From: Frankia alni ACN14a
Lineage (GTDB): Bacteria > Actinomycetota > Actinomycetes > Frankiales > Frankiaceae
Length of the DNA: 64,000 nucleotides
NCBI RefSeq assembly: GCF_000058485.1
Contig: NC_008278.1
Coordinates: forward strand, 1,978,962-2,042,961
Direction: 5' to 3'
The notes below the pieces were generated by a model that saw only the letters and a list, made by a program, of their open reading frames with translations, had not been told where the DNA came from and searched no databases. Each line of letters begins with the position of its first letter. Positions within the stretch are counted from its first letter, which is position 1. This document shows positions 1 through 64,000 of the stretch, piece by piece. Made by a program: the position numbers and the translations under genes.

Positions 1-309
1 GACCCGAGCCTGCGCTGGCCGCAGATGCTTCTGGTCACGGCCCTGACCTTCGGCGTGACCTTCGCCCTCCACCACTTCGTCATTCTGCGGTCGCCCTTTC
101 TCCGCAAGATCTTCAACGGAAAGTTCCCCGCCGGTCGCCGTCAGGGAGGCCGCCACGGCGACCGCCGGCCCGCTGCGGCGTCCGCCGCCAGGACTGCGAC
201 CGTCACGGCCGCAGGGTCGGAGTCCGAGCGGACCCAGCCGCTGCGCTGGCTTCCCTCGGCCCCCCACCTGGACCCGGAACGGACCCAGCAGCTCCACTGG
301 ATTCTCTGA
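1..309 (+). CDS. C-terminal fragment of a membrane protein, possibly acyltransferase-3 family
   Basis: The window opens inside this gene. The frame is open from base 1 and closes at TGA 307-309, leaving about 102 residues. They begin with one hydrophobic segment (LLVTALTFGVTFALHHFVI) followed by a basic patch (RSPFLRKIFNGK) and a disordered Ala/Arg/Thr-rich tail. A last transmembrane helix followed by 'lr.lf.gk' resembles the end of acyltransferase-3 (OafA-like) membrane proteins, but the catalytic part lies outside the window, so the family is a guess. The tail contains two similar 'ERTQ(P/Q)L(R/H)W' copies, suggesting an internal duplication. Confidence 0.5.
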   Translation, partial: DPSLRWPQMLLVTALTFGVTFALHHFVILRSPFLRKIFNGKFPAGRRQGGRHGDRRPAAASAARTATVTAAGSESERTQPLRWLPSAPHLDPERTQQLHWIL

Positions 310-468
310 TGTCCTGGCCGACAGTCGAACCTGAGATGTAGCAGCAGCGTGACGACCGCGCGCAGGCGGGCGTGGGAGATTTGCCATCCGGTCTGAGGAC
401 TCCGCGGACCCGACCTTTTGGATCATGGTCCGCGAACCGCAGGCCAGGGGTACCGACACCCTGCTGGG
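310..468. other. Spacer before tRNA-Arg, no gene seen
   Basis: This non-coding spacer lies between the end of the left-edge gene and the 3' end of the minus-strand tRNA. No ribosome binding site with a plausible frame is visible. The stretch 542-779 on the other side of the tRNA is likewise without a supported gene and should hold the tRNA promoter. Confidence 0.5.
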
Positions 469-541
469 TGCGCCCGGCAGGGATCGAACCTGCGACCTGG
501 TGCTTAGAAGGCACTCGCTCTATCCACTGAGCTACGGGCGC
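469..541 (-). tRNA. tRNA-Arg(UCU)
   Basis: The reverse complement folds as a 73-nt tRNA without encoded CCA. The 7-bp acceptor stem GCGCCCG/CGGGCGC (541-535 with 476-470) is perfect. The D-arm is GCTCAGTGGATAGAGC, the anticodon loop CTTCTAA has the anticodon UCU at 508-506, and the T-loop is TTCGATC. The discriminator base is A. The first anticodon-stem pair (A27-C43) is mismatched, but the other four pair. It decodes the AGA family, rare in such a GC-rich genome. No other tRNA is adjacent. Confidence 0.95.
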
Positions 542-779
542 GTTGGTACAGGAGGGGCCTACCGGGAAGCTCCGCCCAGCGTAGCAAGCCCTGACCAGGT
601 ACTGGACACGCGGGGACGCGTCGCCGGCCGGTGAGTCGGGGCGACCACGTGGAGGTGCGGGGGAACGGCGAGGGACTGGGCGCGCCCCGGTTCTCTGGTC
701 CGACCGGGCGATACCGAGGACGAGAGGCCGGGGCGCGGAAGGTTGAGGTCCGGGAGGTTGAGGCGCGGGTGGCCGAGGG

Positions 780-1679
780 TCAGGAGGCCAGGCGGGACAG
801 GTCCTCGAATTCGACATCGGTGAGTTCGACGCCGGCAGCGGCGATGTTCTCCTCCAGATGGGCCACCGACGACGTGCCCGGAATGGGCAGCATCACGGGG
901 GAGCGGCGCAGCAGCCAGGCGAGGGCGAGCTGGGCGGGGCTGGCGCTGTGGTGCTTGGCGGCGGCGTCGAGAACGCTGCCGGGAAGGGCGAGCCGGCCGG
1001 TGTCGACCGGGTTCCACGGAATGAAGCCGATGCCCTCGCGGTCGGAGTAGTCGAGGACGTCCTCGGCGGTCCGGAAGGCGAGGTTGTAGCGGTTCTGCAC
1101 GCTGACGATCGGAACCAGGGTGCGGGCGTGGGCCAGCTCGGCGACGCTGACCTCGGACAGGCCGATATGGCGGATCTTCCCCTCCTGCTGCAGCGCGCGC
1201 AGTTCACCGAGGGAGTCCTCGACGGGGGTGTCGGGGTCGATGCGGTGGAGCTGGTAGAGGTCGATCCGCTCCAGCTTCAGCCGGCGCAGCGACATCTCCA
1301 CCTGCTGGCGCAGGTAGGCGGGGCGAGCGACGGGAGCCCACCGGTTCGGACCCTGCCGGGTCAGGCCGCCCTTGGTCGCGATGACCAACCCCTCGGGGTA
1401 GGGGTGCAGCGCCTCGGCGATCAGCTCCTCGCTGACGTGCGGGCCGTAGGAGTCGGCGGTGTCGATGAAGTTCACGCCGAGCTCCACCGCCCGCCGCAGC
1501 ACGGCGCGGGCCTCGGCCGGATTGGCGGGGGGACCCCAGATGCCGGGGCCGGTGATGCGCATGGCGCCGAACCCGAGCCGGGTGATCGGCAGGTCGCCGC
1601 CGAGCAGGAAGGTGCCGCTGCCGGCAGCCGTGGGGGCGCCGTCCGGGCTCGTGGTCGAGCTGGTCGTGGTCGTCGACAT
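780..1679 (-). CDS. Aldo/keto reductase
   Basis: A 299-residue NADPH-dependent aldo/keto reductase with a TIM-barrel fold, cytoplasmic. The catalytic tetrad is visible: D73 and Y78 in [10 protein letters not shown]103 in ATKGG, and H145 in LYQLHRID. The C-terminal cofactor-binding part ([18 protein letters not shown]) is intact. The start is the ATG at 1679-1677, which has a GGAGGA box 5 nt upstream; an in-frame extension to 1781 is Arg/Pro-rich and unlikely. The sequence resembles the YajO/oxidoreductase-type AKRs of actinomycetes. The substrate cannot be read from sequence. It is divergent from ssb across a 400-bp spacer. Confidence 0.9.
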
Positions 1680-2078
1680 CGCTGTCCTCCGGATACGACG
1701 GTGCTGGTGGGGAACCGCCTCGGCGAGAGGTGACCGCCGGGCGTCGGGTGGGGCGGGTGAGCGCCGGGTCAGGCGCCGCATCGTCCGATCGGGCCATGGC
1801 CGGGCATCTCGCCGACCTACGGATCGGCAACCGGGCGTCCAGGAACGGTGTTCCCGCTCCGGTCGTCCCTACTGCTCGTCTGGCCCGGGCGGGTCCGGGC
1901 GACCGCGGGCGCAGTGGCCCGAAGCGGGGATACGCGGGGGATGGCGGGGTGTGGACGGTCGCCGGTTATCCACAGCCCGACGGTCGGGGCTTCCGGGGTC
2001 GCTCCTGGCGGCCCACAGTGGAACGACGCCGGCGCGACGCAGCGCCGGCACCTTCCTCCCTGATCCGAGGAGCACACC
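1680..2078. other. Divergent spacer between aldo/keto reductase and ssb
   Basis: This 399-bp region should carry both divergent promoters. It contains a perfect DnaA-box nonamer (1966-1974) and a short palindrome GGAAC-GGT-GTTCC at 1842-1854. Apparent frames across it are Arg/Gly/Pro-rich and have no ribosome binding sites, so I see no gene. Confidence 0.5.
1966..1974 (+). promoter_or_regulatory. Perfect DnaA-box nonamer upstream of ssb
   Basis: TTATCCACA at 1966-1974 matches the bacterial DnaA-box consensus in all nine positions and lies about 105 bp upstream of the ssb start. A perfect nonamer of this A/T content is uncommon in such a GC-rich sequence. A single box is not an origin; it could be a DnaA control site on ssb or chance. 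Confidence 0.45.
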
Positions 2079-2798
2079 ATGCTCGACACGACCATCACCC
2101 TCGTCGGCAACCTCGTCGAGGACCCGGAGCACCGGACGACGACGAACGGTGCGTCGGTGTGCAGCTTCCGCCTGGCCTCCACGCCGCGCCGCTTCGACCG
2201 ATCCGAGAACCGGTGGGTCGACGGCGCCACCCTGTTCCTTCGGGTGTCCTGCTGGCGGCAGCTTGCCGACAACGTCGCCGCGAGCCTCGTGCGCGGGGAC
2301 CGGGCGCTGGTCTACGGCCGGCTGCGGCAGCGCTCGTTCGAGACGAGCGAGGGCGAGCGGCGCGTCAGCTACGAGATCGACGCCGACGCCGTCGGCACGG
2401 AGCTGACCTGGCACGCGGCGCGCTCGCAACGGCTTGCCCGGCGGCCGGCGACGCCCGCGGCCGCACCGGTCGAGGCCACCGGGCTCAGCCTGCCCGGCGG
2501 CGGTCCGCTGGTCGACCTGCGCGAGTCGGCCGAGATCGGCCTGCCGCAGCCGGAGCCCGTCGCCTCGGTCGCGGGCACCGGCGGAGGGCAGGGCCTGGTG
2601 CCCGCCCTGACGAGGGACGTGCAGCCGATCGGGGTCGCCGCGATCGGGTCGTCGGCGGTCGGCCTGGTGCCGGGGGCGGCGGCACCACGGGCCGATGCCC
2701 TGAGCGGGGGAGGAACGGGAGCGACGCCCTTCCCGTCCGGCTCGGGAGTGGATGGCTCCCCCTGGCGCGCGTACTCCGCCGTCGCTGAGCAGCGCTAA
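2079..2798 (+). CDS. ssb: Single-stranded DNA-binding protein
   Basis: A 239-residue SSB that coats single-stranded DNA during replication and repair. The N-terminal OB fold (about residues 1-115) is clear: TTITLVGNLVEDPEHR, then RLASTPRRFDR, then LRVSCWRQLADNVAASLVRGDR and VYGRLRQRSFE. The ATG at 2079 has a GAGGAG box 6 nt upstream. The C-terminal 120 residues are low complexity. The usual acidic DDDIPF-type tip that recruits partner proteins is absent, and the protein ends SAVAEQR. That suggests a paralogous SSB (SsbB-like) rather than the main replicative one. Confidence 0.88.
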   Translation: MLDTTITLVGNLVEDPEHRTTTNGASVCSFRLASTPRRFDRSENRWVDGATLFLRVSCWRQLADNVAASLVRGDRALVYGRLRQRSFETSEGERRVSYEIDADAVGTELTWHAARSQRLARRPATPAAAPVEATGLSLPGGGPLVDLRESAEIGLPQPEPVASVAGTGGGQGLVPALTRDVQPIGVAAIGSSAVGLVPGAAAPRADALSGGGTGATPFPSGSGVDGSPWRAYSAVAEQR

Positions 2799-2821
2799 TC
2801 ACTTTAAGTCCGATTGTGACT

Positions 2822-2835
2822 CCAATAAGTATTGG
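2822..2835. promoter_or_regulatory. AT-rich palindrome CCAATA-AG-TATTGG
   Basis: Positions 2822-2827 and 2830-2835 form a perfect 6-bp inverted repeat with a 2-nt centre, inside an unusually AT-rich patch (about 2796-2835) immediately after ssb. It looks like an operator for a dimeric repressor and implies that the next gene starts downstream, near 2879 or 2888, not at the GTG at 2816. Confidence 0.4.
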
Positions 2836-2878
2836 TGGGGTGGACCTGCCTCCGGCGCCGTCGGCGGCGCTGGGTACC

Positions 2879-5140
2879 GTGCCGGGAGTGAGCAGCCCGC
2901 ACGAGAGCAGGCGGCCCGCACCCGCGCCCGCCGAGCCGGACTCCGGTCTGGTGCCGCCGGCCGTCCCGGCGCAGCGGGCGGTTCGGGGAAGGGTGCCCGC
3001 GGGCGGTGGCGGAGGGCCGGGCGGGGACGCCCTCGGCCGGCGCCTGTGGGGGCGCCTCGCCGTCGCTCCGGCCGCGGCACGGTACGTCGCGGTGCTCGCC
3101 GTGCTGAGCGCCGTCGCGGCCGTCGTGCTGCGGCACACCGTCTTCCCGCTGCTGTCGGTCAACAACGACGAGGGCATCTACCTGTTGCACGCCCGGACGC
3201 TGGCCGAGGGCAGGCTGTTCCCGCCCGCGCCCCGTCCCGCGCAGTCCTACCTGCCGTGGCTCGGCACCGTCGTCGACGACCACTACGTCCTGAAGTACAC
3301 GCCCTTCGTGCCCGCAGTCTTCGCGGCCAGCCTGTTCGTCGCCGGCAGCATCGACCCGGCGCTGGCCGTCATCGCCGCGGCGGCGGTCGTCGTCACCTAC
3401 CTGCTCGGCGTCGAGCTGTCGGGCAGCCGCAGGGTCGCGGCGCTGGCCGCGACCCTGCTCGCCCTGTCCCCGCTGGTGCTCCTGCAGAGCGCCATGGTGC
3501 TCAGCTATCTGCCGGCGCTGGTCCTGCTCCAGGCGACCGTGCTCGGAGTGCTCCGAGGCCGGCGGTCACACCGTGCGCCTCCCGTGGTGGGCGCCGGGGT
3601 CGCGCTGGGCGTCGCCGCGGCGGTGCGGCCGTACGACGTCGTGCTGCTGCTGGCACCCCTCGCGGTCTGGCTGCTGGTGGCCTCGGCCGGGCGGCGCTGG
3701 TGGCTGCTGCGCTGGCTGATGTGCGGCCTGGCCGCGCCGGTGGTGATCGTGCTGCTCACGAACGCGGCGGCGACCGGGAACCCGTTGCGCCTGCCGTTCG
3801 CGCTGCTCGAACCCGACGATCGGATCGGCTTCGGGCTGCGCAAGCTCTACCCGGCCGACGGGCGGCACGACTTCGGCCTCACCGACGGCCTGAGCTCCGT
3901 CGGTGACCATCTGTGGCTGCTCGGCGGCTGGGCCTTCGGCGGCGTCGTGCTTGCGGCGGCGTCGCTCGCCGCCGCAGCGCGGCGGCGGCTGTCCGCGCCG
4001 GCCGCGATGCTCGGCCTCGGCGGCCTGGTGTTCCTGATCGGGTACGTCGGCTTCTGGGGAGCGTGGAACGCCGCCGAGCTGTGGGGCGGCATCCGCTTCG
4101 TCGGCCCGTTCTACATGGTCGCCGTCCTCGTCCCGCTCGTGCACCTCGGGGCGATCGGATGCGCGTGGGGCGCGGCTGCCCTGGTCGCCCGTGGACGCCG
4201 GCTCGGGTTCGCCGCGTTCGTCCCGGTGGTGGCGGCCGTCGTCGCCCTGACGATCGTGGTCCTCACGGGGGCGGTGCGCGACAATCTGGCGTTGACCGGC
4301 AACGACCGGGACCTGCGCGCCATGCTGCGCCGGCTGCCGGATCGGCCGCTGGTGTTCGTCGCGGCGAACCCGGCGTTCCTCGGTCATCCCACCCCCGTGA
4401 CGGCCAACGGCCCGGATCTCGACGACCCGGTGCTCTACGCGATCGCCCGTGGCGTCGACGACCTGACCGTGGTCGCGGACCACCCCGAGCGGCCGGCCTA
4501 CCTGCTGCGCCTTGCCCCTGCGTACGACCGATCGCCCGGGTCGCCGTCCACGGCGCGGGTCGAGCGACTCGCTGTCCGCGCCGGGGATCGGGTGGCGGCG
4601 ACCGTCGCCGTCGCGGCCGGCGCCGCGCCCCCCCGCAGTCGGTCCGCCCGGCTCGTGCTCACCGCCGGCCGTGACCGCCTGTCCCTCCCGGTCGACCCGC
4701 GGACGGCGACGTCGCTGACGTTCACCATCGACGACGACGGCCTCGACGTGAACGACCTTGCCGTGAACAACGCTGCCGTGAACGACCCCGCCGTCGATGA
4801 CCACGACACGGGCTCGGCCCGCGCGGGTGCGGCGCGCAGACCGCCCGCTCGCCCGACGGCGACGGTGGTGCGCGGCGGTCGCGGCACCTCCGTCACCGTG
4901 ACGCTGTACGCGACGGACCGCCTGGGGCGCGAGCGCACCGTCGACCAGCAGATCCTCCCCGTGCGGCTCGCCGCGGGCCGCGGCGCGCCGGACCGGGACG
5001 AGCCCGCGGTCACGGTGCTCGGGTCGGTGGGGCAGGTCGACGAGGTCGGCACGGGTGCCCGGCCACCGCTGCGGGTCACCCTCGCCGACGCCGGTGGCGC
5101 CCGAGGGGCGAAGCCACGGACAGGCGGGAGAGCCGAGTGA
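2879..5140 (+). CDS. Large GT-C-like membrane protein (PMT/ArnT-type glycosyltransferase)
   Basis: About 753 residues. An N-terminal basic/Pro-rich segment is followed by about ten hydrophobic helices and, after about residue 480, a hydrophilic C-terminal domain. Just after the first helix comes VNNDEGIYLLHARTLAEG, the acidic DE pair in the first extracytoplasmic loop typical of GT-C enzymes of the PMT/ArnT class. These transfer sugars from polyprenyl-phosphate donors. AAVRPYDVVLLLAP also fits the family. The start is uncertain: GTGs at 2816, 2879 and 2888 are in frame, none with a clear ribosome binding site, and the palindrome at 2822-2835 argues against 2816. It ends one base before the convergent DUF1254 gene. 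The C-terminal repeat NDLAVNNAAVNDPAVDD is low complexity. Donor and acceptor are unknown. Confidence 0.7.
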   Translation: MPGVSSPHESRRPAPAPAEPDSGLVPPAVPAQRAVRGRVPAGGGGGPGGDALGRRLWGRLAVAPAAARYVAVLAVLSAVAAVVLRHTVFPLLSVNNDEGIYLLHARTLAEGRLFPPAPRPAQSYLPWLGTVVDDHYVLKYTPFVPAVFAASLFVAGSIDPALAVIAAAAVVVTYLLGVELSGSRRVAALAATLLALSPLVLLQSAMVLSYLPALVLLQATVLGVLRGRRSHRAPPVVGAGVALGVAAAVRPYDVVLLLAPLAVWLLVASAGRRWWLLRWLMCGLAAPVVIVLLTNAAATGNPLRLPFALLEPDDRIGFGLRKLYPADGRHDFGLTDGLSSVGDHLWLLGGWAFGGVVLAAASLAAAARRRLSAPAAMLGLGGLVFLIGYVGFWGAWNAAELWGGIRFVGPFYMVAVLVPLVHLGAIGCAWGAAALVARGRRLGFAAFVPVVAAVVALTIVVLTGAVRDNLALTGNDRDLRAMLRRLPDRPLVFVAANPAFLGHPTPVTANGPDLDDPVLYAIARGVDDLTVVADHPERPAYLLRLAPAYDRSPGSPSTARVERLAVRAGDRVAATVAVAAGAAPPRSRSARLVLTAGRDRLSLPVDPRTATSLTFTIDDDGLDVNDLAVNNAAVNDPAVDDHDTGSARAGAARRPPARPTATVVRGGRGTSVTVTLYATDRLGRERTVDQQILPVRLAAGRGAPDRDEPAVTVLGSVGQVDEVGTGARPPLRVTLADAGGARGAKPRTGGRAE

Positions 5141-6475
5141 TCAGTGGACGCGGCGGATCGGTGGCGGCGCGTACGTGCCGTCGAGCACGTCCTCGCCGGG
5201 GCTGTGGATCCGCAGCGTGGGACGGAAGTCGCCGGTCGCCGCGGGCAGCCAGTTGGCCTGCTCGGCCTCGTCGGACGGGGGGTCGCTCTGGATGAGGACA
5301 CGGACCGAGCCGTCCGGGCCGCGGCGCAGGTCGCGGGTGCGACTGCCCAGGGAGTACCGGTGCAGGGGATTGTCCACCAGATAGTAGTCGGGGGCGTCGT
5401 ACATCGTCACCGACCATTCCGCCGCCGGGGGCGGCGGCGCCAGATCGAGGACGTAACGGTGGGCGCCCGTCAGCCGGCGGCCCTCGACGTCCACGAGGCA
5501 GGTCGCCTCGATGCTCTCGTAGCCGTGGGTCGCGCCGATCGGCTGACGGGCCGCCATCGCCCGGGCCAGTCGCGCCTGGTCGCGGTCGGTCATCCGCCAG
5601 GCCGACTCGTCGCGGGTGCCCGGGCCCAGGCGGTCCAGGTTGAAGTCGAGGGCATGCGGGGTGCTCGACCAGCCGTTGCTCAGCGCCCGCCCGGCCTGGG
5701 CGACGCGCTCGAGCCCGTCGCGGCCGGCGCGCAGCCCGCCGCGCAGCGACCAGGTGAGCGCCGGATCGGGATCGACGTACGGCGAGGGATCATCAAAGAT
5801 CCCGAGCGGGGCGAAGCGGCGCGCGTAGTCGGCCTCGGCCGGCGGCGGCGGACAGGCCCGCAGCCAGATCCGCAGCTCCTCCCAGAACCGCAGGTCGTCG
5901 CAGACGCTCTTCGAATGCTCCGGCGGTCCCTCCGCTCGGCGCGCGTCCGGGTCCAGGGAACGCAGCCGGAGCTCGTCCTGGAGCCGGTGGACCGGGCGGG
6001 CGTCGGCAGGGTCGTCGAGGCCGAAGCGGCCGATCACGGTCAGCAGCCGGGTGGGCGCCTCGAGGCGGATCAGGTCCGGTGGCGTCGGCTCCGTCCAGCC
6101 GGGCGGCACGAGCACGTAGGACCCACCGCGCCCGGCGCCGGTCCGTCGCCCCGCGTAGGCGAAGTTGTTGCGCCAGGCGTCGACGAACAGCAGCAGGCTG
6201 TACCGGTCACCGCTGTCCGGGACGGACAGGACCAGCGGGCCCGGGGCGAGGTCGACCTGGGCCAACGAGTGCAGCACGCCCGCGTTGATGCCGACGAACG
6301 CCGAGCGCGGGCCCGGAAGGTCACGCACGTGGGCGAAGGCGTTGAACCCGGCGGGTGCGAGCAGCCCGATCCCCTCGGCGGCGAACAGCCCGATCAGCCG
6401 GACGTTGCTCACCAGCGGGTAGCCGAAGACGTACGCCTCGGCCGCCAGCCCGAACCGGTGGTCATCCGCCCGCAT
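5141..6475 (-). CDS. DUF1254/DUF1214 domain protein
   Basis: A 444-residue protein with both signature domains. The DUF1254-like N-terminus has EAYVFGYPLV and YSLLLFVDAWRNNFAYAGRR. The DUF1214-like C-terminus has YDAPDYYLVDNPLHRYSLG, then LIQSDPP, and near the end LRIHSPGEDVLDGTYAPPPI. The biochemical role of this family is unknown. Unlike many members it shows no signal peptide, so it is probably cytoplasmic. It abuts the convergent membrane-protein gene (stop codons adjacent at 5140/5141). No obvious ribosome binding site precedes the ATG at 6475, so a downstream start is possible. Confidence 0.82.
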   Translation of the reverse strand: MRADDHRFGLAAEAYVFGYPLVSNVRLIGLFAAEGIGLLAPAGFNAFAHVRDLPGPRSAFVGINAGVLHSLAQVDLAPGPLVLSVPDSGDRYSLLLFVDAWRNNFAYAGRRTGAGRGGSYVLVPPGWTEPTPPDLIRLEAPTRLLTVIGRFGLDDPADARPVHRLQDELRLRSLDPDARRAEGPPEHSKSVCDDLRFWEELRIWLRACPPPPAEADYARRFAPLGIFDDPSPYVDPDPALTWSLRGGLRAGRDGLERVAQAGRALSNGWSSTPHALDFNLDRLGPGTRDESAWRMTDRDQARLARAMAARQPIGATHGYESIEATCLVDVEGRRLTGAHRYVLDLAPPPPAAEWSVTMYDAPDYYLVDNPLHRYSLGSRTRDLRRGPDGSVRVLIQSDPPSDEAEQANWLPAATGDFRPTLRIHSPGEDVLDGTYAPPPIRRVH

Positions 6476-6670
6476 ACCTGCCCGCCCGCCGCCTCTCGCC
6501 GTCCGGTGTCGGCTCTCGTACCGTCCGTGCCCGCAATCGGGTGGCGGTATCCCACCGAGGCCGCGAGTCCGGCGGCAGCGGGCGGGAACGGGCTGCGAAT
6601 CGGCGGCGGGCGGTCACGCCACCGATCACCGCCGCGAGGATGGTCGCCGCGATGCCCTAGGGTTGACGAC

Positions 6671-8353
6671 ATGGCGCAGTACGTCTTCCAGTTGCGCAAA
6701 GCGCGCAAGGCCCACGGTGACAAGGTCATCCTCGATGACGTGACCCTGGCATTCCTGCCCGGAGCGAAGATCGGGGTGGTCGGTCCGAACGGGGCGGGGA
6801 AGTCGTCCCTGCTCAAGATCATGGCTGGGCTCGACCAACCGAGCAACGGCGAGGCGATCCTCAGCCCCAGCTACTCCGTGGGCATGCTCGCCCAGGAGCC
6901 GGCGCTCGACGAGACCAAGGACGTTCGCGGCAACGTCGAGGACGGGGTGCGCGAGATCCGTCGGGTGCTCGCCCGCTACGAGGAGATCAACGAGAAGATG
7001 TCCGCGCCCGACGCGGACTTCGACTCGCTGCTCACCGAGCAGGCCGAGCTCATCGACAAGATCGAGGCCGCCAACGCCTGGGAGCTCGACAGCCAGCTCG
7101 ACCAGGCGATGGACGCGCTGCGGCTGCCCCCGGGCGACGCCGACGTGTCGCTGCTGTCCGGCGGTGAACGGCGTCGGGTCGCCCTGTGCAAGCTGCTGCT
7201 CGAGGCGCCCGACCTGCTGCTGCTCGACGAACCGACCAACCATCTCGACGCGGAGAGCGTCGCCTGGCTCGAGCAGCACCTGGCCCGCTACGCCGGCGCC
7301 GTGCTCGCCGTCACCCACGACCGGTACTTCCTCGACAACGTCGCCGGCTGGATTCTCGAGCTCGACCGGGGCCGTGCCCACGCCTACGAGGGCAACTACA
7401 CCACCTACCTGGAGGCCAAGGCCGCTCGGCTCAAGGTCGAGGGCCAGAAGGACGCCAAGCGGCGCCGGGTCCTCGCCCAGGAACTCGAGTGGGTCCGCTC
7501 CAACCCGAAGGCCCGCCAGACCAAGAGCAAGTCACGTCTGTCCCGCTACGAGGAGTTGGCCGCCGAGGCGGACCGGGCTCGTCCGCGCGACTTCGAGGAC
7601 ATCCAGATCCCGCCCGGCCCGCGGCTGGGCAACCAGGTCATCGAGGCCAAGGGCCTGGCCAAGGGGTTCGACGGCCGTCCGCTCATCGAGGACCTGTCGT
7701 TCACCCTGCCGCGTGGTGGCATCGTCGGCGTGATCGGCCCCAACGGGGTCGGCAAGACCACGCTGTTCACGATGATCACCGGGCAGGCGACCCCCGACGC
7801 GGGCAGCCTCGTCATCGGTGACACCGTCGACATCGCCTACGTCGACCAGTCCCGGGCCGGTCTCGACCCGAAGAAGAACGTCTGGCAGGTCGTCTCCGAC
7901 GGCCTCGACCACATCGTCGTCGGCAAGGTCGACTTCCCCAGCCGGGCGTATGTGTCGTCGTTCGGATTCAAGGGCCCGGACCAGCAGAAGCCCGTCGGCG
8001 TGCTGTCCGGTGGCGAGCGCAACCGGCTCAACCTCGCCCTGACCCTCAAGCGCGGCGGCAACGTGCTGCTCCTCGACGAGCCCACCAACGACCTCGACGT
8101 GGAGACCCTGCGTTCGCTGGAGGACGCGCTGCTGGAGTTCGCCGGCTGCGCCGTGGTCGTCTCCCACGACCGCTGGTTCCTCGACCGGGTCGCCACCCAC
8201 ATCCTCGCCTGGGAGGGCACCGACGAGGACCCGGCCCGCTGGTTCTGGTTCGAGGGCAACTTCGCCGACTACGAGACAAACAAGATCGAGCGGCTCGGCC
8301 AGGAGGCCGCCCGCCCGCACCGCGTCACCTACCGCAAGCTCACGCGCGACTGA
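6671..8353 (+). CDS. ettA: Energy-dependent translational throttle protein EttA (ABC-F)
   Basis: A 560-residue soluble ABC-F protein with two nucleotide-binding domains and no membrane part. NBD1 has Walker A GPNGAGKSS (about 39-46), signature LSGGERRR (about 162) and Walker B LLLLDEPTNHLD (about 182-193). NBD2 has GPNGVGKTT, LSGGERNR and LLLDEPTNDLD. The linker between them (about 240-310), with WVRSNPKARQTKSKSRLSRYEE, is the EttA-type P-site tRNA-interaction segment. EttA binds the ribosomal E site and gates the first elongation step according to energy charge. Start is the ATG at 6671, the start of homology; the frame is open far upstream but Arg/Gly-rich. A strong hairpin follows the stop. 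Confidence 0.96.
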   Translation: MAQYVFQLRKARKAHGDKVILDDVTLAFLPGAKIGVVGPNGAGKSSLLKIMAGLDQPSNGEAILSPSYSVGMLAQEPALDETKDVRGNVEDGVREIRRVLARYEEINEKMSAPDADFDSLLTEQAELIDKIEAANAWELDSQLDQAMDALRLPPGDADVSLLSGGERRRVALCKLLLEAPDLLLLDEPTNHLDAESVAWLEQHLARYAGAVLAVTHDRYFLDNVAGWILELDRGRAHAYEGNYTTYLEAKAARLKVEGQKDAKRRRVLAQELEWVRSNPKARQTKSKSRLSRYEELAAEADRARPRDFEDIQIPPGPRLGNQVIEAKGLAKGFDGRPLIEDLSFTLPRGGIVGVIGPNGVGKTTLFTMITGQATPDAGSLVIGDTVDIAYVDQSRAGLDPKKNVWQVVSDGLDHIVVGKVDFPSRAYVSSFGFKGPDQQKPVGVLSGGERNRLNLALTLKRGGNVLLLDEPTNDLDVETLRSLEDALLEFAGCAVVVSHDRWFLDRVATHILAWEGTDEDPARWFWFEGNFADYETNKIERLGQEAARPHRVTYRKLTRD

Positions 8354-8358
8354 CGCCT

Positions 8359-8398
8359 CGCCGCCACCCGGGCCGGGAAAGCAGCCCGGGTGGCGGCG
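8359..8398. terminator. Bidirectional hairpin terminator after ettA
   Basis: Perfect 15-bp GC-rich arms (8359-8373 and 8384-8398) enclose a 10-nt loop. There is no T-tract, as is common for actinobacterial hairpin terminators. It separates the convergent ettA and globin genes. Confidence 0.75.
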
Positions 8399-8431
8399 GT
8401 GCTGTCGTCGGCGGTGCCGTCGTCGGCGGGC

Positions 8432-8869
8432 TCAGTCGGCGCGGTTCTGCAGCGAGTTCGCCGCCATCTGCAGGTAGTCCCAGAGCGTCTTGTACTGGTC
8501 GGGCGGCAGGCCCAGGGAGTCGACCGCCGCGCGCATCACGACGAGCCACGCGTCGCGCTGCGCCGGGCCGATCGCGAACGGCACGTGCCGCATCCGCAGC
8601 CGCGGGTGGCCCCGCAGCTCCTGGTAGTCGCTCGGGCCGCCCCAGTACTGGATGAGGAACAGGCGCAGGCGATCCTCCGCCCCCGCCAGGTCGTCCTCCG
8701 GATACAGCGGACGCAGCACCGGATCGTTCGCCACCCCCTGATAGAACCGCGCGACCAGCCTGCGGAACGTCGGTTCACCACCGACCGCGTCGAAGAAGGT
8801 CGTGGTGGTGGGCTGGGCCGGTGTGGGGGGCTGGCTCACGCCTCCATTGTGCGTCACATCGGCGCGCAT
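8432..8869 (-). CDS. glbO: Group II truncated haemoglobin (trHbO)
   Basis: A 145-residue truncated haemoglobin, closely matching mycobacterial GlbO along its length: [15 protein letters not shown], then [21 protein letters not shown], then [14 protein letters not shown] with the proximal His, then [13 protein letters not shown] and [10 protein letters not shown]. The conserved Trp and Tyr of group II proteins are present. It binds haem and is likely to handle O2 or NO in the cytoplasm. The start is uncertain. ATGs at 8899 and 8869 are in frame, as is a GTG at 8839, the last with TGGAGG only 1 nt upstream. Homology begins near the GTG. Confidence 0.9.
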
Positions 8870-8888
8870 CCGGCCCGCCGCTGCGCTC

Positions 8889-10679
8889 TCAGCCCGCACG
8901 GGGCGCGACCCACGCCGTGGTGTCCGGTGGCAGCGTCAGCGTCGCGCCGTCGTAAGCCACAGGTCCGCTCGCAAGCACCAGCCGGCCGCTCAGGTCGATC
9001 GTCACCTCCCGCCCCATCGCCGTCACACACGTCATACGCGCCGCCCCCACCGAGGTGGGCGACCCCGGGGTCGCCCGTTCGGCGGTCGCCCGTTCGGCGG
9101 TCGCCCGTTCGGCGGTCTCCCGGTCGGCGGTCGTCCGGTCGAAGGCGAGGCAGCCCGCGGGTGCGTCGTCGCGCCAGCGCAGCTCGTCGCCGCGCAGATG
9201 CGGCAGGGCCCGGCGCAGCGCGAGCGCCCCGCGCGTGAGCAGCCATGTCGACAGCGGATCCGCGGCCTGGGCGAGCACCGCGAACCCGGCCCAGTCGGCC
9301 GGCTGCGGCAGCCACGGCTCGACGCCGTCCACGGTGAACCCGTACGGCGGCGCGTCGCCGGACCAGGGCAGCGGCACGCGGGCGCCGTCCCGGCCCGCCA
9401 CCGTGCCCCCCGAGCGGGTCCACGCCGGGTCCTGGCGGGCCGCCGGCGGCACGTCGGCCTGCGGCAGCGCCAGCTCGTCGCCCTGGTAGAGCACGGCGAC
9501 GCCGGGCAGCGCGAGCAGGGTCAGCAGTGCGGCCCGGGCGCGGCGGGTGCCGACCTCCCCGCCCCCGTAGCGGGTCACCGGACGCACCACGTCGTGGTTG
9601 GCCAGCACCCAGGTGGCCGGCGCGCCGACCGCCGCAAGCGCCGCGCGTTCGGCGTCGATCACCGTCCGCCAGTCCGCCGCCGACCACGGGACGGTCAGCA
9701 GGGAGAACGAGAACGTCAGGTGCAGCTCGTCGGGGCGGACGTAGCGGGCCAGGCGCGCCGGGTCGCGCACCCAGGTCTCGCCGATCAGCACCCGGGGCCG
9801 GCCGTCCCGGGCGGCGTACTCGTCGGTGATCGTCCGCCAGGTCCGGTAGATCTCGTGCACGCCGTCCTGGTCCCAGACCCGCGGTTCGCCCTCCTCCCGG
9901 AACCCGCTGCCGTCGATCACCGGGCCGGGTGGGTTGTCGCGCAGCTCGCCGTCCTTGACCAGGCCGTGGCTGACGTCGATGCGGAAGCCGTCGACGCCCC
10001 GGTCGAGCCAGAAGCGCAGGGTCGCCTCGTGATCGGCCCGCACGGCGGGATGGTCCCAGTTCCAGTCGGGTTGCTCGGCGTCGAACAGGTGCAGGTACCA
10101 CTGGCCGTCGCCGACCCGGGTCCAGGCCGGACCGCCGAAGACGGACACCCAGTTGTTCGGGGGCTCGCCGCCGTCCGCTCCCCGCCCGTCCCGGAAGATG
10201 TACAGCTCCCGCTCGGGTCCGCCCGCCGGGGCCGCCAGCGCCGCCTGGAAGGCCGGATGCGCCGAGCTGGAATGGTTCGGGACCAGATCGACGAGGACGG
10301 CGAGACCGGCGTCGGCGGCGTCGGCGAGCAGCGCGTCGAGATCGGCGAGGCTGCCGAACAGCGGGTCGACCTCGCGGTGGTCGGCGACGTCGTAGCCGTG
10401 GTCGGCCATCGGCGACGGGTAGAAGGGTGTGATCCACAGGGCGTCGACGCCCAGCTCGGCGAGGACCGGCAGGTGCTGGCGCAGGCCGGTGAGGTCCCCG
10501 ACGCCGTCGCCGTCCGAGTCGGCGAAGCTGCGCAGGTAGACCTCGTACAGCACCGCCCGCCGCCACCACTCGGCATTCCGGTTGCCGACACCGGCCGGAG
10601 CCGAACGGGGGGTTTCCCCCCTGTTACCAGAACTCGATCCAATCGTGGAATAGTCAGTACTGGAATGATGTATCCCCAT
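8889..10679 (-). CDS. GH13 alpha-glucosidase / oligo-1,6-glucosidase-like enzyme
   Basis: A 596-residue glycoside hydrolase family 13 enzyme. The (beta/alpha)8 barrel is complete, with [10 protein letters not shown], catalytic nucleophile D235 in GFRIDVSHG, acid/base E301 in VLIGETWV, and transition-state stabiliser D363 in [10 protein letters not shown]. Overall it matches the actinobacterial AglA-type alpha-glucosidases that hydrolyse maltose, isomaltose or trehalose-like oligosaccharides. The ATG at 10679 has AGGAAGGA 4-5 nt upstream; the upstream frame to 10970 is Arg-rich and rejected. Near the C-terminus, between the barrel and the last beta domain, a frame-preserving tandem repeat gives [16 protein letters not shown]. 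The malQ gene further right acts on the same glucans. Confidence 0.93.
9070..9129. repeat. 15-bp tandem repeat inside the GH13 gene (4 copies)
   Basis: Four consecutive 15-bp units (GTCGCCCGTTCGGCG and variants; the fourth is degenerate) encode the ERATA pentapeptide repeat on the minus strand. The unit length is a multiple of three, so copy-number change would not shift the frame. It lies in a linker just before the C-terminal beta domain. Confidence 0.9.
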
Positions 10680-11182
10680 GTGATCCTTCCTGATGCCCTT
10701 GGTCCTGCGGGGACCGATACCCACCCGGGCGCCGTCGCCGACGCCGGGACGCCGACGGACCCGCCGTCCCTCCTGGCCTCCGGCGGCGCACCGAGCACCC
10801 CGGGCCCGCCGGGCCTGCCCCGCCCGGACCCGCCGCCCCGCCCGTACGCGGGGCCCTGTCCGGGCCGGCGGCCCCGGGCTGTCCCACCGCCGCGACCTTC
10901 CGGGTGCGGTCGGTCGGACGGCCGTCCTGGTGCGACACATGCTCCTCCGGTGGCGGCTCGGCGGCGGCAAACCCGGTCTGAGCGCGCGAAGGGATGGCGA
11001 TGGGGTACTGCTCCCGGCTCGGGTCGACGTTCTCGCGATGCGCGATATCCGGTTACCGAACTAGACTTCCGCGGGTGGACGAGGTGACTGGCCGTTACGG
11101 CACAGTCCCGGGAGTCGGATTCGGTCGGGGGCGGGGGGATCCAGCCCCGACGTCCGAACCCGTCACTGGGAGTTCGTCCGGC
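10680..11182. other. Divergent spacer between GH13 gene and GAF-SpoIIE gene
   Basis: About 500 bp with no supported gene. Frames across it are rich in Arg, Gly and Pro and lack ribosome binding sites. The right part contains in-frame GTGs (for example 11075 and 11090) that could be alternative starts of the GAF-SpoIIE gene. Confidence 0.4.
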
Positions 11183-13444
11183 ATGTCCGCAATCACCGCC
11201 GCGGCGGATGCCGGGATCGCCCTGGGTTCGCAGGCGGCCGCCCGGATGTCGCAGCAGGTGCGCCGCTCGGCGTCCGCGGGCCTGCGCGGCGCCCGGGGGA
11301 TCGTCCGCGTCCTGTGGGGCGGGCCGAGCAGCGACGGCCGGGACGGGCCGGAGGGCTCGCCGGCGTCGTTCCTGGCCGACGCCGGGCTCGTCCTTGGCGG
11401 CACCCTCGATCCGGAGCACGTCCCCGACCTGCTCGCCGGGCTCGCGGTGCCCCGCTTCGGCACCGGCGCGATGGTCTGGGTCCGCGACGGCGACGACGTG
11501 CGGCTGGGTGCCACCGTCTTCGTCGACCCGAAGGTCGACAAGATCATGCGGGCGATCGTCGCCACCCGCCCGCCCAGGCTCGCCGACGAGTTCCCGCCCG
11601 GCGTCGTGCTGCGCAACGGGCAGACCTACTGCCTGCCCGATTTCGACGATCTACGAGCCAAGATGTCGTTCCCGCACGAGCTCGCCTACCAGCAGTTCCG
11701 TCGCATCCAGGGCGGCCCGACGGTGAACGTGCCGCTGTCGGTGCACGGGCGGATCCTCGGCGCCATCACCGTCGGCCGGCGCGAGGGCTTCTACACCAAC
11801 GCCGAGGTCACCCTGCTGGAGGATCTGGCCCGCCGCGGCGCCCTGGCGCTGGAGAACGCCCTGCGCTTCAAGGAGGCCCAGGAGTCGGCGTTGACCCTGC
11901 AGCGCTCGCTGCTGCCGGCCCATCCACCCGCCCTCGAGGGTGTCGAGATCGCCATGGAGTACCGGCCGGGGACGGCGGGCACCGAGGTCGGCGGCGACCT
12001 CTACGACGTGATCCCGCTGTCCGGCGGCCGGGTGGGGGTCGCCATCGGCGACGTGATGGGCCGCGGGCTGCGGGCCGCCGCGGTGATGGGCCAGCTCCGC
12101 GCGGCGCTGCGGGCCTACGCGCTGGAGGACTGGTGCCCCGCGGAGGTCCTCACCCGGCTGGACCGGGTCGTCGGCCTGCTGCCCGGCCTGCAGCTCGCCA
12201 CCTGCATCTACGCGGTCTACGACCGGCACACCGGCCGGGCGACCATCGCCAGCGCCGGGCATCCGGCCCCGCTGGTGATCCTGCCCGACGAGGACCCGGA
12301 CTATCTGGTGCTCGACCCCGGCCTGCCGCTCGGCGTCGGCGAGGGCGGCGGCTTCAGCGAGACGACGGTGACCCTGCCGCCGGGTTCGGCGCTGGTGATG
12401 TTCACCGACGGGCTGGTGGAGTCGCGGCGCCGGCCGCTGGTCGACGGCCTGGAGAACCTGCGCCGCGGGTTGATCGAGCAGCGTGCCCGGGTGGCCGCCG
12501 CGCGGGCCGGCCAGGCCGCGGCGAACGGCAACGCCGCGGACGCCGCAGGGGGGGACGCGTCGGGCGGCACCCTGGCCGGCGGCTCCGGCAGGCCCGGCGA
12601 GGCGTCGACCGGCGCCTGGGTCGATCGGCGGGCGCCCGGACCCTCCCTCGGCCCGCCGCCGGGCATGGCCGACCGTCGCAGCGGCCGGGACCGGCGCACC
12701 GGCCCGGATCGCCGTGTCGGGGGCGAACGCCGCGCCGGGGCGGATCGGCGCCGCCGCGCCCGCGGCGACAGCTTCGCCGCGCGGAGCTGGTTCGGCCCGG
12801 ACACGGTCGCCGGCACGGGCGAGGGTCCGGCCGAGGAGACGGCCCGCTCGCTGCTCGAACGGTGCTTGATCGCCGCCGACCTGCCGGCCCGCACCGACGA
12901 CGACACGGCCATGGTGGTGCTGACCACCCAGGCGGTGAACCCGCCGCTGCTCGAGCTGGCGCTGCCCGCGGTGGCCGCCTCGGCCGGCCAGGCTCGGATG
13001 GCGATGCGCGACGTGATGCTCGACTACGGCATCACCTCGGTCGAGGACGCGACCCTGCTGGTCAGCGAGGTGGTGACGAACGCGGTTCTGCACGCGCGCA
13101 GCGACCTGGTGCTGCGGGCGTCGCTGGAGCCGGGCCGGCTGCGGATCAGCGTCGAGGACCGCGAGGGCGGCCACCTGCCGCGTCCGGGTGCGGCGGCGGC
13201 GAACAAGCCCGACCCCGAGTCGGGCTGGGGCCTGCTGCTGGTGGAGGCGCTGTCGCTGGCCTGGGGCGTCGAGACGACCCCGGGCGGTAAGCGCGTCTGG
13301 TTCGACATCGAGATTCCCGACGGGCCGGGACGTGGCATCGGGGGCCGGCTGCCGGCCGGCTCCGAACCGCCGCCGATGTCGGGCCCCCCGGGGCTCGGGC
13401 CGTTGCCCCCCGACCCGCCGGCCCAGGGCCGGGGCTGGAGCTGA
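11183..13444 (+). CDS. GAF - SpoIIE/PP2C phosphatase - HATPase fusion (RsbU plus RsbW-like)
   Basis: About 753 residues carrying a complete partner-switching pair in one chain. A GAF-like sensor occupies about residues 50-200 (VPLSVHGRILGAITVGRR). It is followed by the PP2C/SpoIIE domain (VGGDLYDVIPLSGGR, AIGDVMGRGLRA, SAGHPAPLV, MFTDGLVESR) and, after a 200-residue linker, an anti-sigma-type HATPase_c (LLVSEVVTNAVLHAR, WGLLLVEALSLAWGV). SpoIIE domains dephosphorylate STAS anti-sigma antagonists and the kinase domain phosphorylates them. The linker is strikingly basic (RSGRDRRTGPDRRVGGERR) and sits inside the PP2C domain, before its final metal-binding strand RTDDDTAMVVL. The start is uncertain: the ATG at 11183 has GGGAG about 10 nt upstream, and earlier GTGs exist. 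Confidence 0.88.
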   Translation: MSAITAAADAGIALGSQAAARMSQQVRRSASAGLRGARGIVRVLWGGPSSDGRDGPEGSPASFLADAGLVLGGTLDPEHVPDLLAGLAVPRFGTGAMVWVRDGDDVRLGATVFVDPKVDKIMRAIVATRPPRLADEFPPGVVLRNGQTYCLPDFDDLRAKMSFPHELAYQQFRRIQGGPTVNVPLSVHGRILGAITVGRREGFYTNAEVTLLEDLARRGALALENALRFKEAQESALTLQRSLLPAHPPALEGVEIAMEYRPGTAGTEVGGDLYDVIPLSGGRVGVAIGDVMGRGLRAAAVMGQLRAALRAYALEDWCPAEVLTRLDRVVGLLPGLQLATCIYAVYDRHTGRATIASAGHPAPLVILPDEDPDYLVLDPGLPLGVGEGGGFSETTVTLPPGSALVMFTDGLVESRRRPLVDGLENLRRGLIEQRARVAAARAGQAAANGNAADAAGGDASGGTLAGGSGRPGEASTGAWVDRRAPGPSLGPPPGMADRRSGRDRRTGPDRRVGGERRAGADRRRRARGDSFAARSWFGPDTVAGTGEGPAEETARSLLERCLIAADLPARTDDDTAMVVLTTQAVNPPLLELALPAVAASAGQARMAMRDVMLDYGITSVEDATLLVSEVVTNAVLHARSDLVLRASLEPGRLRISVEDREGGHLPRPGAAAANKPDPESGWGLLLVEALSLAWGVETTPGGKRVWFDIEIPDGPGRGIGGRLPAGSEPPPMSGPPGLGPLPPDPPAQGRGWS

Positions 13445-13489
13445 CCACCGGGCCCTCAGCGCCGCCCGGCCCTCAGCGCCGTCCGTCTC

Positions 13490-15157
13490 TCAGCGGCGAG
13501 CGGTCGCTGCGGGGGACACCCGGGTCGCCTCGGCGGTACGCACGATGTTGCGCAGCATGCCGCCGAACACGGCCGCGTGGAAGGGGCTGACCGCCCACCA
13601 GTAGAGCTGGCCGGGCAGCCCGCGGGGCAGGAAGATGGCCCGCTGCCGGTAGACCGTGCCGCCGTCGTCGCCGACGGCGGCACGCAGCTCCAGCCAGCCG
13701 TCGCCGGGCATCTTCATCTCCGCCCGCAACCGCAGCAGCCGGCCGGGCTCGATCTCCTCGACGCGCCAGAAGTCCAGCGCCTCGCCGACGCGCACCCGCT
13801 GCGGGTCCCGCCGGCCGCGGCGCAGGCCGACGCCCCCCAGCACGGTGTCCAGCCAGCCGCGGGCCGACCAGGCCAGCGGCCACGAGTACCAGCCGTTCTC
13901 GCCGCCGATGCCCTCGATGACCCGCCAGAGCCGGTTTGGCGGGGCGGCCACCGGCATGCTGCGCTCGTCGACGTAGAGCGCCCCGCCGGTCCAGTGCGGA
14001 TCCGTGAAGGTCGGCTCGCCGGGCGGGCGGGGGGCGCAGGTCACGCTGCCGCGGCCGGCCGCGGTCCCCAGGATCGACGGCGACAGGGTCCCGGCGGTCC
14101 GCACGGTCCCTGCCGGCTCTGCGGTCCCGGCCGCCTTCGCGGTGGTCCCCACCGGCTTCGGCCGCGCGGCCCGCCGCGCGGTCCGGGTGGGCGAGCGGGT
14201 CGGCCAGACCGCCGTCGACCAGCGGGTCTCGACGCCGCGTTCGCGGACGCGGGCGAGCGCGTAGGCGGCCGCGGTGTCGAAGGGCATCAGCCCGTCCGGC
14301 GGGTCCGGGATCCACCGACGTACCGCGTGCCCGTCGCGGACCACGACCTCGGTGCGCAGCGACCGGACCAGGGGCTTTGCGATGGCCTTGGGCACCGGGG
14401 TGACGACGCCGACCCACAGCGACGACAGCCCGGGCGACAGCACCGGCACCGGGATGATGATCCGCCTGCGCAGCCCCTCCACCGCCGCGAAACGCTGCAT
14501 CATCTCCGCGTAGGTCAGGATGTCCGGGCCGCCCACGTCGAACGACCGGTTGACCTCCGTGGGCACCCCCAGCGCGCCGATCAGGTAGTACAGCACGTCG
14601 CGGACCGCGATCGGCTGGATGCGGGTGCGCACCCAGCGGGGGGTCAGCATCACCGGCAGCCGTTCGGTGAGGTAGCGCAGCATCTCGAACGACGCACTGC
14701 CGCTGCCGATGATGACCGCCGCCCGCAGCACGATGGTGGGGACCCCGGAGTCCAGCAGGATCCTCGCGACCTCCTGGCGGGAGCTCAGATGCGCGGACAG
14801 GCCCTCCTCGCCGCCCGCCGGGCTCAGCCCGCCGAGGTAGACGATGCGCCGCACCCCGGCCGAGCGGGCGGCGGCGGCGAAGGCGCTCGCCGCCTGGCGG
14901 TCCACCGCGGAGAAGTCCCCGCCCGCGTCGATGGAGTGGATGAGGTAGTAGGCGACGTCGACACCGGACATCGCCGCCGGCAGGGAGGCCGGGTCGCGGG
15001 CGTCGGCCTGGACCACCTGCGCCCGGGCCGCCCAGGGGACGCCGCGCAGGCGGGCCGGATCGCGGGTCATCGCCCGCACGTCGTACCCCTGGTCGAGCAG
15101 GCGGGGGGCGAGCCGGCCACCGATGTAGCCGGTCGCCCCGGTGACGAGGATGCGCAC
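13490..15157 (-). CDS. NAD(P)-binding SDR with C-terminal DUF2867 domain
   Basis: A 555-residue, two-domain cytoplasmic protein. The N-terminal atypical SDR has the dinucleotide motif GATGYIGG at residues 7-14, then VDVAYYLIHSI and VRRIVYLGGLSP. The C-terminal DUF2867 domain starts about residue 375 (GALYVDERS, then WRVIEGIGGENGWYSWPL, and near the end PGQLYWWAVSPFHAAVFGGM). This fusion occurs widely in actinobacteria as 'SDR family oxidoreductase', function unknown. The linker (about 320-370) has a degenerate Gly-Thr-rich repeat (VGTTAKAAGTAEPAGTVRTAGT). The start is GTG at 15157 behind GGTAGG. Confidence 0.88.
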   Translation of the reverse strand: MRILVTGATGYIGGRLAPRLLDQGYDVRAMTRDPARLRGVPWAARAQVVQADARDPASLPAAMSGVDVAYYLIHSIDAGGDFSAVDRQAASAFAAAARSAGVRRIVYLGGLSPAGGEEGLSAHLSSRQEVARILLDSGVPTIVLRAAVIIGSGSASFEMLRYLTERLPVMLTPRWVRTRIQPIAVRDVLYYLIGALGVPTEVNRSFDVGGPDILTYAEMMQRFAAVEGLRRRIIIPVPVLSPGLSSLWVGVVTPVPKAIAKPLVRSLRTEVVVRDGHAVRRWIPDPPDGLMPFDTAAAYALARVRERGVETRWSTAVWPTRSPTRTARRAARPKPVGTTAKAAGTAEPAGTVRTAGTLSPSILGTAAGRGSVTCAPRPPGEPTFTDPHWTGGALYVDERSMPVAAPPNRLWRVIEGIGGENGWYSWPLAWSARGWLDTVLGGVGLRRGRRDPQRVRVGEALDFWRVEEIEPGRLLRLRAEMKMPGDGWLELRAAVGDDGGTVYRQRAIFLPRGLPGQLYWWAVSPFHAAVFGGMLRNIVRTAEATRVSPAATARR

Positions 15158-15223
15158 ACCGCCTACCTGCCCAGCGCCGACGGCGCGTACCCGGGACCGG
15201 TCGGGCCAGGTGCCGCCGGTGCC

Positions 15224-15739
15224 TCAGGCGGAGGCGGCCTCGGTCACGTCCGTGCTCAGGTAGGCCGACCAGCGCGGATCCATCCGTCGGGACCCCAGAA
15301 TGCGCCAGGCGGCTCCGCTCGGCGCTCGGGGGGCCGTGCGGAGCCGCCAGCCAAGATCAGCCACGGCGCGGTCGGCTTTGACATGGTTGCAGCGACCGCA
15401 GGCCGCCACGACGTTCTCCCACACGTGCGCGCCCCCACGGGAGCGTGGAATGACGTGGTCCAGCGATGTTGCCGGCGCATTGCAGTACACGCACCGGTGA
15501 TGATCGCGCGCCAGCACACCCTTGCGGGTCAGCGGGACCTGCGAGCGGTATGGCACCCGGACGAAACGCGCTAACCGGACCACGATCGGGACGTCGACGG
15601 ACGTCGTCGAGGACCGAAGAACCTGGCCCGCCGATTCGACCATCACGGCCTTGTCGGTCAGGACCAGGACAAGCGCGCGCCTTTGCGACACCACGCACAG
15701 AGGCTCGTACGTGGCATTGAGAACCAGCGCCTCCGCCAC
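15224..15739 (-). CDS. HNH endonuclease family protein
   Basis: A 171-residue protein with a complete treble-clef HNH core. The zinc ligands C83/C86 (RCVYC) and C114/C117 (CGRCN) flank the D94-H95 metal-binding pair in SLDHVIPRSRGG and the N109 position. It is nearly identical to a family conserved as a single copy across actinobacteria, so it is more likely a housekeeping nuclease than a homing or restriction enzyme. GTG start at 15739 behind a strong GGAGG box. It sits 66 bp upstream of, and on the same strand as, the SDR gene. Confidence 0.92.
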   Translation of the reverse strand: MAEALVLNATYEPLCVVSQRRALVLVLTDKAVMVESAGQVLRSSTTSVDVPIVVRLARFVRVPYRSQVPLTRKGVLARDHHRCVYCNAPATSLDHVIPRSRGGAHVWENVVAACGRCNHVKADRAVADLGWRLRTAPRAPSGAAWRILGSRRMDPRWSAYLSTDVTEAASA

Positions 15740-16214
15740 GCGCCGACCTCCTGCCCACCGAGGGCCCTTTGCGGGCCGTTCTGCCCAAGCGTCTCCGGTG
15801 ACAATGGACAGTCAACCGTCTTCGGCGGCAGAACGCGAGCCTGTTTGCATGGTCATCGGCTTTTGTGCCGTGGCGCTGCACATATCTGGTGGCCTTTGTC
15901 ACTCTCCGCCCATCAATCGGTGAGCTTTTGGCCACTCTCCGTCGATCCAGTGTGAGCGGGGTCATCATGGCGGCGCGTGGTCGCCCGTTGGCCTGCTCCG
16001 GGGGTGGGCACCGATGGGCCGTCCCCATGGGCGAGACTGATCTCGATCGTCGCCCCCCGAGCATGGGCGCGCCATGCCGCGGATCGGCCGCCCCGGTGGT
16101 GTCGCGACCGCCAGGGCCGCCACGACCGCCGCCCGCGGTCGCCCTGACCGCCCACGGCAGCCGACACCGCCGTGACCGCCGATGCCGCCATGACCGACGG
16201 AACCAACAGGAAGG
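15740..16214. other. Spacer between HNH gene and mscS
   Basis: 475 bp without a supported gene. The left half (about 15800-15960) is less GC-rich and holds an imperfect direct repeat with a 33-bp period sharing CACTCTCCG (15900-15908 and 15933-15941). It probably carries the divergent promoters for the HNH and MscS genes. Confidence 0.45.
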
Positions 16215-17507
16215 ATGACCGACGTCGTGACGCCCGCCCCGTCCCTGCTGGCCCAACCGCTCATCCCCGGCCTGGGGATGCTGCTGTCCGCCTCGCCGTC
16301 GCCCGCCGCGTCGGCGGGCCCGCTGTCCGCCGCCGCGACGGCAACCCCGTCACCCTCGCCGAGTCCGTCGGCGACGACCGATCCGCTGGTCTCGCTCGAG
16401 GGGGTCGCCAACGCCCTGCGCGACGCCTGCGGGACCAGTCCCGGCCTGCTCTGTCGGACCGTCTACAACGCTACGCACAGTAACTATCTTGCCTCCGGCG
16501 CCGAGGTGTTCCTGGGCACCCCGATCAGGATCATCCTCATCCTGCTGATCGCCCTCGTGGTGCGGGCGCTGCTGCACAGGTTCATCCGACGGACCACGGA
16601 ACGGGCCGGCTCCGGGGGCGGCGGCGGGCTCTTCCGTGGTTCCCGTGCCGGGACGCTGCTGGGCGCGTTCGGGGATCCGACGGTACTGATGGAAAGGCGC
16701 CGGCAGCGGGCCGCGACGGTCGGTTCGCTGCTGCGCAGCGTGACCTCCATCTTCGTCTTCGGCCTGGCATTCCTGAGCATCCTGGGTGAGCTGGGCATCA
16801 ATCTCGCGCCCATCGTCGCGAGTGCCGGCGTCCTGGGAATCGCCGTCGGTTTCGGCGCGCAGAACCTCGTCCGCGACTTCCTGTCCGGGATGTTCATGCT
16901 GCTCGAAGACCAGTACGGCGTGGGTGACGTCATCGACGTCGGCGCCGTCTCGGGCACCGTCGAGGCGGTGAGCCTGCGGATGACGAGGCTGCGGGATGTC
17001 GAGGGAACCGTCTGGTACGTCCGTAATGGTGAGATCACCCGGATCGGTAACAAGAGTCAGCAATGGGCGAGGACCGTGCTTGATGTCCCGCTCGACTACG
17101 ACACCGAGGTCGGCGAGGCCAAGCGGGTGCTCGGCCGCACCGCCGACGAGTTGTGGGCGGACCCCCGATGGAGCAGCCTCATCCTCGCCGAGCCGGAGGT
17201 GTGGGGCATGGAGACCATGACCGCCGACGGCTACTCCCTGCGCCTCGCGATCAAGACCCAGCCGCTGAAACAGTGGGAGGTGGCCCGCGAGCTGCGGGAG
17301 CGGGTGCGCACGGCGCTCAGCGACGCCGGCATCGCCCTCGGCACCGTCCAGCGCAGCGAGGTGACCGTGGTCGACGACGACGAGGAGGAGCGCGACGACG
17401 ACGAGACCGAGGACGACGGCTCGGGGGCGGGGCTGCCGGGCGGCTCGATCACCGAGGACCTGCCGCGGCCGCGGCTGGACCCGCCGAGCCCGTCGCGTTC
17501 CGGGTGA
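16215..17507 (+). CDS. MscS-family mechanosensitive channel
   Basis: A 430-residue small-conductance mechanosensitive channel that releases solutes on hypo-osmotic shock. A Ser/Pro-rich N-terminus (about 1-55) precedes the membrane segments: FLGTPIRIILILLIALVV (about 98-115), a second at about 172-193, and the pore-lining TM3 with ASAGVLGIAVGFGAQNLV. Next come the beta domain (FLSGMFMLLEDQYGVGDVI) and the cytoplasmic alpha/beta domain. It ends in an acidic tail (DDDEEERDDDETEDD). The ATG at 16215 directly abuts AGGAAGG; the in-frame GTG at 16227 has better spacing and may be the true start. Confidence 0.9.
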   Translation: MTDVVTPAPSLLAQPLIPGLGMLLSASPSPAASAGPLSAAATATPSPSPSPSATTDPLVSLEGVANALRDACGTSPGLLCRTVYNATHSNYLASGAEVFLGTPIRIILILLIALVVRALLHRFIRRTTERAGSGGGGGLFRGSRAGTLLGAFGDPTVLMERRRQRAATVGSLLRSVTSIFVFGLAFLSILGELGINLAPIVASAGVLGIAVGFGAQNLVRDFLSGMFMLLEDQYGVGDVIDVGAVSGTVEAVSLRMTRLRDVEGTVWYVRNGEITRIGNKSQQWARTVLDVPLDYDTEVGEAKRVLGRTADELWADPRWSSLILAEPEVWGMETMTADGYSLRLAIKTQPLKQWEVARELRERVRTALSDAGIALGTVQRSEVTVVDDDEEERDDDETEDDGSGAGLPGGSITEDLPRPRLDPPSPSRSG

Positions 17508-17554
17508 GCCCGTCCGGGGCCTCGCCGTGCGCCGCCGGACCGCCGCGCCACCGG

Positions 17555-17581
17555 CGGATCCCCGTCGCAGCCGGGGATCCG
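17555..17581. terminator. Hairpin after mscS
   Basis: Perfect 10-bp arms CGGATCCCCG/CGGGGATCCG (17555-17564, 17572-17581) with a 7-nt loop lie 48 bp after the mscS stop. A second GC-rich hairpin may follow at about 17583-17607. No T-tract is present. Confidence 0.65.
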
Positions 17582-17683
17582 GGCCGGCGGGCCGGCTGAA
17601 GCCGGCCTGAAGATCGCGGTAGGTGTTCCTGAGACGGGCCGGCAGCCGGCCACCTGCCCCTCGTGCCCAGGCAGACTGGAACC

Positions 17684-18415
17684 GTGCGGGTACTGGTGGT
17701 GGACGACGACGCGGCTGTCCGGGAGTCCCTGGAGCGCTCGCTCCGGTTCGAGGGTTATGAGGTGACGACCGCGGTCGACGGCGCGGACGCCCTCGACGCG
17801 GTGTGCCGTGACCAGCCGGACATCGTGGTCCTCGACGTGATGATGCCTCGCATCGACGGGCTGGAGACCTGCCGCCAGTTGCGGGCCCGCGGCGACGACG
17901 TCCCGGTGCTCATGCTGACCGCGCGGGACGGCCTGGCCGATCGGGTCAGCGGTCTCGACGTCGGCGCCGACGACTACCTGGTCAAACCGTTCGCGCTGGA
18001 GGAGTTGTTCGCCCGGCTGCGGGCGCTGACCCGCCGGGCGGCGCTCGCCGCCCGGGCCGCCGGGGCGGGCGGCGCCGGCGGGCCGGGTGCGCTCGCCGAC
18101 TCGGTGCTGCGCTACGGCGGCGTGAGCCTGGATCAGGCCAGCCGGCAGGTGACCCGGGGCGAGCGGGAACTGACCCTGACCAAGACCGAGTTCGAACTGC
18201 TGGAGCTGTTCCTCAGCCATCCGCGGCAGGTGCTGTCCCGCTCAATGATCATGGAGAGGGTCTGGGGCTACGACTTCGGCCCCACCTCCAACTCGCTGGA
18301 GGTCTTCGTGAGCTACCTGCGACGCAAGCTCGAAGCGGGCGGCGAACCGCGGCTGCTGCACACCGTGCGCGGTGTCGGTTACGTGCTGCGTGAGCCGGCG
18401 GGGGACCGCGGGTGA
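17684..18415 (+). CDS. MprA-like OmpR-family response regulator
   Basis: A 243-residue DNA-binding response regulator. The receiver has acidic pocket D8/D9, phospho-acceptor D51 (VVLDVMMPR), T79 and K101. The C-terminal winged helix has [27 protein letters not shown] and [13 protein letters not shown]. The sequence parallels mycobacterial MprA closely. The start is probably the GTG at 17684, where homology begins; a GTG at 17663 is also in frame. Its TGA overlaps the GTG of the kinase gene by four bases (18412-18415). In mycobacteria MprA responds to envelope stress; the target here is unknown, but its operon continues into malQ. Confidence 0.9.
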
Positions 18416-20286
18416 CGCGAGCCGGCGGCGGTTCGCCGGCACGCGGTGCGGCGCCGCCGTCCTGGGGGCGGCCGTTGCCCGCCTTTCCGGCGCCCGCCGG
18501 TGCCGGCGGACCGGTCGGTGGTGCCGGCGGACCGGCCGGTGGTGCCGGCGGACCGGTCGGTGGTGCCGGCGGACCGGTCGGTGGTGGTGCGCCCGCCGGG
18601 GGTGAGTCCGGCCTGCCGGGGGGCGCCGCCCCGCGAGCCGGGTTCGCCGCCCGGGTCGGGCCGAAGCAGCGATCCCGGCTCAGGTTCTCCTCGCCGTTGG
18701 GCCGGCTCACCCTGCGGGCGCGGCTCGCACTGCTCGTGGGCATGGCGGTGGCCGCCGCCGTCGCGGTGGTCGCCGGGGTCTCCCTCGGCGCCACCAGCAT
18801 CGTGCTCAACCAGGCCATCGACGACCAGCTCATCGAGCAGGCGGAGGCGTCCGCGGACACCATCCAGACCAACTCGCTGGGCCTGGGACTCGGCCTGCAG
18901 GCGTTCAGCTTCGGCCTGGAGGGCCAGTTCCTCGACGCCGGCGGCAACCCGCTGCAGAACGCCGTGTCGTCCTGGAACAGCGTGCGGATCCCGGTCGACG
19001 CCGCCGACGCCGAGGTCGCCCGCCGGGAACGGACCCAGAACCTGCGCACGATCACCGTCGACGGCCAGTCCTACCGGCTGGTCACGGTCCCGCTGCAGCG
19101 CCCGGCGTCCGGCGGGGCACTCCAACTCGCCCGTCCGACCACCGATGTCGACCGGACACTGCGCGATCTCGGGCTGGTGCTGCTCGTCGTCGGGGTCGTC
19201 GGGGTCGTCGGGGTCGTCGGCTCGGCGCTGGCCGGGCGGATCGTGGCCCGGGCGGCCCTGAAACCCGTCGACGCCGCCGCCGCGGCCGCCGAGGAGGTGG
19301 CCCGCACCCAGGACCTCTCGGCGCTGATCCCCGTCACCGGGGCCGACGAGATCACCCGGCTCGCGGAGAGTCTCAACAGCATGCTGCGGGCCCTGGAGGC
19401 CTCCAGGGCCCGCCAGCGCCAGCTCGTCGACGACGCCAGCCACGAGCTGCGCACCCCCCTGACCAGCCTGCGGACCAACATCGAGCTGTTGCTGCGCGCC
19501 GAGGCGAACCCGCACCGTGCGCTGCCCGCGGCCGACCGCGCGGCTCTGCTGCGCGATGTGGACGCCCAGATGCGCGAGCTGTCCGGGCTGGTCAGCGAGC
19601 TCGTCGAGCTCGCCCGGGACGAGGTGCCCACCGAGGATGTGGAGCGGCTCGACCTGGCCGAGATCGTCGCCGCCGCCGCGGAACGCGTGCGTCGACGCGC
19701 CACCGGCAAGGGCATCCGCATCGAGGTCGACGCCGCGAGCTCCCCGGTCGACGGCCGGGCGAACATGCTCGAACGAGCCGTCACCAACCTGCTCGACAAC
19801 GCGGTGAAGTTCTCGCCGCCGGCGTCGGTCGTGCGGGTGCGCACCCGCGACGGCGAGGTCACCGTCGCCGACGACGGCCCGGGCATCGCCCCGCAGGAGC
19901 GGGCTCAGGTCTTCGATCGGTTCTACCGGGCCACCTCGGCGCGTGGGCTGCCGGGATCCGGGCTCGGCCTCGCGATCGTCGCCGACGCCGTGCAGACCCA
20001 CGGCGGCACCGTGGTCGCGGAGGGCTCACCGAGCGGCGGGGCCCTGCTACGGATGCGGCTGCCGCCGGCGATCCCCGACCCCTCGGACCCCCGAGACGCG
20101 CTGACCCTCGCGGGCGGCCTCTCGGCCACGGATGCCGATCTGGCGTGGCGGCCGCCGCCGTCTCCCGACCCGGTCTCCTCGCCCTGGAGCCGCACCGGCG
20201 CCGCTCCTACCACAGGCTCGCCGGCCCCGACGCCGGCGGACGGTGCGTCCCGGCCGGGTCCCGCGGCGGAGAATCCTGGTCCGTGA
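18412..20286 (+). CDS. MprB-like sensor histidine kinase
   Basis: 624 residues. After a 90-residue Gly/Pro-rich cytoplasmic N-terminus, TM1 spans about 103-125. A periplasmic sensor of about 120 residues follows, then TM2 ([20 protein letters not shown]) and HAMP. The kinase core has phospho-acceptor H344 in [14 protein letters not shown], an N box [11 protein letters not shown] (about 452), G1 DDGPGIA and G2 GSGLGLAIV. It resembles MprB. The N-terminal region holds four perfect-phase copies of AGGPVGG, and TM2 itself contains a GVV GVV GVV repeat. The start GTG overlaps the regulator stop (GTGA), and its own stop overlaps the malQ start in the same way. Confidence 0.9.
18499..18582. repeat. 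21-bp tandem repeat in the kinase gene (4 copies)
   Basis: Four contiguous 21-bp units start at 18499, 18520, 18541 and 18562; the second differs by one base. Each encodes AGGPVGG-type heptapeptides (the second reads AGG). Being a multiple of three, the array is frame-neutral. It lies in the disordered cytoplasmic N-terminus ahead of TM1. Confidence 0.92.
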
Positions 20287-22769
20287 GCCCAGACGATTCC
20301 GCCCGGTCCGTGCCGCCCGACCATTCCGTGCCCGTGCGGTCACGTGCGGCACCTGGCCCGGGAGCACCTGGGCCGGCGGTGGCCGGTCCGGTGGCACCGG
20401 CCCCGGCGGCCCTGGGTGTCGATGCGGCGGTGGCGCAGCCCGCGGATCCGGCCGAGGAGTGGACGGCACCGGCCGTCCGGGAGCTCGCCGAGCTTGCCGA
20501 GGTGGCCGGAGTCGCGACCTCGTACCGCGACGCCGAGGGGGCGCTCGTGCGGGTCGCGCCGCAGACCGTACGGGCGGTCCTGCGTCTGCTGGGGATCGAC
20601 CCGAGCGACCCGGCGGCGGCCCTCGCCGAGGCCCGGGAGGCGCCCTGGCGGCGCCGGCTGCCGGCCTGCGCCGTGGTGTCGGCCGCCGCGCCGCGCCCGA
20701 TCGTCGTGCACCTGCCCGCGGGCGCCGTGGCACGGGCCGAACTGGAACTCGACACCGGCCGGCGGATCCCCCTCGACCCGCCGGGCGAGCCCACCGAACG
20801 CCGCAGCCTCGACGGCGAGTCGTGGGAGGCCCGGCCGCTCGCCCTGCCCGCCGGGCTGCCGCTGGGCGACCACGTGCTGCACGTCGCGGTGGGGGCGCGG
20901 CGTCTGCGCTGTGCGCTCGTCGCCGTGCCGGACGCGGTGCCCGGGCCCTCGGCGCTCGCCGAGCCGGCGCGGGCCTGGGGCTGGATGATCCAGCTCTACG
21001 CGCTGCGGTCGGCGTCCTCCTGGGGCATGGGTGACTACGCCGACCTCGCCGACCTCGCCGACTGGTCCGGCCGGGCGGGTGCGGACGTGCTGCTCGTCAA
21101 TCCCCTGCATGCCGCCGCCCCGACCCTGCCGGTCGCCGCGTCGCCCTACTCACCGGTCAGTCGCCGCTTCGCCGCGCCGCTCTACCTGCGACCCGAGGCG
21201 ACGCCCGAGTACGCGCGGGTCGACGAGCAGACCCGGGCCGCCGTCGACGAGCTCGCCCGTGCGGCCCGCCGGGACGGTCGCCCGGACGGCCTGCTCGACC
21301 GCGACGCCGTCTGGCGGGCGAAGTCCACCGCGCTGGAGCTGCTGTTCCGGGCCGCGCGCGGCGCCGCCGACCCCGACGCCGTCGACCCGCAGGCCGTCGA
21401 CCCGCAGGCCGTCGACCCGCAGGCCGCCGACACGGATGCTGCCGTTGCGGGGCTGGCCGACTTCGCGACCTGGTGCGCGCTGGCCGAGCGGCACGGGCCG
21501 GACTGGCGGGCGTGGCCCGCGCAGCTCGCGCATCCCGGCACACCCGCCGTCGCGGCCGCCCGCGTCGAGCTGGCCGACCGCATCGCCTTCCACGCCTGGC
21601 TGCAGCGGCGCTGCGACGACCAGCTCGCCGCGGCGCAGGCCGCCGCCCGCGGCACCGGGATGGCCGCGGGGATCGTGCACGATCTCGCGGTCGGGGTCGA
21701 TCCGGGCGGGGCGGACGCCTGGGCCCTGCAGGACGTCCTCGCCGTCGACGCCACGGTGGGGGCCCCACCCGACACGTTCAACCAGCAGGGCCAGGACTGG
21801 GGACTGCCGCCCTGGCGACCGCAGGCGCTGGCCGACACCGGGTACGCACCGTTCCGGCAGATGGTGGCGGCGGTGCTGCGCCGCGGCGGGGGGCTGCGGG
21901 TGGACCACATCCTCGGCCTGTTCCGGCTGTGGTGGATCCCGTCGGGGGCCGGAGCGGCGAACGGCACCTACGTCCGGTACGACGCCGAGGCGATGCTCGG
22001 GCTGGTTGCCCTGGAGGCCGCGCGGACCGGTGCCGTCGTCGTGGGCGAGGATCTGGGCACCGTCGAACCGTCCGTGGCGACCACGCTGGCGCGTACGGGG
22101 GTGCTCGGGTCCACGGTGCTGTGGTTCGAGCAGGACGACGCCGGCCGCCCGCTGCCGCCGGCGCGGTACCGGGCGGCGACGATGGCCAGCGTCACCACGC
22201 ACGACCTGCCCACCGCGGCGGGCTATCTCGAAGGTGAGCACGTGCGGCTTCGGGCCGGGCTGGGCCTGCTCGGACGGTCCGAGCAGGCGGAGACCGCCGG
22301 CTGGCGCGCCGAGCGGGACGCGTTGCTCGACCTGCTGCAGGCCGAGGGGCTGACGGGGCTGGCCGAGGTGACGGGGCCGGCCAAGGTGACGGGGCCGGCC
22401 GAGGTGACCGGGGGCGGGGCGCAGTTCACGACAGCGGCCCGTACCGAACTCGCCTTCGCCCTGCACCGGCTGCTGGTGCGCTCACCGTGCCGCATCGTGC
22501 TGGCCGCCCCCGGCGACGCCCTCGGCGACCTGCACCAGCCCAACCTGCCCGGGACGGTCGACGCCTACCCCAACTGGCGGCTGCCCGTGCGCGACGCCGA
22601 CGGCGAGGAGGTCACGGTGGAACGCCTGCGCACCGACCCCGCGGTGGCGCGACTCGGCGCGTTGCTGGCCGAGGTCCGCGGCGCATCCGGTACCGGTGGG
22701 GCCTTTCTCACCCCCGGGCGGGGACCGTCGGCACCCCTGAAAGAGGACCCTCGACCCACTTCCCGGTAA
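20283..22769 (+). CDS. malQ: 4-alpha-glucanotransferase (amylomaltase)
   Basis: An 828-residue GH77 enzyme that transfers maltodextrin segments between alpha-1,4-glucans in glycogen and maltodextrin metabolism. The N-terminal actinobacterial extension (about 1-220) precedes the barrel (WGMGDYADL, ASPYSPVSR, NQQGQDWGLPPW). The catalytic Asp is in GLRVDHILGLFRLWW (about 541), the Glu in VVVGEDLGTV (about 590), and the third acidic residue in TTHDLPT. NLPGTVDAYPNW closes the domain. The start GTG overlaps the kinase stop by four bases, implying translational coupling to the two-component genes. Two frame-neutral repeat arrays (VDPQA and TGPAEV) lie in surface segments. It acts on the same substrates as the GH13 enzyme at 8889-10679. 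Confidence 0.95.
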   Translation: MSPDDSARSVPPDHSVPVRSRAAPGPGAPGPAVAGPVAPAPAALGVDAAVAQPADPAEEWTAPAVRELAELAEVAGVATSYRDAEGALVRVAPQTVRAVLRLLGIDPSDPAAALAEAREAPWRRRLPACAVVSAAAPRPIVVHLPAGAVARAELELDTGRRIPLDPPGEPTERRSLDGESWEARPLALPAGLPLGDHVLHVAVGARRLRCALVAVPDAVPGPSALAEPARAWGWMIQLYALRSASSWGMGDYADLADLADWSGRAGADVLLVNPLHAAAPTLPVAASPYSPVSRRFAAPLYLRPEATPEYARVDEQTRAAVDELARAARRDGRPDGLLDRDAVWRAKSTALELLFRAARGAADPDAVDPQAVDPQAVDPQAADTDAAVAGLADFATWCALAERHGPDWRAWPAQLAHPGTPAVAAARVELADRIAFHAWLQRRCDDQLAAAQAAARGTGMAAGIVHDLAVGVDPGGADAWALQDVLAVDATVGAPPDTFNQQGQDWGLPPWRPQALADTGYAPFRQMVAAVLRRGGGLRVDHILGLFRLWWIPSGAGAANGTYVRYDAEAMLGLVALEAARTGAVVVGEDLGTVEPSVATTLARTGVLGSTVLWFEQDDAGRPLPPARYRAATMASVTTHDLPTAAGYLEGEHVRLRAGLGLLGRSEQAETAGWRAERDALLDLLQAEGLTGLAEVTGPAKVTGPAEVTGGGAQFTTAARTELAFALHRLLVRSPCRIVLAAPGDALGDLHQPNLPGTVDAYPNWRLPVRDADGEEVTVERLRTDPAVARLGALLAEVRGASGTGGAFLTPGRGPSAPLKEDPRPTSR
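21378..21422. repeat. 15-bp tandem repeat in malQ (3 copies)
   Basis: Three identical copies of GCCGTCGACCCGCAG encode AVDPQ repeated in the chain; a degenerate copy follows. It lies in a variable insertion between two conserved barrel elements, at about residue 366. Confidence 0.9.
22362..22415. repeat. 18-bp tandem repeat in malQ (3 copies)
   Basis: Three 18-bp units (GCCGAGGTGACGGGGCCG and variants) encode AEVTGP/AKVTGP/AEVTGG. It is the second array in this gene and again frame-neutral. Confidence 0.88.
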
Positions 22770-22779
22770 CCTTCGCTGC

Positions 22780-23220
22780 GTGACTCCACGCCAACCGCGC
22801 TGGTCCCGCTGGCTGCCCCTCGCCGGTATGTTCCATTCGCCGCGAGGGTCGGGCGGCCGCCCGGCGTCGCGTCGCGGCACCGCCCTGCGCCGGGTGTTGA
22901 CCATCGGCGGCCTGTCGCTGTTCGCGCTGCCGGTCTTCGCGGCCACCGCCTCCGCGGGGGAGATCGGAACCAAGTACAACCCCGACCCGCTCACCGCCCT
23001 GCAGACCTGGGGGATCTACGGTGGCGCGATCGTCGGCGGGTTCCTGGTCGCGATCCTGCTCGCCGCCTGGTCCAGCCGCAAGAGCGGGCCGACGCGCTAC
23101 CGGCCGGGTCAGCCCTGGGAGCACGACGAGGTCTGGATCGGCACCAAGCCGGAGGAGATCGAGGGCGAGCGGACCCCCAGGGCCGTCCCCGGCGCGGGTG
23201 GTGCCAGTGGCAACTGGTGA
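22780..23220 (+). CDS. Small single-pass membrane protein of unknown function
   Basis: A 146-residue protein. It has a basic N-terminus, a hydrophobic segment (LTIGGLSLFALPVFAATASAG) that could be a signal peptide or anchor, a conserved-looking stretch GTKYNPDPLTALQTWGIYGG, and a second helix (IVGGFLVAILLAAW) followed by SRKSGPTRYRPGQPWEHDE. I know this arrangement as a conserved actinobacterial hypothetical found next to DUF5130, but no function is established. The GTG start is 10 bp after malQ. Its end overlaps the probable start of the DUF5130 gene, so the two are likely co-translated. Confidence 0.75.
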   Translation: MTPRQPRWSRWLPLAGMFHSPRGSGGRPASRRGTALRRVLTIGGLSLFALPVFAATASAGEIGTKYNPDPLTALQTWGIYGGAIVGGFLVAILLAAWSSRKSGPTRYRPGQPWEHDEVWIGTKPEEIEGERTPRAVPGAGGASGNW

Positions 23221-23638
23221 GGCGTTCACCTCGGAGCAGCTCGAGCGGCTGAACCGGGCGCTGGAACTCGCCCAGAAGCACAGCGGCGTCCGCTTCGGCG
23301 TCCGGCTCGGGTCGGTGCGCGGCGACGTGCGGCTCGCCGCGGAGCGGATCCTGTCGACCCTCGTCGAGGACCCGGCCCGGGATCCCGCCGTGCTCATCCT
23401 CGTCTCGCCGGGGCAGTGCTTCGTGCGGGTCGCCACCACGCCGGCCGCCCGCAAGCGCATCAGCGACTCCGCCTCCGGGCTCGCCGCGCTCACGATGACG
23501 TCCAGCTTCTCCCTGGGAGACCTGGTAGGCGGCCTCACGACCGGCATCCGCCAGCTCGGCGAGGCGGCCGGCCCGGCCGCCCCCGCCCACGCAGCCCCCA
23601 TCTCGTCCCCCGCCGCCGGCAGCCCGGCGGCCCACTGA
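23201..23638 (+). CDS. DUF5130 / TPM-like domain protein
   Basis: About 145 residues matching the actinobacterial DUF5130 family: FTSEQLERLNRALELAQKHS, then VLILVSPGQCFVRVATT, then SASGLAALTMTSSFSLGDLV and GGLTTGIRQL. The fold is related to TPM domains, whose role in bacteria is unclear. Three GTGs (23198, 23201, 23207) are possible starts; all overlap the end of the preceding gene. The last 25 residues are Ala/Pro-rich. A hairpin follows the stop. Confidence 0.8.
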   Translation: MPVATGEAFTSEQLERLNRALELAQKHSGVRFGVRLGSVRGDVRLAAERILSTLVEDPARDPAVLILVSPGQCFVRVATTPAARKRISDSASGLAALTMTSSFSLGDLVGGLTTGIRQLGEAAGPAAPAHAAPISSPAAGSPAAH

Positions 23639-23642
23639 CGCG

Positions 23643-23677
23643 GCGAGTCGCGCCGGGCCCACCGCCCGGCGACTCGC
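23643..23677. terminator. Hairpin after the DUF5130 gene
   Basis: Arms 23643-23658 and 23664-23677 pair over 14 positions with a 2-nt bulge and a 5-nt loop, starting 5 bp after the stop codon. It is GC-rich with no T-tract. Confidence 0.6.
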
Positions 23678-24089
23678 TCGTCCGCACCTGACACGCGCGA
23701 CGACCGTCCCGCCTGCCACGCGCCGCGATCGCCGCGTCGGCCTCGCGGTCGTCCCGGGCCGGTGCACCACCGCGGGTTTCTCGGACCCGCTGGATTGCTG
23801 TGCCCTCCGGAGTGACCATCGTCGACGCTGGCGGTGTACTCCCTGGGGCTTCGCCGCCAGTTCCTTCTGCTCGCTGTCCGCCGATCCGCCACTGGCGCTG
23901 GTCTGCCTGACCAGGACCGCACAGTGCCACGTCGCCTTCGCCACCGCGACCCAGTGGGCCAGCCAGGTGCTGGCAGACCGGCATGCCGGCATGCTTCGAC
24001 GGTGCGCGACCCGGGATGCGGACAAGTCCGCCGGCGTTGAGTTCCGGCTGGACGGACGCGGGGTGCCGGTCCTACCGGGCGCCGTGGTC
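23678..24089. other. Spacer, no gene supported
   Basis: About 410 bp between the DUF5130 terminator and the ArsR-like gene. Frames on both strands are short or continue as antisense. A minus-strand stretch around 23890-23985 (TWLAHWVAVAKATWHCAVLV) looks protein-like but has no start signal and no family I recognise. It may be a decayed gene remnant. Confidence 0.35.
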
Positions 24090-24410
24090 CTACTGGCCGG
24101 CGCCGTCGGAGCGCAACACGGCCTCGAGCAGACCTGGAAACCTGACGGCGAGATCTTCCCGACGCAGAGAGAGCAGGTTCTCCCGGCCGGCGGGGCGCTG
24201 CCAGATCACGCCGCTGTCGCGGAGCACCCGCCAGTGATGGGTCAGGGTGGACTTGGAGATCTCGGTGCGCAGGCTCGCCCCGACGGTGCCGCAGGAACGC
24301 TCGCCCTCCTCGTCGAGGATGCGGACGATCTCCAGCCTGATCGAGTTGCCCAGCGCCGTCAGGACGCTCTCCAGCCGGATCTGCTCACGGAGCGGGTGCT
24401 GGCTCAGCAT
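24090..24410 (-). CDS. ArsR-family HTH transcriptional regulator
   Basis: A 106-residue winged-helix repressor: LTALGNSIRLEIVRILDEEGE, then the recognition region SKSTLTHHWRVLRDSGVI and wing (RENLLSLRREDLAVRFPGL). It has no metal-binding Cys pair of the classic ArsR type, so a small-molecule effector is more likely. It is divergent from the MFS exporter across 192 bp containing a perfect palindrome, the standard arrangement for a repressor controlling its neighbouring efflux gene. The ATG at 24410 has a weak ribosome binding site. Confidence 0.85.
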   Translation of the reverse strand: MLSQHPLREQIRLESVLTALGNSIRLEIVRILDEEGERSCGTVGASLRTEISKSTLTHHWRVLRDSGVIWQRPAGRENLLSLRREDLAVRFPGLLEAVLRSDGAGQ

Positions 24411-24538
24411 GACGGCCAGCGTAGTCGAACGATACGACGGTACGCGAACGGCAGGACTGCAGGGAAGCGGTCGCGGCGCGGACAGATCGCCGTCCGAGGA
24501 CACTGCGTCGACATCGACCTGCGTCACGGTCCGGTCAA

Positions 24539-24560
24539 CTGTACGTTTGAACTCGTACAG
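24539..24560. promoter_or_regulatory. Palindromic operator between ArsR-like gene and MFS gene
   Basis: Perfect 7-bp arms CTGTACG (24539-24545) and CGTACAG (24554-24560) are separated by 8 nt. A further half-site-like TCGTACTG follows directly at 24561-24568. The site is 43 bp upstream of the MFS start. It is a likely binding site of the adjacent ArsR-like regulator (inference). Confidence 0.6.
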
Positions 24561-24602
24561 TCGTACTGACAACGGATCTCGTCGAACAGGGGTGCCCGCG
24601 AC

Positions 24603-26087
24603 ATGTCCACGCCCTCGACCGCGCCGGCCGGCTCGCCCACGACCGGTCATCGCCATCTCGGCCTGAGCCTCGCGCTGTTGGCCCTCGCGCAACTGATCTT
24701 CTCGCTGGACCTGAACATCGTCTTCGTGGCCCTGCCCGACATCAAGGAGACCCTGCACTTCTCGGGGCAGACGGAGCAGTGGGTGGTCAGCGCCTACGCC
24801 GTGTTCGCCGGGGGGTTCCTGCTGCTGGGGGGTCGGGCGGCCGACCTGCTGGGCCGGCGTCGCATGTTCGTGCTGGCCCTGGCCATCTACGCCGTCTCCT
24901 CCTTCGTCGGCGGCCTGGCGGGCGCGCCGGCGGTGCTCGTCGTCGCCCGCGCGGTGCAGGGAATCGGCGCCGCGTTGCTGCTTCCGTCGACGCTGTCCCT
25001 CATCAACACCCTGTTCGAGGAGGGTCCGCGGCGAAACCGGGCGCTCGCGGTCTGGGGCGGCGCCGGAGCAAGTGGCCTGACGGTCGGCGCGCTGCTCGGC
25101 GGCGTCCTCACCCAGGCGTTCGGGTGGTCCGCCGTCTTCTTCGTCAACGTGCCGCTTGCGGTCCTCGTCGCCCTGGCGGCCCTCGCCGTCATCCCCGCCG
25201 ACGCGCCGCGTCACGCCGCCCGGCGCTTCGACCTGCCCGGGGCTCTGACGGTGACGGCGGGCGCGACGATGCTGGTCTTCGTGCTCGTCCAGGGCCCGGA
25301 GTCGGGCTGGACCTCGGGTGGCGTCGTCGCCGGCGTCGTCGCCGCCGCGATCCTGCTGCCCGCATTCATCGTGCTGGAGGCCCGCACTGCGGATCCCCTG
25401 CTGGCGCTCCGGTTGCTGCGCAACCGCCCGCTGACGGTCGCCATCACGGTGACCTTCATCTACATGGCCACGTTCGGTACGTTGCCCTACTTCCTGACGC
25501 TGCTGCTGCAGGAGGTGCACGGCTACAACGCGCTGCGCACCGGCCTGGCCTTCCTCATCCCGTCCGTCGCGATCGCCACGGGCACCCAGGTGGGCGAACG
25601 GATGACGAACGCCGTCGGCGCCCGCCTCACCCTGCTGGCCGGGTTCGCCTTCGGCGCGGTGGGAACCGCCGTGCTCGCGCTGGGCTTCGACAGCGCGCGG
25701 TCGTTCTCCGTCCTGCTGCCCGGGCTGATCCTTTCCGGCATCGCCCAAGGCGTGGTCTGGACGGCGATGTGGATCGCGGCCGCCTCGGGAGTGGCAGCGC
25801 GGGAACAGGGCGTCGCCTCCGGCATGGCCTCCACCACCCTGAACATCGGCAACGCCGTCGGGCTCGCCGTCCTCGTCGCCGTCGCCACCGCGGACATAGC
25901 CGACCAGCAGGGAGATCGCCTGCGCGCCGATCTCGCCGACGGTGCGTTCACCGCGGTCCTGCTCACGGCCGCCGGTATGGTCATCGGCCTGCTCCTGGTC
26001 GCGTTCGCTCTGCCGCGGACACCGGCGGCGGCGACCGTGCCGGCGCTCGACCTCGACGAGCCGGTCCCGGTCACGGAGGCGAGGTGA
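24603..26087 (+). CDS. MFS drug exporter, DHA2 (14-helix) type
   Basis: A 494-residue inner-membrane proton antiporter of the EmrB/QacA type. Motif D1 is visible in SLDLNIVFVALPDI (TM1), motif A in GGRAADLLGRRRMFV between TM2 and TM3, and motif C-like GGAGASGLTVGALLGGVLT in TM5. About 14 hydrophobic segments are present. Start is the ATG at 24603 behind AGGGG. Its gene is divergent from an ArsR-like repressor with a perfect palindrome in between, so expression is probably induced by its substrate, which cannot be predicted. A 17-bp hairpin lies downstream. Confidence 0.93.
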   Translation: MSTPSTAPAGSPTTGHRHLGLSLALLALAQLIFSLDLNIVFVALPDIKETLHFSGQTEQWVVSAYAVFAGGFLLLGGRAADLLGRRRMFVLALAIYAVSSFVGGLAGAPAVLVVARAVQGIGAALLLPSTLSLINTLFEEGPRRNRALAVWGGAGASGLTVGALLGGVLTQAFGWSAVFFVNVPLAVLVALAALAVIPADAPRHAARRFDLPGALTVTAGATMLVFVLVQGPESGWTSGGVVAGVVAAAILLPAFIVLEARTADPLLALRLLRNRPLTVAITVTFIYMATFGTLPYFLTLLLQEVHGYNALRTGLAFLIPSVAIATGTQVGERMTNAVGARLTLLAGFAFGAVGTAVLALGFDSARSFSVLLPGLILSGIAQGVVWTAMWIAAASGVAAREQGVASGMASTTLNIGNAVGLAVLVAVATADIADQQGDRLRADLADGAFTAVLLTAAGMVIGLLLVAFALPRTPAAATVPALDLDEPVPVTEAR

Positions 26088-26206
26088 CCCCAGCGGTGGG
26101 ACACGCCGGCGGGGCGGACCCCCCGACCCTGCGGATCGCCCTCCTCGGCCGCCCGGCTTCCGTACGCCCGCGCGGCGGGCACGCACGATCGGTTCCGGCC
26201 CGCTCG

Positions 26207-26246
26207 ACGTCGGCCGAGACGCCTGCTACGGCGTCTCGGCCGACGT
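26207..26246. terminator. Bidirectional hairpin between MFS gene and pepN
   Basis: Perfect 17-bp arms (26207-26223 and 26230-26246) with a 6-nt loop TGCTAC. It lies between the convergent MFS gene and pepN and ends 18 bp before the pepN stop. It is one of the strongest hairpins in the window. Confidence 0.8.
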
Positions 26247-26264
26247 GGGCCGAGTCGCGGTCGC

Positions 26265-28814
<2,550 letters not shown>

Positions 28815-29001
28815 CCGGTTCCTCTCGGCAGGCACGGACTTCTCGGCTGGCACTGCATTCCCGCGAAACGTACCCGCGAACGGGCGCGTTCGGCGTGTTG
28901 TCGGGCACGCGACCGCGCCGGCCGGGGCGACCCGCCGCGGCGGCCCGTGGCCCCGGACCCGCACTCCCGCGCCCTGGACCCGCGTGTTCCCCCGCGGCGC
29001 G

Positions 29002-29117
29002 CCGCCACGCGGAACCTTGCCGCCACGTGGAACACCTGCCGCCGCACGGACCCGCCGCCGCACGGACCCGCCGCCGCACGGACCCGCCGCCGCACGGACC
29101 CGTCGCCACACGGACTC
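29002..29117. repeat. 15-bp tandem repeat array (about 4 good plus degenerate copies)
   Basis: The unit GCCGCCGCACGGACC recurs from 29038 to about 29100, with degenerate copies on both sides (GCCGCCACGCGGAAC and GTCGCCACACGGACT). It lies outside any supported gene, between pepN and the AI-2E permease gene. Confidence 0.8.
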
Positions 29118-29167
29118 GCCGGCGTCGGTCGGCCCAGGTGGCCGCGGCACGGTCGTTGCCGTCGGCC

Positions 29168-29272
29168 CAGTCTCCCACGCGACGGGCAGGGTCTCCCGTG
29201 TGACGGGCGGGGCCGGCCACGTGACGGGCGGGGTCGGCGGGGTGACGGACGGGGTCGCTCACGTGCCGGGCC
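29168..29272. repeat. 21-bp degenerate tandem repeat (5 copies)
   Basis: Five units with a 21-bp period start at 29168, 29189, 29210, 29231 and 29252. Each ends in a GTGACGGGCG-like core. It is adjacent to, but different in sequence from, the 15-bp array. Confidence 0.75.
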
Positions 29273-29406
29273 GGTCCGGATGCCGCCGGTGGAGGTGGTC
29301 CGCCGGGGCCACGCCGGGCGGCGGTGCGCCGGGGCAAGCTCCGGATTGTGGCGATTCACGCGGGGTAGGTCCTCCGTCCCCGGGCCCGGTGCGGCACCAT
29401 GGCGAC

Positions 29407-31095
29407 ATGTCCCGCACGCGCGGGGCGCTGTGGGTACGGGAGCCGGAGGGGGCGCGGGTGAGGCGGGTGGCCGGGCTGGGCCGCGTGCCCGTGCGTCGGC
29501 GTTCGGACGGGTCCGGGACGGGTGCCGGGGGAGCGCCGGCCGGCCGACCGGACCCGGGCACCGGCGGCGCGCCACCGGACTCGCGTGGGAATGCAGGTGC
29601 CGCAGCGGGCGGCGGTCCGGGCACCGGCGGCGGGCCCGATTCGGCCCCCGGCGGTGGTACTGCTGTCGGCGGTGGTACTGCTGCTGGCGGTACTGCTGCT
29701 GGCGGTGCGGCTGCCGGCGGTGCGGCGGCGGAGGATCCCGCGCGTTCCACGGCGCACACGAGCTCCGGGGCGCATTCGATGAGCTCTGGGGCGCATTCGG
29801 CGAGCTCTGGGACGCATCTGGCGACCGAGGCCGCGGGCGATCCCGGGTCCGGGGCCACCGTGGCCGGGGTGGGCAGCGGCCTGCGGCAGGGGATCGTCCC
29901 GCGCCGGCTGCGGATGCTGCGGGCCGCTCGGGCGGCCCGGCTGGACGAGTCGGGCGAGACCGGGTCGTCGGCCGCCATCAGCTCCGCACAGGGCGCCGCC
30001 GCCATCGGCTCCGACTCGTCACCGTCGACCGCCGCTCGCGCCGAGGAGCACATCCCGGTCTCGCTGCGGGTGTCGGCCGGCTGGTCGTGGCGCCTGATCA
30101 TCATCGGCGCGGCCGTCTACATCCTGCTGATGGCGATCGGCCGGGTCCGGGTCGTGGTCATCCCGATCATCGCCGGGCTGCTCATCGCGGCGCTCATCCA
30201 CCCGCTGGCACATCGGTTCCAGCGGCTCGGCCTGCCGCGGCTCGGTGCGGCGTTCGCCGCGCTGTTCGTCTTCTTCGCCGTGCTCGCGGGGGCCGCCGTC
30301 GCCGTCGGGTTCAACGCCGCTAACGAGATCCCGACGGTCAGCGACCAGGTCAGCGAGGGCGTCGAGCAGATCCGCGGCTACCTGACCAACGGGCCGTTCC
30401 ACCTGTCCCAGAGCCAGATCGACGATCTCGTCGACGACATCCGTCGCAACCTGGCGAACAACCGGGGACGGCTGGTCTCCGGGGTGATCTCCGGCGCGTC
30501 GGTCGCGGCCGAGGTGATCACCGGTCTGCTCGTCGCGCTGTTCTCGACGTTCTTCTTCCTCTACGACGGCGATCGGATCTGGGACTGGATAGTCACCCGC
30601 TTCCCCGCGGGGGCGGAGGACCGGGTGCGCGGTGCCGGCCGGGAGGCCTGGCTCACGATCACCGGCTACATCCGCGGGACCGTCTTCGTCGCCGCCGTCG
30701 ACGCCTTCGGCATCGCGATGGGGCTGGTCGGTGTCGGCGTGCCGCTCGTCGCGCCGCTGGCGCTGCTGACCTTCTTCGGCGGTTTCGTGCCGATCATCGG
30801 GGCGACGGTGGCCGGCGTGGCGGCGGTCCTGGTCACGCTCGTCTCGGGCGGGGTGACCGACGCCTTGATCATTCTGGCCGTCGTGCTGGCCGTGCAGCAG
30901 ATCGAGGGGCACCTGCTGCAGCCGCTGGTCATGCGCCGGGCCGTGCGGCTGCATCCGCTCGCGATCGTGATCGCGCTGTCCGCCGGCGGCGTGCTGGCGG
31001 GCATCCCCGGGGCGATCGCCGCCGTGCCGTTCGTCGCCGTGGTGAACCGGGTGGCCGGATATCTCGCGGCGACCGGGAAGCGTCCACCGCCCTGA
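29407..31095 (+). CDS. AI-2E (UPF0118/PerM) family permease
   Basis: A 562-residue inner-membrane protein. Its first 215 residues are disordered and repetitive (Gly/Ala/Thr, then three SSGAHS-type heptads at 29761-29823). The membrane core follows: LIIIGAAVYILLMAIGRV, IPIIAGLLIAALIHPLA, FAALFVFFAVLAGAAVAV, a coiled extracytoplasmic segment, LVALFSTFFFLYDGDRIW, then the final bundle with FGGFVPIIGATVAGVAAVLV and QQIEGHLLQPLVMRRAVRLHP. The last motif is diagnostic of the family, whose members export autoinducers or act as ion antiporters. The substrate is unknown. Start is the ATG at 29407; an earlier start in the repeat spacer cannot be excluded. Confidence 0.88.
   Translation: MSRTRGALWVREPEGARVRRVAGLGRVPVRRRSDGSGTGAGGAPAGRPDPGTGGAPPDSRGNAGAAAGGGPGTGGGPDSAPGGGTAVGGGTAAGGTAAGGAAAGGAAAEDPARSTAHTSSGAHSMSSGAHSASSGTHLATEAAGDPGSGATVAGVGSGLRQGIVPRRLRMLRAARAARLDESGETGSSAAISSAQGAAAIGSDSSPSTAARAEEHIPVSLRVSAGWSWRLIIIGAAVYILLMAIGRVRVVVIPIIAGLLIAALIHPLAHRFQRLGLPRLGAAFAALFVFFAVLAGAAVAVGFNAANEIPTVSDQVSEGVEQIRGYLTNGPFHLSQSQIDDLVDDIRRNLANNRGRLVSGVISGASVAAEVITGLLVALFSTFFFLYDGDRIWDWIVTRFPAGAEDRVRGAGREAWLTITGYIRGTVFVAAVDAFGIAMGLVGVGVPLVAPLALLTFFGGFVPIIGATVAGVAAVLVTLVSGGVTDALIILAVVLAVQQIEGHLLQPLVMRRAVRLHPLAIVIALSAGGVLAGIPGAIAAVPFVAVVNRVAGYLAATGKRPPP
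29761..29823. repeat. 21-bp tandem repeat in the AI-2E permease gene (3 copies)
   Basis: Three 21-bp units (29761, 29782, 29803) share AGCTCTGGGGCGCATTCG and encode SSGAHS(M/A)-type heptapeptides. They lie in the disordered N-terminal extension and are frame-neutral. Confidence 0.88.
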
Positions 31096-31141
31096 CCGGT
31101 TCTACCCCGGCGAGCGCAGTCGTCGATCGAGGAGGCCTTCC

Positions 31142-31813
31142 ATGACCACCGAGACCCTGTCCACCCCGGCGCCCGCACCGGGAGCGGCGGCAGCCGAGGA
31201 CGATCCCGGCACGGTTGTCGCCGACCTCTGGTTCGACCCGCTGTGCCCGTGGGCGTGGTTGACGTCGCGCTGGCTGCTGGAGGTGGAGAAGGTCCGCCCG
31301 GTCCGGGTCCGCTGGCACGTGATGAGCCTCTCCGTGCTCAACGAGGGGCGCGACGACCTGCCCGAGCAGTACCGGGAGTTGCTGGCGAAGGGGTGGGGCC
31401 CGGTGCGGATCTGCATCGCCGCCGCCGAGCGGCACGGTGAGGGCGTCCTCGCCGCGCTGTACACCGCGCTCGGCCGCCGCCGGCACGTGGAGAAGGCCGA
31501 GTTCGACGAGGCGACCTTCGTCGCCGCCCTGACGGAGGCGGGCGCGGATCCCGCGCTCGCCGCCGCGGCGAGCTCGACCGAGTGGGACGCGAAGGTGCGG
31601 GCCAGCCACGCCGACGGCATCGGCCGCGTCGGCATGGACGTCGGCACCCCGGTCGTCGCGGTCGGCGAGAACGCGTTCTTCGGGCCGGTCATCACCCCGG
31701 CACCCAAGGGCGCCGACGCCGGCCGGCTGTGGGACGGAGTGCTGCTGGTCGCAGGCACGCCCGGCTTCTTCGAGCTCAAGCGCTCCCGGGACGTGGCACC
31801 GATCTTCACGTGA
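31142..31813 (+). CDS. Rv2466c-like mycothiol-dependent nitroreductase / DsbA-fold protein
   Basis: A 223-residue thioredoxin-fold protein aligning end to end with mycobacterial Rv2466c: VADLWFDPLCPWAWLTSRW, then VMSLSVLNEGRDDLPEQYR, then VGTPVVAVGENAFFGPVI and GFFELKRSRD. That enzyme is a mycothiol-dependent reductase of the oxidative-stress response. Here the active site is C35-P-W-A38. As I recall the Rv2466c sequence it has CPWC, so the second, resolving Cys is replaced by Ala and the enzyme should be monothiol. The ATG at 31142 has GGAGG 6 nt upstream. It lies 46 bp after the AI-2E permease gene and 19 bp before rpiB. Confidence 0.9.
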   Translation: MTTETLSTPAPAPGAAAAEDDPGTVVADLWFDPLCPWAWLTSRWLLEVEKVRPVRVRWHVMSLSVLNEGRDDLPEQYRELLAKGWGPVRICIAAAERHGEGVLAALYTALGRRRHVEKAEFDEATFVAALTEAGADPALAAAASSTEWDAKVRASHADGIGRVGMDVGTPVVAVGENAFFGPVITPAPKGADAGRLWDGVLLVAGTPGFFELKRSRDVAPIFT

Positions 31814-31832
31814 TCAGGCATGATGACGCATC

Positions 31833-32321
31833 ATGCGCGTCCATCTAGGTTCCGACCATGCAGGATTCCACCTGAAGGCGGCGCTCGCCGAGCGCCTGGT
31901 GGAGCTGGGCCATGCGCCTGTCGACCATGGTCCCGTCGAGTACGACCCCGACGATGACTACCCGCCGTTCGTCCTGGCGGCGGCGCGGGCCACCGCGGCC
32001 GAGCCGGACAGCCTCGGCATCGTCATCGGCGGTTCCGGCAACGGCGAGGCGATCGCGGCGAACAAGGTCGTGGGGGTGCGCGCGGCGCTGGTCTGGAGTG
32101 AGCAGACCGCGACGCTGGCCCGTCAGCACAACGACGCCAACGTGCTCAGCCTCGGTGCCCGCATGCACACCGTCTCCGAGGCGCTGGCGTTCGCGGAGGT
32201 CTTCCTCACGACGCCGTTCAGCGGCGAGCAGCGGCACGTGCGCCGGCTGCGGATGCTCTCCGCCTACGAGCGCACGGGCGAGGTCCCCTCGGCGTCCGGC
32301 ACCGCCTCCTCGGCGTCCTGA
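31833..32321 (+). CDS. rpiB: Ribose-5-phosphate isomerase B
   Basis: A 162-residue RpiB/LacAB-family isomerase interconverting ribose-5-phosphate and ribulose-5-phosphate in the pentose phosphate pathway. GSDHAGFHLK binds phosphate; GIVIGGSGNGEAIAANK carries the Glu used as catalytic base in actinobacterial RpiB in place of the Cys of E. coli RpiB; and SLGARMHTVSEALAF plus QRHVRRL complete the site. It closely resembles the M. tuberculosis enzyme. Start is the ATG at 31833 within TGATGACGCATCATG, with no strong ribosome binding site. The last 58 bp overlap the convergent small gene. Confidence 0.95.
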   Translation: MRVHLGSDHAGFHLKAALAERLVELGHAPVDHGPVEYDPDDDYPPFVLAAARATAAEPDSLGIVIGGSGNGEAIAANKVVGVRAALVWSEQTATLARQHNDANVLSLGARMHTVSEALAFAEVFLTTPFSGEQRHVRRLRMLSAYERTGEVPSASGTASSAS

Positions 32322-32719
32322 CCGGCCGGCCGACCCGGCGGGGCGGGGGCCGGCGGGCGGGGCGCGGGCGCGGGCCGGCGAGGTCCGGCGGACCGCCCAT
32401 CGGGTCGCCGCGGTGGCCGCGGTCGGCGGCCTTCGCCCCGTCCGTCCGCCGCAGCCTGCCCGTCCGCCGCGGCTGGCCCGGCGGCCGTCGCCTGCCCGGC
32501 GGCTACCGGGGTGGTGCGCTGGCCACGGCGCAGCACGACCACCCGCTCCGCCTCGGCGAGGTCGTCCTCGCTGGGCTGGGCGGCGTCGCGCGCCCGCATC
32601 GCCGTCGCCGGGGGCAGCCGCGAGCGTCCGGCGCCGACCAGGCCGCGTAGCTGCGCGTCGGAATCGCCGACCTGGGGCGAGCGCACGCGCGGGCGGCCGG
32701 CGCGTTCCGACTGCGGCAT
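32264..32719 (-). CDS. Conserved actinobacterial small protein of unknown function
   Basis: A 151-residue protein with a very good start: ATG at 32719 preceded by GAAGGAGGG. The N-terminal 70 residues look ordered and conserved (SDAQLRGLVGAGRSRLPPATAMRARDAAQPSEDDLAEAERVVVLRR). I associate the AMRARD...P...DLA pattern with an uncharacterised actinobacterial family. The rest is Ala/Pro/Arg-rich, and the last 58 bp are antisense to the rpiB end. It might stop being functional protein after about residue 75. No function can be assigned. Confidence 0.65.
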   Translation of the reverse strand: MPQSERAGRPRVRSPQVGDSDAQLRGLVGAGRSRLPPATAMRARDAAQPSEDDLAEAERVVVLRRGQRTTPVAAGQATAAGPAAADGQAAADGRGEGRRPRPPRRPDGRSAGPRRPAPAPRPPAPAPPGRPAGQDAEEAVPDAEGTSPVRS

Positions 32720-33345
32720 GGACCCTCCTTCGGCTGCCGCCCCGCGGCGCCACCGGGCGGGCGCGGCCACCTCGACGAGTCTCGCGCCGGCCGCCGGCGA
32801 CGTGATCGTAGCCCGCGGCCGTGTGATACGCCGGTCACATGAGCGGAATCGGGGTCCGATATGGCGCCCCGCGCTGATGACGCTGATGACGCTGATGACG
32901 CAGTGCGATGCCAGCTGCCGTTCTCGTGCCTCGTCGGAGGTCCCGCCCTCGCTCGCGGGCACCCGGACGCCGGGGCGGGAGACCGCGTCGAGCTCGGTGC
33001 GGCCGCTGTGATCGGGCTCGAGCGGCGTGGGTGACGTGGTCGTCCACGGCGGGCGTCGGCCCTGGCGGCGTCGGTCTGCCGGCAGTCGGGACGCCCCTGC
33101 CGCGGTGGGAGGCCGTGGGAGCGGCGGATTCCACCAGCCCCGTGGCCGTGGTGAATCGGCGCGAGGAATGCCTGCATAGTGCTCCAGGTGGTCATTCCTT
33201 GTTGGTGGGGAGACCGGGCGGATATCTGACCGTCGGGAGTTCGTCGCTTTCCGTGATTGATCATTCTCGTCCGCCCGCCCTGGCGCCGTCCACCCGCTGT
33301 CCGATCTGTTCTTCGGTGTCCGTATGCTGGGCGCCGCTGGGACGC

Positions 33346-33371
33346 CCGATAAGCAATGTATGGCCGATAAG
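33346..33371. promoter_or_regulatory. Direct repeat CCGATAAG x2 upstream of GT2 gene
   Basis: CCGATAAG occurs at 33346-33353 and 33364-33371, an 18-bp phase. Between them CAATGTATG (33354-33362) forms a 9-bp inverted repeat with CATACATTG at 33424-33432. Repeats of this kind about 120-200 bp upstream of a gene suggest regulator binding. Confidence 0.4.
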
Positions 33372-33429
33372 TGCCTGTCGCGGAGCGAAGGGGACGAAGG
33401 TCGGGATGGTGGACTTTGGTGCTCATACA

Positions 33430-33458
33430 TTGACACTCTTGGTGAATCGTCTGAAACT
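33430..33458 (+). promoter_or_regulatory. Candidate promoter for the GT2 gene
   Basis: A perfect -35 hexamer TTGACA (33430-33435) is followed at 17 nt by GAAACT (33453-33458), a weak -10 match (3 of 6). The -35 overlaps one arm of the 9-bp inverted repeat. The start codon is about 90 bp downstream. Confidence 0.35.
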
Positions 33459-33546
33459 GCATGCTGATCTCGTCCAGCCGTCACCAATCGCTGCGCCCTC
33501 GTCGGCGTCTGTCACCGGTCCGCCGTCGCAGCCTAGGAGTTGAGTC

Positions 33547-35043
33547 TTGGACAGCGTGCCCGTCAGCGTCATCATCCCGGCCTACAACGAGGCGATGCGC
33601 CTGCCCGGTTTGCTGGCCGAGCTGGTGTCGGTGATGCGCAAGATTCCCGACGCCGAAGTGATCTTGGTTGACGATGGGAGTACCGACGGCACCGCCGCCG
33701 TCGCGGAGGGGTATCTCGCCGAGGTGCCGGGTGGCCGGGTGCTACGGCTACCGTGGAACTCGGGCAAGGGTGCGGCGGTGCGCGCCGGTGTGTCGGTTGC
33801 GCACGGTGCCTCGATCGTCTTCATGGACGCCGACGGCGCCTCGGACGTCAACGACCTGCCGTTGTTGCTGGCCGCTCTGGAACATGCCGAGGTGGCGCTC
33901 GGCTCGCGCCGCATCGGCGCCGGCGCGGTGCGTAGCAGCGGTCGCCGGGTCGGTAGCTGGGCCTTCAACCAGATCACCCGGTCGCTGGCGAGCCTGGATG
34001 TCGCCGATACCCAGTGCGGATTCAAGGCGTTCCGGGGGCAGGAGGCGAAGCTGCTGTTCAGCCTCGCCCGCTCGACGGGATTCGGCTTCGACGTCGAGGT
34101 GCTCTCGATCGCCCGCTCGATCGGCTACCGCATCGCCGAGGTCCCGATCCACTGGGCGGAGATCCCCGGCGGCACGTTCCGGGTGACCCGGCACACGCCG
34201 GCGATGATCGTCGACGTGGTGCGGGCCCGCCGCTACCTGGGCCGCGCCGCGCCCGGCCTCGTGGTGCCCGCCAACCCTGTGTCGACCGTCCAGCCCGTCC
34301 CGACCGTCCAGCCGGTCCGGCCCGAGTCGGCCGTCCAGCTCGGTGCGGCCGGCCAGAGCCACTCGCCTGCCCAGCCCGCTACGGCCGCTCAGCCTGCCTC
34401 CGCTGTCCCGCCCGTCTCCCGTGACCCAGCCGTGTCGCGTGGCCCGTCGGTCCCGTCCGACTCGTCCGCTGCGCCGGCGCGCGGGGGCGCGGCGCGGCGC
34501 GGGGCCCCGGCGGCGCGTCCCGACCGTGCCGATGGGCTCGGTCGGCCGGTTGTCGGCGCGGTTGCGCGTGGCCCGCTGTCGCCGCCGCGCCGCCCGAGGC
34601 CCGAGACGGTCCAGCCGGCGGCGGCGCGCCGGGGGGACCCGCCTGCGGGCGTTGCGGGCTCCGATCGCTCCGCGGCGGACCGCTCTCCGGCGGACCGCTC
34701 TCCGGCGGACCGCTCTCCGGCGGACCCGGTCGTGCTCGGCTCGGCCGCCGAGCCCGCCGGCGCGGGCCGCACGTCGGACGCCGGGGGTGCCGCGTTGGTG
34801 CTTCCGAGTGCCACGATGAGCCTCCCGAGCGCGGGTGTGAGCCGGCTCGCTGGCTCGAGGGTCGCCCTCGCGCACCCCGGGGAGACCGTCGAGGAGCCCG
34901 TCGTGACCATCCCGACGCCGGGCGGGGAGCCGACGACCGCCGCCACGGCCGCGCTGGCCGCGGTGCTGGCGACGACGGTGGGCCGCGGCGAGCTGTCGGT
35001 GCGTCCCGCGCCCGAGCGGGACGGCGCGGCCCGCTCGTCGTAG
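33547..35043 (+). CDS. GT2 polyprenyl-phosphate glycosyltransferase (DPM1-like) with long disordered tail
   Basis: 498 residues; only the first about 245 form the GT-A enzyme. VSVIIPAYNEA, VILVDDGSTDGT and IVFMDADGASD carry the nucleotide-sugar and metal-binding acids; DTQCGFKAFRG and STGFGFDVEVL are typical of dolichyl/polyprenyl-phosphate mannosyl- or glucosyltransferases. Such enzymes make the lipid-linked sugar donors used by GT-C enzymes like the AftD-like neighbour. The TTG start at 33547 has AGGAG 8 nt upstream. The C-terminal 250 residues are disordered, Pro/Ala/Ser-rich, and contain a VQPV-type repeat and four RSPAD copies. No transmembrane anchor is visible. Confidence 0.9.
   Translation: MDSVPVSVIIPAYNEAMRLPGLLAELVSVMRKIPDAEVILVDDGSTDGTAAVAEGYLAEVPGGRVLRLPWNSGKGAAVRAGVSVAHGASIVFMDADGASDVNDLPLLLAALEHAEVALGSRRIGAGAVRSSGRRVGSWAFNQITRSLASLDVADTQCGFKAFRGQEAKLLFSLARSTGFGFDVEVLSIARSIGYRIAEVPIHWAEIPGGTFRVTRHTPAMIVDVVRARRYLGRAAPGLVVPANPVSTVQPVPTVQPVRPESAVQLGAAGQSHSPAQPATAAQPASAVPPVSRDPAVSRGPSVPSDSSAAPARGGAARRGAPAARPDRADGLGRPVVGAVARGPLSPPRRPRPETVQPAAARRGDPPAGVAGSDRSAADRSPADRSPADRSPADPVVLGSAAEPAGAGRTSDAGGAALVLPSATMSLPSAGVSRLAGSRVALAHPGETVEEPVVTIPTPGGEPTTAATAALAAVLATTVGRGELSVRPAPERDGAARSS
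34674..34718. repeat. 15-bp tandem repeat in the GT2 tail (3 copies plus partial)
   Basis: Units of GGCGGACCGCTCTCC start at 34674, 34689 and 34704, with a partial fourth. They encode ADRSP pentapeptides in the disordered C-terminal tail and are frame-neutral. Confidence 0.92.
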
Positions 35044-35341
35044 CGGTCGCCCCACCGGCCGCCCGACCGTCGTCGCCGTCGTTGCGGCCGTTGTTGCTTC
35101 CACGCCGGGACGAGATGCCATCGGGTGTTATCGGCCGGGGAGGGGCGAGACATCCCGGTTCCGGTGCCCTGGGTAGGGTCGGGCATACCTGTTCTCGACC
35201 CTGGAGTCAGCGATTCTCTCCCCCGCCCGCGGTCCCGTCGCGACGGCGACCGGCCCGCGCGCGTACCGGTCATCCGCCGCCTTCACCTCCGCCGCCTCGT
35301 CGCCGCGCGCCCGCCGGACCTCGCGGTGGCCGCTGCTCGGG

Positions 35342-38300
35342 ATGGCGGTGGGGTTCGCGGTGCTCTACCTGCTCCAGGCGCCCGGCCGGCTGACCGCGGA
35401 CACCAAGCTGGACGTCCCCCTCGACCCGTGGGGCTTCATGGGCCGGGCCACCCATCTGTGGAACTCCCTCGCCGAGTTCGGGTACCTGCCGAACCAGTAC
35501 GTCGGCTACCTGTTCCCGATGGGGCCCTTCTTCGGCCTGGGCAAGCTGGTCGGCCTGCCGCCCTGGGCGACGCAGCGGCTGTGGATGGCGCTGCTGCTCA
35601 CCGTCTCGTCGTGGGGCGTCGTGCGCCTCGCCGACGCGCTGCGCCTCGGCGTGCCCGCCACCCGGGTGCTGGCGGGGCTCGCCTACACGCTGTCGCCGAT
35701 GTTCCTCGGCAAGATCGGGGCGACCTCCGTCGCGCTCGCGGGCGCGGCGATGCTGCCCTGGATCACCCTGCCGCTGATCCTCGCGCTGCGCCCCGACGGC
35801 GCCCTCGGCGCGGACACCGGCACGGCCGCGGCCCCCGGCCCGCCGGACGGCTACGGGTATCCCGACGGGCAGGATCCGGCCGCCGACCCGGCGCGGCGAC
35901 TGTCCCCGCGGCGCGCCGCGGCGCTGTCGGGCCTCGCCGTCGTGGGGACCGGTGGCACCAACGCCACCGTCACCCTGTGCGTGCTGCTCTGTCCGGCGGT
36001 GGTGCTCGCGTTCGCGGGCGGGACCCGCCGGGCCTGGGCGCTGCGGGCCTGGTGGGTGGTCGCGGTCATCCTCGCCACGATGTGGTGGCTGCTGGCGCTG
36101 ATGGTGCAGGGCCGCTACGGGCTGAACTTCCTGCCGTACACCGAGACCGTCCAGACGACGACGGCGACCACGTCGGTCGCCGAGACGCTGCGCGGCGCGA
36201 CGGACTGGATGGCCTACCTCCAGCTTCCGCGTCCCTGGCTGCCCGCGGCGACCGAGTACGTCTCCCGACCGGTGCCGATCGTCGGCTCCGCCGCCGTCGC
36301 CGCGATCGGGTTGTGGGGCCTGTCCCGGCCGGACCTGCCGGCCCGCCGGTTCCTGCTGGTGACGCTCGCCGTCGGCACCGTCTCCGTCGCCGCCGCCTAC
36401 CCGGGCGACCCGGGCAGCCCGCTGTCGGGCGTGGCGCGCGACCTGCTCGGCAACCAGCTCGGCTTCCTGCGCAACGTCTACAAGTTCCAGCCGGTGGTGC
36501 GGCTGCCGATCGCGCTGGGCGTCGGGCACGCGCTGGTAGCCCTGCCCGTCCGGGTCCGCCGCGCGCCCACGCGGCTGCGCCGCGCCGCCGGCCGGCGGGG
36601 CTGGGCGCGCCCACGGGCCGGCGTCACGACGGCTGCCGCCGCGGTGACGGTGGCCGCGCTCGTCTGCGGCATGACTCCCGCGCTGTCCGGCCGCGCGTTG
36701 CAGCCCCGCCCGTTCACGCAGGTGCCCGACTACTGGGTGCAGGCCGCCGACTGGCTCGGCGGGAACCCGCAGGGCGGCCGGGCGCTGGTGCTGCCCGGTT
36801 CGCCGTTCGCCGAGTACGACTGGGGCCGCCCCCTCGACGAGCCGCTGCAGTGGCTGGCGAAGACACCCTGGGGGGTTCGCAGCCTCATCCCGCTCGGCGG
36901 AGCCGGGGTGACCCGGCTGATGGACGGCATCGAACGCGAACTGGCCGCGGGCTCCGCGCCGGGGCTCGCCGACGCCCTGGCCCGGGCCGGCATCGGGCAG
37001 ATCCTGCTGCGCAACGACCTGGAGCAGAAGGACTGGGACATCCCCCCGTCCACCGACGAGCTGCACCGGGCGCTGCGTTCCTCCGGACTGACGCTGGCCG
37101 CCTCCTTCGGCCCGCAGGTGCCGGCACGCGCCTCGGCGAAGGAACGGCTCGTGCCGGAGCTGCGCAACCCGAAGCAGAAGGTGCCGGCGCTGGAGATCTG
37201 GACGGTGCCGACGGGCGCGAAGCTTGTCCAGTCCTACGCCGCCGACAGCGCCGTCGTCGTCTCCGGCGGACCCGAGGCGACGGTGCAGCTCGCCGCGCAG
37301 GGCCTGCTCGGCGCGGACCGGCCCGTCGTGCTCGCCGCCGACCTCGCCGGCCCGTCGGCCGCGGCGACGGCGCCGACGAGCCCGAACGCGATCAAGGTTG
37401 CGCCGGGGGAGGTGATCGGCCCGTCGACCGCCTGGGTCGACACGGACACCCTGACCCGCCGGGACAGCACGTTCGGCATCGTCCACGACGCCACCTCCTA
37501 CCTGCTCGGGCCGACCGGCAACGCCGTGGGCAGGACCGGGGAGCCCAACCAGTGGGCCGAGGACGACGTGGCCGGTCACCAGACCGTCGCCGGCTTCGTC
37601 GGTGGCATGTCGGTCACGGCCTCCTCCTACGGCTACGACCTGCTCGCCGCGCCGGATCTCGCGCCGCCGGCCGCCGTCGACGGGTTCACCGCGACAGCCT
37701 GGACGGCGATGCGCAAGAAGGGCACCACCTCCGCCGGCCAGTGGATCCAGCTCGACGTCGGTCACCGGATGGCCGTGCCCTACATCGACATCCGGCTGCT
37801 GTCGGAGGGCCCCTGGCGACCGGCCGTGCGGGCGATGCGGGTGACCAGCGAGTCCGGTGCGGTCGTGACCGAGGTGTCCCCGGTGGAGGACGTCCAGCGC
37901 CTCGCCGTCCCGCCGGGGGAGAGCCGCTGGTACCGGATCACGTTCGAGCGGGTCGACCGGGAGAACGACGACACCCTCGGCGCCGGCATCCGGGAGATCA
38001 CCATCCCCGGGGTCACGTTCGAGCACTACGCGCAGCTCCCCGACGACGTCGGCCGGCTGTTCGCCGGGGCCGACCAGGGGACCGTCGCCTTCTCGCTGGC
38101 GCGGGAGCGGGTCGACCCGGCGCAGCCGTTCGGTGGTTCGGAGGAGCTGGCGCTGTCCCGCCGCTTCGACGTGCCCCGTGAGATGACGTTCACCGTGAAC
38201 GGTACGGCGAGCTTCCTGCCGCCCCCCCGGGGGACCCCGCCCGCCGACGACGAGCCGCTGGTCGTGCCCTGCGGTAGTGGTCCCAGCCTGATCGCCGACG

Positions 38301-39361
38301 GGAAGCGTTACCCGTTGCGGATCACCGGGCGCAACAGCGACGTCACCTCGGTGCTGCCGGTGAAGGTCTCGCTGTGTACCGACGGGGGCCGCCTCGCGCT
38401 GCCTGCCGGGACCCACCAGCTGCGCGTCGACCAGGGCCCGACCTCGATCCTCGTCGACTCGCTGGCGCTGGTCGGCGCCGGGCGCCAGCCGGATGGGCAG
38501 GCGGCCCGCGCGACGCAGGTGCGCCAGTGGGGCGCGGAACACCGCAGCGTCCAGATCGGGGCGGGTGAGCGGGCGTTCCTGGCCGTGCGGGAGAACGCGA
38601 ACACCTCGTGGACCGCGAAGCTCGACGGCACCACGCTGACGCCGGTGCGTCTCGACGGCTGGCAGCAGGGCTGGATCGTGCCGGCCGGCGCCGGCGGCAC
38701 CGTCGTCATCGACAACGTCCCCGGCACCGAGTACCGGCGCAACCTGATCGTCGGGCTGCTGCTGCTCCTGGTGCTCGTCGGGCTCGCCGTGCTGCCGGAG
38801 CGGTTCCGGCTGCGGCGCCGCTCCAACGAGAACGGGTACCCGGCCTTTCCCCCGCTGCCGCGGGCGACCCGGCTGCCGGGGGCAGCGTCGCCGGGCCGTG
38901 CCGTGCGGGTGCTGTGGACGGGGCTGGCGATGGTCGCGCTGGCCCTGGTGGCCGGCCCGGTCGCCCTGGCGGTGCCGGTGCTCGTCTGGTTCGGGCGGTC
39001 GCGTCCGCAGGTGCTGGGGTGGCTTGCCGCGATCGCGATGCTCGGCGCGGGCATCGGCGTCGCGGCGGAACCGAACAGTCAGCCGGGGGCGGGGCACGGG
39101 GCGTTCGGGGTGCCCGTGCAGGTGCTCGGCGCGCTGGCGTTCGCCGCGGCGCTCGCCGCGCTGGTCGTCTGGGTCTGGCAACGGCCCACGGACCCGGACG
39201 TTACCGAGGCCGGCGGTGGCGGTGGCGACGGTGCTGGTCTCGGGGGTGCTGGTCTCGGGGGTGCTGGTTACGACGGTGGGGGTTTCGTCGCTCGGGCTGG
39301 CCGTGTCGGGCGGCGGACTTCCGGTGGCGGCCCATGGTCGGCAAGCAAGAGACTGGACTAG
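35342..39361 (+). CDS. aftD: AftD-like alpha-(1->3)-arabinofuranosyltransferase (DUF3367)
   Basis: A 1339-residue polytopic GT-C protein. The N-terminal half (about 1-430) has about 11 hydrophobic helices with LTADTKLDVPLDPWGFMGRA and NQYVGYLFPMGPFF, which match mycobacterial AftD closely. A long extracytoplasmic region of about 700 residues with carbohydrate-binding-like beta domains follows (QWIQLDVGHRMAVPYIDIRL is discoidin-like). Helices at about 1136-1154 and 1190-1260 end the chain. AftD adds alpha-1,3-arabinofuranose branches to arabinogalactan and lipoarabinomannan from decaprenyl-phosphoarabinose; the acceptor here is unknown. ATG 35342 is the first possible ATG/GTG/TTG in the open frame, but it has no clear ribosome binding site. 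The tail has a GAGLG repeat. Confidence 0.9.
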   Translation: MAVGFAVLYLLQAPGRLTADTKLDVPLDPWGFMGRATHLWNSLAEFGYLPNQYVGYLFPMGPFFGLGKLVGLPPWATQRLWMALLLTVSSWGVVRLADALRLGVPATRVLAGLAYTLSPMFLGKIGATSVALAGAAMLPWITLPLILALRPDGALGADTGTAAAPGPPDGYGYPDGQDPAADPARRLSPRRAAALSGLAVVGTGGTNATVTLCVLLCPAVVLAFAGGTRRAWALRAWWVVAVILATMWWLLALMVQGRYGLNFLPYTETVQTTTATTSVAETLRGATDWMAYLQLPRPWLPAATEYVSRPVPIVGSAAVAAIGLWGLSRPDLPARRFLLVTLAVGTVSVAAAYPGDPGSPLSGVARDLLGNQLGFLRNVYKFQPVVRLPIALGVGHALVALPVRVRRAPTRLRRAAGRRGWARPRAGVTTAAAAVTVAALVCGMTPALSGRALQPRPFTQVPDYWVQAADWLGGNPQGGRALVLPGSPFAEYDWGRPLDEPLQWLAKTPWGVRSLIPLGGAGVTRLMDGIERELAAGSAPGLADALARAGIGQILLRNDLEQKDWDIPPSTDELHRALRSSGLTLAASFGPQVPARASAKERLVPELRNPKQKVPALEIWTVPTGAKLVQSYAADSAVVVSGGPEATVQLAAQGLLGADRPVVLAADLAGPSAAATAPTSPNAIKVAPGEVIGPSTAWVDTDTLTRRDSTFGIVHDATSYLLGPTGNAVGRTGEPNQWAEDDVAGHQTVAGFVGGMSVTASSYGYDLLAAPDLAPPAAVDGFTATAWTAMRKKGTTSAGQWIQLDVGHRMAVPYIDIRLLSEGPWRPAVRAMRVTSESGAVVTEVSPVEDVQRLAVPPGESRWYRITFERVDRENDDTLGAGIREITIPGVTFEHYAQLPDDVGRLFAGADQGTVAFSLARERVDPAQPFGGSEELALSRRFDVPREMTFTVNGTASFLPPPRGTPPADDEPLVVPCGSGPSLIADGKRYPLRITGRNSDVTSVLPVKVSLCTDGGRLALPAGTHQLRVDQGPTSILVDSLALVGAGRQPDGQAARATQVRQWGAEHRSVQIGAGERAFLAVRENANTSWTAKLDGTTLTPVRLDGWQQGWIVPAGAGGTVVIDNVPGTEYRRNLIVGLLLLLVLVGLAVLPERFRLRRRSNENGYPAFPPLPRATRLPGAASPGRAVRVLWTGLAMVALALVAGPVALAVPVLVWFGRSRPQVLGWLAAIAMLGAGIGVAAEPNSQPGAGHGAFGVPVQVLGALAFAAALAALVVWVWQRPTDPDVTEAGGGGGDGAGLGGAGLGGAGYDGGGFVARAGRVGRRTSGGGPWSASKRLD
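39230..39274. repeat. 15-bp tandem repeat at the 3' end of aftD (2 copies plus degenerate third)
   Basis: GGTGCTGGTCTCGGG at 39230-39244 and 39245-39259 is followed by a degenerate copy. It encodes GAGLG GAGLG GAGYD in the cytoplasmic tail and is frame-neutral. Confidence 0.88.
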
Positions 39362-39425
39362 CGGCGCCGCAACACCGGCAGTTCGAACCTCGGCCGCCAT
39401 CCGTTTCAGAAGGAGTCACCGGGCC

Positions 39426-39992
39426 ATGACAGTGGTTGTGAGCGGATCCTCGACCCGGCAGTCCGCAACGGCCCCCGCATCCGTGGCGGCCACCCCACCG
39501 CTGTTCGACGTGGGGTGCGTCGAGCGGATGGCGCAGGCGATCCACCGCCGCTACCTCGACCATGAGCTCGGCAAGCGGCACGAGGCGGGTTCACGCCCGG
39601 GCCTACGACCGTGGGCGGAGCTGGCCGAGCCGCTGCGGGAGGCCAATCGCGCGCAGGCCGCCCAGTACGCGGCGATCGCGCAGGCCCGTGACTGGTCGAT
39701 CGTCTCCGCCGCGGCGGACGGCGACCCGTTCACCTTCACCGACGCCGAGATCGAGGAACTCGCCCGCGACGAGCACGTGCGGTGGCGCCGCCACAAGGAG
39801 CGCCAGGGCTACTCCTACGGACCGCTGCGCAGCGACGCCGGGCCGGACAAGCGACACCCGTCGATGGTGGACTGGGAGGAGCTCACCGAGGAGGACCGCG
39901 ACCGCGACCGTGACGTGATCCGCAACATGCCCGCCGTGCTGGCACACGCGCGGCTGCGGGTGACCCGCCGACCGGAGGCCGACGCGGGCTGA
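39426..39992 (+). CDS. RyR-domain protein
   Basis: A 188-residue soluble protein with a ryanodine-receptor-type (RyR) repeat domain. The N-terminal conserved part is VERMAQAIHRRYLD, then PWAELAEPLREANRAQAAQY; the C-terminal part is DEHVRWRRHKERQGYSYGP, then KRHPSMVDWEELTEEDRD. Bacterial RyR domains are thought to bind ligands, possibly nucleotide-like, but no function is proven. The ATG at 39426 has AAGGAG about 12 nt upstream and lies 64 bp after aftD, so the two are probably one transcript. Confidence 0.82.
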   Translation: MTVVVSGSSTRQSATAPASVAATPPLFDVGCVERMAQAIHRRYLDHELGKRHEAGSRPGLRPWAELAEPLREANRAQAAQYAAIAQARDWSIVSAAADGDPFTFTDAEIEELARDEHVRWRRHKERQGYSYGPLRSDAGPDKRHPSMVDWEELTEEDRDRDRDVIRNMPAVLAHARLRVTRRPEADAG

Positions 39993-40016
39993 GCCGCCTC
40001 GAGTCGGTCGGCTGAG

Positions 40017-40664
40017 TCAGTCGAAGCCGTTCGCGCGCAGCCACCGGCGCCGCCGGCGGGCGAGCAGGAGCCGGATGACGCGGGGCCGGCGGGCGTGGTC
40101 CTCCTCGAGGATGCGACGGACGACGGTCGCGTCGCTGACATAGCGGAAGCCGTCCTCGTCCGCCGATTCACCAAACCCCATCTCGGCCAGATCCTGCCGG
40201 TCCGGGGTCCTGTCCACCCAGCCCAGCAGGAACTCGGCGGCGGCGGGGAGTTCCACCGCCGCGGCGGTGAACTCGTGGGAGGGCTCAAGACGCAGCAGGC
40301 TCGCCGTCCGCCAGAGCGGGGCGAGCGCGCCTAAGTCGTCGCGGCGGTCCATGCTGCGCAGGCTGGCGAGGGCGACGGCGAGCAGCCCGAGGCGCAGCAG
40401 GTCGGGGTCGCCACGGCGGACCGCGAGCGAGGCCATCCGGATCCCGAAGGCCCGCAGGGTCTCCGCCTCCACCTCCGGGCGGATCAGGTCCAGTAACTGC
40501 TCGAGACCGCCACCGCGCCGTACCTTGCGCAACAGTGTGACGATAGCGAGGTCGCGTTCATGGGGGATTGTTTGGTCGGCGTAGTGCGCCGATGATTCTC
40601 CAGTGAGGCAGACGAGGTCCGCGAGCTCAATCCGGCCCGACGGGCACCTCTCGTCCCCGGTCAT
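40017..40664 (-). CDS. Hypothetical protein
   Basis: A 215-residue, mostly helical soluble protein I do not recognise. Its middle (TLRAFGIRMASLAVRRGDPDLLRLGLLAVALASL) looks like an alpha-solenoid or HEAT-like pair of helices. The C-terminus is strongly basic (RRPRVIRLLLARRRRRWLRANGF), suggesting nucleic-acid or membrane-surface contact. The ATG at 40664 has GAGAGGAG 4 nt upstream, so translation is well supported. It is convergent with the RyR gene (24-bp gap) and overlaps the 3' end of the small membrane protein gene upstream, which suggests coupling. Confidence 0.75.
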   Translation of the reverse strand: MTGDERCPSGRIELADLVCLTGESSAHYADQTIPHERDLAIVTLLRKVRRGGGLEQLLDLIRPEVEAETLRAFGIRMASLAVRRGDPDLLRLGLLAVALASLRSMDRRDDLGALAPLWRTASLLRLEPSHEFTAAAVELPAAAEFLLGWVDRTPDRQDLAEMGFGESADEDGFRYVSDATVVRRILEEDHARRPRVIRLLLARRRRRWLRANGFD

Positions 40665-40860
40665 GGCGCTCCTCTCCGCAATGGGTCGGTCGGCGCTCGC
40701 GCCAACCCTGGACGCCCCAGCCTGCGATGGCGGCGACCGGCGCCCACCCGAACGGCCGCCACCGGTCCGTGCCCGGGCGGGCTCGCCGGTGCGGTCCTGC
40801 GACCCGGTGGCCGAGCGCCCCGATCGCGCAGAGTGTCGCCACGATGACCGGGAGGATCAT
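40627..40860 (-). CDS. Small membrane protein, hypothetical
   Basis: A 77-residue protein with an N-terminal hydrophobic helix (MILPVIVATLCAIGALGHRV), a second weak one (WAPVAAIAGWGVQGW) and a charged tail. The ATG at 40860 is preceded by GAGAGGA with acceptable spacing. Its last 38 bp overlap the start of the hypothetical gene at 40664. Supported only by start signal, helix and overlap; no family is recognised. Confidence 0.45.
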   Translation of the reverse strand: MILPVIVATLCAIGALGHRVAGPHRRARPGTDRWRPFGWAPVAAIAGWGVQGWRERRPTHCGEERHDRGREVPVGPD

Positions 40861-41248
40861 GGGGGCATCCTCTCAGGTCCCGCCGGAGACGACCAGTAGG
40901 TAGCACTGGGTGACAGGGTGCCCGTTTCGGTACGGGGGGTAGGACGACGGTGCGGGCCGCACGCGACCTTTGGGATCTGTTACGCCCACATATTGGCTAC
41001 TTTGCGTGAGTGGCGGCCCGGCGTGCGGAGGGGACATGCGTCCTGCTCGGCGCCGTTTTTGTGGCCTCTGCCTGCCATGTCCCGGTTCGGGGTCACCTTC
41101 CGGGGGCGGGTCCGGATGGTCCGGCGGTGGGTGACCTCGGCCCCGAGCGGGCGATTTCTCCTGGTTACGCTTGACCTGCTCCTCGACGGCGACGCGCGCC
41201 ATCGCCGTGAAATCGCGAAATCCCCTGCAGAGAGGCCGGCCTACGACA
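40861..41248. other. Divergent spacer before the condensation-domain gene
   Basis: 388 bp. A less GC-rich patch at about 40970-41020 (containing TTACGCCCACATATTGGCTACTTT in two overlapping pieces) probably carries promoter elements. No gene is supported. Confidence 0.4.
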
Positions 41249-42730
41249 ATGGGATTGGCGCAGGACGGCGGGGCTCCGGCACCGCCGATACCCGATCGGG
41301 TGTTGACTCCCGGTGAGCAGATTCTCGCCGCGTCGGACCGGGCGAGTGCGCCGCTGACCTGCGGGCTGTTCGTCCAGTCGACGGGGCGGCTGGACCCGGC
41401 GCGGCTGCGGGCCGCGGTGTGGACGGTGATCCGTCGTCATCCGATGGCCCGCGCTGTGCTCTACGGATCCCGCCAGCACGCCTGGCGGTTCCCCGCCGAA
41501 CCGACGGCAGATCCGGTCGGTTTCGTCGACGACGGAACCGACGGGTGGCGCATCCACGAAATCCTGTCCTCGGCGCCGTTCGACCTGCACCGCTACCCGC
41601 CGATCCGGGTGGCGCTGATCCGGCGGGCCGACGGCGACCAGCTCAGCGTGGTGGCCCACCACCTCGCCTTCGACGGCCTGCGGCTCGCCGCGCTCGTCGC
41701 CGAGATCCTCGACCACTACCGGGAGGCGGCCTACGACGCCGACCGCGACGGCGCCGTCGCGTCGGGCGAGGGACACCGCGGCGTGCCGGCGGGCGTGGCG
41801 CCGCTGGCCCGGGCCGGGGTGCCCGGCTGGGCCGCGCTCGTCCGCCGGTCCGGGCGCTACATCACGCCGCTGGCGGTGGGGGGCGACGGCTACGGCTTCC
41901 ACCCGCTGATCCTGGCGGCGCCGGACGAGCGGCGGACGTTGCCGGACGGCCGGCGGATGACCATCAACGACCTGCTGATCGGCGCGGCGCACCTCGCGAT
42001 CGACCGGTGGAACTCCCGCCGGGGCGGCGAGTCCAGCCGGCTGCGGATCCGGATGCCGATCGACCTGGGGTCGGCGTCGTCGTTCGCCGCGGTGCCGTCC
42101 TCGTCGTCCTTCCCCGCGGCGTCCGAGATCAGCGGCAACCGGACCGGTCAGACGATCATTTCGAGCGAGGTCGCCGACCGGGTGGACTCGCTGCAGCTCG
42201 CCGTGCGCGTGGTGGACCAGACCGACCTGGCCAAGCAGGTCGTCCCGCCGGCCGTGCCGGGGCTCTCCGGCGCGCTGGGGATCGCCGCGGCCCGGTTCGT
42301 GCCCGGCCCGTGGCGCAGCACGCTGCTGCGCTGCGGGGTCGCCGCGGGGCGCCCGGTGCTTGCCCCGACCGCCGCGGTCAGCAACCTCGGTCGCTTCGAC
42401 GAGCTGGCTGGCGCCGCCGGGCGGCCGATCAGCGCCGTGTACTTCACCGGGACGGCCGGGATGCCGCAGGGGTTGTTCATCGGCGTGCTCGGGATGGGCG
42501 ACAGCCTGCACGTCACGTTCGGCTACCACCGTCACCTTCTCGGCCCGGGCTCGGTGCCGACCTTCGCGGATCTGTACCGGGCCGCCTTCGTCGAGCTGAG
42601 CGACACCGGTGCGGCCGTGCCGGCGGCGGCGACCGCGCCGACCCCCGCCGTGGCCAGGGCCCCGCGGCCGGACCGCGCGGCGGCCCCCGCGGTGACCACC
42701 CGCCGCGGCGGGGCCGTCCCGTCGCGTTGA
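41249..42730 (+). CDS. Condensation-domain acyltransferase (PapA/WES-like)
   Basis: A 493-residue, free-standing condensation-domain protein of the CoA-dependent acyltransferase superfamily. The catalytic HHxxxDG motif is HHLAFDG (about residue 143). The second half has MTINDLLIGAAHLAIDRW and RLRIRMPIDLG, corresponding to the DFG/latch region. It resembles PapA-type proteins that esterify glycolipids. No carrier domain is attached. It sits next to a GT4 glycosyltransferase and a flippase, so acylation of a surface glycan or glycolipid is a reasonable inference. The ATG at 41249 is preceded by GAGAGG about 12 nt upstream; an upstream in-frame start at 41171 is less likely. Confidence 0.8.
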   Translation: MGLAQDGGAPAPPIPDRVLTPGEQILAASDRASAPLTCGLFVQSTGRLDPARLRAAVWTVIRRHPMARAVLYGSRQHAWRFPAEPTADPVGFVDDGTDGWRIHEILSSAPFDLHRYPPIRVALIRRADGDQLSVVAHHLAFDGLRLAALVAEILDHYREAAYDADRDGAVASGEGHRGVPAGVAPLARAGVPGWAALVRRSGRYITPLAVGGDGYGFHPLILAAPDERRTLPDGRRMTINDLLIGAAHLAIDRWNSRRGGESSRLRIRMPIDLGSASSFAAVPSSSSFPAASEISGNRTGQTIISSEVADRVDSLQLAVRVVDQTDLAKQVVPPAVPGLSGALGIAAARFVPGPWRSTLLRCGVAAGRPVLAPTAAVSNLGRFDELAGAAGRPISAVYFTGTAGMPQGLFIGVLGMGDSLHVTFGYHRHLLGPGSVPTFADLYRAAFVELSDTGAAVPAAATAPTPAVARAPRPDRAAAPAVTTRRGGAVPSR

Positions 42731-42735
42731 GGCGA

Positions 42736-42776
42736 GGCCGGGCGGCGCGCCGACGGGCCGCAGGCGCCGCCCGGCC
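42736..42776. terminator. Bidirectional hairpin between acyltransferase and GT4 genes
   Basis: Perfect 13-bp arms (42736-42748 and 42764-42776) with a 15-nt loop lie between the convergent stop codons at 42730 and 42784. Confidence 0.7.
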
Positions 42777-42783
42777 GGGCCGC

Positions 42784-44613
42784 TCACCCGCGGCCGGCGG
42801 ACGCCCCCCGGCCGTCGGACACTCCGCCGCCGGCGGACACCCTGCGGCTGGTGGGCACTCGGGCGGCCGGCGGGAAACCGGAGGCCGGCGGTGCGTCGGC
42901 CCCCGACGCCAGCTCGCGGCTCGCGGCGAGCAGCAGGTCCTCCCCGGTGCCGGGACGCAGCCGAGGCTCGGCGGACACCCCGGCCCGGGCCAGCGCCGCC
43001 CGCGCGGCGGCCTCGCCGGCGCCGTAGAGGACGGCGACCGCCTCGGCCCCGTCGGGATCCGGCCGGTACACCAGGTCGGTGCGGCGCAGGGCGGGGCGGG
43101 GCGCGCCGGCCGGCAGCGTGAACGTGGCGTGGGTGAGCTCGTCGTCGACCCGGCGGCGATCGCGTGCCACCCTCCGCCCCCGGCCCGCGCTCGACGGCCG
43201 CGCCTGCCGGTCGATCTCCGCGGTGACCACCCGGGCGAGCAGCTCGGCGCCGGCGTCCCAGGTGAAGCCGGCCGCCCAGGCGCGCGCGGCCGCGCGCAGC
43301 CGGGCCGCGGCGGGTGGATCGGCCAGCGTCCGCAGCGCGGTGCCGATCGTGCCCGCCAGCGGCACGCCCTCGTCGACGAGCCAGCCCGTCGTCCCGTCCC
43401 GGACCGCGTCGCGCAGCCCCGGCACCCGGAACGCCACCGCCGGCACCCCGAGGGCGGCCGCCTCCAGCACCGACAGCCCCCAGCCCTCCCCGTGCGAGGG
43501 GTTCACCGTCAGCCAGGCCGAGGCCAGCAGCCGGTCGCGGGTGGCCGCGTCGGTGTAACCATGCCACCGAACAACGTCGCCGCCGGGGGAGTCGCCGCCG
43601 GGGGAGTCGCCGCCAGGGGAGTCGCCGCCGGGGGAGTCGCCGCCGCGGGCGTGGCCCTCCCCGAGGGCGCCGCCGGCGGAGGCGGTCGTCAGCCCGAGCG
43701 CGACCGCGCGGGCGACCAGTCGCTGCCGGTCGGGGCCGTCGCCGACGACGTGGACGGTCAGACCCGGATGGGCGGCGACCAGCGCCGGCAGCGCGTCGAG
43801 GAGCAGGTGCAGCCGCTTGTGCGGCACGAGCCGACCGACGCACACGATCGTCGGCTCCGCGGCGGGACGCCCCGTCCCCCGGTCCGCCCCATCCGCCGAG
43901 GACGCCAGTCCGCCGGTGGTCATGGGGGAGGGGACGGAGGCGGTCATGGGGGAGGGGACGGAGGTGGTCATGGGGGAGGGGACGGAGGCGGTCACGCCGT
44001 TGGGGACGAGGAAGCGCGGGCCGGGCAGGCCCAGCACCTCGCGCGCCTCCATCCGGGTCGAGGGGGAGACGACGACCACCGGGCGACGGCGGTAGACCAG
44101 CCGGCTGCCCGGCGCCTCCAGCACCTGCCCGACCCTGGCCACCGGACCCGGGAAGTACAGCGGGAACTGCTTCTGGTGGACATGGTGCAGCACCTGGACG
44201 ATCGGCGTGGACGCCGGCAGGACCAGCGGGCTGAAGAACGGGATCCCGTTCTGACAGTCGACGACCGCGTCGACCCGGTGGCCACCCCGGCCGAGGCCCG
44301 CCAGCCGGCCCAGCACGGACGGATAGACCCCGAAGGTGCCACCGCCCCGGCGGACGTCCACCCCGGCCACGTGCTCGGCCACCGGGAGCGACTGCCCCTC
44401 GCCCCCGGCCGGCCGGGAGGTCAGCAGCGTCACCCGCGCGCCGGCCGCGGCGAACCGCTCGGCGATCGACTGGCAGAACAGCTCGGCCCCCCCGGCCTGC
44501 GGGTGGTCCTGATCACGCCAGTTGAGGAAGACGACATGCCGGCCGGCGAGGGTGGGCAGGTACCGGTGCTCCCCGAGCCTGGCGGGATGCGGCGTGCTGG
44601 GGCTTCCGATCAC
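42784..44613 (-). CDS. GT4-family glycosyltransferase with two internal repeat arrays
   Basis: A 609-residue cytoplasmic GT-B glycosyltransferase. The N-terminal acceptor domain starts FLNWRDQDHPQAGGAELFC; the C-terminal donor-binding domain has TIVCVGRLVPHKRLHLLLDAL, HVVGDGPDRQRL and the E-x7-E motif in NPSHGEGWGLSVLEAAALG. Two frame-neutral arrays interrupt it. One (VPSPMT) lies exactly at the hinge between the two Rossmann domains; the other (GGDSP x4) lies inside the second. The last about 170 residues are an extra domain (ATFTLPAGAPRPALRRTDLVY) rich in Ala/Gly. The GTG at 44613 has GAGAGGA upstream. It is divergent from the flippase gene. Confidence 0.88.
   Translation of the reverse strand: MIGSPSTPHPARLGEHRYLPTLAGRHVVFLNWRDQDHPQAGGAELFCQSIAERFAAAGARVTLLTSRPAGGEGQSLPVAEHVAGVDVRRGGGTFGVYPSVLGRLAGLGRGGHRVDAVVDCQNGIPFFSPLVLPASTPIVQVLHHVHQKQFPLYFPGPVARVGQVLEAPGSRLVYRRRPVVVVSPSTRMEAREVLGLPGPRFLVPNGVTASVPSPMTTSVPSPMTASVPSPMTTGGLASSADGADRGTGRPAAEPTIVCVGRLVPHKRLHLLLDALPALVAAHPGLTVHVVGDGPDRQRLVARAVALGLTTASAGGALGEGHARGGDSPGGDSPGGDSPGGDSPGGDVVRWHGYTDAATRDRLLASAWLTVNPSHGEGWGLSVLEAAALGVPAVAFRVPGLRDAVRDGTTGWLVDEGVPLAGTIGTALRTLADPPAAARLRAAARAWAAGFTWDAGAELLARVVTAEIDRQARPSSAGRGRRVARDRRRVDDELTHATFTLPAGAPRPALRRTDLVYRPDPDGAEAVAVLYGAGEAAARAALARAGVSAEPRLRPGTGEDLLLAASRELASGADAPPASGFPPAARVPTSRRVSAGGGVSDGRGASAGRG
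43579..43638. repeat. 15-bp tandem repeat in GT4 gene (4 copies)
   Basis: Units of GCCGCCGGGGGAGTC start at 43579, 43594, 43609 and 43624, one with a single base change. They encode GGDSP repeats inserted in a loop of the donor-binding domain, just before VVRWHGY. Confidence 0.93.
43921..43992. repeat. 24-bp tandem repeat in GT4 gene (3 copies)
   Basis: Three 24-bp units start at 43921, 43945 and 43969, nearly identical. On the minus strand they encode TASVPSPM-type octapeptides at the inter-domain hinge. Confidence 0.93.
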
Positions 44614-44756
44614 CGGTGGCGTTCCTCTCGGTCCGATCGACAGGGCTTAGCATGTTCGCCTGCAACCTACAGATGTCGGAAAAATCGGCGGGCACATACC
44701 ATTGCCGGTGTTCCGCCACGGGTGATCGACGTGTTCCGTTCCCGATGGGGAGACTG

Positions 44757-46202
44757 ATGGCGAAGCCCTCGCGAGAGGCTGTGTCCGGCCTGTTGGCCGG
44801 CCCGGCAGCCCTGGCGGTCGCCGGCATGCTCGTCAACGGCTGCAACCTGCTGATGAACCTGATCGTCGCGCGCGCCCTGGACTCCGATTCCTACGGCGCC
44901 GTGTCCGTTCAGGTGAGCATCTTCCTGATCCTGTCGGTCGCCGGAAATGCCCTGCTCATCGCCGTTGTGCAGCACGAGACGTCCGGAACCGGTGACACTC
45001 GCCGCGAGCAGTGGTCCTGGATCCGCCGGCTGCGCGGGGCCTGCGGCGTCGCGATCGTCGTCGCCACCGTCGCCGCCCTGGCGCTGTCCCGTCCGGCGGC
45101 GGCGCTGATGTCCTACCCCCACCCGGTGGCGATCGCCGAGGCCACGATCGGGGCCGCGTTGTGGACGCTGCTGTGCGTCGAGCGCGGCCTGATGCAGGCC
45201 CGCGGCGCCTATCCGCGGCTGGCCGTGAACTTCGTGGTCGAGGGCTTCGTCCGGATCGGTCTGGTGATCGCCTTCGTGGTCTCGGGCATGGGGGTCAACG
45301 GCGCGGGGCTCGGCATCGTCATCGGCGTGATCGTGGGCGCCGAGCATGCCCGCTGGGCGGTCGCCCGCACCCCGCGGCTACCCCGTCCGGCGACCGTGCG
45401 CACGTGGTCGGCGCCGCTGCCCGACGACGGCACCGCGGCGGCCACCGGCCCGATTCCGATGCCGATTCCGGCCCCGCGGGCCAGCGCCCGCCAGAGTGTC
45501 ATCGCCGACACCACCGTGGCGCTCGGTGCGCTCATCCCGCTGGCCCTGCTGCAGAACATGGACGTCGTCATCGTCGGTTGGCTGGGTACGGACGGGGTGG
45601 GCGGCTACGCGGCGATCTCGACGGCCTGCAAGGTGCCGGTCTTCATCGGGCTGGCGGTGGCCAACTTCCTGCTGCCCGAGGCGGCCCGGCGGCGCAAGGA
45701 GGGCCGTCCGGCCGGGGCGACCCTGGCCGTGGCCCTCGCGTTCGTCGTCACGCCCGGCCTGTTTCTCGCCGCGATCGGTCTGGTCGGGGCGAAGTGGCTG
45801 CTGGGCCTGGTGTTCGGGCCCCACCTGACCGGCGCGGCCCCCGCCCTGTGGGTGTTGGCGCTGAGCATGACGCTGTTGGCCGTCACGCTCATGTTCACCA
45901 CCTACCTGCTCGGCGCGGGGGTGCGCCGGGTGGTCGGGGTGCTGGCGGTCGCCACGGTGGCGACGGCGGGAGCGCTGGTCTCGGCCGGCGGCGGCTCGAT
46001 GGCGACGGCGACGGCGGCGCTCGCCGCCGAGTCGGTGACCGCACTCGCGGTCGGGCTGCTCGTGGTCCAGCTCCATCACGCCGACCGGCAGGCGGCGGGC
46101 AGGCAGGCTAGTGAGGCCGGGCGCGGCGGCGAGGACGCGCCGCTCGGCGCCGTCTCGATCAGCGACGCGCGGCCCGAGGAAGGCTTCCCCGCGCCGGTCT
46201 AG
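44757..46202 (+). CDS. Polysaccharide flippase-like membrane protein (MOP/Wzx type)
   Basis: A 481-residue polytopic protein with about 12 hydrophobic segments. It begins AGPAALAVAGMLVNGCNLLMNLIVARALDSDSYGA (quoted in overlapping parts: GCNLLMNLIVARALD, then SYGAVSVQVSIFLIL), the pattern of MOP-superfamily polysaccharide exporters. The second half has LLQNMDVVIVGWLG and GYAAISTACKVPVFIG, again typical. It likely moves a lipid-linked glycan across the membrane. The ATG at 44757 has GGGGAG 4 nt upstream. It is divergent from the GT4 gene and 142 bp upstream of the large anchored protein. Confidence 0.87.
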   Translation: MAKPSREAVSGLLAGPAALAVAGMLVNGCNLLMNLIVARALDSDSYGAVSVQVSIFLILSVAGNALLIAVVQHETSGTGDTRREQWSWIRRLRGACGVAIVVATVAALALSRPAAALMSYPHPVAIAEATIGAALWTLLCVERGLMQARGAYPRLAVNFVVEGFVRIGLVIAFVVSGMGVNGAGLGIVIGVIVGAEHARWAVARTPRLPRPATVRTWSAPLPDDGTAAATGPIPMPIPAPRASARQSVIADTTVALGALIPLALLQNMDVVIVGWLGTDGVGGYAAISTACKVPVFIGLAVANFLLPEAARRRKEGRPAGATLAVALAFVVTPGLFLAAIGLVGAKWLLGLVFGPHLTGAAPALWVLALSMTLLAVTLMFTTYLLGAGVRRVVGVLAVATVATAGALVSAGGGSMATATAALAAESVTALAVGLLVVQLHHADRQAAGRQASEAGRGGEDAPLGAVSISDARPEEGFPAPV

Positions 46203-46344
46203 GCGCCCCCGGACGGGCGTGGTCCAAAGACCATGTCCGATATGTCGTCCTGATCTGTCGGGTACGGTCGTCCTACTCGGCCGGGGCCCCCCACCCTCCG
46301 GCCTCGAGAGGGCCCACCGGCGTTGAGAGGCGAGGCCACCGTAC

Positions 46345-48891
46345 ATGCCAGCCAAGATCCGTTCGGATGCCGACGGCGGTGAGCGCGGGCGCACCACAGT
46401 CGGCAGATCTGGCCGCCGTCGCGGCAGGGACACCCACGACGGCCATGACCGAGCAAGCCGTCCCGACGCCGCTTCTGCGGACGCCCCTGACCCGGACGCC
46501 GTTGCTTCGAATGCCCCTGACCCGGATGCCCCTGACCCGGACAACCCTGACCCGGACAACCCCGGCCTGAACAACCCTGGCTCGGACGCGCGCGATGCGG
46601 ACCCCGCGGCCCGGGATCGTGACCCCACTCGCCGCAGCGCCACCCCCGGCGACGGCAACCACGACCACGACACCCTGCCCGGCCGCGGCAAGCAGGTCCG
46701 GATCGGCAGGCAGGTCCGCTTCGGGAAGGGCCACGCCTCCGCCAGCGGCCAGGCCTCCCACGACCGCCCTGGCTCCCACGACCGTCATGCGCCCGGCGAC
46801 CGCGCCGCCGGCGACCGTCATGCCGCCGGCGACCGTCATGCCGCCGGCGGCGGCCGCGCCATCCACGGCGGCCACAGTGCCAAGGACGGCGCCGACGGCG
46901 GTGCGAGCAGCGATGATCACGACACGCTGCCGGGTCGTACCGGTGCCTTCGTCCTCGCCGACACCGACCAGAACGAACACGGTCGCCGGGCCCGTCGCCG
47001 GGCCCGCGCCGGTCGGCGGGACCGTGCCACCGAGGCCACCTGGATCGGGGCCGCGGACCTGCCCGGCGCCGACCAGCCGGAGAGCTCCGCCAAGCCGGCC
47101 GCGGCCGCGGCCCCGGCTCCGGCCGCGCCGGGCGACGGGGCGGGCGAGCAGGCCGGGGCGGGCGACAGGGCCGCGGGTGCGGAGCACGCCCGGCTCAGCC
47201 GCCGGCGGCTGCTCGTGACCGCCGTGGGGCTCGGCGCCGCCGCGGGTGGCGGGCTCATCGCCGGGCGGCTGCTGTCGTCGGATGGGTCGGTGCCCGGCGG
47301 CCTGCCCCGGGGCCAGCCGTCCACTCCGGTCGGCGGGGTCACGGCCGGCCCCTCGGTGCAGGCCGGCTCGGTGACGAAGCTGCCCGAGAACCTGCTGACC
47401 ATCTACGGCGCGCCCGGCAGCTTCGGCAACTTCGACGGCGGCCAGACGACGGTCCGGGTCACCGAGGTGCCCGGGTGGGGCTTCGGCCCCGGTCAGGCCG
47501 CGTTCATGTCCGCGGTGTCGGCCGACGGGACCGTGTTCGTGACGACCACGCCGTTCTCCGACGACCAGTCGAAGCTGACCGGTACCGACATGGAGATCGA
47601 GGTCTTCGAGCCGGACATCGAGCGGTTCACCCGGCTGGTGATCCCCTCGACGAAGGGCCGGCTGAGCCTGCCCCGGCTCGATCCGAACTACCGCGGCGTC
47701 GGCGGCGGGGACACCTCCGACGTGATCGTCGTGCCCGGCCCGGACGGCGCCCAACGGGTGCTGTTCACCTCGCTGATGCCCTACTTCGGCTGGAACACGG
47801 CCGTCGACGGGGAGCTGCCGAGCGTCGGCCAGCTCCGCCGGGACCAGCCGACCGCACGATGGGTCTACGACCCGCAGGAGTCCTGGACGGCGCAGCAGCT
47901 CGCCACCGCGACCTCGCCGTCCCTCGCCGCCCGGGCCTTCCCGGTGCTCGGCCCGCTGCAGCCGCGTTCCTCGCGCGGCCCGGCGTCCATCGCCCGCCTG
48001 CCCCGCAGCGGGCACCTGGTCATCGCCCAGTACCTGGGTGCCGGCGGCGGCGGAACCGACAACGGGGCGCTGCTCGTCGTCGACGTGGCCGGCCGGGTCC
48101 TGGCGCACTGGCAGTATCCGCAGGTCCGGCCCCTGGGCATCGCCCTGGTCGTCAACCCGCGAGAGGTTGTCGCCGACCCGACCAGCGAACCGGACGACGA
48201 GCGGTTCGTCCTCATCAGCGACGTGCGGGGCCTGGACTACAGCACCCAGCCGTTCCCGATCCAGGAGTTCTCCTACTCGGCGTCCCGCGGCACCATCACC
48301 CCGTGCAGCACCGCGGTGCGGGCCGTGCAGGACGGGTCCCGGATGGAGTCGGCCGTGTTCGGCGCGGACGGCACGCTCTACGTGGCGCGGACGAAGAGTG
48401 ACGGCCTGCGCGCCGAGACCGTGGCCGTCTACCCGAAGCTCGGCCGCGAGCGCGGCCTGGTGACCCGCGCGCCGGCGACCGGCAACTGGCCGACGGACAC
48501 CTGGGGCATCGCGAACCAGCCCGACTACCTGGTGGCCGGCACCGACCAGGGCGGGCTGGTCCGCAGCATCACCCTCGATCCGCGGACCGGCGCGATCCTG
48601 CTTGCCGGCCTCGACGGGCTGGTGCAGGTCGTGCGGCCGGCGGGGCGCGGCGCACGGATGACCTTCCGCACCGAGCCGCCCATCGACGTGGGCCTGAACA
48701 TGCTGCGCGGTCCGTCGACCCGCTACGTCGGGGTGCGCCGCGGCGCGGTCGACCCGTTGCGGCGCAGCCTGTGGCTGCCCGTCAACCAGATGGTGCTCGA
48801 CGGCCTGCCCTGGCCGTACCCGCCGTTCAAGCTCGACCAGTGGCTGATGCGGGTCGACCTCGACGTCCTGCTCGGCGACGACCAGGGGTGA
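46345..48891 (+). CDS. Large anchored extracytoplasmic protein with internal Tat-like segment
   Basis: 848 residues in three parts. Residues 1-285 are disordered and repetitive (Asp/Pro-rich DPDAPDPDN, His/Asp/Arg-rich GDRHAA). A twin-arginine-like segment follows, RLSRRRLLVTAVGLGAAAGG, with a helix (about 287-312). The remaining 530 residues look like a beta-propeller or similar beta-rich fold (LVIAQYLGAGGGGTDNGALL, VLISDVRGLDYSTQPF, ESAVFGADGTLYVARTK). I cannot name the family. The gene follows the flippase and probably belongs to the same surface-glycan system. The ATG at 46345 has GAGAGGCGAGG upstream. An export signal nearly 300 residues inside the protein is unusual, and a shorter in-frame start could exist. 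Confidence 0.7.
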   Translation: MPAKIRSDADGGERGRTTVGRSGRRRGRDTHDGHDRASRPDAASADAPDPDAVASNAPDPDAPDPDNPDPDNPGLNNPGSDARDADPAARDRDPTRRSATPGDGNHDHDTLPGRGKQVRIGRQVRFGKGHASASGQASHDRPGSHDRHAPGDRAAGDRHAAGDRHAAGGGRAIHGGHSAKDGADGGASSDDHDTLPGRTGAFVLADTDQNEHGRRARRRARAGRRDRATEATWIGAADLPGADQPESSAKPAAAAAPAPAAPGDGAGEQAGAGDRAAGAEHARLSRRRLLVTAVGLGAAAGGGLIAGRLLSSDGSVPGGLPRGQPSTPVGGVTAGPSVQAGSVTKLPENLLTIYGAPGSFGNFDGGQTTVRVTEVPGWGFGPGQAAFMSAVSADGTVFVTTTPFSDDQSKLTGTDMEIEVFEPDIERFTRLVIPSTKGRLSLPRLDPNYRGVGGGDTSDVIVVPGPDGAQRVLFTSLMPYFGWNTAVDGELPSVGQLRRDQPTARWVYDPQESWTAQQLATATSPSLAARAFPVLGPLQPRSSRGPASIARLPRSGHLVIAQYLGAGGGGTDNGALLVVDVAGRVLAHWQYPQVRPLGIALVVNPREVVADPTSEPDDERFVLISDVRGLDYSTQPFPIQEFSYSASRGTITPCSTAVRAVQDGSRMESAVFGADGTLYVARTKSDGLRAETVAVYPKLGRERGLVTRAPATGNWPTDTWGIANQPDYLVAGTDQGGLVRSITLDPRTGAILLAGLDGLVQVVRPAGRGARMTFRTEPPIDVGLNMLRGPSTRYVGVRRGAVDPLRRSLWLPVNQMVLDGLPWPYPPFKLDQWLMRVDLDVLLGDDQG
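46480..46572. repeat. Degenerate tandem repeat encoding DPDAPDPDN
   Basis: GCCCCTGACCCGGA-like units recur about six times with 12-27-bp spacing, encoding Asp-Pro-rich peptides in the disordered N-terminus of the anchored protein. Confidence 0.75.
46786..46851. repeat. 18-bp tandem repeat encoding GDRHAA
   Basis: GCCGCCGGCGACCGTCAT at 46804-46821 and 46822-46839 is flanked by degenerate copies. It is frame-neutral and lies in the same disordered N-terminal region. Confidence 0.88.
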
Positions 48892-48904
48892 CGGCTGCGC
48901 GGGC

Positions 48905-49393
48905 TCAGCCGCCGGCCACGGCGCGCAGCGGCAGCGCCAGCAGGTGGGGATCGAACCGGGCGTCCCGGAAGCCGACATGGCGGTAGAAGGCGCGCCCGGG
49001 CTCCCGCATCGCATGGGCGAGCAGCAGGGGTAGCCCGACCATCCGATGCACGGTGAGGGAGCGCATCACCGCGTCGCGGACGAGTCGGGCGCCGATCCCG
49101 CGGCCCTGGTGGCGCAGATCGACGGCGAGCCGGCCGACGAACATGGCCGCGACCGGCTCGGTCGGCCGCCGCGAGCGCCGGCGCGAGCCGGGGATGCGTT
49201 CCACGGCGGCCGTCGCCAGGCAGTAGTAGCCGGCGATCCGGTCGGCGTCGAGGATCACGAACGTGTTCGTGGTCCTTTCCTGCTGGTGTTCGAGGGCGTG
49301 GTGGCGCAGCCAACCGTCGAGCAGGTCGTCCCCGCTGTTGAAGGTCGTGCGATCCATGGCCTCGGTCAGGGCCGCGGGTTTGGTCAGGGGCAC
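48905..49393 (-). CDS. GNAT-family toxin (TacT-like)
   Basis: A 162-residue GNAT acetyltransferase paired with a DUF1778 antitoxin, the TacT/AtaT architecture whose known members acetylate the amino group of charged tRNA and stop translation. The acetyl-CoA loop is in DLRHQGRGIGARLVRDAV, and the catalytic-position Tyr is in AFYRHVGF, as in TacT. FNSGDDLLDGWLRHHALEHQ matches the family N-terminus. GTG start at 49393 with AAGAAGG 10 nt upstream. The antitoxin gene precedes it on the same strand, but 60 bp separate them where most such pairs overlap. Confidence 0.88.
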   Translation of the reverse strand: MPLTKPAALTEAMDRTTFNSGDDLLDGWLRHHALEHQQERTTNTFVILDADRIAGYYCLATAAVERIPGSRRRSRRPTEPVAAMFVGRLAVDLRHQGRGIGARLVRDAVMRSLTVHRMVGLPLLLAHAMREPGRAFYRHVGFRDARFDPHLLALPLRAVAGG

Positions 49394-49453
49394 TGCGTGA
49401 CATCCTTCTTGCCGGGTCGGGGACGCGGTCGGGAGGCGGTGGGCGGTGGCGGA

Positions 49454-49723
49454 CTACTCCGCGCCCGGCTCGTCGTCCAGCAGCCGGCGCAGCCGGGGGG
49501 TGTCCGCCGGTGGCCCGTCGAGCAGCGCCTCGAACGCGCCCCAGTCCGTGTCCGCCACGCGAAACAGCCGACGGTCGGCCAGGACCTCCTGGGCGTACCG
49601 CTTCATCGCCTCGACGGCGAAGTCCTCAAGCGACAGGCCCTCACCCTCCGCGGCGGACCGGATGACGTCCGCCGAGTCCGCGGGTAGCTGCACGGCGAGT
49701 CTGTCGTCCCTGGCGGCACTCAT
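49454..49723 (-). CDS. DUF1778 antitoxin (TacA-like)
   Basis: An 89-residue protein with an N-terminal ribbon-helix-helix (RLAVQLPADSADVIRSAAEGEG, in parts; SLEDFAVEAMKRYAQEVL) and a C-terminal toxin-neutralising tail (WGAFEALLDGPPADTPRLRRLL) characteristic of DUF1778 antitoxins. It should bind the GNAT toxin and, as a dimer, repress the operon promoter. The ATG at 49723 has GGGAG about 11 nt upstream. It is divergent from the aldo/keto reductase (75-bp spacer), so that gene may share the regulated promoter region. Confidence 0.88.
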   Translation of the reverse strand: MSAARDDRLAVQLPADSADVIRSAAEGEGLSLEDFAVEAMKRYAQEVLADRRLFRVADTDWGAFEALLDGPPADTPRLRRLLDDEPGAE

Positions 49724-49798
49724 GCTGGCAGTCTGCTCCCCGCGCGTCCGGGCTCGCTCGCTGGGTCTGCCTCACCGTGACAGAAAGGTCTGCGCGCC

Positions 49799-50644
49799 GT
49801 GCCGCCTTCGCCCGTTCCCACCGTCCCCCTCGCGCACGGCGCCCGGATGCCCCAGCTCGGGCTCGGGACCTGGCCGCTGGACGACCACGCGGTCCAGGGC
49901 GTCGTGGAGCAGGCGATCGGGCTGGGCTACCGGCTGATCGACACCGCCCACAACTACGGCAACGAGAAGGGGGTCGGCGCCGGTCTGCGCGCCGCGGGGG
50001 TGGCCCGCGAGGAGCTGTTCGTCACCACGAAGTTCAACAAGCGCTCACACAGCGTGCGGGGGGTGCGTCGGGCAGCCGCGGAGAGCACCCGGCGCATGGG
50101 CCTCGACTACGTCGACCTGTTGCTCATCCACTGGCCCAACCCGTGGCGGGACCGGTACGTCGCCGCCTGGAAGGGCCTCGTCGACCTGGTGAAGGACGGT
50201 CAGGTGCGGGCCATCGGCGTGTCGAACTTCAAGACGACCCACCTGGACCGGCTGCTGGCCGAGACCGGGGTCGCCCCGGACGTCAACCAGATCCAGCTCG
50301 ATCCGCGGCTCGGCCGGGGCGCGATCCGCGCCTACCACGCCGAGCACGGCATCGTCACCGAGGCCTGGAGTCCGCTGGGTGCCGGCACCGGCCTGCTCGA
50401 CGAACCCGTCATCGCCCGGATCGCCGCCGCGCACGGCCGCACACCCGCGCAGGTCGTGCTGCGATGGCACGTCGAGCTCGGCGTGGTGGCAGTGCCGAAG
50501 TCGGCCAGCCCCGCCCGGCTGGCCGAGAACATCGACGTGTTCGACTTCAGCCTGACCGCGGCGGAGATCACAGCCATCTCCGACCTCGACCGCGGGGCCG
50601 CCGGCGAGGCCGACGCCCTGGACTCCGACGTCTTCGGCCACTGA
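49799..50644 (+). CDS. Aldo/keto reductase (2,5-diketo-D-gluconate reductase type)
   Basis: A 281-residue NADPH-dependent aldo/keto reductase, a different subfamily from the one at 780-1679. The tetrad is seen in LIDTAHNYGNE (Asp, Tyr), TTKFNK (Lys) and LLIHWPNP (His). The cofactor motif AVPKSASPARLAENI and GVSNFKTTHLD match the AKR5 group (DkgA-like, also mycobacterial Rv2971). Broad carbonyl reduction or methylglyoxal detoxification is typical of the family. The GTG at 49799 has AGAAAGG about 11 nt upstream. It ends 4 bp before the convergent permease gene. Confidence 0.92.
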   Translation: MPPSPVPTVPLAHGARMPQLGLGTWPLDDHAVQGVVEQAIGLGYRLIDTAHNYGNEKGVGAGLRAAGVAREELFVTTKFNKRSHSVRGVRRAAAESTRRMGLDYVDLLLIHWPNPWRDRYVAAWKGLVDLVKDGQVRAIGVSNFKTTHLDRLLAETGVAPDVNQIQLDPRLGRGAIRAYHAEHGIVTEAWSPLGAGTGLLDEPVIARIAAAHGRTPAQVVLRWHVELGVVAVPKSASPARLAENIDVFDFSLTAAEITAISDLDRGAAGEADALDSDVFGH

Positions 50645-50648
50645 TTGA

Positions 50649-51434
50649 TCAGGCGGTCATGTCCCGCCGCCGGAAGACCACCAGGGCGAGCAGCACCATG
50701 GCGCCGGCGTAGACCACCCCGCGCAGCAGGGCGTCGGCGTAGGGCGTGGGGTCGGCGGCGCCGCCGGTGGCGATCTCCTGCATGAGCTGCACCGGCAACC
50801 AGGAGCGCGCCGGGTGGTAGATGCGCGCGATCAGCATCTCCACCGGAAGCGCGTAGGCGAGCGCGACGGCGATCGCGGCCGCGGGCCCGCGCAGCAGGAT
50901 CGCGGCCAACGCCCCGATCGCCGCGTAACCCAGCGAGCCGAGGCACAGGTTGACGAAGCCGGTGCCGAGATCGGCCAGCCCCGCCCCACTGCTCCAGGCC
51001 GCGGTGGACACCCCCCGGGCCGGCGCCAGCAGGAACGACAGCCCCACGGAGACGGCCGTGGCCGCGCCGACGACCAGGACGACGAAGGCCGCCAGGGCGA
51101 GCAGCTTGCCGGTGAGCAGCCGGGCCCGGTGGGGTTGGGCGACGAGCTGGTTGCGCAGGGTGCCGTGACTGTAGTCGCCAGCCAGGGCGGCGGCGACCAC
51201 CGACAGCGCCACCACCCCCAGCAGGATGCTGACGGCCTGCACGCCCTGGATCAGGCCGTCCGACCGGGACAGGGCGACGGCGGTGACGGGATCGCCGTCG
51301 AAGTCCCGGTGCCCGACCGAGAAGAAGGTCAGCACGGTGCCAAGGAGGGCACACGCGATGACGGCGCCGAGCGTGCCCAGCAGGAACCGGGGCCGCAGCA
51401 GGGGCACCCATTCGGCCCGGAACGCCGTGATCAC
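50649..51434 (-). CDS. ABC-2 type permease
   Basis: A 261-residue membrane subunit with six hydrophobic segments: FLLGTLGAVIACALLGTVL, VQAVSILLGVVALSVVAAAL, LLALAAFVVLVVGAATAV, LGYAAIGALAAILL, and others. DYSHGTLRNQLVAQPHRARLL between helices 2 and 3 is typical of ABC-2 exporters of the NatB/antibiotic-exporter class. Its start codon overlaps the stop of the ATPase gene (ATGA, 51431-51434), so the two are translationally coupled. The substrate is unknown. Confidence 0.9.
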   Translation of the reverse strand: MITAFRAEWVPLLRPRFLLGTLGAVIACALLGTVLTFFSVGHRDFDGDPVTAVALSRSDGLIQGVQAVSILLGVVALSVVAAALAGDYSHGTLRNQLVAQPHRARLLTGKLLALAAFVVLVVGAATAVSVGLSFLLAPARGVSTAAWSSGAGLADLGTGFVNLCLGSLGYAAIGALAAILLRGPAAAIAVALAYALPVEMLIARIYHPARSWLPVQLMQEIATGGAADPTPYADALLRGVVYAGAMVLLALVVFRRRDMTA

Positions 51435-52630
51435 GTGGCGCCCCCGCGGCTGTGGGCCGGGTCGAGCCCGGCGCCCGCGGGCGGCGGCACGCTCCCGTCC
51501 GGCGCCTGCCCGGCCTGGGCGGTACGGACCAGGTCGCCGTCGATCTCTCCGGTGACGCGCAGGAAGGTCTCCTCCAGGTTGGGGCGATGGGTGCGCAGCG
51601 AGCGCAGGGTGATACCGGCGTGCATCGCGAGCCGGTTGAGGTGGGCGGCCAGCCCCTCCGGGGCGTGCGCGGTCACGACCGGCAGGCGACCCCGGGTGGC
51701 CGAGGCGTTCGGGGGGCCGGTGCGCAGATCGATCTCGACGCGCAGGCCCTTGTCACCGAGCAGCCCGGCGAGCCGGCGCGCGTCGCCGTCGTGCTCGGGG
51801 ATCATCAGGATGCGGGGGTCCTCGGCCGCGAGCAGGTCGGTGACGTGGCCCTGGAACAACATCCGCCCGCCATTGATCATGACGAGGTGGTCGCAGATCT
51901 GCTCGACCTCGGTGAGCAGGTGGCTGGAGACGAAGATGGTCATCCCCCCGCCGGCGAGCTGGCCGAGCAGCGCCCGGATCTCCCGGATGCCCGCCGGGTC
52001 CAGACCGTTGGTCGGCTCGTCCAGGATGAGCAGGCACGGGTCGGGCAGCAGGGCGGCGGCGATGCCGAGGCGCTGCTTCATGCCGAGGGAGTAGGTGCTG
52101 AACCGGTCGTCGGCCCGTTCGCCCAGTCCCACCTGCCCCAGCACTTCCTCGACGCGGCGCTGCCGGCGGGCCCGGTGCCAGCCCCCGATCCCGCGCAGGA
52201 CCGCGAGCTGATCGAGGTTGCGCCGGCCCGACAGGCCCGGGTGGAACGTCGGGCCCTCGATCATCGCGCCGACCCGGTGCAGGTAGCGGTCCGGCTCGGT
52301 GATCGGCTCACCCAGGACGTGGCCGTGGCCGGCCGACGGTCGGATGAGGCCCAGCAGCATCCGCAGGGTGGTGGACTTGCCGGCGCCGTTGGGCCCGACG
52401 AAGCCGGACAGCGCCCCGCGGGGCACCTGGAGGTCGAGATGGTCCACGGCGCGCCGGGCGCCGTAGCGCTTGGTCAGCCCGCGGGTCCAGATCGCCGTGT
52501 CGACGTGGGCCAGGCCCGCCGACCCGGCCGAGACGGCCGGCGAGGCGGCCCTCCCGTGGGCCGGGTCGTGGTGCGAAGGGGCCGGGTCGTGGTGTGCGTG
52601 GGCCGGGTCGGTGGCCGAACCGGAAGTCAT
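51431..52630 (-). CDS. ABC transporter ATPase (NatA/DrrA-like)
   Basis: A 399-residue ATP-binding subunit. Walker A GPNGAGKSTT, signature YSLGMKQRLGIA, Walker B LLILDEPTNGLD and the switch His in VSSHLLTEVEQ are intact. An about 80-residue C-terminal extension (VTAHAPEGLAAHLNRLA, LEETFLRVTG) is typical of DrrA/CcmA-type ATPases. The N-terminal His/Pro-rich segment (DPAHAHHDPAPSHHDPAH) repeats 'HHDPA' and could bind metal. Start is ATG 52630 behind GGGAG. It works with the permease encoded by the overlapping downstream gene. Confidence 0.92.
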   Translation of the reverse strand: MTSGSATDPAHAHHDPAPSHHDPAHGRAASPAVSAGSAGLAHVDTAIWTRGLTKRYGARRAVDHLDLQVPRGALSGFVGPNGAGKSTTLRMLLGLIRPSAGHGHVLGEPITEPDRYLHRVGAMIEGPTFHPGLSGRRNLDQLAVLRGIGGWHRARRQRRVEEVLGQVGLGERADDRFSTYSLGMKQRLGIAAALLPDPCLLILDEPTNGLDPAGIREIRALLGQLAGGGMTIFVSSHLLTEVEQICDHLVMINGGRMLFQGHVTDLLAAEDPRILMIPEHDGDARRLAGLLGDKGLRVEIDLRTGPPNASATRGRLPVVTAHAPEGLAAHLNRLAMHAGITLRSLRTHRPNLEETFLRVTGEIDGDLVRTAQAGQAPDGSVPPPAGAGLDPAHSRGGAT

Positions 52631-53122
52631 CGTGGTGCTGCTCCCACCCTGTGTGTCGGATGCCCGCCGCAGGGGCGCCCCGCGACGGCGAGCGTCGGGG
52701 AGTGCGACCGGGGCGGCCCAGGAGCGCTCGTGGCCCGGTCGAGTGGCGTGCACCCGCGAAAGTCAGGGGGCGGCACGTCCACGGATGTCAACGACCAGCC
52801 CGCGGGCCGGGTTCCGGCTCCACGGCGTCACCTGTTGTTTTCCCGCCGGTTGACCTCGTCACGCGCCGAGGTTCGGCGGAGAAGAGTAAATCGGCCATTT
52901 GGCTGCATTGCCTGACCGACTTCGTTTTTCGTACCACCGATGACTCGGCTGCCTTTCTGGACGCGATCTGGCGGTACCGCCGGGCATGTTCCCGGTCGCC
53001 CGGTCCGCATTCCTCGGCCGTCGGGTGCTCCGGACCCGTCGGGTTGCACGTCGGGACTGCCCGCCGGACGGCCGCCGGGTCAACCGGGACGCCCGTCACC
53101 CGGCACAACCCGCCCCCGACGG
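52631..53122. other. Divergent spacer before the second SpoIIE phosphatase gene
   Basis: About 490 bp. The middle (about 52880-52960) is less GC-rich, with TTCGTTTTTCGTACC and AGAGTAAATCGGCC, and is likely promoter DNA. Frames through it have no ribosome binding site, and no protein is recognisable. Confidence 0.4.
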
Positions 53123-55090
53123 GTGGACGACAATCCTGGCGTGGGCGAAACGGCTGGCCTCCGGCGCGGCATCCGGACGCTGACGCTGCTCGCCAGCGTC
53201 GCGATCATTGTGATGCTGGTGCTGGCCGTGGCCTCCGCCCTGCGGTCGCAGCACGCCGCCACCGAGCGGGGCAAGCACCTCGACCCCGCGGCCACGACCA
53301 CCGCGATGCTCCTCGCGGACATCGTCGATCAGGAAAGCGCGCTGCGCGGCTACATCGTCACCCGCGACCGCGGCTTCCTGAAGCCGTTCGACGACTCCCG
53401 GCGTTCGGTCCCCGCGCTCAACGCGCGGCTGGACGACCTGCTGGCCGACTTCCCCGACCTGCGGGCGCAGCGGACCCGGGTGGACGTCGCCTACGGGACC
53501 TGGCGGCGCGAGGTCGTCGAGCCGGAGCTGGCCGCGATGGCCCGCGGCGACGTGGCCGGGGCCGCCGGCATCGTCCGCGCGAACGCCCGCCGGGACTTCG
53601 ACGAGCTGCGCCGCCAGACCGCCCGCCTCGCCGGACAGATCGACCGCGAGCAGGTCGAGGCGTCCGGGCGGGTCGAGAGCTCCTCCGTGCTGCTGCTGAG
53701 CTCGCTGGCCAGCGCGATGTTCGTCATCCTCGGCGTCCTGGTGACGATCATGATCGTGCTGCGCCGCTGGCTGCTGCGCCCGATCGGCGCCCTGCAACGG
53801 TCGGTCAACTCCGTGGCGGCCGGGCGTTACGACACGCGGATCCCCTCGGTGGGCCCGGCGGAGATCGTGGCGCTGGCGGCCGACGTCGAGACGATGCGCG
53901 CCCAGCTCGTGCGCCTCGTGCGGCAGAACGAGCGGTCCTGGGAGGCGCTGGCGCAGCAGGGGCCCGCCGTCATCGCCCTGCGTGACGCGCTCACCCCCTC
54001 CCTGCTGCGCGCCCGCGGGCTGATGCTGCACGGGCGGGTCGACCCGGCCCAGGGGGAGCTCGCGGGGGACTGGTACGACGCCTTCGAACTGCCCGACGGG
54101 CGCGTCGCCGTGGTCGTGGGCGACGTCTCGGGCCACGGCGCCGCGGCGGGCGTCTTCGCCCTGCGGCTCAAGCAGCTCCTCGACGCCGCACTGTCCACCG
54201 GCGCCGGGCCGGCCGCCGCGGTGGAATGGGCGGTGGAGAACCTCGGCGAGACCGAGGAGATGTTCGCCACCGCCATCATCGCCGTCGTCGATCCACGCAG
54301 TGGGGAGCTGCACTACGTCAACGCCGGCCACCCGGACGCGCTGCTGCTGCGCCGGGCCGGGCCGGCCTGGGCGATGGCCGCGCCGACGACACCGCCGACG
54401 ACACCGCCGGCCATCGGTCTGGTCACGGCGCCGGCGACACCGCCGTTCGGCGCGGCCCGCCCGGCCGCGCCGCCGGCCATTCCCCGCCCGGCCGCGCCGG
54501 CCGACCCGACGCCCGTCTCCGCGGCCGACGCCAGGGCCGACGCCGCGGTGGACGTCCCGGTCGACGTCTCGGCTGACGCCGCGGAGCCGGCCCGCAGGCG
54601 GCCGGCCGGCGGCGCGGCGGGCAACGCCGGCGCCGGTGGAACCCGGCCGTCGGCGAACATCAGCGCGATCGTGGGGCCGGCGGCCGGTGCACGCCGCGGG
54701 CCGGCGAACCCGCCGCCCGCGCCGAAGGGGGGCCGCCGGCACGCCGCCGCCCAGATCGTGCGGCTGCCGCCGACGGGTCCGCTGATGTCGGGACTGCTCG
54801 CCGCGCCCGGCGCGTGGGAGATCCGGACGTTGCACCTCGAACCGGGGGACGTGCTCATCGCCTACACCGACGGGCTGGTGGAGGCACGCGACGCCGCCGG
54901 GAGCCAGTTCGGCGCGCACCGGCTGATCGCGGAGATCCTGCGTGACCCCGGCCGCACCCCGGTGGGCCTGCTCGACGACGCCTTCGACGCCGTGCGCCGG
55001 CATGCCCCGGGCCGGCAGGGCGACGACCGCACCGCGATCATCCTGGCTCGCACCAGCGAGCCGGCGACGATCACCGACGGGCGGTCGTGA
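53123..55090 (+). CDS. Membrane-bound SpoIIE/PP2C phosphatase with CHASE3-like sensor and HAMP
   Basis: About 655 residues. TM1 (LLASVAIIVMLVLAVASAL) is followed by a helical extracytoplasmic sensor of about 150 residues (DQESALRGYIVTRD is CHASE3-like), then TM2 (FVILGVLVTIMIVLRRWLL) and HAMP. The PP2C/SpoIIE domain has GELAGDWYDAFELPDGR, VVGDVSGHGAAAG, VNAGHPDALLLRRA and, after a 125-residue disordered insertion, DVLIAYTDGLVEARD and DDRTAIILAR. The metal-binding Asp residues are present. It probably dephosphorylates an anti-sigma antagonist in response to an external signal. Start is uncertain (GTG 53123 or 53141). Confidence 0.88.
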   Translation: MDDNPGVGETAGLRRGIRTLTLLASVAIIVMLVLAVASALRSQHAATERGKHLDPAATTTAMLLADIVDQESALRGYIVTRDRGFLKPFDDSRRSVPALNARLDDLLADFPDLRAQRTRVDVAYGTWRREVVEPELAAMARGDVAGAAGIVRANARRDFDELRRQTARLAGQIDREQVEASGRVESSSVLLLSSLASAMFVILGVLVTIMIVLRRWLLRPIGALQRSVNSVAAGRYDTRIPSVGPAEIVALAADVETMRAQLVRLVRQNERSWEALAQQGPAVIALRDALTPSLLRARGLMLHGRVDPAQGELAGDWYDAFELPDGRVAVVVGDVSGHGAAAGVFALRLKQLLDAALSTGAGPAAAVEWAVENLGETEEMFATAIIAVVDPRSGELHYVNAGHPDALLLRRAGPAWAMAAPTTPPTTPPAIGLVTAPATPPFGAARPAAPPAIPRPAAPADPTPVSAADARADAAVDVPVDVSADAAEPARRRPAGGAAGNAGAGGTRPSANISAIVGPAAGARRGPANPPPAPKGGRRHAAAQIVRLPPTGPLMSGLLAAPGAWEIRTLHLEPGDVLIAYTDGLVEARDAAGSQFGAHRLIAEILRDPGRTPVGLLDDAFDAVRRHAPGRQGDDRTAIILARTSEPATITDGRS

Positions 55091-55137
55091 CGCCGACAAT
55101 GGCGTGGTTACCGCGGTTTTCGGGTACATCAACGACT

Positions 55138-55842
55138 ATGAACGACGAGCCCGGCACGGACCGGCCCACCCGCTCGAACCGGACCCTGCGCTCCCTGCCG
55201 ACCCGCTTCAGCCCGCTGCGGCTGATCGCCACCATCCTGCTCGCCGTGCTCGTCGTCGGGCTGATCGCGGTGGTGGCCGGGTGGCGGCCCAGCCTCAACC
55301 CGTTCAAGGAGCGGACGATCGACCGCAGCTCGCCGGCGGTGCTGCGTTCCCTGGAGGACCTCAGCTCGTACCATGCCGCCGGCGCCCACTTCGAGGTCGT
55401 CGTCGATCTCGAGGACGACACCAAGTGGATCCCGGCGGCACTCAAGGGCGAGCGCACGCTGTTCGTGGGGGTCGGCACGGTCGACTCGACGGTCGACTTC
55501 GGTCACCTCGACGCCGATGCCGTCACGGTCTCACCGGACCGCCGATCGGTGACCATCGAGCTGCCCAACCCGACCCTGTCCACGCCGGTGCTGGACCTCG
55601 ACCACAGCTACGTCGTCGCCCGCCAGCGCGGCGCGCTGGACCGGGTCGGCGGCCTGCTCGGCGGGGTCAGCAGCGACAAGGCGCTGTACCAGAAGGCCTC
55701 GTCGAAGATGACCGACGCGGCCAGGACCGACGGCCAGGTCATCGAGCTGGGCAAGAAGAACACGACCGCCATGCTGCGCGGTCTGCTGGGCGCGCTGGGC
55801 TTCACCGACGTCCGCGTGACCTACGCCGCCGACCGCCGCTAG
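55138..55842 (+). CDS. DUF4230 single-pass membrane protein
   Basis: A 234-residue protein. One helix (LIATILLAVLVVGLIAVVAGW) is followed by an extracytoplasmic DUF4230 domain (SPAVLRSLEDLSSYHAAGAHF, in parts; KWIPAALKGERTLFVGVGTVD, in parts; GFTDVRVTY at the end). The function of the family is unknown. A GTG at 55087 would overlap the preceding stop, but the intervening codons have low third-position GC. That argues for the ATG at 55138. A strong hairpin follows. Confidence 0.82.
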   Translation: MNDEPGTDRPTRSNRTLRSLPTRFSPLRLIATILLAVLVVGLIAVVAGWRPSLNPFKERTIDRSSPAVLRSLEDLSSYHAAGAHFEVVVDLEDDTKWIPAALKGERTLFVGVGTVDSTVDFGHLDADAVTVSPDRRSVTIELPNPTLSTPVLDLDHSYVVARQRGALDRVGGLLGGVSSDKALYQKASSKMTDAARTDGQVIELGKKNTTAMLRGLLGALGFTDVRVTYAADRR

Positions 55843-55851
55843 CCACGCGGC

Positions 55852-55888
55852 GTCCCGGCACCGCCCGATCGCCGGGCGGTGCCGGGAC
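55852..55888. terminator. Bidirectional hairpin between DUF4230 and NRPS-like genes
   Basis: Perfect 16-bp arms (55852-55867 and 55873-55888) with a 5-nt loop lie 10 bp after the DUF4230 stop and 42 bp before the convergent NRPS-like stop. Confidence 0.8.
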
Positions 55889-55929
55889 TCGGCCGCCGAA
55901 CCCGGCTACCGAACGCGGCTACCGAACGC

Positions 55930-58755
55930 TCAGCGCCGAGCCGCCTGCTCGGCCACCACCCGGTCGATCTCCGCCTGGAAATGCTCGGAGATCTTTATGA
56001 CGTGCGGTTCCCGAAGCAGATAAAAATGTTCACAAGGGACGTAGTGCGTGTCGTGGCTGCCGGTGAGGAAGGCCGACCACGCGTCCGCCGAGTCCGGATT
56101 CTCGGCCGATCGGTAGACGAGGGTCCGGCCGGCCCACGGCTGCGGCCGGTAGAACCGCTCGAGCAGCCTGCCGTGATTGAAGAAGACGTCAAACTGCTCC
56201 ATTCCGCCAAACTGCACCACGCCGGTCAGCGGAATCTGCACCATTTTTTTGAGCGTCGCGATGTTGGTGAAGTTCGCCCGCTGTTCCGGCAGCAGCCGCT
56301 GGGTGAAGCGGGCCAGGCGGTGGCGGTAGGCGCGGGCGTGCTCCTGCGCTCCTCCGGGCGCCGTCGGCGCGTCGACCGCGGTCGCGGTCTCGGCGGCCGG
56401 CACCGCGCCGTCCTCCTCACCGGGCGCGATCCGTAGGGAGGACGGCATGTAGGTGTCCATGATCGACAGGAAACCGACCTCGTCGCCGGCCGCAGCGAGC
56501 TGCTGGGCGATCTCCATTGCGATCAGACCGCCGAGGGAGTGCCCGGCCAGCAGGTAAGGGCCCCGCGGCGCGATGATCCGGATGATCTCCAGATGGCGGC
56601 GGGCGGTCTTCGCCACGCTCCAGTCGGGGAAGCCACGCCGTTCCAGCCCGTGCGCCTGGAAGGCGTAGACCGGCTGGTCGTCGCCGAGCCGGCGGGCCAG
56701 CGAGTGGAAACCGAGCGCGAGCGCGCCGGCTCCGGCGAAGCAGAACAGCGGCGGGCGCGAGCCGGTGGTGCGCAGCGGCACAACGGTCGGGTGGCGGGGG
56801 CCGGCCTGCTGGGCCAGCGAGACCGTCCGGGCGAAGGCGCCGAGCGTGGGGGAGTCGACCAGGGCCGACGAGGGCAGGGACACCCCAAGCTTCTCGCCGA
56901 CGAGGGTGAGCAGCTCGTTGGCGGCCAGGGAGTCGCCGCCGAGCTCCATGAAGTCGTCCTCGATCCCCACCTCCTCGAGGTCCAGGACCCGGGTCCAGAT
57001 GTCGGCGACGACGATCTCCCACTGGGTCCGCGGCCGGGCGGAGCCGGCGGGGGCCGCGGGCGGGGGCGGCAGGGCACCGCGGTCGACCTTGCCGCGCTCG
57101 TTGCGGGGCATCTCCGCCAGCGCCACGATCGTCGTGGGCACCATCCACACCGGCAGCCGTTCGCGCAGCGCCCGGCGGATGCGCACCGGGGACAGCGTGT
57201 TGCCGTGCACCGCCGGGACGACGTAGGCGACCAGGCGGTTCTGTGACCCGGTGGTCACCGCGGTGACCACCGCCTCGGCGATCTCCGGGGAGTTCAGCAG
57301 GGCCGCCTCGACCTCGCTCGGCTCCACCAGGTACCCGCGGATCTTCACCGCGGCGTCGCGCCGGCCGAGCAGCACCACCGTGCCGTCGGGCTCGAAGCGG
57401 CCGAGGTCGCCGGTGCGGCAGGTGGTCCGGCCGTCCGCGCGCGGGGTGAACTTCTCCGCCGTCAGCTCCGGGCTGCCCCAGTAGCCCGCGGACAGGTACG
57501 CCGAGGTCACCTCGACGTCGCCCGACTCGCCGGGCCCGGCGATGGAGCCGTCCTCACGGCGGAACACCACCTCCTTGCCCGGTGCGGGCAGCCCCGCCGG
57601 CACGGTGCCCGCGGGCACCGGCGCGTCGGGGGGGATCTCGAAGAAGCCCAGCGAGGCGATCTCGGAGGCACCCGACCAGTTCACGTAGGTACACGACGGC
57701 GGCACGTGCGGGCGCAGCGCGGCGATGTCGCGGCCGTACGCGGCCTCCCCGCAGGTGGTGACGATCCGCAGGTCGGCGAGGACCTCGTCCGGTCCGAGCG
57801 CGCCGAGCAGCGCCCGCAGCAGCGACGGGGTGGTCTGCAACGCCGTCAGCTGCTGGGAGTTGATCCAGTCGCCGAGACCGGCCAGCCCCGCCGACCGCGG
57901 GTCGTAGGCGTAGAGGCCCGCGCCGTTGAGCAGGCCGAACACGACGACGGTGATCCCCGCCGCGAACGAGTACGGCAGCACCAGCGCCAACCGGTCGCCG
58001 GGCGCGAAGCCGAGGCGCTGCGCGCCGGCATAGGCGTCGCACAGGAATGTGCCGTGGCTCCACACGACGCCCTTGGGTGCGCCGGTGGAGCCGGAGGTGA
58101 ACACGATGCAGGCCGGGTCGGTGAGCTGCGGCTCGGGCCACCAGACCGCGTCGGCTCCGTTGGCGGCGATCCACTCGGCGCCGTCGCTGGCCGCGGCCGC
58201 GAGGTCCAGCACCAGCCGGGGACCGTCGCCGGCCAGCAGCTCCAGCAGCGGCTTCGGGTCGACCGACGCCGCGGCGCTCGCCTGCGCATCCGACGATCCC
58301 ACCGGCCGCAGGCCCACCGCGGAGCGGGCCACGGAGCCGTCGCTCAGGTCGGTGATCAGCGCGACGCAGCCGGCCTGACGGATGATCTGAGCCATCCGTC
58401 CCGCCGGCACCATCGGATCGAGCGGGACGACGGGCCGGCCGGTCTTCATCGCCGCCAGGACGCCGAGCAGCCCCGGGACCCCGTGCGGCAGCAGCGTCGC
58501 CACCGGGCCGTCCTCGGTTGCGTCGAGGCGCCCCAGCACGGCCACCGCGATGTCGTCCGTGCGGCGGTCGGCCTCGGCGAACGTCATCGCGACGCCCGGG
58601 GACACCACCGCCGGGGTGTCGGGCAGGTGCGCGGCGACCTCGCGGAACCGGCTGACCACCGAAGCCGGTAGATCATCGAAGTCCAACGCGGGGAAGGGGA
58701 TGTCACCCCCGGGCGTCGCGACCGCCAGAGCCGCGCGCCGATCGCTCTCGTTCAA
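55930..58755 (-). CDS. NRPS-like A-T-TE enzyme (no condensation domain)
   Basis: 941 residues. The adenylation domain (about 20-545) has A3 FTSGSTGAPKG, A5 NWSGASEIAS, A7 TGDLGRFEPDG, A8 KIRGYLVEPSEVE and A10 NERGKVDR with its Lys. The carrier domain (about 570-640) has the phosphopantetheine Ser in ELGGDSLAANEL. The type I thioesterase (about 665-935) has GHSLGG, MDTY and CEHFYLLRE. At A4 the usual Asp that holds an alpha-amino group is missing (PYSFAAGITVVV), so the substrate is probably a carboxylic or keto acid. A-T-TE proteins of this kind (ralfuranone or atromentin synthetases) dimerise aryl-pyruvates. Start TTG 58755 has AAGGAG 5 nt upstream. Confidence 0.88.
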   Translation of the reverse strand: MNESDRRAALAVATPGGDIPFPALDFDDLPASVVSRFREVAAHLPDTPAVVSPGVAMTFAEADRRTDDIAVAVLGRLDATEDGPVATLLPHGVPGLLGVLAAMKTGRPVVPLDPMVPAGRMAQIIRQAGCVALITDLSDGSVARSAVGLRPVGSSDAQASAAASVDPKPLLELLAGDGPRLVLDLAAAASDGAEWIAANGADAVWWPEPQLTDPACIVFTSGSTGAPKGVVWSHGTFLCDAYAGAQRLGFAPGDRLALVLPYSFAAGITVVVFGLLNGAGLYAYDPRSAGLAGLGDWINSQQLTALQTTPSLLRALLGALGPDEVLADLRIVTTCGEAAYGRDIAALRPHVPPSCTYVNWSGASEIASLGFFEIPPDAPVPAGTVPAGLPAPGKEVVFRREDGSIAGPGESGDVEVTSAYLSAGYWGSPELTAEKFTPRADGRTTCRTGDLGRFEPDGTVVLLGRRDAAVKIRGYLVEPSEVEAALLNSPEIAEAVVTAVTTGSQNRLVAYVVPAVHGNTLSPVRIRRALRERLPVWMVPTTIVALAEMPRNERGKVDRGALPPPPAAPAGSARPRTQWEIVVADIWTRVLDLEEVGIEDDFMELGGDSLAANELLTLVGEKLGVSLPSSALVDSPTLGAFARTVSLAQQAGPRHPTVVPLRTTGSRPPLFCFAGAGALALGFHSLARRLGDDQPVYAFQAHGLERRGFPDWSVAKTARRHLEIIRIIAPRGPYLLAGHSLGGLIAMEIAQQLAAAGDEVGFLSIMDTYMPSSLRIAPGEEDGAVPAAETATAVDAPTAPGGAQEHARAYRHRLARFTQRLLPEQRANFTNIATLKKMVQIPLTGVVQFGGMEQFDVFFNHGRLLERFYRPQPWAGRTLVYRSAENPDSADAWSAFLTGSHDTHYVPCEHFYLLREPHVIKISEHFQAEIDRVVAEQAARR

Positions 58756-59034
58756 TGCCACTCCTTGTCCTCTGTGCTGCCGGCGCCATCGATCCGTGAC
58801 AGATGACCCTCGACCACGTGCACTCGCCGATCGTGGGATCGTCAGTCGCGCGCGATCGGGCGGTCCGTCGGAAACGCCCCGAGGGGCCGTCGCCGCGGCG
58901 ACGGACGGGCGGGGCTGTCGGCGGGATGCCGCCTGACGGGAGTGGGTCGTTCTGGGCGACCCCGCCAAGGAAACACGTGCGGCGCTGCAACCGTTCGCTC
59001 GAGGTACACGAACAGCCTCCCCAGCATGCAGTCC

Positions 59035-59057
59035 GGTATAGCGTGGGACTTTATACC
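59035..59057. promoter_or_regulatory. Inverted repeat GGTATA-N11-TATACC
   Basis: Perfect 6-bp AT-rich arms at 59035-59040 and 59052-59057 with an 11-nt spacer lie about 280 bp upstream of the NRPS-like start codon, in a locally AT-rich patch. It could be an operator or promoter-associated dyad. Confidence 0.35.
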
Positions 59058-59696
59058 ACGATGGTGTGGCTTACTTGTCGTCACCCCTCGTAACCTTGAC
59101 GGAAGTGTCGGTTTACCCGCTCGTAATCGGGGCCGACCTTTCTCCACTCCGTAAGGATTTGCTGGTCTTGCCGGGTATTCCGGCTACGGCGCGAACCGGT
59201 CACCCGGTGCTGATCTGCGCTCCTCGGGCATTCTCCCGTCGGGCGCGTCGCGGCCCCCGGGGCCGCCATCCCCGGAGCTGGCGCTCCGGCGGTCGGCGTG
59301 TCCATCGGTCGCCGGCGGGTCGCCCCCGACCGCTCCCGGCCGTCCGAACGCCCCTCGAAAGCTCCCGAACGTCCCCGAACGTCCCCCGAACGCCCCAGGC
59401 ACCACCGGCGGCCGGCGGCGGGTGGCTGACTCCCGCGCCCGCCCGGAGGTGCGGGTCGTTCCGGGTACGCGGGCCGCGCGGGCGTTCCCTCGTGGACCTG
59501 CCCCGGTCGGGGGAGGGGTGAGCCCTTCTCGGGTCAGCCCGAACGGGCCGGGCGCGGTGCCGCGGCGGCGGGGTTCGGGTACCCCCGCGGACGATCGTGG
59601 AGGTCGCCCCGGCGTCCGTGGGGCCGCGGGATCGCGACCTCGGTGTCACCTGGGTCACTCTCCACCAGAAGTGCTGCCGAGGCTTGCATCCCGAAG

Positions 59697-59717
59697 ATTG
59701 AGCGTCCTAGACTCATG
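59697..59717. promoter_or_regulatory. HAIR-like operator (HspR site) upstream of hsp20
   Basis: ATTGAGC-N7-ACTCATG (59697-59703, 59711-59717) matches the HspR-associated inverted repeat CTTGAGT-N7-ACTCAAG at 11 of 14 positions with the exact 7-nt spacer. TAGACT at 59708-59713, inside the site, could be the -10 box with TTGCAT (59684-59689) as -35. The coding start is about 120 bp downstream. Confidence 0.6.
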
Positions 59718-59838
59718 AACTGTGAACGACGGACGGGCTGAAAGCGAAGGCGGCTCGGCGAAGGATCGCCGGGATGCGCCTCGAGGCGGCCCGGTCCGCC
59801 GTGGCACCCAGAGATCGATCGAGACGAGGGAGGCCCTT

Positions 59839-60456
59839 GTGAGCACCTACCTGTGGGACCCGTTCGCGGCGCTGGGGCGGATGGACCGGGAGTTCGACGA
59901 GATCGTTCGGCGCGCGTGGGGCACCCGCCGCCCGGCGCTCGCCGGCCGCTCCTCGAGCGCGGAGCTCGCCGTTCCCTCGGCCGACGTCGTCACCGAGGGC
60001 GAGGATGTGCTGATCAACCTCGAGCTGCCCGGGGTCGACGTGGAGCGTGACGTGGTCGTCGAGATCGACCGCGGCCGCCTGGTCGTCCGCGGTCAGCGCG
60101 GCGGGCAGCGCGAGCAGGAGCGCGCCGGTCGTGTCCACCGCGAGAGCTGGTCCGGCAGCTTCCGCCGGGAGTTCCGGCTCCCCGAGCGGGTCGACGCCTC
60201 GCGGATCTCCGCGGGCTACGACCGGGGCGTGCTGACCGTCCGGCTCGCGGGCGCTGCGGCCGAGCCGAAGGCGACCCGCATCGCCGTCACCGCGGCGAGC
60301 GGCGACCACAAGCCGACCTCCGTGGTGCAGCCGACCTCCGTGGTGCAGCCGGTCGACGCGGCGAAGGCGGTCGACGCGGCGAAGCCGGCCGGCGTCGCGA
60401 AGCCGGCCGAGGTCGCGCCGACCCAGCCCGGCGAGGTTCCGACCGCGTCGGCGTAG
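59839..60456 (+). CDS. hsp20: Hsp20-family small heat-shock protein
   Basis: A 205-residue ATP-independent holdase chaperone. The alpha-crystallin domain (about 40-140) is complete: VPSADVVTEGEDVLINLELPG (in parts), VEIDRGRLVVRGQR, SFRREFRLPERVD and YDRGVLTVRLA, with the conserved G-L-T motif. The GTG at 59839 has GAGGGAGG 5 nt upstream. The upstream HAIR-like site predicts HspR repression relieved by heat. The C-terminal tail is built of PTSVVQ x2 and (V/A)DAAKP-like x4 hexapeptide repeats instead of the usual short I-x-I tail. Confidence 0.93.
   Translation: MSTYLWDPFAALGRMDREFDEIVRRAWGTRRPALAGRSSSAELAVPSADVVTEGEDVLINLELPGVDVERDVVVEIDRGRLVVRGQRGGQREQERAGRVHRESWSGSFRREFRLPERVDASRISAGYDRGVLTVRLAGAAAEPKATRIAVTAASGDHKPTSVVQPTSVVQPVDAAKAVDAAKPAGVAKPAEVAPTQPGEVPTASA
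60313..60423. repeat. 18-bp tandem repeats in the hsp20 tail
   Basis: Two identical copies of CCGACCTCCGTGGTGCAG (60313-60348) are followed by four degenerate 18-bp units (60352, 60370, 60388, 60406) encoding VDAAKA, VDAAKP, AGVAKP and AEVAPT. All are frame-neutral. Confidence 0.88.
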
Positions 60457-60519
60457 CCCGCGGCGCAGCGCGAGAGTGGGCGGCCCGAGTCCGCGGACCC
60501 GCCGTCCGCGTGGCGGCGC

Positions 60520-60551
60520 GCCCGGGGTGCGAGTCCCTCCGCACCCCGGGC
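60520..60551. terminator. Bidirectional hairpin between hsp20 and exonuclease III genes
   Basis: Perfect 12-bp arms (60520-60531 and 60540-60551) enclose an 8-nt loop. Part of the right arm is repeated just downstream (GCACCCCGGGCCGCC twice). Confidence 0.75.
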
Positions 60552-60616
60552 CGCCGCACCCCGGGCCGCCGCGGTATCGGGCCCGGGTCGGGTGACCTCC
60601 CGGGCCCGCGTCGGCG

Positions 60617-61513
60617 TCAGCGGCGGCGCAGCGAGTCGCCGGTGGCGGACGACGACCGGCCGCCGCTCGCCCGGCCCGTCGAGCCGCGGCTCGACGGCGG
60701 CGGCACCATGGGGCCGACGTCCCCGTCCGGCGCGACGTCCAGGTCGACGATCACCGGCGCGTGGTCGCTGGTGCCGGTTCCCTTGCGGGCCGCCCGGTCC
60801 ACCCACACCGCGCGCACCCTGTCCGCCACGTCGGCGGACGCCAGCGTCAGGTCGATGCGCATGCCGAAGTTCTTCGGGAAGCAGAGCTGGCGGTAATCCC
60901 AGTAGGTGTAGACGACGTCGTCGGGCCAGCGGGTCCGCAGGACGTCGACGAGACCGGCGTCGACGAGCTCGCCGAGGGCGGCGCGTTCGGCCGGGGTGAC
61001 GTGCGTGGCGCCCTCGAACTGCGCGACGTCCCACACGTCGGCGTCCGTCGGGGCGATGTTGAAGTCGCCGAGGGTCATCAGGGGGCCCCGGGTCACCTCC
61101 GCGGCGACGACGTCGCGCAGGGCGGCGAGCCAGGACAGCTTGTAGGCGTAGTGCGGGTCGTCGACGGTGCGCCCGTTCGGCACGTACAGCGACCAGACCC
61201 GAACGCCGTCGCAGGTCGCGGCGATCGCGCGGGGTTCGGGATCGGGGAAACCCGGGCCGCCCGGCAGGCCCCGTACGACGTCGTCGAGGCTGCCTCGCGA
61301 CAGGATCGCCACGCCGTTCCACCGGCCGTCGCCGTGATGGGCGACCCGGTAGCCACGCCGGAACAGGTCCTCGTCGAACAGCTCGAGGAAGGCGTCGTCC
61401 GACAGCTTCGTCTCCTGCAGGCACACCACGTCCGGTCCGGCGCGGTCCAGCCACTCGATCAGCCGGGCCTGCCTGGCCTTCGCGGAGTTGATGTTCCACG
61501 TCGCGATCCGCAC
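60617..61513 (-). CDS. xthA: Exodeoxyribonuclease III
   Basis: A 298-residue AP endonuclease/3'-5' exonuclease of base-excision repair. Metal and catalytic residues are visible in MRIATWNINSAKARQ (Asn), CLQETKLSD (Glu), VWSLYVPNGR (Tyr), MTLGDFNIAPTDADVWD (Asp/Asn), RIDLTLAS (Asp) and the C-terminal GTSDHAPVIVDLD (Asp-His). The GTG at 61513 is the first residue of homology; the ribosome binding site is weak. The last 30 residues are a Ser/Arg-rich tail. It is convergent with hsp20. Confidence 0.95.
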   Translation of the reverse strand: MRIATWNINSAKARQARLIEWLDRAGPDVVCLQETKLSDDAFLELFDEDLFRRGYRVAHHGDGRWNGVAILSRGSLDDVVRGLPGGPGFPDPEPRAIAATCDGVRVWSLYVPNGRTVDDPHYAYKLSWLAALRDVVAAEVTRGPLMTLGDFNIAPTDADVWDVAQFEGATHVTPAERAALGELVDAGLVDVLRTRWPDDVVYTYWDYRQLCFPKNFGMRIDLTLASADVADRVRAVWVDRAARKGTGTSDHAPVIVDLDVAPDGDVGPMVPPPSSRGSTGRASGGRSSSATGDSLRRR

Positions 61514-61572
61514 AGCAGGTCACGGTAGTCCCGTGCCGCGGCGGCCCCGCGGCCGCTCCCGATCGGCATGCC

Positions 61573-62310
61573 ATGCTGACGCGCGTGGACGGCGTACGCA
61601 CGGTGGTGGGGCGCCCCCCGGCGCTGCGCCCCTACGTGATCTGTAGCTGCGCGATGTCGCTGGACGGCCGGATCGACGACTGCTCGCAGGCGCGGCTGAT
61701 CCTCTCCGGCCCGGCGGACCTCGAACGGGTCGACGAGGTGCGCGCCGGGTGCGACGCGATCCTCGTCGGAGCCGAGACCGTCCGGCGGGACGACCCTCGT
61801 CTCGCGGTGCGCGCCGAGCATCGTCGTGCCGCGCGGGTCGCCGCGGGCCTGCCGCCGACGCCGGTCAAGGTGGTGCTCTCCGGCGGCGGCGACCTCGATC
61901 CGCGGTCCCGCGTGTTCGGCACCGACCCGGTCGACACGCTCGTCTACCGGCGCGCCGGCAGCGCCGCCCCGCCGCCGTCCTGGTCCGCGGCGCCGCGGGT
62001 GAGCGTCGTCGACCTGCCCGGTCGGCCGTGGGTGGACGTCGCCGCGGTGCTCGCCGACCTCGACCGCCGGGGAGTGCGCCGCCTGCTGGTCGAGGGGGGA
62101 ACCTCGGTGCACACCGCCTTCCTCACCGCCGGCCTCGTCGACGAGCTGCACCTGGCGGTTGCCCCGTTCTTCGTCGGCGAGCGGGACGCGCCGGCATTCG
62201 TCGGCCCCGGCGCGTTTCCCCAGGACGTCCGCTCCCCGCTGCGGCTGGCCGAGGTCCGACAACTCGACGATGTGGTGCTGCTTCGGTATCTGGCGCCGAC
62301 GTCGGCCTGA
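61573..62310 (+). CDS. RibD C-terminal-like reductase (pyrimidine reductase / DHFR-fold family)
   Basis: A 245-residue NADPH-dependent reductase with the dihydrofolate-reductase-like fold of the RibD C-terminal domain: YVICSCAMSLDGRID, DAILVGAETVRRDDPRL, VRRLLVEGGTSVHTAFLTAG and DELHLAVAPFFVGE. No N-terminal deaminase domain is present. It may act in riboflavin synthesis or on another pterin/pyrimidine substrate; no other rib genes are nearby. The ATG at 61573 has no clear ribosome binding site, and a GTG at 61585 is an alternative. It is divergent from exonuclease III (59-bp spacer). Confidence 0.9.
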   Translation: MLTRVDGVRTVVGRPPALRPYVICSCAMSLDGRIDDCSQARLILSGPADLERVDEVRAGCDAILVGAETVRRDDPRLAVRAEHRRAARVAAGLPPTPVKVVLSGGGDLDPRSRVFGTDPVDTLVYRRAGSAAPPPSWSAAPRVSVVDLPGRPWVDVAAVLADLDRRGVRRLLVEGGTSVHTAFLTAGLVDELHLAVAPFFVGERDAPAFVGPGAFPQDVRSPLRLAEVRQLDDVVLLRYLAPTSA

Positions 62311-62313
62311 CCG

Positions 62314-62352
62314 GGCCTCGTCCGGTCGTCTCGTCCGGTCGCCTCGTCCGGT
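62314..62352. repeat. 13-bp intergenic tandem repeat (3 copies)
   Basis: Three units of CGCCTCGTCCGGT-type sequence end at 62326, 62339 and 62352, directly after the reductase stop. The period is not a multiple of three, unlike the arrays inside genes. Confidence 0.85.
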
Positions 62353-62438
62353 TTTGGGCGGCCCCGGTTTTGCGGGTCCCCGGCCGGGCATCGCTTCCTC
62401 CGGATCAACCGATCCCATGGTCCGAGGGAGTGATCACT

Positions 62439-63308
62439 GTGTCGGTGCAGACCGGCGGCCGGCTGCGGCACGCCGTCACCAGCGGCGGCGACGCTGGCAG
62501 CCAGGCGAAGGGCGCGGCGCGCCAGGCTCGCCACAGCCGGACGGTCGACCTCACCGCCCGCATCGGACTCGCCGGACGGGGCCTGGTCTACGTCCTCATC
62601 GGCGTGCTCGCCCTCCAGGTCGCCTTCGGCCTGAGCAACGCCCAGACGAACCGCAACGGTGCGCTCGGGGAGATCAAGGACAAGCCGTTCGGGTCCGCGG
62701 TGCTGGTCATCATGGTCATCGGCTTCCTGGGGTACGCGGCCTGGCGGCTGCTCGAGGCCGCGGTCGGCGTGCAGGACGAAAGCGACGAGAAGAAGCGGAC
62801 CGCGAAGCGGGTGGTCTCCGCGGCGCGTGGCGTCGTCTACCTGGTGATCGCCGGCAGCACGATCAGCTTCCTCGTCTCGGGCGGCGGCGGGTCCGGCGAG
62901 CCGGCGCCCTGGACCGCGCGGGTCATGCGCAACGACGCCGGCCGGGTGCTCGTGGGGATCGTCGGCCTCGTGGTCGTCGGCATCGGCATCGGCATGATCA
63001 TCCGTGGGGCGAAGCGGAAGTTCGAGGAGAAGCTGAAGATCGGCCAGATGGGCTCCCTCGCCCGGAAGATCGCCAAGCCCGCGGGTCTGGTCGGGTACAT
63101 CGTGCGCGGCGTCGTGTTCGGGCTGGCCGGGGTGTTCGTGACCAAGGCGGCGATCGAGTTCGACCCGAAGGAGGCCAAGGGCCTCGACGGCACGCTGAAG
63201 ACCCTCGCCGGGCAGGCGTACGGCCAGTGGCTGCTCACCGTCTGCGCGATCGGCCTGGTGCTGTTCGGTGTCTACTCCTTCTTCGAAGCCCGTTACCGCA
63301 AGCTCTGA
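62439..63308 (+). CDS. DUF1206 membrane protein
   Basis: A 289-residue polytopic protein with three copies of the DUF1206 helix-pair unit: RIGLAGRGLVYVLIGVLALQ, in the middle SAARGVVYLVIAGSTISFLV, and PAGLVGYIVRGVVFGLAGVF. Each is followed by a second hydrophobic stretch, giving six helices. The G-RG-VY/VF-IG signature recurs in each. The function of the family is unknown. The GTG at 62439 has GAGGGAG 8 nt upstream. A GC-rich dyad follows the stop. Confidence 0.92.
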   Translation: MSVQTGGRLRHAVTSGGDAGSQAKGAARQARHSRTVDLTARIGLAGRGLVYVLIGVLALQVAFGLSNAQTNRNGALGEIKDKPFGSAVLVIMVIGFLGYAAWRLLEAAVGVQDESDEKKRTAKRVVSAARGVVYLVIAGSTISFLVSGGGGSGEPAPWTARVMRNDAGRVLVGIVGLVVVGIGIGMIIRGAKRKFEEKLKIGQMGSLARKIAKPAGLVGYIVRGVVFGLAGVFVTKAAIEFDPKEAKGLDGTLKTLAGQAYGQWLLTVCAIGLVLFGVYSFFEARYRKL

Positions 63309-63328
63309 GCGGCGGCGGTCCGCGCGGC

Positions 63329-63371
63329 GGCGGCCCCGATCGGTGCCCACGGGTGCCGGCCGGGGCCGCCG
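63329..63371. terminator. Hairpin after the DUF1206 gene
   Basis: Perfect 11-bp arms CGGCGGCCCCG/CGGGGCCGCCG (63329-63339, 63361-63371) enclose a 21-nt loop, 20 bp after the stop. Confidence 0.55.
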
Positions 63372-63479
63372 TCGTGTGCCCGGGACCACGGGCGGATGTC
63401 CGGTTGGGCGCGGTAGCGTGCGTGCTGCCCGGGACCGGCGACCGCCGAGCCGTGGATCGGCTGAGCGGAGGGGACGCGG

Positions 63480-64000
63480 GTGCGCGCAGGCCGGTCGCCG
63501 GACGGGGCATCCCCGCGACGGCGCCCGCGCCCGGCCGCGCTGCTCGCCGACCTCTCCCCGCTGCGGGAGCACCCGGCCTACCGCCGGCTGTGGGTCGGAG
63601 AGACGATCTCCGCCCTCGGCTCCCAGATCACTGCCACCGCGGTGCTGCTGCAGGTCTTCGCCGTCACCCGCTCGTCGTTTCAGGTCGGCCTGGTCAGCCT
63701 GGTGGCGCTGGTGCCGCTCGTCGCCGGCGGGCTGTTCGGCGGCGCCATCGTGGACGCGGTCGACCGCCGCCGCCTCGCCATGATCACCTCTGGTGGCCTG
63801 GCAGTGGTCTCGGCGGCGTTCCTGCTGCTGACACTCGCCGGCGCCGTCGACGACGTCGCCTGGCCGCTGATGTGCCTGGTCGCCGTGCAGTCCGCGCTGC
63901 TGGCCGCCGACCAACCGGCCCGCCGGGCGATGACGCCCAACCTGATCCCGCTCGAGCACCTGCCGGCCGCCAGCGCCCTGGCCCAGATCGGTGGCACGGC
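63480..64000 (+). CDS. MFS transporter, N-terminal part (EntS-like), cut by window end
   Basis: The frame from the GTG at 63480 is open to the window end (173 residues seen). It has GGAGGGG 6 nt upstream. LREHPAYRRLWVGETISALGSQ is the typical start of the MFS_3/EntS-type exporters. TM1, TM2 (VGLVSLVALVPLVAGGLFGG), the motif-A-like loop AIVDAVDRRRLAM and TM3/TM4 follow, then QPARRAMTPNLIPLEHLPAA, diagnostic of this subfamily. Siderophore or drug export is usual for the family. The C-terminal two thirds lie outside the window. Confidence 0.88.
   Translation, partial: MRAGRSPDGASPRRRPRPAALLADLSPLREHPAYRRLWVGETISALGSQITATAVLLQVFAVTRSSFQVGLVSLVALVPLVAGGLFGGAIVDAVDRRRLAMITSGGLAVVSAAFLLLTLAGAVDDVAWPLMCLVAVQSALLAADQPARRAMTPNLIPLEHLPAASALAQIGGT

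Follow-up and report, generated by a model that had tools for sequence, protein, structure and literature searches.

AftD is known as an arabinofuranosyltransferase whose donor, decaprenyl-phosphoryl-arabinose (DPA), is made by DPPR synthase, an enzyme of the UbiA type, together with DprE1 and DprE2. The single-contig genome of Frankia alni ACN14a (7,497,934 bp) encodes an AftD-family protein within a stretch of 64,000 nucleotides (G000:C1:1978962-2042961), referred to here as the window, whose positions are used unless another sequence is named. A first-pass annotation had proposed that this protein and its neighbors form an undescribed locus for the assembly and acylation of a surface glycan. 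We asked what such a locus is likely to build in Frankia, and from which sugar donor. We conclude that it is the form taken in Frankiaceae by an ancient actinomycete cluster for envelope glycans, uncoupled from arabinose and working by the mechanism set out in the Discussion, a reading to which we assign a probability of roughly 0.55.

RESULTS

Gene content of the locus

The GT2, AftD-like, condensation-domain acyltransferase, GT4, MOP and anchored-protein genes on which the proposal was built were all confirmed in place by GC3, Pfam, NCBIfam and structure (Table 1), and GC3-based gene calling showed coding GC3 bias in every named gene of the interval 33547-48891. The locus is not one operon, since its genes occupy both strands, with COND, GT4 and the 215-aa gene alternating. 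The genes scanned from 24603 to 58968 included neither of the enzymes expected of a Wzx/Wzy polysaccharide pathway, an initiating phosphoglycosyltransferase and a Wzy polymerase.

Table 1. Genes of the locus, with window positions, strand and principal evidence
Gene product	Position	Strand	Evidence
GT2, polyprenyl-phosphate sugar synthase-like	33547-35043	+	PF00535, 3.2e-29
AftD-family GT-C with carbohydrate-binding-like region	35342-39361	+	PF11847, 2.3e-219
RyR-domain protein	39426-39992	+	PF02026, 5.9e-11
215-aa hypothetical protein	40017-40664	-	No Pfam/NCBIfam match
COND, condensation-domain PapA/WES-like acyltransferase	41171-42730	+	PF00668, 2.4e-9
GT4 glycosyltransferase	42784-44613	-	PF00534, 6.1e-28
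MOP-superfamily flippase	44616-46202	+	Predicted structure and profile match
ANCH, signal-anchored beta-propeller	46345-48891	+	RRRLL, hydrophobic segment and structure model

Some gene starts deserve comment. The AftD reading frame is open from 35177, upstream of its called start, and the RyR gene is better called as tabulated, from an ATG after AGAAGGAG that was picked by its ribosome-binding site. The MOP protein more likely starts at 44745 or 44757, because its first 40 to 50 residues are unconserved and unfolded.

Elsewhere in the window, a stand-alone protein with AMP-binding, PP-binding and Thioesterase domains (55930-58968, minus strand) is syntenic in Frankia and adjoins a CHASE3-HAMP-SpoIIE phosphatase (52940-55090). 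An AI-2E family transporter (28762-31095, plus strand) carries a low-complexity N-terminal extension of about 440 residues ahead of its domain; this extension is shorter or missing in relatives, and the true start is probably downstream.

Frankiaceae lack recognizable genes for the arabinose donor

Whole-genome profiles were run for DPPR synthase, DprE1, DUF3068 and MmpA, and the other absences reported here are at the level of the neighborhood; distances and presence refer to one genome per species, some of them as partial contigs. The DPPR synthase profile (NF008978) had no match in F. alni or in any of the 15 AftD-bearing Frankiaceae genomes. The same profile was positive in the Corynebacterium glutamicum control and over cut-off in 61 of 198 genomes of the class, and in several genomes of family f17 the DPPR synthase gene lies about 10 kb from AftD. 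DprE1 (NF053785) was found in 0 of 11 Frankiaceae genomes, the best score being about 59 bits against a cut-off of 500; elsewhere it scored 598 to 785 bits in single frames in families f4 and f17 and 660 bits, joined, in an f18 genome. F. alni has a single ALO-domain protein, which is a sugar-lactone oxidase. Across the class, DPPR synthase over cut-off was missing from 52 of the 90 AftD-bearing genomes sampled, a count that includes some incomplete genomes, related genomes that are not independent and one genome (G051) with a 160-bit match below the cut-off.

Published wall-sugar data for Frankiaceae type strains list galactose, glucose, mannose, rhamnose, ribose and xylose, with fucose in one strain and no arabinose; the table is compatible with a minor arabinose component. 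Because DPPR synthase and DprE1 are missing and arabinose is not among the published wall sugars, the name arabinofuranosyltransferase is probably wrong for AftD in Frankiaceae. It had been suggested from the window alone that, if the DNA came from Frankia, which lacks mycolic acids, the acceptor must differ from that of mycobacteria; the idea of a differing product is strengthened, since a missing DPA pathway means that the donor must differ as well. With the known arabinose-donor genes missing, the F. alni cluster most likely builds a different surface sugar.

AftD retains the features of an active glycosyltransferase

The AftD-family protein matches PF11847 with 730 bits (cut-off, 26) over model positions 3 to 650 of 661, and its nearest solved structures are those of mycobacterial AftD (6wbx/6w98; E about 1e-132). 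It shares with them the GT-C domain, the DTK motif, an invariant Glu and Arg and a carbohydrate-binding-like region, and differs in that the F. alni genome is without the known donor pathway. In our alignment, the protein keeps the DTKLD motif, E268, R377, D499 and D702, and AftD proteins show no variation at the Asp, Glu and Arg positions that an active GT-C should have, whether or not the genome carries DPA genes. Since these motifs are intact though the DPA genes are missing, the Frankia enzyme is probably active on a donor other than DPA.

The missing donor genes would also fit an AftD that serves an export machine as a membrane scaffold or carbohydrate-binding protein and is not a working glycosyltransferase, as proposed for MmpA, which is related to the AftD membrane half and acts in lipid transport (PMC8698533). 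The invariance of the Asp, Glu and Arg residues, with or without DPA genes, argues against this view, which we regard as very improbable.

Somewhat less improbable, although we still consider it quite unlikely, is that AftD is a true arabinofuranosyltransferase in Frankia, supplied by unrecognized donor enzymes, and that the locus makes a lipoglycan or wall polysaccharide with arabinan, like that of mycobacteria. The strength of the PF11847 match and the conserved motifs are consistent with this explanation, as is the outcome of a search of the alignment for a donor-specific residue signature splitting AftD by DPA genes: none was found, and the few lineage-specific differences are at residues 50, 134 and 352. 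The donor-gene searches in the Frankiaceae and the published wall sugars speak against it. We found no paper linking Frankia with an arabinofuranosyltransferase among the open-licence literature, which is a weak negative.

In a tree of AftD proteins, the window-type copies of Frankiaceae form one clade, and a further copy, AftD2, is a separate old paralogue grouped with second copies from families f26, f27 and f33; the tree was built quickly and has long branches, which leaves its deep joins unsure. An apparent large insert in aftD at residues ~150 to 190 in four genomes (G004, G005, G009 and G010) was dropped, as it traced to contig ends or to interleaved GT2/aftD pieces, and the latter pattern suggests faulty assembly of a GC-rich loop. 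In Frankia sp. QA3 (L034 13795-18019 and L035 345-1400), a split aftD holds the N-terminal part of GT2, which is probably an assembly error, the alternative being a real rearrangement; in three other genomes, contigs break at the GC-rich loop where the QA3 aftD is split.

The neighboring GT2 is a candidate donor synthase

The catalytic part of GT2 spans approximately residues 1 to 245, with a DAD motif at residue 94, and is followed by a low-complexity, unconserved C-terminal half; the protein has no transmembrane segments. Its nearest solved relatives are ArnC and dolichol-phosphate mannose synthase, and its best NCBIfam matches are polyprenyl-phosphate sugar transferases, every one of them below cut-off. 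We therefore propose, from these similarities, that GT2 may be the donor maker, a putative synthase of the polyprenyl-phosphate sugar type.

It is also conceivable that AftD uses a polyprenyl-phosphate hexose from a GT2 encoded elsewhere, such as a mannose synthase, and that the neighboring GT2 serves another reaction. Ppm1-type mannose synthases are common in actinomycetes, and the adjacency of GT2 and AftD is found mainly in Frankiaceae: outside this family, GT2 adjoins AftD only in one f17 locus (L111), and weak GT2-like neighbors of AftD occur in L107, L108 and L130-L133. Against this possibility, the same-strand order of GT2 followed by AftD is kept across Frankia, Parafrankia and Protofrankia, and GT2 is duplicated along with AftD in two genomes (G099 and G006). 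On balance, we consider a donor synthase encoded elsewhere unlikely.

GT4 is a class-wide partner of AftD

When 25 actinomycete genomes were searched with a GT4 profile, all 25 had one outstanding GT4 (280 to 673 bits; next GT4, at most 145 bits) or, in Frankiaceae, one for each of the two AftD modules, and in 25 of 25 it was located at AftD. In 20 of the 22 non-Frankiaceae genomes, this gene lies within 1 kb of the PF11847 match, and in two f4 genomes it lies 6 and 11 kb away; for 3 of the 22, their own GT4 scores are partly by construction, because those genomes supplied rows of the profile. By tblastn with GT4 proteins alone, keeping separate a SAM methyltransferase of 244 to 338 aa (MtrP-like by position), 28 of 31 non-Frankiaceae loci had a homologue of the window GT4 no more than 3 kb from AftD. 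GT4 is a class-wide AftD partner. A literature search for Rv0225 together with glycosyltransferase found nothing in open-licence papers, again a weak negative.

The same association is seen in a second module of the F. alni genome, approximately 110 kb from the window locus, in which AftD2 is directly followed by a GT4 gene and then by a MOP gene. Their products are 33% identical to the window GT4 and 36 to 37% identical to the window MOP protein, respectively. A GDP-mannose 4,6-dehydratase and an AT3-SGNH acyltransferase are encoded downstream, and the module points to a product that contains a GDP-deoxyhexose-derived sugar. This module lies outside the window (L031 7220-19556; G000:C1 about 1900220-1912556), is conserved across Frankiaceae and adjoins polA in several of them. 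In some families, clusters contain two AftD paralogues with a weakly related GT2 nearby (L130-L133), an arrangement that is possibly near the ancestral form of both Frankia modules.

Conservation separates a stable core from variable and genus-limited genes

The whole region is syntenic within the genus Frankia, which proves little taken alone. The neighborhood is also conserved in Parafrankia and Protofrankia and partly in Pseudofrankia, and GT4-MOP-ANCH is inverted as a block in "Candidatus Frankia nodulisporulans" (G012). The first-pass annotation had named joint conservation of the GT4, the flippase, the acyltransferase and the anchored protein as the support to look for; this was the case for GT4, MOP and ANCH, and the acyltransferase proved variable.

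We considered whether these genes belong to separate pathways and are neighbors through inherited synteny only, as their mixed strands might suggest and as might the flanking rpiB, GNAT, AKR and ABC transporter genes, which are unrelated and equally syntenic within the genus. In Pseudofrankia and in other families these flanks do not accompany AftD; the GT4-AftD linkage, in contrast, extends through the class and recurs in the paralogous module. Such an accident of synteny is extremely unlikely and is largely refuted for AftD, GT4, MOP and ANCH, while it is possible for the RyR and 215-aa genes. The AftD/GT4/MOP/ANCH neighborhood is not due to chance.

The MOP protein had no Pfam match at E values up to 0.01. 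It has 12 hydrophobic segments, and its AlphaFold model (pLDDT, 74.1) gave TM scores to target of 0.67 to 0.74 for MurJ and WzxE, the best being 0.74 for WzxE; the matches of the model in the Foldseek top 50 were MATE, MurJ, WzxE and other MOP-superfamily transporters. Its profile also matches the MOP-like neighbors of AftD in other families (probability, 98.7; E, 4e-16). The model thus predicts a MOP-superfamily fold for this protein.

ANCH has an internal signal-anchor of the twin-arginine type (RRRLL) at residue 286 with one hydrophobic segment; the sequence ahead of it is of low complexity and missing in many orthologues, and the sequence after it is modeled as a beta-propeller (pLDDT, 76.7; pTM, 0.82). 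Pfam found nothing useful in ANCH, and the best structural neighbors are WD40, YncE and sialidase-like propellers, which, at only 8 to 13% identity, imply no function. Of 84,980 species scanned, only Frankiaceae (Frankia, Parafrankia, Protofrankia and Pseudofrankia) yielded ANCH, in 26 loci; where the flank was long enough, the gene nearly always lay beside AftD, GT4 or MOP. One Frankiaceae orthologue (L077 12303-13943) has a lipobox-like VAAC behind a twin-arginine signal, which suggests a lipoprotein anchor in place of the membrane anchor.

COND contains an intact HHxxxDG motif (HHLAFDG) at residue 163 and no transmembrane segments. In this motif and in a weak overall similarity it resembles PapA5-type acyltransferases; it differs from them in falling far below the NCBIfam PapA5 cut-off (27.4 bits against 396) and in lying in a locus without polyketide lipid genes. 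A COND homologue is found beside AftD in four f18 loci, and COND occupies the place where other genomes carry an AT3 acyltransferase. G002 and G142 have no COND gene at this locus, and we therefore regard it as an optional member; its product is 31 to 39% identical in other Frankiaceae genera. Acylation had been one step of the original proposal; this distribution does not bear it out as a constant part of the pathway. Given the lack of a membrane segment and the retained HHLAFDG motif, COND, if active, would acylate before export.

The RyR and 215-aa genes were found only in genus Frankia neighborhoods, and the latter is the hypothetical gene that Pfam and NCBIfam left unmatched (Table 1). 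Nothing supports the suggestion that they are regulators, and by this distribution neither is a core part of the locus.

Relation of the core to the aftD-tmaT locus of Corynebacterineae

In C. glutamicum, cg3161-cg3168 encode AftD, TmaT, two membrane proteins, a putative glycosyltransferase and MtrP (PMC7775120), and the counterpart genes of Mycobacterium tuberculosis are Rv0226c-Rv0228 and Rv0236c (PMC8698533, PMC6656915). In 31 loci of the class, the neighbors of AftD were GT4 (29 loci), DUF3068/PorA (26), MmpA-family proteins (20), AT3 acyltransferases (18), another membrane-protein family (12) and MOP (10), and the clusters often lie between polA and rpsA. These recurring neighbors correspond to the genes of the C. 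glutamicum and M. tuberculosis loci. The F. alni locus resembles the aftD-tmaT locus in having AftD, GT4 and an acyltransferase in one neighborhood, with the GT4-AftD pair class-wide. "Undescribed" was therefore too strong a word for its core, which is related to the Corynebacterineae locus (PMC7775120, PMC8698533).

The F. alni locus differs in being without MmpA, DUF3068 and DPA genes, and mycolates are not expected. By whole-genome profile, MmpA was found in 0 of 11 Frankiaceae, F. alni included, and DUF3068 in 2 of 11, F. alni not among them. The window copy also has a condensation-type acyltransferase and not AT3/TmaT, with MOP and ANCH added; AT3 is absent here, and the AT3-SGNH protein is at the AftD2 copy.

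MmpA has been described as having no relatives outside corynebacteria and mycobacteria (PMC8698533). The MmpA profile (NF053599) scored above cut-off in further families as well, some of whose genomes lack DPA genes, and the mycolate-lipid-export/lipoglycan-maturation locus can therefore be called actinomycete-wide. Judged from sequence, an aftD-tmaT-type core appears throughout the actinomycetes and is not tied to mycolic acids. Beyond mycobacteria and corynebacteria, MmpA-family and DUF3068 genes stand beside AftD in L110 (4801-6582), L090 (13530-14600) and similar loci.

DISCUSSION

We propose that the stable center of the ancient cluster is an AftD-family GT-C with one GT4, joined by a MOP protein and an acyltransferase and, elsewhere, by MmpA and DUF3068. 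In experimentally defined three-component glycosylation systems, a polyprenyl-phosphate sugar synthase acts with a MATE/MOP flippase and a GT-C that has a carbohydrate-binding module (PMC11127046). A synthase-like GT2, a MOP flippase and a GT-C are all present in the F. alni locus, which is like the Citrobacter youngae O1/O2 and GtrA/GtrB/Gtr systems in its polyprenyl-phosphate-type GT2, its MOP/MATE fold and its GT-C with a binding module. It differs from them in that the Frankia GT-C is of the AftD family and not GT136, the synthase is a GT2 and not UbiA, and the activity is predicted only.

This likeness in composition, together with the resemblance of GT2 to polyprenyl-phosphate sugar synthases, is the basis of the mechanism that we favor. 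GT2 would charge polyprenyl phosphate with a non-arabinose sugar, thereby supplying a hexose- or deoxyhexose-type donor, while a lipid-linked glycan would be built in the cytoplasm by GT4 and, where COND is present, may be acylated there. The MOP protein would then flip this glycan, or else the GT2 product, outward. Outside the membrane, AftD would take the sugar from its lipid donor and add it to the glycan, decorating or extending it, with its carbohydrate-binding region holding the glycan and ANCH possibly assisting as an extracytoplasmic partner. The transferred sugar could be mannose, rhamnose, xylose or galactose, and AftD might draw on a donor produced by enzymes encoded at another locus.

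For the broader claim, that AftD in Frankiaceae and other actinomycetes without DPA genes transfers another polyprenyl-phosphate-linked sugar and that the aftD-GT4-MOP-acyltransferase cluster is an ancient surface-glycan machine, we would give even odds. AftD, TmaT, MmpA and Rv0227c are essential or predicted essential envelope proteins of mycobacteria, and they have been interpreted by way of arabinan and mycolic acids. If the claim is true, mycobacterial arabinan synthesis and mycolate-lipid export would be later specializations of that ancient actinomycete machine. Since the same core occurs in bacteria without a recognizable arabinose donor pathway, automatic "arabinofuranosyltransferase" labels are unproven in many genomes. 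The ancestral function of the aftD cluster becomes a testable question, and Frankia, a nitrogen-fixing plant symbiont, gains a concrete candidate locus for an envelope glycan.

Follow-up and report, generated by a model that had tools for sequence, protein, structure and literature searches.

Synthetases of the RalA/EchA/TdiA kind, in which adenylation (A), carrier (T) and thioesterase (TE) domains are found together in an A-T-TE protein, condense aryl keto acids, according to the available parts of the articles describing them (PMC5523082; PMC9047271; PMC9379647). Val at position 1 of the A-domain code is presented as a marker of alpha-keto-acid enzymes in the part available of a further article (PMC10316625). 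3-Amino-5-hydroxybenzoate (AHBA) is the precursor of ansamycins and mitomycins, and its pathway roles have been reviewed (PMC8788734, available in part). Concerning Frankia, the accessible part of a survey of natural-product genes in actinomycetes, published in 2013, reports almost no overlap in secondary metabolism between strains, with four conserved clusters, and the words AHBA, ansamycin and hydroxybenzoic are absent from its main text. AHBA in Frankia is not described in the titles and abstract openings of the papers listed by searches of the open literature, prior notice in subscription papers being possible; PMC5765111, in its available part, concerns Micromonospora.

We analysed a window of Frankia alni ACN14a, i.e. 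the whole stretch of 64,000 nucleotides at 1978962-2042961 of the single contig (7,497,934 bases) of this genome, hereafter G000 (contig C1); G and L numbers designate genomes and loci. Our best reading of one of its genes is that it would encode a stand-alone aryl-acid synthetase, belonging to a little-studied actinobacterial A-T-TE family. Frankia are nitrogen-fixing plant symbionts, and the gene is conserved in all the genomes of the genus that were surveyed (see below).

Domain order and substrate pocket of the A-T-TE protein

The A-T-TE gene lies at 55930..58755 on the minus strand and encodes 941 amino acids from a TTG codon, whose use as the start is supported in the window by an AAGGAG ribosome-binding site located 5 nt upstream (58761..58766, minus strand); in 13/13 orthologues of the genus, a TTG or GTG start codon is present at the same place with a similar purine-rich stretch ahead of it. 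Pfam matches, each above its cut-off, are arranged on the minus strand in the following order: the large part of the adenylation domain (PF00501, 57478..58647, 172.6 bits), the AMP-binding C-terminal subdomain with K556 (57088..57315), the carrier domain (56824..57009) and the thioesterase domain (55984..56754). No condensation domain is detected by Pfam in this protein. The phosphopantetheine attachment site Ser609 (56929-56931) and the thioesterase triad Ser740 (56536-56538), Asp767 (56455-56457) and His910 (56026-56028) are intact, and do not vary in 11/11 alignment rows. The same genome also holds a T-TE relic, the carrier of which is devoid of the Ser. An AlphaFold2 model based on 10 orthologues (mean pLDDT 38.5, pTM 0.25) was set aside.

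In the A4 stretch PYSFAAGITVVV (57940..57975, minus strand), Ala265 (57961-57963) aligns by HMMER with the Asp of LgrA, i.e. with the Asp235 position that binds the alpha-amino group. Ala is found there in 16/16 direct orthologues, no Asp is displaced within the stretch, and Asp is missing from position 235 in all rows of the family. From the domains, the A4 alignment and the invariant catalytic residues together, the observation made in the preliminary description, namely an A-T-TE protein without condensation domain and without the Asp in A4, stands. As no member of the family retains Asp235, the sequences give good support to a substrate that would be an acid without alpha-amino group, and this part of the earlier substrate proposal can be kept.

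The pocket, assigned by motif with the usual GrsA numbering and motif rules, consists of A265, A266, T269, Q307, T333, C335, W360, S368, L369 and K556, that is AATQTCWSL followed by the A10 Lys. W360, S368 and L369 (57649..57678, minus strand), at GrsA-type positions 322, 330 and 331, are constant in 16/16 rows of direct orthologues (clade I) and in 7/7 rows of a paralogous group, clade IIa.

Asp235 is also missing in A domains activating beta- or omega-amino acids, hydroxy acids or short acyls, and a non-aromatic acid of one of these types has to be considered as substrate. The A domain is of NRPS type overall, its best solved relatives are amino-acid-activating, and a beta-aminoacyl-ACP synthetase is among its distant solved relatives. 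A non-aromatic substrate is nevertheless hardly to be expected, given that the pocket-matched relative and the family member L099, both presented below, have aromatic neighbourhoods.

A vertically inherited core gene without local partners

Orthologues were surveyed in 58 genomes of relatives. Clade I is present at the same locus in 13/13 genomes of the window genus, one of them of only 5.4 Mb, and at the same place, with about 60% identity, in 3/8 genomes of the genus g6 (G021, G027 and G032). The retention of the gene in 13/13 genus genomes at 81-100% identity is far beyond chance, and eight pairwise dN/dS values range from 0.16 to 0.22. The A-T-TE gene is shown to be a core gene, which is inherited vertically and subject to purifying selection. 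These dN/dS values, the invariance of all catalytic residues and the maintenance of the gene even in the smaller 5.4-Mb genome make it extremely improbable that the gene is the decaying or inactive remnant of an NRPS, to which the absence of local partners and the occurrence of the T-TE relic in the same genome might have pointed.

The gene is bordered by HSP20, exonuclease, RibD_C, DUF4230, SpoIIE/CHASE3 and ABC genes only, and the absence of adjacent tailoring genes noticed earlier is thus confirmed. The convergent DUF4230 gene (55087..55842, plus strand) is adjacent in 15/15 other clade I loci read, and the divergent HSP20 gene (59722..60456, plus strand) is found in 12/15, two of the three missing cases being loci cut by short contigs. 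In the sister genus g2, the same two genes are separated by about 0.5 kb devoid of any A-T-TE gene (3/3 loci read); they are therefore regarded as markers of the site rather than as functional partners.

The A-T-TE family and the AHBA gene clusters

Frankiaceae paralogues of clade I share about 39-44% identity with it and mostly fall in groups IIa, IIb and IIc. In a class-wide search, 34/393 genomes have a match with an E-value of at most 1e-120, and ten A-T-TE ORFs of non-Frankiaceae origin were read from it. In a 52-row tree, the family is split with full support from four NRPS rows, and is monophyletic against those four; this tree does not settle how clades I, IIa and IIb+IIc branch with respect to one another, and some non-Frankiaceae rows are long branches in it. 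The own-genome NRPS loci L003 and L007 were left out of the tree, the second IIa copy of G028 (L061) was kept as a row with G028 counted once, and nine loci duplicating genomes already in the set (L039-L047) were excluded when the family was aligned. As regards clustering with amino-acid-activating domains, an objection foreseen in the preliminary description, the best solved relatives are of this kind, but in the tree the family stands outside the four NRPS rows.

The A domains of clade I are equally distant from those of IIa, IIb and IIc (identity of 0.43-0.44), and their pocket identity over nine positions is 0.74 with IIa (mean over the clade I rows of the window genus), versus 0.00 for IIb and 0.02 for IIc. 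The IIa pocket, AATHTSWSL, is identical to that of the window protein at 7/9 positions, and the g6 pocket of clade I, AATHTCWSL, is nearly the same as that of the window. Outside IIa, the pockets closest to clade I are those of L057 (0.52) and L098 (0.50), so that part of the match between clades I and IIa may be ancestral. Own-genome A domains are represented in this pocket comparison by L001, L003, L007 and L008 only, out of eight tried.

These comparisons bear on the proposal, made in the preliminary description, that the enzyme dimerises an aryl-pyruvate to a furanone or a terphenylquinone, as RalA, EchA, TdiA and AtrA do. The A-T-TE layout is the same, and clade IIb paralogues, including one in the window genome, adjoin an FMN alpha-hydroxy-acid oxidase gene at 6 loci, which makes keto-acid substrates plausible elsewhere in the family. 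However, code position 1 is Ala, and not the Val of the published rule, in 16/16 clade I rows and also in IIa, the IIb pockets have nothing in common with those of clade I, and the neighbourhoods of the relatives point to amino-hydroxybenzoates. The substrate of clade IIb is probably different from that of clade I, and an aryl-pyruvate substrate appears very unlikely for the window protein.

The key link to an aromatic acid is provided by the sister genus g2, where the clade IIa gene is located inside an AHBA gene cluster in 6/6 genomes. This cluster, which resembles the part of the rifamycin cluster devoted to AHBA, includes genes for a RifG-like aminoDHQ synthase, a RifI-like protein, a RifN-like ROK kinase and a RifM-like phosphatase in 6/6 genomes, and for a RifL-like protein, a RifK-like AHBA synthase and a RifJ-like dehydratase on the fetched stretch in 5/6, the sixth stretch (L120) opening partway through the RifM-like gene. 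The Rif-type names are our own reading of the sequences, backed by Pfam and NCBIfam, and best so for the RifM-like gene: with 342.5 bits, L122:3949-4590 scores above the cut-off (246.65) of the NCBIfam model "AHBA synthesis associated protein". The match between the window pocket and that of a paralogue embedded in AHBA clusters is thus shown; AHBA adenylation by the window protein is what we infer from it.

AHBA synthase is present in 13/13 genomes of the window genus and in 6/6 of g2, and in 0/16 of the other genomes of the family (0/8 in g6, 0/5 in g3 and 0/3 in the single-genome genera). At the class level, it is found in 24/393 genomes, 19 of which are those of Frankia and g2, with 5 in the remaining 358. 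The 19 AHBA-positive genomes of the family are divided into 13 with clade I only and 6 with IIa only, none having both or neither, as is typical when a paralogue has taken the place of an enzyme; owing to the common descent of the genomes, these co-occurrences do not count as independent. In the four genus genomes where the AHBA cluster was read (G000, G003, G008 and G010), the full gene set occupies a locus distinct from that of the A-T-TE gene, and no A-T-TE gene is part of it. In the window genome, the cluster lies at about 982.7-989.5 kb of G000:C1, about 1 Mb from the A-T-TE gene, and there is no AMP-binding match between 793,993 and 1,302,240. An ansamycin-type AHBA loader (at least 58% identity) is absent from 11/13 genus genomes, being present in G001 and G007, and is present in 4/6 g2 genomes.

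In 5/6 g2 genomes, the A-T-TE gene is followed by an MsbA-like ABC exporter gene, the orthologue of which is found in the window genome at G000:C1:414151-416139. It is matched in 13/13 genus genomes with 71-78% identity, and is close to neither the A-T-TE gene nor the AHBA genes in G000 and G010, the two genomes where its surroundings were read. It is also present in two g6 genomes without clade I (G030 and G033), and was found neither in G027, a g6 genome with clade I, nor in G031 of g2.

The family member L099 sits in a run of genes of 3-amino-4-hydroxybenzoate (3,4-AHBA) type, with a DHQS-II and an aldolase gene related to BagC/FevH and BagB/FevI, although below the cut-offs of those models, and a 4-hydroxybenzoate 3-monooxygenase-like gene. 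L099 thus appears to be a second, separate association of the A-T-TE family with an amino-hydroxybenzoate. 3,4-AHBA itself was rejected as the g6 substrate, as no DHQS-II-type gene (PF01959) is found in the g6 clade I genomes G021, G027 and G032. The L099 ORF, and by eye also that of L100, has a long membrane-protein-like part ahead of the A domain, and the family member L055 adjoins a sugar transferase gene. An exopolysaccharide link was dropped, since Pfam gives no support to a flippase either in L055:10874-12214 or in the N-terminal part of L099.

Possible role of the enzyme and comparison with known systems

On the basis of these sequence comparisons, we consider with a probability of about one half that the protein is an AHBA-activating A-T-TE synthetase acting in trans, the TE domain of which would link AHBA with itself or with an acceptor. 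The A domain would adenylate AHBA supplied by the cluster located elsewhere in the chromosome, AHBA would be loaded as a thioester on Ser609 of the T domain and then moved onto Ser740 of the TE domain, from which it would be transferred to an acceptor with an amine or hydroxyl group. This acceptor could be: (i) a second AHBA, giving an oligo-amide or a depside, or (ii) another small molecule. As AHBA has both amine and hydroxyl groups, its self-joining would be the simplest option. The product could perhaps leave the cell through the MsbA-like ABC exporter, which is conserved. A small product made by the gene by itself, as previously suggested, would probably not be a complete account, because the likely precursor genes and the exporter lie at other loci.

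Several observations speak against AHBA as the substrate. Clade I is kept without AHBA synthase in the three g6 genomes G021, G027 and G032; the A-T-TE gene is unlinked to the AHBA genes in the window genus; the pocket varies within the genus at positions 278, 299 and 301; and the distribution of the exporter is imperfect. The five AHBA-loading A domains of ansamycin type that were read, which share contigs with AHBA synthases outside Frankiaceae, all have an unrelated pocket (SLAALGAGI in four, SLGALGAGI in one), with an identity of 0.02 to that of the window protein. The co-occurrence may be confounded by shared descent, and the pocket likeness may be partly ancestral. Moreover, no second class II DAHP synthase gene is found in 8/8 Frankiaceae genomes tried, each of which has one copy, and there is therefore no dedicated RifH of class II type; the available part of a review indicates that the own DAHP synthases of E. 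coli can carry out the DAHP step (PMC8788734).

Another simple aryl acid could account for part of these data. Hydroxybenzoate, benzoate or phenylacetate could be activated, for example to acylate a hopanoid lipid, and the pocket match with IIa would then come from a common aryl-acid ancestor. The persistence of clade I in the three genomes without AHBA synthase would fit this, as would the W322 common to L055, L057, L098-L102, L104 and L106, whose neighbourhoods are varied, and the location of L097 near a BenE benzoate transporter gene. Frankia may contain hopanoid esters, such as a hopanoid phenylacetate ester; a literature search on a phenylacetyl-hopanoid ester found nothing, and the available parts of PMC8951365 and PMC12501873 contain nothing bearing on this idea, which is retained only as a variant of another aryl acid. 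Such an acid appears rather unlikely, since the IIa pocket is closer to that of clade I than the pocket of any other branch (0.74 versus at most 0.52), and since the reciprocal distribution of clades I and IIa among AHBA-positive genomes would be left unexplained.

Coming back to AHBA, a broader scenario can be put forward tentatively, on balance as a doubtful one: Frankia and its AHBA-positive sister genus might share an undescribed core metabolite, in which AHBA would be activated, joined and released by the A-T-TE enzyme before export by the MsbA-like transporter. With the same caution, its parts would be clustered in g2, and dispersed over three loci but kept in 13/13 genomes in Frankia, the A-T-TE enzyme having been swapped for a paralogue. 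If true, AHBA would serve for more than the loading of polyketide synthases and the making of mitomycins, an A-T-TE family dedicated to amino-hydroxybenzoates would be defined in actinobacteria, and a testable core metabolite of Frankia would be named. The product would then be common to a whole genus of nitrogen-fixing symbionts of plants.

EchA and DatA, the polyporic acid synthetases of Streptomyces, as well as RalA and the fungal TdiA and AtrA, have the same A-T-TE order, no condensation domain and, by the published rule, no Asp235. The Val that this rule gives them at position 1, versus Ala in the window protein, sets them apart, and, unlike these keto-acid synthetases, the window protein has relatives linked to amino-hydroxybenzoate supply. 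AHBA loading modules of rifamycin type have the same proposed substrate, and the AHBA synthases are alike (74-80% identity). However, the loaders have the pocket SLAALGAGI and an A4 motif LFHSLSHI, versus AATQTCWSL and YSFAAGIT in the window enzyme, which has a TE domain attached and no PKS modules. In the mitomycin system, MitE and the carrier MmcB activate AHBA onto a carrier outside a PKS, but as separate proteins without TE fusion. Finally, among the 3,4-AHBA systems, of which GriI/GriH is a further one, BagB/BagC and FevI/FevH have homologous synthase genes beside the L099 family member, itself a relative of the window gene.

Clade IIb paralogues and their substrate

At six loci, a clade IIb A-T-TE gene (L051:5332-9621, L052:6548-10555, and those of L056, L062, L124 and L126) is adjoined by an FMN alpha-hydroxy-acid oxidase of the lactate dehydrogenase family, and one of the clade IIb genes placed in this way belongs to the window's genome. 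This neighbourhood suggests that the clade IIb substrate is a keto acid.

Membrane-like and relic members of the family

Two A-T-TE ORFs (L099:5858-9736 and L100:4951-8955) carry, in frame, a long, hydrophobic, membrane-protein-like N-terminal part, and no Pfam family was found in that of L099. At two further loci, a type I PKS gene (L101:3-4871; L102:1-4575; call checked with Pfam in L101, over about 1600 aa read) is oriented divergently to a family member that appears to have a membrane anchor at its N terminus.

The window's genome also holds a T-TE relic of the family (L146:6981-8291, at about 822 kb of contig C1), in which the A domain is gone and the carrier lacks its Ser, the TE motif GHSFGG being retained. 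Its neighbours, named by eye, are an LLM-type oxidoreductase-like and an SDR-like ORF, a pair also present at clade IIc loci.

AHBA genes and ansamycin-type loaders

AHBA synthase is present in all 13 genus genomes, and the window's genome has a complete-looking AHBA gene set (C1, 982.7-989.5 kb; L138:17684-18124 to L139:5149). About 4.5 kb beyond it lies a Trp-halogenase-like flavoprotein gene (L139:9683-11329), which has a look-alike (L141:7988-9634) in G010, a 5.4-Mb genus genome. The latter carries two DHQS-II (PF01959) genes (G010:C1:5022049-5023155 and 2433797-2434885), whose family is absent from 14 further Frankiaceae genomes that were searched for it.

Ansamycin-type AHBA loading A domains occur in four g2 genomes (G019, G022, G025 and G028), where the loader shares a contig with an AHBA synthase located outside the A-T-TE cluster, and in G001 and G007. 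All six genomes' loaders are 58-77% identical to the loading A domain of G363.
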